This document shows, in pieces, positions 1-21,284 of a DNA stretch of 21,284 bases. Where the stretch lies: positions 1-21,284 of the forward strand of contig PJAB01000750.1 in assembly GCA_002887195.1 (NCBI GenBank), in the 5' to 3' direction. This DNA comes from Chrysochromulina parva (Eukaryota; Haptophyta; Prymnesiales; Chrysochromulinaceae). The notes below the pieces were generated by a model that was not told where the DNA came from, did no database searches, and was given only the letters and a program-made list of their open reading frames with translations. Position 1 is the first letter of the stretch. Each line of letters begins with the position of its first letter. Position numbers and translations under genes: made by a program.

Positions 1-222
1 CGTCGGGCGTCGCGGGGTCTTCCCACCTGTGGCTGACGAAGAGGACGTTCTGAATCAGCCCCTTGCCCTGGAAGGCGTCGTTCAGGTCGATGAGCACCTT
101 CATGAGCAGCTTCGAGTCGCGCATCTCCTGCATACGCTGCAGCTGCTTGGTGCTGAGGTCCAGCACGGCGGCGCGGGTCAAAAAGTAAAAGCCGGGCTTG
201 AGCGGGTTCCACGCCCCCCACC
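1..222 (-). CDS. SHRWE-motif protein, partial exon running off the left edge
   Basis: The minus strand is open from about 222 to the window edge. It reads LKPGFYFLTRAAVLDLS, then a charged helical stretch (KQLQRMQEMRDSKLLMK), then GLIQNVLFVSHRWEDPATPD. The hydrophobic strand followed by SHRWE resembles the start of TIR-like or related domains in large algal protein families; that resemblance is from memory and was not tested. No ATG lies in this frame after the upstream TAA, so this is an internal exon. The likeliest acceptor is the AG just before 222 (ACCGAG, then GTGGGG), but the AAG near 237 is possible. The protein continues beyond base 1. It lies downstream of Der on the same strand. The coding call is moderately sure; the function is unknown. 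Confidence 0.55.
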
Positions 223-549
223 TCGGTCGAGGAAGACTTGTACAGCATGTTTAGTTCCCGCTTCACACTTTTGGATGCTCAAAGTTGATTGCAGAGAGTA
301 ACGTACTGTAAGTCTTCGGCTTTTCTGTAGGGGGGCGTATGCGCCGAAAGGATCTCAATTCTATTTCTATAATCACCAACGCAATGCAGACACCAATGCG
401 CGATATGAGTCGAGGAGACTTGGGAGACCATGCTCGTGTAAGCCGTCACGTGAAACGTATGTGTACAGAGTCGCTGACCGGACGACGCGATGGCGCGAAC
501 CACAGCCACGAGGCTCCTCTCCACGAGCCACCTCTCCACGCGTCTTTCA
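223..549. other. Intergenic stretch with no supported gene
   Basis: Between the Der stop codon and the SHRWE exon. It is less GC-rich than the coding DNA and presumably holds the Der 3' untranslated region and the 5' part or an intron of the left-edge gene. Open frames here have no recognisable motif. I see no clear poly(A) signal or RNA gene. Confidence 0.5.
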
Positions 550-3500
550 CTAGCCGTGCAGGCGCCCGACAGCCAGCCTGGGCGGTTCGTGCTCGTGAAC
601 CGAGTCCTCGCCTCTGCCGCCTGGCGTGCCCCCCTTTCGCCTCCTCCTGCCGCTCGGCGTCTCCTTATCGCGCCGGCGCTTGCGCACGTCCCGCGACCGC
701 AGCACGATGCGCAGAGGGGTGCCCACATAAGGCCACATGCCGCGGATCGTGTTCTCGAGCCAGCCCATATCTCCCGTATGGAGCTCCGCCTGCCGGTTCA
801 GATGCACGACGAACGTCGGCGCCTCGGTGTACGCCTGGAGCACATAGAGCACTCGGATGCGTCCCGCCTGCCCTGATTTGAGCGCCTTCACTTTGGGTAA
901 CGGCCGAAGCGTCTGCATGCGTGCGAACAGCTCGTTCAGCCGGCGGCGCGGCACTCGGAATTGGCGCCAGAAGCCGGCCTCGCACACGAGATCGAGCGCC
1001 GCGTCGAGGCCGTCGCCGTTGAGCGCGGAGGTCTCGACGAGAGGCGCGTACCTGTGGGGAGATGGGCGCCATGGTGAGCACATGCATGCAGAGCGCGGAG
1101 GTCTCGACGAGAGGCGCGCACCGAAGCATGGGCAGCCGGTCGCTGATGAGGGATGCAATCAGCATGCAATCAGCATGCAATCGTACCGAAGCATGGGCAG
1201 CCGGTCGCTGATGAGGGATGCAATCAGCATGCAATCAGCATGCAATCGTACCGAAGCATGGGCAGCCGGTCGCTGATCATCTGGGGGAGCTTCTCGCGCT
1301 CCTTCGGGGTGAGAAGGTCCACCTGATGAGGGGGGGGCAATCAGCTGATGAGGGGGGCAATCAACTAATGAGGGGGTCAACCACCCGAAGAGGGGGGCAC
1401 CGAGATGATGAGGGAGGCCATCACACCACCATCACCTTCCCCTCGGTGTGAGAAGGTGCGCCGCGTAGGGCGACAAGCCCCTTGCGATGCAATCAGCGAT
1501 GCAATCAGCGATGCAATCAGCGATACAATCAGGCGACAAGCCCCTTGTGTTGCAATCAGCGGTGCAATCAGCGGTGCAATCAGTAGCGCAATCAGTAGCG
1601 CAGTCAGTAGCGCGCCTTGTTGGCGACGAGCACGCAGCTCTTGTTGTTCTCGATGACGAGATCAGCAATCTGGAGGTCGTTACGCGTGAGCCCTAATTTG
1701 GCATCGAAGAGGAGGAGCGACACGTGGCACGACATGATCATCTGCTTCGCGCGCGCCACAGCCATCCGATCGAGCTCTTCGCGCTCCTCGCCGCCTGCTG
1801 CCGCCCGCCGAATGCCTGGCGTGCGACGGCGCCAATCGGAAGTGGCGCTCACAAGCACTCAGTGGCACTAAGTGGCTATCAGAAGCACTCAGAAGCACTC
1901 AGAAGCACTCAGTGGCGATCAGAAGCACTCGGTGGCACTCAGTGGCACTCAATGTCACTCACCTGCGGTGTCGGCAATCAAGATCGACTGGCCACGCCAT
2001 CTGAGTGACGAGGCAATCGAGTCTCGAGTAGTGCCGGGTGATGGGTGCACCACATGCCTCTGCTCGCCGAGGACGCGGTTGATGAAGGACGACTTGCCCA
2101 CATTAGGACGCCCAATCACCTGATGAGGGGGGCAATCAGCTGATGAGGGGGGTGTTGCCTGATGAGGGGGGCAATCAGCTGATGAGGGGGGCAATCGCCG
2201 GATGACTTGTCCACATGAAGACGCCTAATTACCGCGAGCTTGAGCTCAACAGTGGTGAGGGGGGCAATCAGCTGATGAGGGGGGCAAATGAAGACGCCTA
2301 ATTACCGCGAGCTTGAGCTCAACAGTGGAGCCGAAGAAGCCCCCGGCCTCGGCCCCGGCGTCACCAGAGGCGGCGGCGTCGAGGGCCGCCAGACGCTGCC
2401 ATGCAGGCGCCGTGGCGGGCACGCCTTCGGGCTCGCTGGGCACAGCCACGCGGGCGCCGTGGCGGGCGCGCCTCGCAGCTCGCGCGTCAGCCCTCTCCTC
2501 CTCTGCCACCACGCCCGCCACGGCGCCCTCAGCGCTCCCCTCCTCTGCCACCACGCCCGTCACGGCGCCCTCGAAGGCCTCCGATGACCGCTGATGACCG
2601 CTGATGACCGCTGATGACCTCTTCGCATAAACGTCATCATCATCATCAGCGGCTCCCAGGGCCTCATCATCGACCTCATCGTAGTAGTAGTACTCCTCCT
2701 CTGCCAGCTCATCCGCCAGGTCCACCGCCGCCTGGATCGCCGCAGCGTCCGTACCCTCGCCCAGCGCTCCCTCGCCGTCCAGCGCAGCATCGTCGTCCAG
2801 CGCTGCCGCCGCCGTCCCGAGCGCCGTCCCGAGCGCCGCCTCGCCTCCCGCCACGTCCATCCGTCGGTCCGTTCGACGGTATGGGGCTCGCGGGTCAGCC
2901 GTCGCAGCCGGAGGCGGCAGCAGCTCGACGATCCGATCGAGCAGCTCGGCCACCCCGCGCCCGTGGTACGCCGAGAGCGGCAGCGGCTCTCCAAGCCCAA
3001 GAGTGTAAAAGTCTGCAAAGAAGCCGCACCGCTCGGCCACGTGCTGGTGGTCCACTTTGTTGACGGTGAGCAGCACGGTGGGCGCGTCCTCGCCGCTATT
3101 CACCAGCCGTCGCAAGGTGGGCGCGAGCCGCTCGTCGGTCGGCGTGAGCCCTGCCTGCGCGTCGACGACGAAGAGCACTATGCTCGCGCCGCGCACGGCC
3201 GTGAGCACCTGCGACTGAACCAGCCACTCCATCTCCACGCGGTCGCGATCTGCGGCCGCGGCTGCAGTGAGGGCCGCGTCGAGATGGTACACGCCGCCCG
3301 TGTCGACCACGCGAAAGGAGCTGCCGTTCCAAGTCGCGATCGTCTCGAGCCGGTCGCGAGTCGTGCCGGCCATCGGCGACACGAGTGCGCGCGGGCGGAA
3401 GGCGTTGAGGCCTGGGCCAGGATCGGATAGCCGGTTGAAGAGCGTGCTCTTTCCGGCGTTGGGCGCGCCAACGATGGCCACAATGGGCAGCGGCGGAGCG

Positions 3501-3553
3501 GAGCGTGCGCCCGTGCACAGCGATCGCCGCAGCGGCTGGGCGAACGAGCGCAT
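550..3553 (-). CDS. der: Der/EngA double-GTPase ribosome biogenesis factor (5 exons, 725 aa)
   Basis: Exons on the minus strand: 3553-2306, 2119-1963, 1815-1616, 1322-1252 and 1051-550. The lengths sum to 726 codons and all joins keep frame. Domain 1 has G1 GAPNAGKS (residues 29-36), AGTTRD, DTGG and NKVD. Domain 2 has G1 GRPNVGKS (419-426, made only by joining exons 1 and 2), GTTRD, DTAG and NKVD (split by intron 3). A KH-like C-terminal domain follows, with PTFVVHLN and GTPLRIVLRSR. Bacterial and organellar Der helps mature the large ribosomal subunit. The Arg/Ser-rich N-terminus suggests mitochondrial, less likely plastid, import. An in-frame TGA lies just upstream of the chosen ATG. Oddities: about 185 acidic, low-complexity residues between the G domains, a basic C-terminal tail, and duplication-derived introns, one of them GC-AG. 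Confidence 0.93.
1052..1251 (-). repeat. Der intron 4: 65 + 65 + 70 bp tandem copies of the flanking exon edges
   Basis: The donor follows CTTCG and reads GTACGATTGC; the acceptor is TCTCCCCACAG before GTACGCG. The exon 4 end (complement of ccgaagcatgggcagccggt) recurs at 1121 and 1186 as well as at its own place, 1251, giving a 65-bp period. The exon 5 start (28 bp at 1021-1048) recurs identically at 1091-1118, a 70-bp period. These three units add up to the whole 200-nt intron. Splicing restores MLRYAPLVETSALNGDG. Internal donor-like and acceptor-like copies could allow alternative splicing. Confidence 0.9.
1323..1615 (-). repeat. Der intron 3: GC-AG intron with minisatellite tracts
   Basis: The intron interrupts the NKVD motif between Lys and Val. 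The donor reads AACAAG then GCGCGC, so this is a GC-AG intron, forced by frame. The acceptor is the repeat CTGATTGCCCCCCCCTCATCAG-type unit before GTGGACC. Inside are runs of GATTGCATCGCT-like units and a decayed copy (about 1442-1461) of the exon 4 start (1302-1322). A 16-bp motif, ggcgacaagccccttg, occurs twice within it. Confidence 0.85.
1816..1962 (-). repeat. Der intron 2: GTGAGT...CCAG intron of 10-bp tandem repeats
   Basis: It sits inside the G3 motif DTAG, joining GCAG to GCATTCGG to give DTAGIRR. The donor GTGAGT is canonical. The body is made largely of 10-bp units, agaagcactc and agtggcactc on the plus strand, between about 1850 and 1960. Unlike the other introns of this gene I find no copy of a flanking exon in it. 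Confidence 0.85.
2120..2305 (-). repeat. Der intron 1: exon copies plus acceptor minisatellite
   Basis: The donor GTAATTAGG follows CTCGCG; the acceptor is the repeat unit ending CATCAG before GTGATTGGGCG. A 41-bp block spanning the exon 1 end and the donor (2288-2328) is repeated exactly at 2215-2255. Next to it, 2203-2231 is a decayed copy (about 24 of 29 bases) of the exon 2 start at 2091-2119. The rest is tandem units of complement GATGAGGGGGGCAATCAGCT. Joining restores ELKLAVIGRPNVGKSS. Confidence 0.9.
2581..2617 (-). repeat. 11-bp tandem repeat inside Der exon 1
   Basis: Units of ctgatgaccg on the plus strand are repeated about three times and translated as part of SAVISGHQRSS within the acidic inter-domain insert. 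Similar CTGATGACC units fill HAT intron 3 (about 13965-14040). The insert may therefore partly derive from intron-type repeats that stayed in frame. Confidence 0.6.
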
Positions 3554-4128
3554 GGGCGACGTGATTCATTCACACCCCAAACCGTTCGAGCAGGCATTAC
3601 GCTAGTCAAGACAAGTCATTCGAGTGGCTTCCGTTGTCTGCTGTTAATTTCAAATGTGTCGGATTTATCCGTGAAGGGACTTTGAACGGCATGGAATGGA
3701 TGAAGAGATTTGGTTCACGGCCCACTCGCCACCGCGGTGTCTCTTCCATTCTTTGACCGCGCCGAAATGCGAAAAGAACTGGCACGCGCTCGCTCCGTCG
3801 CGTGTCCATCACCTTTCCATCACCCATCCCCCGAGCGTAACGCCACGCAAGCGCGCGCGCTACAAACCTCCATATCCTTCCACATCAGGCCTCAGCACTG
3901 TCTGTTTGGACCCCGCAACAGTGGCTCCCACGACCCCCAGTCCCCAGACCAAGACACTAAGCCGTGGGCTCTAGTCCAGGGCACACCAATAATAATGATA
4001 ATCGCTGGGCGCACGCGCGCGCCGCCGCGCGCGGTGTCGCCCCGCGCGCGCAGCGCAACCGACCAGCTGGCTTCACACCTAAGATCTTCACACCTCAACC
4101 GACCAGCTGGCTGGTCATGCAGTCCCTT
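3554..4128. other. Intergenic region: Der upstream sequence and 3' flank of the aromatic gene
   Basis: No conserved coding motif is visible in any frame. It must hold the Der promoter, near 3554, and the 3' end of the fusion gene, near 4128. A direct repeat, caaccgaccagctggct, occurs at 4056-4072 and 4096-4112 (40-bp spacing), with ttcacacct also doubled. A short alternating GC tract lies around 4013-4050. No TATA box or AATAAA is evident. Confidence 0.5.
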
Positions 4129-7100
4129 TCAAGTGAGAGCTTTCATGCCCTGCTCCATCTTGTCCATCGCGTCGGCAATGGTCTCCATCGATGCAGCATA
4201 CGAGATACGCAGGCAGTCGGGGTCGCCGAACGCCTCGCCGGGCACGAGGGCGAGCAGGAAGTCTTCGAGCAGGTAGAGACAGACGTCATTCGAGTCGGCT
4301 AGCTGTACACCCTTAGCCGTCACCCTGCCGAAGCAGGCCTTGATCGTCGGGAACGCGTAGAAGGCACCCTCTGGCGTATACACGTGCTCGATGTGCGGCA
4401 TCTGGCGCAGCCGTTGGAGAGTATAGTCGCGCTTCTGACGGTAGCCCGCGACGGCGCTCGCGAGCCACTCTGGTGTCGCCTGTCGCAGCGCGGCGATGCC
4501 TGCATACTGCGAGATCGAGCACGGGCACGACGTGTTCTGCGACTGCACCTTGGCGCAGGCCCCGGCGACGTGCACGGGCGCCGCCAGGTAGCCGAGGCGG
4601 AAGCCCGTCATGGCTGGGCCTTTGCTGAAGCCGTTGAGCGTCACCGTGCGCTCATACATGCCGGCTAGGCTCGCGAACGGCACGAAGGGCTCGTCAAACG
4701 TGATCTGCTCGTAGATCTCGTCAGCGAAGACGACCACGTGCGGGTGGCGGCGGAGCACGGCGGCGAGCTCCTCGAGTAATCTGGCTGGATGGACTGCGCC
4801 CGTTGGGTTGGACGGGTTGCACAGGACCAGCACCTTCGTTCGAGGGGTGATCGCGGCCTCGAGGTCGGCGGGCATCAGGCAGTACCCATCGCTCGCGCGC
4901 GTCGAGATGACCTTGGTCTCGGCGCCGCTCATGTACGCGATCTCCGTGTACGAGACCCAATAGGGCGCCGGGATGAGCACCTGATCTCCCGGCCCACAGA
5001 TCGCGAGCATCGCCTGCAGGAGCGATTGCTTGCCCCCATTCGAGACTACGATCTGGTTGGGCTTGTACGCGAGGCCCTTGGTCAGCAGATACTCGCAGAT
5101 CGCCTCCTGCAGCGGCCGGATGCCCGAGTTGGCCGTGTACTTGACGTGGCCGGCGTCGAGGGCCGCGTGTGCAGCCGCCATCACGGGCGGTGCGGGCAAA
5201 ATGTCGGGCTCGCCTACCGAGAGGGAGACGATCTTCTTACCCTCGAGCTTGAGGGCGGCCGCTTTGTCCGAGACGGCGACGGTCTTGGACTCCTTGAGCC
5301 CTCCGACGAGCTTCGACAGTTGGATGGCCGTTGGAGCGCCGTGGCTGCTGCTGCTGCTGCTGCCGTTGCCGCTCTGGAACGTGAGCAGGTCGTTCCGGAC
5401 TTGCTCGAAGGCCTCTGCCACCTGCGCTAGCTGCTCGGACGAGTTCGGGTTGTGGGCGTAGAGGGCATAGAAGAGGTCAAACGAGTCCTGGCAGGTGTTC
5501 TCGACCAGCTTGAGGAGCGCCTTGAAGCCGTTCGTGTCGATCGCGGACGGCTGTGGGGAAAGCTTGGCGAGCATCCGGCCGGTCAGGTGAGTGACGAACT
5601 GCGAGCCAGCGGCGAGGGCGTCGTGCTGCTCGCAGCTCATCTTGACCATCCGACAGCCTTCGTCCTCAAAGAGCGAGAGGAAGCGCGCGGATCGGTGGAA
5701 GTCGGCGACGCGCACCTGATGAGGGTAGGCAATCCGATGATGAGGGAAGCAATTAGATGATGAGGGGGGCAATCCGATGATGAGGGGGGCAATCCGATGA
5801 TGAGGGGGGCAATCCGATGATGAGGGGGGCAATCCGATGATGAGGGGGGCAATCAGATGATGACGACGCGCACCTGCTCGAAGACGAGCGGCAGCCCATG
5901 CCAAGAGTTCTTGCCACTCTCCGGTCCGAACATCGGGTGAGTACAAAGGATGTCCGCTTCGGCCGGTAGCCCGTCGAGTAGCACCTTCTTGGCGTACTGC
6001 TTGACCGAGAGCACGTCGACGATGAGCCGGCCGCGCAGCAGCTCGGCCGGGAGCCCGCCGAGCACCTGATGAGGGGGAGGGGGGGGGGGGTGCAATCAGC
6101 TGATGAGGGGGGCACTCAGCTGATGAGCTCGGCAGGGAGCCCGCCGAGCAGCGGGGCGAACGTGAGGCCGAGCGGCTCTGTCAGTTGGCCATCAGTGTCG
6201 CAATCAGCGGCGCAATCAGTGGCCATCAGTGGCCATCAGTGGCCATCAGAGGCGCCATCAGAGGCGCCATCAGTGGCACCATCAGCGTGGCGCACCTTGG
6301 CGAATGAGAGGATCGACACCGCGAGCACGACCACGTCGAGCTCGGGCACGGTCTCGATGAGCTCCTCGGGCGTGCGCACGTACCTGATGAGGGTAGGCAA
6401 TCCGATGATGAGGGAAGCAATCCGACGATGAGGGGGGCAATCCGCTGATGAGGGGGGCAATCCGCTGATGAGGGGGGCAATCCGCTGATGAGCTCCTCGG
6501 GCGTGCGCATCGTCCGCGCGAGCTCGGAGTAATCAGCGGTGCAATCAGCGGCGCAATCAGCGTACGTGACGCCCATCGTCCGCGCGAGCTCGGAGTAGTC
6601 TGTTCGACTCTGGGCGTACACGAGGTGCCCGCGGCGGACCCATCGGCGCGCGAGGAACTGCCCAAAGGTTCCGAAGCCGAGCACGGCGATGCGGAGCGGG
6701 CTCACCTGTGGGAAAAGAGGAGGAGGCGCCGTGGTGGGCACTTGCATGCAGAGGCGGAAGCACGGCGATCCGGAGCGGGCTCACCTGTGGGAAAAGAGGA
6801 GGAGGCGCCGTGGTGGGCACTTGCATGCAGAGGCGGAAGCACGGCGATGCGGAGCGGGCTCACCAACGGCGGCTGCAGCAGCAGTGCACTCGTGCTCGCC
6901 GAACGCGACGCTGGGGTGCCGCTGCTGCCGCTCGGGAGCGTGAGCTTGTCTTTGGGGTACGAGCCGAGGACTTTGACGAACCGCGTGAGCTCCTCGAGGT
7001 GGCGCATCGCGTTATGCATCGTGGGAGAGCTCGCGTGCGCGAGGACGTCCACGTAGAACGCGTACTCGAACTGCGCCACCGGCAGCGGCAGCGCCGCCTC

Positions 7101-7937
7101 CGCTGCCGGTGTGAGCCGTTGGCGCTTGACTGCGGCGGGGCCAGAGCCCGCCATGTTGGTCAGGCCGCCAGAGGGCTTGGGTGAGGTGAGGGCCTCGGCT
7201 TCGTGGTGGCCGCCCAGCTCGATGTCCCCGGGCCGGAACGGGCGCGATTCGATCTTGGACAGGTCGATGTCGCGGGAGGCGAAGCATGAGAGGGCCTTGT
7301 GCAGCACGCCGACCTCGTTGCGCTTGGGCACGAAGACGAGAGAAGTCTTGGCGTCGACGCCCTCGGGCAGCTCGCAGGCGCTGCGCCCGAGGATGAGGAA
7401 GCGCGTGAAGTTGTTCGCGTCGTCCTCGATCCCGTGATCGAGCACCTCCAGCCCGTGCACCTCGGCCGCGCGCGCGGAGGCCACCGCCGCCGTGTCGCGA
7501 AGCCCTTGCTCGCGCACGAGCTTCGCGGAGCCGGCGGTGTCGTACGCGGCCACGGGCGTGATGCCTAGGCCGCGCAGGTACCGGTCCGTCTGCGCGAGCG
7601 CCTGCGGGTGCGACATCGCCTTCTTGACGTCCTCCTTCTTGACGCCGGGCAGCGCGAGGAGCGCGTGGCGCACGCGGAACGAGTGCTCGCCAAGGATGTG
7701 CACCTTGCCGTGGTGGCGCAGCATGAGGTCGTAGTTGACGTGGATCGATCCGCCCAGCGTGTTCTCCACCGGCACCGCGATATAATCGACCGAGCCCGCC
7801 ACGAGCGCGGAGAAGACCTCCTCGAATGATTGATAGCCGACGGCGAGCATCTCCACGGCCGTGGGCCGGAACGCCTCGTAGGCGGCGCCCTCGGAGTAAG
7901 CGCCCGGCTCACCCTGGTAGCCCACCTTGACGGGCAT
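4129..7937 (-). CDS. Trifunctional Phe/Tyr enzyme: dehydratase, dehydrogenase and aminotransferase fusion (5 exons, 1026 aa)
   Basis: Exons on the minus strand: 7937-6864, 6705-6566, 6383-6296, 6065-5874 and 5715-4129, 1027 codons in frame. Residues 1-345 are a prephenate/arogenate dehydratase with the catalytic TRF (178-180) and an ACT domain with the Phe-binding ESRP (230-233), carrying an insert of about 45 aa. Residues 359-610 are a TyrA-type dehydrogenase: GFGTFGQ (368-374), CTHPMFGPESG with His477, GSQFVTH. A Ser-rich linker follows (611-628). Residues 629-1026 are a class I aminotransferase: NPSNPTG (798-804), ADEIY, PLP lysine in NGFSKGPAMTG (863). Plant-type use would be prephenate to arogenate, then Phe and Tyr. 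ESRP suggests Phe feedback. The ATG is the first after an in-frame TGA and leaves no targeting peptide, so an upstream exon may be missed. Confidence 0.94.
5716..5873 (-). repeat. Aromatic gene intron 4: acceptor minisatellite flanked by a 12-bp direct repeat
   Basis: The 12-bp gacgcgcacctg occurs at 5707-5718 and 5865-5876, offset by exactly the intron length (158 nt), so the intron starts with the same GTGCGCGTC that begins exon 5. Between them lie about seven tandem units of complement GATGAGGGGGGCAATCCGAT. Splicing joins VFEQ to VRVADFH. Confidence 0.93.
6066..6295 (-). repeat. Aromatic gene intron 3: carries a decayed copy of the exon 4 start
   Basis: Joining AAG to GTGCTCGGC gives SILSFAKVLGGLPAELL, which I recall aligning without gaps to plant arogenate dehydrogenases. 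Bases 6126-6150 copy the exon 4 start at 6040-6064 with one mismatch in 25. The rest is GGCCATCAGT-type repeats (6180-6290) and the acceptor unit with a long C run (6066-6120). It could be misread as an extra exon because the copy is open in frame. Confidence 0.88.
6384..6565 (-). repeat. Aromatic gene intron 2: contains a chimera of both flanking exons
   Basis: GTACG stands at both the intron start and the exon 3 start. Joining gives ARTMGVTYVRTPEELIE. In the intron, 6487-6509 is a 23-bp copy of exon 3 (6356-6378) abutting 6509-6532, a 24-bp copy of exon 2 (6574-6597). The 3' half is tandem acceptor-type units; its last 38 nt match those of intron 4. Confidence 0.9.
6706..6863 (-). repeat. 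Aromatic gene intron 1: exactly two tandem 79-bp units
   Basis: The 158-nt intron is two copies of a 79-bp unit that begins GTGAGCCCGCTCCG and ends TTTTCCCACAG. The first 26 nt of the unit are also the first 26 nt of exon 2 (one mismatch in the middle copy). Each unit alone has donor, pyrimidine tract and acceptor, so using the acceptor at 6785 instead of 6706 would shorten the intron to 79 nt and add 79 nt to the mRNA, shifting frame. Splicing over both gives LLLQPPLVSPLRIAVLGFG. Confidence 0.95.
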
Positions 7938-8634
7938 GGCTGATGCTGATGCTGCTGCTCCGGTGGGCAAGGAGGAGCGCGCGCCGCGACGTCAAGCAGC
8001 GCCGAGCGCCGCGTCGCGAGGCGACAGTGGCGCGCTGGAAGCCGAGACAATCTCCCGTGCCCAAGCCAAGTCACGTCAAGAGCGAGAAAACGGAAAACTT
8101 CCTCTTCTGCGACTTTGCACGCTGCTTGGCGCTCGTTCAAGTTCAAGTTCAAGTTCAAGTTAGGTTGTCTGTTGTTTATGTAGTAACTTGAACTTGAACT
8201 TGAACTTGAACTGGCGCTCGGGCAGTGCCGCTTCGCTCGTCACTTGTGAAAGAGAGGAGAGTGATATCTGTGGAGATTGTGGAGAGTCGATCATATAATC
8301 GATCCAGCTGTACATGGCTGTAGTGTCACGTGTAAGATCACGTGTGTCGACCGTGTGTCGATGCTCGATGGAAATGGCAATGGGAGAACGATACCCGTCT
8401 CTCGGTAGTGGTCGTGCCTATTTTCCGTGAACTCCGTCGATCTCACACTTCATGTTCTCGTGAATACAATGTTGACTGATTCATTACCAGAACCCAATTA
8501 ACCTTTGTGGAGAATTCTTTCGAAAATTCTTCATCATTGAAAATTCCGCATCCGTTTTAGGTGAAAGAAGGTTCGGCGGGTCTCATCGCTTCTCCGCTTC
8601 GAAAGACGTGGAGTCAACGCGTGGCGCGGGCAGG
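7938..8634. promoter_or_regulatory. Divergent promoter region between the aromatic gene and the 8635 gene
   Basis: The two genes diverge from this 697-bp stretch. The part at 8221-8580 is clearly poorer in GC than the coding DNA. It has two CACGTG (G-box/E-box) hexamers at 8327-8332 and 8339-8344, which bHLH or bZIP factors commonly bind. No clear TATA box is seen. The foldback element at 8127-8220 lies nearer the aromatic gene. Regulation of either gene by these sites is inference. Confidence 0.5.
8127..8220. mobile_element. Small foldback element with 27-bp inverted repeats and a 9-bp flanking duplication
   Basis: The arms 8135-8161 and 8185-8211 are perfect inverted repeats, each four and a half units of the hexamer CAAGTT/AACTTG, around a 23-nt spacer. 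The direct repeat tggcgctcg flanks it at 8127-8135 and 8212-8220. Terminal inverted repeats plus a flanking duplication resemble a MITE-like insertion with a target-site duplication. No coding capacity. It could instead be a hexamer expansion that inverted. Confidence 0.55.
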
Positions 8635-9408
8635 ATGAACGGAGTCACGAACGAGCTCCTGGAGCGCCTCATCGCCATACGCCGCGCGCAGCTGCTCAAG
8701 GAGGTCGACTTCGTCGCGCGCGCCTCCCTCGGCCAGCCTCGTGACGCGACGACGTCCTCGGGGGCCCCACAGCCACGGGTAGCGCCCAGTGCGCCCGCGC
8801 TGCCCGCGCGGCCTCGCCAGCAGCAGCGCGGGCCTTCGGGCTCATCTGGCACCAACAAGCGCCCGCGAGACTCCGCGCCCACCGACGCAGCTGCCAAGCG
8901 CCCGGTGCCGCCGGTCCCGCCCCCGGCCAACGTGGAGGAGTCACCTTTGCTGACTGGGCTCGCCCTGGATTCGTGCCTGGCGATGCTGGACACGCCCGAT
9001 CTTTTTGGGATGTTCCTCGCGGACTCCGCCCCCGATGCTTACATGGCGCCCCCGCGCGACGATCAGCCTCAAGGTCAGTATGGCCAGCAGCCGTCGGAGC
9101 AGACGTCAGAGGACGATGACAGCTCAAACCTATGCACCTCGCCGGTGCCAAGGAACGCGGACGGCCCCTTCGGCCTCAGCTCGCCCACGCCCGAGCGCAA
9201 ACACCCTGGCGAGATGCCCGGCGAGATCGGCGAGATGCCCCCCTCCCAGCCCACTTTGGACATGAACGACATGGACGAGGGCTCCGCGGCGGCCGCCCGC
9301 CACAAACCATTAGCCAACAAGCTGTCCGCGGGCCCCTCGGGTGCTCACCACGGCGCGACGAGCTTCTCGTGCATCGACGTGCTCGAGCTCGAGTCGGCGC
9401 TCGATTGA
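8635..9408 (+). CDS. Uncharacterised Pro/Ser-rich protein (257 aa)
   Basis: First ATG of a 5' open frame, opening MNGVTNELLERLIAIRRAQ, a predicted helix of about 30 residues. Then come a Pro/Ala/Gln-rich, basic segment with TNKRPRD (possible nuclear signal), a short hydrophobic/acidic block LLTGLALDSCLAML...DLFGMFLADS (about 105-130) and an acidic Ser/Pro-rich tail. This looks like a mostly disordered nuclear or regulatory protein, but I do not recognise the family. The reading frame reopens after the TGA with a repeated ELEAALD, so the real 3' end may involve a short intron and a longer C-terminus. It is divergent from the aromatic gene. Confidence 0.5.
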   Translation: MNGVTNELLERLIAIRRAQLLKEVDFVARASLGQPRDATTSSGAPQPRVAPSAPALPARPRQQQRGPSGSSGTNKRPRDSAPTDAAAKRPVPPVPPPANVEESPLLTGLALDSCLAMLDTPDLFGMFLADSAPDAYMAPPRDDQPQGQYGQQPSEQTSEDDDSSNLCTSPVPRNADGPFGLSSPTPERKHPGEMPGEIGEMPPSQPTLDMNDMDEGSAAAARHKPLANKLSAGPSGAHHGATSFSCIDVLELESALD

Positions 9409-9470
9409 GGCGATGTGGTGAGCACCTCGATGCGCTGTGGTGAGCACTTCGAGCTCGAGGCGGCGCTCGA
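9384..9470 (+). repeat. 66-bp tandem duplication spanning the stop codon of the 8635 gene
   Basis: cgagctcgag at 9384-9393 recurs at 9450-9459, followed in both places by (t/g)cggcgctcga. The spacer also doubles tgtggtgagcac. The spacing is 22 codons, in frame, with the TGA inside. This matches the exon-copy pattern of the introns, so 9382 to about 9459 could be an intron bypassing the stop; I cannot fix the splice sites. Confidence 0.5.
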
Positions 9471-10097
9471 CGGAGGCGGCCCCTCGCAGGCGCCACGCCG
9501 AGCCGCCAGCCAGCCGCCTCGCGACCCCCCTCGCAGGCCCGGAACACCTCCTTCTCCCCCCCCCGACTCCCCGATCGACTTTTCCGGTCGCGGGTGGGGG
9601 ATGGATTGCGAGCTATTGCTGCGAGAGGGCGTGTGCCTCTGTGCCAGCCACCCTATTATCCACGGCCGGGTTGGGCAAGGGCGTGTGCCAGCCACCCTAT
9701 TATCCACGCGCCGGGTTGGACATGCCGGGTAGGGCATGCCGTGCGCATCCGATCGACCGGTAACGAGAGACGCTGGCGACTCCTTGCATCCCATTCCCAT
9801 GCATGCCGGTGCGCCGCCCTCACCTACTATATACACTATATACACGCATGGCAATATGTTATGACGCGTGCTGCAACGCGCGCGCGAGGCCTGTGTGAAT
9901 CCTGGAGATGTGGAGGTGTATCGTGTCAATCGAAACAATCACTACATCTTCACCGGGGGGCACCGGGACACACTCGAGACAGACAAACGCGGTACGGTAC
10001 ATGTTGATGTTGATGACGTGATGACGCGTTCGCGGCCCTTTGTCACCAGAGAAGTGCTCGAGCGTGAGAAGTCTTCCATTGGCAAGACCTGCGCGCC
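9409..10097 (+). other. Region between the 8635 gene and the HAT gene, with repeats and TATA-like tracts
   Basis: It opens with the tandem duplication above and a Pro-rich frame of doubtful coding status to 9732. A 24-bp direct repeat, gtgccagccaccctattatc plus cacg, is at 9641-9664 and 9685-9708 (44-bp period). The lower-GC part from about 9740 probably holds the HAT promoter. No RNA gene is seen. Confidence 0.5.
9827..9844 (+). promoter_or_regulatory. TATA-like tract upstream of the HAT gene
   Basis: ctatataca stands twice in tandem, about 255 bp before the HAT start codon, in one of the most AT-rich stretches of the window. Its role as a core promoter is inference. Confidence 0.35.
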
Positions 10098-13000
10098 ATG
10101 CGGAAACGCAAGCAGGAGGCGACGGCTGAGGCGACGGCTGAGACGGCGGCCGAGGAAGCGGCCGAGGCCGCGGCCGAGGCGGCGCGGCCAAAGCGGCAGA
10201 TCAAGCAGAAACCCGCGTACGTCATGGAGCGCATGGTGTTCTCCCAGCGGATACCCAAGAATAAGCCGCAGAAGCCGCAGAAGCCAAAGGACGGCGCCGA
10301 GAAGCCGGCCTTCCCGAGGCGCAACAATCAGTATACCGTCGGTCGCAATCTGGGCGAGGCCTCCTACGGTCGCGGCGGCGGTGGAGGCGGCCGCGGCGCC
10401 GGCCGCGGTGGTGGTGGCCGCGGGCGCGTCCGTGGCGGTGCCGGCGCCGGCGCCGGCGCGGGCAGCCAGCCGGACGCCTCCGAGCCGCTGCTTCGTGGCT
10501 CGAAGGCGGCTGAGGAGTGGGGCTGGAAGAACAAGCTGCCGGATGGGCGTCCGCTATGCCCGCTCTACTACGGCTGCCCGGAGCCCAGCGAGTACTTTTG
10601 CTGCGAGCGCCACCGGCTGCTGTGGCAGGGCGGCACGCTGCTCATGACGCGCATGCCCGAGGAGTGGAAGCGCTCAGCGCCCGATCCCGAGTGGGTGCTG
10701 AATAGCAAGCGCGGTGCGTCGACGCGATCGGAGGATGGGAGCAGCGAGGCGACCAGCGCGCGCGGCAGTGCGGTGGCGCAGTCGCAGCCGGCAGCGCGCC
10801 GCGGCACCAAAGCGCTCGCGTCGTGGGTGCGCGAGGGCCACGGCGAGGGCGAGGAGGAGGGCGAGGAGGAGGGCGACGAGGGCGAGGAGGGCAGTGAGGA
10901 GGAGGGCGAGGACGAGGAGGGTGAGGAGGGTGAGGAGGGCGAGGAGGGCGAGGAGGGCGACGACGGAGAGGAGGGCGAGGACGACGAGCAGGACGACGAG
11001 GACGACGAGGACCATGGCGCCGTAGTGAGCGCCGAAGAGGCGGGCGAGGAGGGCGGAGAGGAGGACGAGGAGGACGAGGAGGACGAGGACGAGGAGGACG
11101 AGGACGACGCGGTTGTGGAGGACGAGGAGGAGGACGAGGAGGAGGCGATGGATGCCAAATTAGGGACGATGGATGCCAAATTAGGGACGATGGATGCGAG
11201 CGCGTTCGAGGCTTCCGAGACGCTCATCGTGCACGTGTGTGATGAGGAGAGCGAGCTGAAGGCGAACGGTGTCTCGCCTGTCGCCTCCGGCCCGGCCTCC
11301 GGGCCCGGCTCTGGTCCCGCCTCCGAGATACACGCCGAGATACACGCCTCCGGGCCCGGCTCTGGTCCCGCCTCCGAGATACACGCCGAGATACACGCCT
11401 CCGGGCCCGGCTCTGGTCCCGCCTCGCTCACCCGCGGCGGCTCGGGGATCGGATTTCTCTCCGACGGGATGGAGGACGGTGTGAATGTGAATGCGACGGA
11501 GCCAATGGCGGTGGAGGCGTCCGGATTTGGATCCGCGCCGGTTGCCATATTAGGGAGGTCTGCGCCGGCTGCCGCGCCCAGGGCGGCGCCGGCGCCATCC
11601 GCAGAGCAGAGAGCAGGAGCAGCAGCAGGAGCAGTAGCAGCAGGAGCAGTAGCAGCAGCAGCAGCAGCAGCAGCATCCGGAGCAGCGGAGGCAGCGTCGT
11701 CGCCGCTGCTGCCGAGAGCTCCCGCTGCGAACGGTCCTGCTGCGGCGGCGGCTACTGCCTCCGCTACTCACGCGCCTTCGGCAGCTGCCATCTGGACGGC
11801 GGCGCCCGGCACGACGCCCGGCTCGAGCGCCGTCACGAGCGCCACTGCCGCCGTCGCCACGGGCAGCGCGCCGACTGACGCCATGCCCCCAGGGACGCAC
11901 CCGGCGTGTATCTCGGCGTGTATCTCGGCGAGTAGCGAGCCTCCGACCGACGCCATGCCTGCGCCGCTGCCCGGTGCCGATCCCAACGCGCTCGAGACAG
12001 CGCGCGTTGCATTGATCAAGGACTTGCCTAATCTGGTCGAGCCCGAGCCGCACGTGCGTGCACAGAAGCTGCTGATGGAGCGAGCCGACTGCTTACTCTG
12101 TCGCTCCGCCGCCACGCTCGCCCGTGTCGCCGCCCATTCGCATGCACCTCCCTTTTCGGCGCCCGTCGACCTCGACGTCTTCCCGGACTACTTGAGTCGA
12201 GTCCAACGGCCGATGGACCTCCGTGCGCAGCTGATTACCTCTGATTGCCTCTGATTGCCTCTGATTGCCCTTCGGATGGGCCCTGAGTGCCTCTGAGTGC
12301 CTCCCTCATCAGGCACCGTCGCTGAGAAGCTCGCTGATGGCCTTTGCTTGCCTCTGATTGCCTCTGAGTGCCTCCCTCATCAGGCACCGTCGCTGAGAAG
12401 CTCGCCAGGGGTCTCTACCTCTTCGGCGTCGCTGGCAACGCTCCGAATGGCGCCGTGCTCATGCGCGCCGACGTGCAGCGCGTCTGGGCCAACTGCCGCG
12501 CCTATAACCCGCCACGCGCGGGCATCGTGCGCTTGCTCGTCGACCTCGAAGCGGAATTCGAGGCCGCGTGGTCGCAATGGGTGGCGCGGCGGGCGGATGG
12601 CTGGCAATCCTGGCTGCGCGCGTCGGCGGCGGCGCTGGTGCCGCTGCCCATCGGTGGCAAGCTGCCACCCATTTGCCGGATGCCGCTGCCGCAGCGCATC
12701 CAGAAGCGCTCGCCACAGCGCTCGTTCCAGCCGCCGCCACCGCCGCCTCTATCTCCCGAGGAGATCGCGGCCTTATCGTTTGACGAGCGGCAGGCGATGC
12801 TTGAGAGGTCGCTGCCAAATCGCGCTCCGCCGCCGCCGGGCTGGTCGGCCGAGGACGTGGGCGGCTGCCCTTGGCACCTTCGCGAGGCGTACGCGACGCC
12901 GGCGGCGCTCGCGGCGCGTGCAGCGGCGGAGGCCTTGATGATGCGCGTCATCTCGGAGACTCGCCAGATGAAGGAGCAGGCGATGGAGCTCGCCGAGGCG

Positions 13001-14696
13001 GCCGCGAGCGGCATGCGCATCGTGACGGCGGCGGTGGGGCGGCGCGTCGTCTGCCGGACTCGTCGGTGGGGATTCGGTCACGGACAGCACGGTGGAGGAG
13101 AGGGGCGCGAGGTGCATGGGGTCTACCAGGTCGATGGGCGCGTGCTCGAGGACGAGACGAAACGCGCCGTCTCGGTCACCGACTTCGTGGCGTTCGCGGG
13201 CTGGAGTGGGAGCGGCACACGGCCGCTTCGCAAGATCCGGCTCGAGCGCAACGGCACGGGCGCGGACGAGGCGGAGGAGGGTGAGCTCTCTCTGGAGAAG
13301 CTGTTACAGATGCACGGGGCGATGGATGTGACGGCGCGCGCGGCGAATGCGCAGGCCGACCCGCACTGCACCCTCTGCGGGGGTGGCGAGTCGGAGCCCG
13401 GCAATGAGATCCTCTTGTGCGACGGCTGGCGCTGTGTGGGCTGCTACCACCAAAAGTGCTGCGTCCCGCCCGTCGAGGCGGTGCCTGAGGGCTCATGGCT
13501 CTGCTCGACGTGCGTGATTGCAATTGATAGCGCTTGATTGCGATTGATTGCTCGACGTGCGTCCTCGGATGGCGATTGATTGCAATGGATTGATACTGAT
13601 TCATTTGGATTGCTATTGATTGCTCGACGTGCGTCCTTGGACGGAGCTTGATGGCGCGTGATTGCAATTGATGGCGCTTGATTTTGCTGGATGGCGCTGG
13701 ATGGCGCTTGATTGCGCTTGATGGCGGCTGAGTACACCCAATTGCCTCCCTCATCAGTTGCGTCTCGAATGGCAACATCGTCGATCCTGAGGTTGAGGAG
13801 GATGAGCGACGGGCCGTCGAGTGCGCGGGGGGCGAAGAGTCGATGGTCGTGCTGCGCAACGACGGGCTCGGCCTGCAGGTGCGCCGAATGCCCCCTGATT
13901 GCGCTTGATTGTACTTGATTGCGCTCGGCCTGCAGGTGCGCCTAATGCCTCTTGAGCGCCTCTCTGATGACCCTCTGATGACCCTCTGATGACCCTCTGA
14001 TGACCCTCTGATGACCCTCTGATGACCCTCTGATGACCTCCTCAACCACCCTGTACCAAACCCGTCCCAAACCCGCAGGACCTCGCCCTGCTCAACGAGG
14101 TGGTCGACGTGATCGACTCATCCCTCCCCCTCATCGGACGCACGAACGCCGCCAAGCTCGTCTTCGCACCCGACCATCAATCTCTCGTGCTGCTGCGCTC
14201 GACCGCATCGGCCCGGCGCGTGCTCGGCGCCATCGTCCTCAAACCCCACTGCGTGCGAGGATTCCTCGAGGTCGCCTTCTGTGTCGTCCGGAAGGAGGAG
14301 CAGCGTAACGGCATTGGCTCTCGCCTGCTCGACAGGCTCAAGGCGCATGCCATCTCCCTCGGCGTCCTCCATCTGCTCACGTACGCTGACGACTCCGCCA
14401 CCGGCTTCTTCGAGCGGCACGGTTTCGAGATCGAGCCGGCGTACGGCATGGTCATCAACCGTTTCCACTGGGGCGTCGCGCACTACATCGGCTCACAATT
14501 ACGCCAATGCGTCCTCGATCCAGACGGCGTGACACTCTACAGTGCCGAGTACGGGCGCCTCGTCCCCGTCAACGGCCGACGCCTCTTTGCCGCAAAGGGC
14601 TGTGGGGGCGCCGCCGCCGCTGGCACCGCCGCTGGCACCGCCGCCGCTGGCACCGCCGCCGCTGGCGCCGCCGCCGCTGGAGCTGCCGCTCATTAG
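10098..14696 (+). CDS. Bromodomain, PHD finger and GCN5-type histone acetyltransferase protein (4 exons, 1329 aa)
   Basis: Exons: 10098-12222, 12384-13509, 13758-13878 and 14079-14696, 1330 codons in frame; an in-frame TGA precedes the ATG. Order: basic Ala/Glu N-terminus; Gly/Arg-rich segment (about 90-125); Cys/His cluster CPLYYGCPEP...FCCERH (about 155-172), possibly zinc-binding; Glu/Asp/Gly tract (about 250-350); Ala-rich linker; bromodomain (about 690-775, PMDLRTVAEKL made across intron 1, then NCRAYNPP); PHD finger (about 1034-1086, CTLCGGG...WLCSTC); GCN5-type HAT (about 1115-1270) with the general-base Glu in FLEVAFC (1188), acetyl-CoA loop QRNGIG (1199-1204) and LTYADD; poly-Ala tail. 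The protein would read acetylated and methylated histones and acetylate histones. Known GCN5 proteins end in a bromodomain; here the order is that of CBP/p300. Confidence 0.92.
11301..11425 (+). repeat. 51-bp in-frame tandem repeat in HAT exon 1
   Basis: About 2.4 copies, starting at 11301, 11352 and 11403, encode the 17-residue unit GPGSGPASEIHAEIHAS. A 26-bp core at 11323-11348 occurs inverted at 11903-11928, where it is read as ACISACIS. A smaller in-frame repeat, atggatgccaaattagggac, stands just upstream at 11148-11190. Confidence 0.85.
12223..12383 (+). repeat. HAT intron 1: 71-bp tandem copy of the acceptor and exon 2 start
   Basis: The donor is GTGCGCAG after ATGGACCTCC; the acceptor is CCTCCCTCATCAG before GCACCGTCGCTG. 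A 44-bp block holding acceptor and exon 2 start is at 12291-12334 and again at 12362-12405. Only the second acceptor keeps the bromodomain frame; the first (exon at 12313) leads out of frame. Repeated CTCTGATTGC units lie at 12238-12300 and 12350-12370. Confidence 0.9.
13510..13757 (+). repeat. HAT intron 2: copies of the exon 2 end in a TTGATTG repeat field
   Basis: The donor GTGCGTG splits the PHD codon; the acceptor is GCCTCCCTCATCAG before TTGCGTC, giving WLCSTCVSNGNIVD. The exon 2 end with donor, tgctcgacgtgcgt (13502-13515), recurs at 13549-13562 and 13621-13634. The remainder is variants of GCGCTTGATTGC. Confidence 0.88.
13879..14078 (+). repeat. HAT intron 3: 57-bp exon-edge duplication plus 11-bp repeats
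   Basis: The frame requires donor GTGCGCC after CTGCAG and acceptor AACCCGCAG before GACCTCGCC, joining VVLRNDGLGLQ to DLALLNEVV in the HAT fold. The 20-bp gctcggcctgcaggtgcgcc at 13866-13885 recurs at 13923-13942. About seven units of CTCTGATGACC fill 13965-14040. Using the acceptor at 13935 would truncate the protein at a stop. Confidence 0.88.
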
Positions 14697-16532
14697 GAAA
14701 TCTATGGTCGCGTTCGGGAGCACGCACCTGCGTCCGAGGAGCGTGGGCGGTGTCAACATGATCCGGGTGTCGTCAAGGAGATCTTGAAAGAGGCTCTGTG
14801 TGCTGTGAGGAGTGTGTGTGAGGAGGCCTGGAGTTGTCAACTCGACCCGGGTCACGGTTTAGGTGGGGTCCGAGATGTCGGCGGACGGCGCGACGGTCGC
14901 CGCGGCTCGCGCGCTCGGCGGCGGCCGGGGCGCTCTCTCTGACTCGTCTGTGGTGCCCCTCGCGCGCGGTGTTGCCCGAGCGGCCCACCTCGCTGCCCGC
15001 TCTCAGGCGCTGTGCGGGGCCGCGGCGAACGAAAAACACACTTCAGTTCAACCGTCAAGAGGTTCACACGTGAGTCTCAGTCTGTGCATGGGGCGCGCTC
15101 CTCGTACCTCGAGCGGCGCGGCGCGCGCGCAGGCCGCAGCCTCCGCTGCGGCCTGCGCGCTCGCTGTATGCGGCCGTGGTCCTCGGTTCTCGTCACTCTC
15201 TCGACGGGGATCGCGTTTTCATTTGAATCCACGCGGCTTGCGCTTGGGACAATTCTTTAATAAAGACGAGTCACACGAGACCGCCTTGGGACGGGGCGAC
15301 GGGCCACGTTCACCGCCGTGGGCCGTGCCTCGCCCTCGGTGACCTTATTTCATACCCTACCAATTTCGCCCAGCGCGCCGCCGGCCGCCGTAATCCGAAA
15401 CGATTCGGCATGTAAATTGGTAGGGGAAAGGCTTAGGACCGAAAGGGTCACCCAATATGATGTTGATGACGCGGATCAGGCGACGGATTTCTTCATAAGA
15501 TTCTTTTCGGGAAAAACTCACATTAGACATTTGTACTCCCTCCTGCTTCCGATCATGCGGGAGCGTGGGCCGAGGTTTTGGGCCGGGCGTCGGGGTCCGT
15601 CAGGGGTGCAGGCGAAAAGGAGTGCGTAGAGATGAGCATAGAGTAATAGGGACAGCAGCATTCAGTAAGCACGGTTATTCCTTGACGCTAATCGGTGGTA
15701 ATCGCTATCCTGCTGTATAGATTATCTGAATCTGTCACACACAGTCGACCGTGTGGAGGCCACAGCATCGACATAGCGGAGTTCACAGCCGAGCCGGTTG
15801 AAGGTTATTGTTTACCGCTCACCGCACAGCACCTCATCGCACGCACTGACCTCTCTGACCGCAAAACCTCCAGTGAAATAAAGAAACACCAACGCAGCAT
15901 AAAATGCATAATTCGCATTCCGACACGAAATTTAGCGCGCGGAGCTTCGTGACGGCGGTTGCTTTGCAACAAAACGTGCGGCCCAGTCCATGGCAGTTTG
16001 CTTAGCGAGCGTCTCCGTGCGCTGAGCCTTGTGGATGCGGCACGCGCTTGCCAGGTAGAGGCGTGCGCAGAACCGTTGTGCGGATCCCCCGATTCCGCCA
16101 TGTACCACGTCGAGTGCAACCGTGACATGTTCGCGGAGCAGCCTTCGATGCCTTGGACGTTGGCGCTTTGTTGGTGCGAGTGGACCGGCATCTACTTTGG
16201 TAGGTGCTGCTTGCTCGCGTCGCGAGACGGGTTCGCGTCCACAGCTCCACTCTTGCTTGCACACAATTTCTGTTTCACCCTCGTGGCACTCACAACTAGA
16301 AACTAGAAACTTGTTGCACCTCGATTGCATGCCGGTCTCGAAGCACGAAGTCCTGACGAAACCAATGTGTCTTGTGTCTCGTGGCATCCTCTTGGTGTTT
16401 TGTATAAAGCACGCACAGCTGCACACACACGCGTGATTACGTGAGAGGTGACGAGACCCATATCGCCCAAAATTACGCTTTAGCTTTCTACATGAAGGCA
16501 ATGTGGAGGGTCATCATTCTGTAGTGGCATCG
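14697..16532. other. Intergenic region between convergent genes, no supported coding sequence
   Basis: Base composition drops from GC-rich (to about 15250) to much more balanced (15340-16530). AATAAA hexamers at 15259-15264 and 15877-15882 could serve the HAT transcript. Several frames are open (for example + 14863-15342, + 15318-15629, - 15932-16501) but they overlap, mostly lack a proper ATG and show no motif I know. A gene of an unknown family, or a decayed element, cannot be excluded. Confidence 0.5.
15338..15452. repeat. Nested inverted repeat, possible structured RNA or element remnant
   Basis: Three nested arms share one centre: GGTGACC/GGTCACC (15338-15344, 15446-15452), CCCTACCAATTT/AAATTGGTAGGG (15355-15366, 15414-15425) and CCGAA/TTCGG (15395-15399, 15404-15408). 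It might be a regulatory hairpin, a non-coding RNA or transposon debris. Confidence 0.45.
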
Positions 16533-18185
16533 CTACACGCAGTCGGGCTCGATGTCTGGCCACTTTACCAAGAGCACACGGTAGGCGAGTGTGGGCACAT
16601 GAGACACGGCCTCACAGAGCGAGGGAATCGGGCCCTGCCAGCTATCGGCGTCGCTGCTGACCAAGGTCATAGCCAACTCCACAACTGTGCCTCCCCGCGC
16701 GTGGAGCTCGTCGGAGAGCGCAAGGGCAGCGTCTCTGTGCATCGGGGCGACGATGACCGAGATTGCCGCGTTCATGGAGCGTAGCGCATCGGCGAGTGGC
16801 GCGACGTCCGGATGATAATAGGCCACGTCACTTGCAATCACAACATCGTACTTTGCTAGCACAGCCGTCGCCACGTCACCGAGCGTGTTCCAGTTGAGCT
16901 TGATTGCACTCGCCGAGGTGCCTTGATCAAGCTGCTCGAGCAGCCGTTCGCGAGAATCAGAGAGTATCACGGTGGCCGCTCCACGTGCCGCGAGATCGCG
17001 ACCTGGCAAGCCGAGGCCGGCGCCGAGCTCGAGCACTCGCGGAAGCTGCCGGCCTGTGAGCCCGTCTGCCTTACCGTCTGCCAACCCGTTGACGGAGTCG
17101 GCCAGCAGGAGCCTTCCAGCACGGCTGCGCAGAAAGATCGTCAAGACGACAGCTGAGTCCCACACGCTGTGGCCCACCCCGGCACCCTCGTAAGGAATCT
17201 CATGAAGAAGGAGCGGGACCTCGAGCACGGGCACCATCGACGGATCCGGAGCCGCGGCGAAGGTGAAGCTGCGAGCGGCGCCCTCCATGTAGGAGTCCCG
17301 AGGCCACGCACCCGAGGCCACCGAGGTGGCTGTGCCAAGGCTTGAACTCGAGGGGATGGCGCCCAGCGCCAGCTTGTCGACCATCTCATCCTGCACGTGA
17401 CCACGTGTCAGCTTGGCGAGTGGCGAGAGCCAATGGTACAGCTCGTAGCGGGTGCGTCTCCACGGGCCTTTGAGTCGTGCTGCCCGCTCGCTGCGTTCGT
17501 CGGAGGTTTCCTTGGAGGACGATGGCCGTCCAATAGAGGCCCTCTGACTCAGCATCGGATGGTCTTCCTTCCAGAGGTCTTTAGCGGCCTCCTTGGCGGC
17601 CACTCGCGCGGCGGCCCATTGTTTGAGCTCCAACTGAGCGATGTCATCATCCTCGGCCTCCTCTGTGGCATCTTCGTGCATCGACTTCGTGAGCTCGAGA
17701 GAGAGAGCCCGGCTCAGCGCCTCTTTGATGGGCATTGGCTTCAGCTCTGAAGGGTTCTCCGAGCTGCTGCGTAGCCGGAGCAACTCATCGGCGAGGATTC
17801 GGGTTTGCGTGAGATCTATCTGTGTGCCAACTTTGGAGAGCTCTCCCAAAGAGCCGAAGAGGCGACACATAACTGGACGAGACTCATACTGGCCGCAGCG
17901 GCCCATGGATCCATCTTGATCATCGGTAGGCTCATAGATCACGCACGTTAGATCGCTCTTCTGCTTGGCTGCGGCGAGACGACTGAACACCGAGTTTGCC
18001 AAGCCGTGGCGAAGCAATGATTGAGCCAAAGGCAAGCACTCGGTCTCCGTCGCTTCAGCGGTCAGAGCCGTCATGCACTTGCCGCAGCCTGGTGCAGAGA
18101 TAAATCCACTCGCTTTCGTAGCTGCAAATGACTTGGCATCGATTCGTGCAAAAGAGGTCATGGCCATGGCCCAGGCTCCTGACAT
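16533..18185 (-). CDS. YkgJ-like Cys domain fused to METTL21/FAM86-like protein methyltransferase (550 aa)
   Basis: Single exon. The N-terminal part has GCGKC (Cys34, Cys37) and GRCGQYESRPVMCRLFG (Cys97, Tyr100, RP, Cys107), the layout of the CxxC...C..RP..CR domain of YkgJ-type putative zinc- or iron-binding proteins. Residues 120-300 are charged and probably helical, with no family I recognise. The C-terminal part is a seven-beta-strand SAM methyltransferase: VWDSAVVL, motif I VLELGAGLGLPG (about 380-391), a Gln/Asn-Trp segment and YDVVIASDVAYYHPDV (about 442-457). In METTL21/FAM86 relatives these mark lysine methyltransferases of translation factors or chaperones; the substrate here is unknown. 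The first ATG of the frame was used; other ATGs follow 7 and 9 codons later, and a GTG precedes it. It diverges from the hydrolase gene. Confidence 0.83.
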   Translation of the reverse strand: MSGAWAMAMTSFARIDAKSFAATKASGFISAPGCGKCMTALTAEATETECLPLAQSLLRHGLANSVFSRLAAAKQKSDLTCVIYEPTDDQDGSMGRCGQYESRPVMCRLFGSLGELSKVGTQIDLTQTRILADELLRLRSSSENPSELKPMPIKEALSRALSLELTKSMHEDATEEAEDDDIAQLELKQWAAARVAAKEAAKDLWKEDHPMLSQRASIGRPSSSKETSDERSERAARLKGPWRRTRYELYHWLSPLAKLTRGHVQDEMVDKLALGAIPSSSSLGTATSVASGAWPRDSYMEGAARSFTFAAAPDPSMVPVLEVPLLLHEIPYEGAGVGHSVWDSAVVLTIFLRSRAGRLLLADSVNGLADGKADGLTGRQLPRVLELGAGLGLPGRDLAARGAATVILSDSRERLLEQLDQGTSASAIKLNWNTLGDVATAVLAKYDVVIASDVAYYHPDVAPLADALRSMNAAISVIVAPMHRDAALALSDELHARGGTVVELAMTLVSSDADSWQGPIPSLCEAVSHVPTLAYRVLLVKWPDIEPDCV

Positions 18186-18426
18186 CTCCTGGACAGGCGA
18201 CAGCACACACAGCGACGTCTTCCAAAAGAGACGCGCTACGCGCCCCCGGCGCGAGCCTTGAAAACCCCCTTTCGGCTATTAATTGCCACGATTGCATGCC
18301 GTCCTCGGGGAGACAGACGACTGGAACGCCGTTGGTCTAGGGCCGCCTCGAGGGGGTATTCACAGAGCACTGCGCACACCTTTGTGGGATGTCGGACTTT
18401 TTCCGCTGGCTTCGCGTTCTGACGCC
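18186..18426. promoter_or_regulatory. Short divergent intergenic region (241 bp)
   Basis: It separates the methyltransferase and hydrolase start codons, so both promoters must lie here or inside the genes. A lower-GC patch, ggctattaattgccacgatt, lies at 18273-18292. No further motif is clear. Confidence 0.4.
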
Positions 18427-20359
18427 ATGCTCTTCCGTATGAGCATCATCCAGGCACTTGCCTTTTCGCTGCCGGAGCCGAAGGGTCCGGAGCCGAAGGG
18501 TCCGGGCGCAGGCCCATGGCAGCACGAACAACCGGAAAAGTACGGTAAGTCTGACTGTGGCAGGCCACCACCACAGGACTCAGAGGCGTCGTCACGTGAT
18601 AATCTGCTGTGTGCTGTGCGCGCGCACAGGACTATCCTCTCTTCGGCTCGAGGAGGCCGCCGAAGCCGTCGGTCGGATTCGCGAGAGATATTGCTTTCTG
18701 GTCTTCAAGGGTGGGGCGCTGATCCATGAGACTTACTATCACAACACGAGCGAGACACTGTATGAGACGGACTCCCTTGCCAAGACGATGATTGCCCAAC
18801 TCGTGGGTGTGGCAGTGACGCGCGGCTATCTCGACCTGGATGTTCCCGTCGTGCGGTATGGTGTCAACACGAGCATTGCGGGCCGGTGGTCCGACGTACT
18901 CAACACGAGGCATCTGCTGGCGCAGAGCTCGGGTCTAGGCCGGGTGCCGCCGGGCGACTACTTTACGTACGACAGCGACGCGTTCATCCAGCTGCTCTCC
19001 ACGATCCTGGGCAAGGTCGTGCCCGGAGGGAACGTGCTCGAGTGGGCGACGGAAGTCTTCGCGGTTCCGCTGGGCATCCCCGACGTCTTCGCAAACGACA
19101 CGTACATTGGCGGAGGCAACATCTCCGCGGGCGGCGGTCAGCAGATGAGCTGCCGACAGGTGGGCCGCATCGGCCAGCTCCTCCTGAACCACGGCAGCTG
19201 GCGAGGCGAGCCTGGCGAGCCAGCCATCCAGCTCTACAGCGAGGCGTACGCGGAGGCCATGGCCACCCCACAATTCCCGGTTTGGGGCACGAGCTACGGC
19301 TTGTTGACCTGGCTCAATCTGGCGGGAGCCTCGCCTGCCTTCTGCTGCGCGCCGCGCTGGTGCCAGTCCCAGCAGCGCAGCCCTTTCAAGGGATTCGACA
19401 CCCACCAGCTGCATGGCATCGTTGGCTGCGACATTGAGTACTCCGCCAGCAACTCGGGCCCTCTCGAATCGCAGCCCCGAGGGCCGCTCGTCAAGGCGCC
19501 GCCGTCGGCGTTGATCTCGTACGGTTTCCAAGCGCGTGTGATGTACGTCGAACCAGAGTCCGAGTTGGTTGTGGTCACGATGGGTCAGACGGAGGGCAAC
19601 TCGCTCTGGGACGGCGGCTGCTCGTATGATGAAGGCTTCACGATCACACTGATGGTGCAGGCGTGGCAGAACGCCACGACGCCCGATCCCGCGCTGAAGC
19701 AAGCGTACGATGCAGCAGCAGCCGGCAGAGTGGCGGGCTCGGCGGCGGACTCGGCGGCGGGCTCGGCGGCGGACTCGGCGGCGGACTCGGCGGCGGGCTC
19801 GGCGGCGGACTCGGCGGCGGGCTCGGCGGCGGGGCGGGTGGGAGAGTGGGCGCACGAGCGCCATGGCGAGCGCTCAAGCACCGCCGCTGCGCGCACGATA
19901 GCGGCGCGGCCCCCCTCCTCTCGGCCGGCGCAGCTGGGAAAGCAGGCTCCACCGACCGGGTCGTGCTTTTGCTTCTGTCCTCCGGGGGAAGGCTTCGGCA
20001 CGTGTGCCAACGTCTACGACAACAGCACGCACTGCGACCCGAGCAAGCTACCGGTACCGCTCCCACACCCGATTGAAGTGTGCCCCGCGACCGGCCTGGT
20101 GCAGCAATGCGGCGGCTTCTTCCACTCCAAGAGCCCGAATCCGAGCTGCTTCCAGTGGGTCGACCAATCCTACTTTGACTGCGACGTGATCGAGCCATGC
20201 CCACAAGGCCATCTGCACCCACTGGACAGGCAAGTGTGCTCGTGTCGCCCGAAGCCGCAGAGCTTGTTCCAGCAATGCATCTTCCAACCCTTGAGCTGCG
20301 AAGAGACGGGATCCGCCAACGGACACCGCAAGAGGGTGGCCTCCTTTGCTCGAGTTTGA
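18427..20359 (+). CDS. Secreted-type beta-lactamase-family serine hydrolase with Cys-rich tail (2 exons, 615 aa)
   Basis: Exons 18427-18544 and 18630-20359, 616 codons. Exon 1 encodes MLFRMSIIQALAFSLPEPKG, a weak signal-peptide candidate, and a doubled PEPKG. Residues 50-430 fit the beta-lactamase-related family (class C/PBP-like): the nucleophile motif S-L-A-K (Ser88, Lys91), the Tyr motif TYDSD (Tyr153), then GGGQQMSCRQVGRIGQLLLNHG and a C-terminal VVVTMGQTEGN. An Ala/Ser/Asp/Gly linker encoded by a GGCGGC repeat follows. Residues about 484-600 hold many Cys (CFCFCPPGEGFGTC, QQCGGFF, CSCRP), suggesting disulphides and export. Substrate unknown: esterase, peptidase or amide hydrolase are all possible. 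The intron is canonical, so the start in exon 1 is well supported. Confidence 0.87.
18545..18629 (+). other. Ordinary 85-nt GTAAGT...GCACAG intron of the hydrolase gene
   Basis: The donor GTAAGT follows AAGTACG; the acceptor GCGCGCACAG precedes GACTATCC. Joining changes frame and links the leader exon to the hydrolase exon. It has no tandem repeat and no copy of the flanking exons, in contrast to the introns of the three large genes to the left. Confidence 0.8.
19730..19840 (+). repeat. GGCGGC(G/A)CTC tandem repeat encoding an Ala/Ser/Gly/Asp linker
   Basis: About eight 12-bp units alternating ggcggcggactc and ggcggcgggctc encode SAADSAAGS-type sequence between the hydrolase domain and the Cys-rich tail. 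The other frames over it are open but repetitive artefacts. Confidence 0.85.
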
Positions 20360-20921
20360 GACAGTGCTTTCTGTGGAAATGAGCTCAAACTCATACCTCA
20401 TACCTCGAATAACTTAGTTGAAATCATTGCGGAACGAGCTCAACGGGAAGATGAGCTCGGCTGTACGCCCGCGCCCGCTCGGCAGCTCGATCACATCGCT
20501 CATCGGACCCTCGCCGCGCCCATAGCCATACCGCATACGCCTGCGCGATCCTACGGGTCTGGCCGTCGTCCTGGGCGTCCTCTGTCCCTTGGCACCTGGC
20601 TCACAGGACCTTTCTCCCGAACCCGTGCAGCGCTCGACTGAACGCGATGATCGAGCTCGTGTGTGATGAAGGGAGGGTTTAAGGCGTCCCGAGCAAAAAT
20701 GACGGAACAAAATTGATGTGACGAAACTGATAGGGGATACTTGAATTGACTAGATTACTTGTATATACTGGTAAACTTGAGACGTGAGTGCGGTCCAAAA
20801 AGCACGTGCTTGCGATCGCTTTGTTGGTCGAGGTCGTGAGCGAAGGCAGCCTCGTGGCAAGAGCGGGGTCCCAAAGGAAGAAGGCAGCGTTCGCTGGACG
20901 TGGACGCGCGAAGGCTGTCTC
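20360..20921. other. Intergenic stretch, nothing firmly identified
   Basis: It holds the hydrolase 3' flank and the upstream part of the right-edge gene. A short minus frame ends FPLSSFRNDFN at about 20414 and could be the last exon of an unseen gene, but nothing supports it. The segment 20690-20790 is AT-richer. The frame of the right-edge gene stays open from about 20782, so part of 20782-20921 may be coding. Confidence 0.4.
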
Positions 20922-21284
20922 ATGGAGCTGGTTCTACACGAGGGCCGCTTCGTCGTGCCAGATGCGATCACACTGGAGCAGCTGGAGGAATGTAAGCGCG
21001 GAGTGTGCACGCATCTTCCGAGGGGCACCAAGTACGAAGATTTCTACCCCTCCCTTGTTCTGTCGTATGCGTCCGGCCGCCGGCCTGGCGACTGCGAGGG
21101 CTCTGGACCCGGGGTGGTGTACGCCAAGGGGATGAGTGACTTTCTCCACGAGCGCGGCCTGCATTGCTTCTCCGGGCTGCAAGTGCCCCCCGGCGTGGAC
21201 TGGGAGACCTTCATGCTGCGCCTGACTGGCGAGAACGGGAAGCGTGAGAAGCCAAAGGTGCTCATCGTCATCCTCACCGCGGCC
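20922..21284 (+). CDS. TIR-like domain protein, truncated at the right edge
   Basis: From the ATG at 20922 the frame is open to the end: MELVLHEGRFVVPDAITLEQ, then KYEDFYPSLVLSYASG, YAKGMSDFLHERGLHCFSGL, VPPGVDWETFMLRL and KPKVLIVILTAA. The order of a beta-strand with SY, a helix, RGLHCF, a PPGVDW turn and a final hydrophobic strand recalls TIR domains (SY...L...G..vf...i.pG..w...vviS). I cannot tell whether it has NADase or scaffold function, since the C-terminal half is outside the window. The frame upstream is open (GVPKEEGSVRWTWTREGCL), so the true start may be earlier or in another exon. It may relate to the SHRWE protein at the left edge. Confidence 0.6.
   Translation, partial: MELVLHEGRFVVPDAITLEQLEECKRGVCTHLPRGTKYEDFYPSLVLSYASGRRPGDCEGSGPGVVYAKGMSDFLHERGLHCFSGLQVPPGVDWETFMLRLTGENGKREKPKVLIVILTAA

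Follow-up and report, generated by a model that had tools for sequence, protein, structure and literature searches.

The introns that interrupt three genes in the window, a 21,284-nt stretch of Chrysochromulina parva DNA (GCA_002887195.1, contig PJAB01000750.1), are very likely introner-like insertions, drawn from two repeat families and accompanied by target duplications of variable length, approximately 10-45 nt. This reading combines two properties that together give the introns the appearance of introner insertions: bodies that are dispersed in the genome and flanking duplications that are specific to each locus. Directly visible in the DNA are the two repeat families and how widely they are spread through the genome, the locus-specific duplications with their variable length, and the frames that remain open in the window genes after intron removal. 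The origin of new introns is a long-standing question, and this genome contains thousands of repeat matches, the sampled members of which mostly look like introns adjoining the footprint of their own insertion.

Gene models based on homology place 11 introns in three window genes (Table 1). Four lie in an EngA/Der-type GTPase gene (A1-A4) and four in a gene that fuses prephenate dehydratase, prephenate dehydrogenase, and aminotransferase (B1-B4), both on the reverse strand, while three interrupt a bromodomain-PHD-GNAT gene on the forward strand (C1-C3). Ten of the 11 introns have GT-AG borders and one (A3) has GC-AG; the downstream exon begins with GT in seven, exactly as counted in the first-pass annotation of this DNA. 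After intron removal, the frames of these genes contain no stops, and the bromodomain is recognized with an E-value of 3.5e-14, against 9.2e-5 for a partial match in the unspliced frame. Homology and the gene models suggest that these segments would be excised as introns, and Pfam domains extending across the junction suggest the same for two of ten pieces from other loci. A five-intron model of the fusion gene, in which one intron was GC-AG and one exon measured only 18 nt, was rejected because that exon proved spurious: its six supposed residues, PLGLTF, are absent from all nine homologs aligned with the fusion protein, which in that alignment still carried them. Two introns were accordingly joined into one (6066-6295). 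With the last exon of the fusion gene (4129-5715) as the query, a search for a duplicate gene that might show an empty site gave only a 30-nt match elsewhere.

Table 1. Introns of the window genes and features within them (positions in the window).
Feature	Position	Strand	Length (nt)	Borders	Description
Intron A1, EngA/Der gene	2120..2305	-	186	GT-AG	between ELKLA and VIGRPNVGKSS; family-1 units
A1 internal copy of joined flanking exons	2200..2255	-	56		~50 identical; runs across junction unbroken
Intron A2, EngA/Der gene	1816..1962	-	147	GT-AG	TGAGTGC/CTGA repeats
Intron A3, EngA/Der gene	1323..1615	-	293	GC-AG	two tandem arrays; 3' end CTGATTGCCCCCCCCTCATCAG
A3 internal copy of joined exon	1440..1478	-			decayed
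Intron A4, EngA/Der gene	1052..1251	-	200	GT-AG	65-nt family-1 units, then family-2 insertion
A4 internal copy of joined exon	1091..1147	-	57		1 mismatch; unbroken at junction
A4 duplicated target	1091-1121	-	31
A4 family-2 insert	1052..1090	-	39		source of A4 AG
Intron B1, fusion gene	6706..6863	-	158	GT-AG	two 79-nt units
B1 copy of downstream exon start	6838..6863	-	26		holds donor GT
B1 family-2 insert	6706..6758	-			polypyrimidine tract and CACAG acceptor
Intron B2, fusion gene	6384..6565	-	182	GT-AG	family-1 arrays (12-nt, 20-nt units)
B2 internal copy of joined exon	6487..6534	-			15-nt deletion
Intron B3, fusion gene	6066..6295	-	230	GT-AG	two modelled introns made one
B3 internal copy of joined exon	6126..6167	-
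Intron B4, fusion gene	5716..5873	-	158	GT-AG	20-nt family-1 minisatellite
Intron C1, bromodomain-PHD-GNAT gene	12223..12383	+	161	GT-AG	within bromodomain
C1 copy of downstream exon start	12313..12334	+	22		exact
Intron C2, bromodomain-PHD-GNAT gene	13510..13757	+	248	GT-AG	PHD finger end; CTTGATTGCG-type repeats
C2 internal copy of joined exon	13549..13573	+
Intron C3, bromodomain-PHD-GNAT gene	13879..14078	+	200	GT-AG
C3 array of CTCTGATGACC	13962-14038	+			11-nt unit
C3 copy of upstream exon edge	13923..13936	+	14		score 14; weakest of nine positive introns

Exon copies inside the introns were assessed with a gapped comparison of each intron with its joined flanking exons (45 nt per side), set against 500 dinucleotide shuffles per intron. 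Nine of the 11 introns outscored all 500 of their own shuffles, with scores from 14 to 54.5, and the flanks of the other ten introns never reached the score of any of these nine. This test, picked after some copies were seen to span the junction, replaced an ungapped one in which 8 of the 12 introns of the uncorrected model lay beyond all 100 shuffles. The first 10 nt of B4 are an exact copy of the next exon start, a score reached at any position by 20 of 500 shuffles; A2, in which the gapped test against joined flanks detected no exon copy, is counted as a failure throughout. As a control, coding exons were used to make 115 pseudo-introns; all of these scored below 14, and three beat their own 60 shuffles. 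The first-pass annotation had reported exon copies in 10 of 11 introns, an accurate figure that comprises these nine and the 10-nt match of B4; its proposed check of introns with their own flanks against shuffles, run here on the window introns, favors the claim in nine of 11, and the varying decay that it described among the copies is borne out. The joined-exon copies of A1 and A4, which had escaped that annotation, cross the junction unbroken and are a record of the pre-intron sequence.

Between the exon copy and the downstream exon, the intron body is a repeat dispersed genome-wide, a feature likewise absent from the earlier description. Family 1 consists of CTGAT-based tandem units with the 3' end CTGATTGCCNCCCTCATCAG, with 485 exact matches in the genome and 3366 at up to three mismatches. 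Family 2 has the form CATGCAAGTGCTCACCACGGCGC-(pyrimidines)-CCACAG, with 393 exact matches and 1819 matches to its core at up to three mismatches. The reversed pattern of either family yielded 0 matches. GT lies directly 3' of 207 of the 244 family-2 elements that have both the core and CCACAG, and CTGAT would presumably provide the branch point of family 1. Because family 1 is of low complexity, part of its similarity, and of its matches in the swapped controls described below, may reflect convergence or slippage. Tandem arrays of the CTGAT type occur at approximately three places in five unselected 10-kb stretches taken from contig starts, and the density in the window is not typical. The first-pass annotation had deduced a lineage-wide process from the dense record in the window; the repeats do extend genome-wide in this assembly, but the density itself is not representative.

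These bodies bear directly on the AGGT model (Rogers 1989, as presented in excerpts of PMC4974935 and PMC3443670), in which an exon segment containing AGGT is copied in tandem and the copy becomes an intron. The shared element is a duplicated exon edge that gives a splice site and leaves the peptide unchanged: the exon copies are genuine, as are the exons starting with GT, and the duplicated exon does give the GT donor. Whole units of exon copy plus insert are also repeated in tandem, both in B1, where each 79-nt unit joins a 26-nt exon copy to a 53-nt family-2 insert, and at four other loci (L025, L031, L046, and L047). However, the bulk of the intron is a dispersed repeat rather than a tandem copy of exon sequence; its acceptor half is common to unrelated loci instead of deriving from local coding DNA, and the duplication spans only ~10-45 nt, flanking the body like a target-site duplication. 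The model, which requires an intron built of duplicated coding sequence, lacks support, since the pyrimidine tract, the AG, and the presumed branch point lie in dispersed repeats with more than 1000 matches per family, and we consider it highly improbable. The annotation's view of the introns as coding DNA duplicated in tandem is therefore not upheld, while its more general proposal, intron gain by a duplication-linked process in which a duplicated exon edge gives the GT donor, is supported. Where tandem duplication does occur, it is an additional step that repeats whole copy-plus-insert units.

Duplications of this kind recur at other loci. In a first set of 50 family-2 and 41 family-1 ends, with copies called at no fewer than 17 of 20 identical positions, a copy of the downstream exon was present upstream of the body in 35/50 family-2 loci, against 1/597 swaps, and in 25/41 family-1 loci, against 23/484 swaps, with four of these 25 being matches of one repeat unit to another and not exon copies; inverted controls gave 0/50 and 0/41. 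In a second set, with loci picked by pattern alone (40 of family 2 and 20 of family 1), the start of the downstream exon recurred upstream of the body in 25/40 family-2 loci (1/280 when swapped) and in 9/20 family-1 loci (3/140 when swapped). No copy reached the threshold in the remaining 15 and 11 loci, through age or another cause. One of these 15, L088, contains on reading a 39-nt duplication whose start has diverged. The idea that the insertion at L088 had carried 11 nt of its source exon was dropped in favor of this duplication; a pattern search gave no perfect match beyond the locus itself, and five places with one mismatch.

Duplication length is not fixed, ranging from 10 to 45 nt as called for 25 family-2 events of the pattern-picked set. 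A separate length table omits rows matching at fewer than 14 of 16 positions, and its values above 45 represent tandemly amplified units rather than target duplications. At nine of the 40 pattern-picked family-2 loci, the first 20 nt of the duplication are identical, and these nine loci have nine different 3' tracts of 13-23 nt. After intron removal, a Pfam domain crosses the junction in two of ten pieces from other loci (TLDc, 3.7e-17; LMBR1, 1.1e-26); four have matches that do not cross it and four have none. The joined flanks contain at least one open frame in 37/53 cases in sense and 30/53 in antisense, compared with 21/53 when the intron is kept; such counts discriminate poorly and are given no weight as evidence. 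A further explanation holds that old introns expanded as minisatellites, with exon copies arising from slippage over the 3' splice site. It is scarcely credible here: tandem arrays are abundant and some units take in the exon edge, but family 2, which is not a minisatellite, has the same duplications (25/40 against 1/280), and the copies in A1 and A4 run unbroken across the junction.

Under the favored reading, introner-like insertion, a short dispersed element would insert into coding DNA and its target would be duplicated over ~10-45 nt. Surviving exonic insertions would be those in which the duplicated target begins with GT or GC and the insert ends in AG. The upstream target copy would become the intron start and give the donor, the insert would give the branch point, pyrimidine tract, and acceptor, and splicing would bring back the original coding sequence at any duplication length. 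The GT start would reflect selection among insertions, not targeting, and later enlargement may have proceeded through nested insertions, local tandem amplification of copy-plus-insert units, and slippage. The duplication could arise from staggered cutting, and the candidate modes of mobilization are transposition-like, target-primed, or repair of breaks.

A variant of the favored reading without any mobile element is possible, though rather unlikely: as has been proposed for Daphnia, staggered double-strand breaks would have been filled in and joined with chance copies of DNA from introns already present. Variable duplication lengths would agree with this, the repeated duplications inside a single intron recall the staggered-then-staggered class of Daphnia described in the available part of PMC4202315, and the second insert of A1 appears by eye to begin and end within a repeat unit. 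Nevertheless, the two families with thousands of matches, and the same end next to GT in 207/244 elements, exceed what random filler would be expected to leave. In the Daphnia pulex neointrons, which that source attributes to the repair of staggered double-strand breaks, exon-edge repeats measure 4-12 bp and are shorter than most found here; the present inserts belong to two genome-wide families. Returning to mobile insertion, a more specific and unlikely form of it would be a SINE-like intron maker consisting of little beyond a 3' splice region (branch point, pyrimidine tract, AG) and copied through RNA into staggered nicks. Such an element would leave long, variable target duplications, a pyrimidine tract differing with each insertion, and frame-neutral introns wherever GT begins the target, and its reduction to branch-point arrays would account for the minisatellite family. 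The family-2 loci do combine variable target duplication with a variable 3' tract, as expected of target-primed insertion.

Introners, or introner-like elements, were reportedly the subject of an earlier study by Huff et al. in 2016. In the portion of PMC9860276 (Gozashti et al. 2022) available to us, introners are likewise dispersed repeated insertions that create introns; here too, many similar copies are dispersed and occur as introns, predicted by homology, of unrelated genes. That text gives terminal inverted repeats for 72 of 177 introner families, with many families lacking them; eight young family-2 elements had end-to-end local scores of 4-8 in an inverted-repeat comparison made without a shuffled control. 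Its target-site duplications measure 3-9 bp for certain families described earlier and 4 bp for the Symbiodinium and Chrysochromulina examples, whereas those described here are variable, at ~10-45 nt, and family 1 is a CTGAT minisatellite. The 10 to 45 nt of the 25 family-2 events also depart from the short, fixed-length target-site duplication of MITE-type elements. According to the same excerpt, the introner screen needed similarity near both intron ends and dropped low-complexity families. Similarity to both ends, which defines the screen and not the class, is not found here, the start being a locus-specific exon copy and the shared part lying on the 3' side.

Other protist and survey data show partial parallels. 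The Amoebophrya introner elements, in the text available from PMC7789003, are likewise protist introns repeated genome-wide with direct repeats at exon borders; they have inverted repeats of 8-20 nt, direct repeats of 3-5 nt, and many non-canonical borders, in contrast to the long direct repeats found here and the GT-AG borders of 10/11 window introns. A by-eye survey of 213 introns (PMC11782384, in part) likewise took border direct repeats, up to 30 bp and 11.4 bp on average, as insertion footprints; the available part links them to no dispersed family, while the direct repeats reported here accompany two defined families. A full-text literature search, with the Emiliania and Chrysochromulina nuclear-genome papers and most subscription journals outside its scope, found no description of haptophyte introns of such anatomy.

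Some duplications are still identical over at least 20 nt, which suggests that insertion activity has been recent. The anatomy differs from that of introners as excerpted from PMC9860276, and given the screening criteria cited from it, an intron that opens with tens of locus-specific nucleotides would probably be overlooked. A new screen of algal genomes for "3'-half" introners flanked by long duplications could therefore shift estimates of how frequently introns are gained in this way. A viral vector for the elements, an idea taken from the introner passages of PMC12768974, received no support from pattern searches of IMG/VR, where the exact family-1 pattern was absent. A single match to the exact family-2 pattern lay on a contig (L084) that is probably a chimera of bacterial/phage and algal DNA, since, judging from its genes, its first ~4.2 kb reads as bacterial or phage and its end reads like this alga.

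The 11 introns of three window genes were set by homology, and the spliced frames carry no stops in any of the three. When each intron was locally aligned with its own joined exon flanks, with 500 dinucleotide shuffles as control, the own-flank score exceeded all 500 shuffles in nine introns (scores of 14 to 54.5), and a score of 14 was reached by none of the 115 control segments excised from coding exons as pseudo-introns. The first 10 nt of B4, in the fusion gene, are an exact copy of the next exon, with a score reached by 20 of 500 shuffles; this alignment found no exon copy in A2, in the EngA/Der GTPase gene. These results bear out the exon copies that the first-pass annotation had claimed for 10 of 11 introns, and its count of seven out of 11 downstream exons starting with GT was likewise reproduced. 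Within A1 and A4, also of the GTPase gene, the joined exon is copied over 56 and 57 nt, respectively, without a break at the intron site; we read these copies as a record of an earlier, intron-less state there.

Beyond the exon copy, the bulk of most window introns belongs to one or both of two dispersed repeat families. Family 1 comprises tandem units of about 10–20 nt around CTGAT. Its frequent ending, CTGATTGCCNCCCTCATCAG, combines a CTGAT resembling a branch point with a run of pyrimidines and the acceptor; sequence and position suggest that CTGAT acts as the branch point. Family 2 consists of CATGCAAGTGCTCACCACGGCGC, then a pyrimidine tract, then CCACAG. Pattern counts in the assembly (45.07 Mb, 2199 contigs) gave 485 exact occurrences of family 1 and 3366 at up to 3 mismatches, and 393 of family 2 (1819 in the looser count), one tandem array scoring several times; the reversed-pattern control was zero for every count. 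All statements about the genome as a whole draw on these counts, together with loci selected for a pattern match or for resemblance to the window. The window is denser than average in CTGAT-type arrays, of which about 3 places were counted over five 10-kb contig starts taken without selection. Both a family-2 element and a tandem array also lie at the end of an IMG/VR contig, L084, whose first approximately 4.2 kb reads as bacterial or phage genes; this contig is probably chimeric, and its end is a sign of this alga or a relative in another sample.

Duplicated exon starts recur outside the window. Among 21 outside loci chosen for an exact family-1 unit, 15 carry an upstream repeat of the next exon start that is identical at 15 or more of 20 positions; in one of these (L035) the match lies only between repeat units. 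In a first set, comprising the window and fetched loci, to which each tandem locus could contribute more than one end, an upstream copy identical at 17 or more of the 20 positions 3′ of the acceptor is present at 35 of 50 family-2 ends, versus 1 of 597 when downstream exons were exchanged between loci, and at 25 of 41 family-1 ends (4 between repeat units), versus 23 of 484 swaps; inverted matches at the same threshold were found at 0 of 50 and 0 of 41 ends, respectively. In a second set, picked by pattern only and scored at 12 or more of 14 identities, copies were present at 25 of 40 family-2 ends (1 of 280 swaps) and 9 of 20 family-1 ends (3 of 140 swaps). Ungapped extension of these 25 family-2 events gave duplications of 10 to 45 nt, with ends uncertain by a few bases, and one further family-2 locus scored as copy-less was found on reading to hold a 39-nt duplication with a diverged start. 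The first 20 nt of the duplication are identical at 9 of the 40 loci, which are presumably young; their pyrimidine tracts, of 13–23 nt, are all different. Two contig pairs (L052/L081 and L059/L063) share similar exon sequence around family-2 introns and could be paralogs or alleles usable for dating insertions.

Removal of the putative intron at ten outside loci yielded pieces in which a Pfam domain spans the junction in two (TLDc at L007, LMBR1 at L083), hits do not span it in four, and none occur in four. Frames were open in 37 of 53 cases in sense, 30 antisense and 21 with the intron kept; open frames alone are not decisive.

We propose that an upstream copy of the target, starting with GT or sometimes GC, would provide the first bases of the intron, while the acceptor AG would come from the end of the insert, such that splicing between them would restore the exon at any duplication length. 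Whole copy-plus-insert units would later be amplified in tandem; such tandem units are found in B1, of the fusion gene, and at L025, L031, L046 and L047. Tandem duplication of coding DNA, the AGGT model put forward in the first-pass annotation, accounts for the donor and the unchanged peptide but leaves unexplained an intron body made of dispersed repeats; tandem duplication does occur in these introns, as a further step. GT directly follows 207 of 244 family-2 elements having core and CCACAG, far exceeding the one-in-sixteen expectation and therefore pointing to targeting or selection. Selection is favoured, because insertions apparently within existing introns (the second step of A1, the first step of C3 in the bromodomain-PHD-GNAT gene and the family-1 step of A4, judged by eye) have duplications without a GT start. 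As to the insertion itself, repair of staggered breaks with intron-derived filler is a tentative possibility that would fit the long, variable duplications and the tract differing among young copies, features to which a cut-and-paste transposase with fixed stagger is a poorer fit. Target-primed retro-insertion, an RNA route, would also fit them better than such a transposase, although we consider it unlikely.

Introners are the nearest known class. According to PMC9860276, some earlier families have 3–9 bp target duplications, and a Chrysochromulina example has a 4 bp duplication, lacks inverted repeats and carries the 5′ splice site, whereas the element here has the 3′ side. The screen described there required that similarity begin close to each end of the intron and discarded families of low complexity, so introns of the present type would probably escape it. 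Daphnia neointrons share direct repeats and repeated internal events with these introns, but their repeats, at 4–12 bp (PMC4202315), are shorter than most duplications here. Amoebophrya introners bear inverted repeats, according to PMC7789003; none of note occurred in 8 family-2 elements, examined without a control.

The fusion-gene model was corrected (two introns merged into one, 18 nt dropped). In a single-gene tree of 32 proteins, the window sequence plus 31 out of 120 listed homologs, this gene falls into a clade of 13 (support 100/100) whose other members are Emiliania huxleyi and eleven metagenome sequences; on this placement the source is probably a haptophyte. The facing arrays upstream of the gene likely form a hairpin.

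Genes, frames and repeats in the window and on one metagenomic contig
Feature	Positions	Strand	Remarks
EngA/Der GTPase gene		−	intron-bearing
Prephenate dehydratase/dehydrogenase/aminotransferase fusion gene	4129–7937	−	intron-bearing
(GTTCAA)n and (AACTTG)n arrays	8135–8212		27 and 28 nt, facing, 23 nt apart
Bromodomain-PHD-GNAT protein gene		+	intron-bearing
Long acidic Glu/Asp/Gly repeat	10845–11145		coding part of the bromodomain-PHD-GNAT gene
Open frame with lysine methyltransferase (Methyltransf_16) domain	16533–18275		CxxCxxCC hit weak, below cut-off; no tandem arrays within it in the window tandem-array listing
Beta-lactamase-like gene frame	18443–20359		contains the 12-nt repeat
12-nt repeat GGCGGGCTCGGC	19732–19833		8.5 copies, 93% matches
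Family-2 element and CCTGACGAAC tandem array	L084 4236–4554		end of IMG/VR contig
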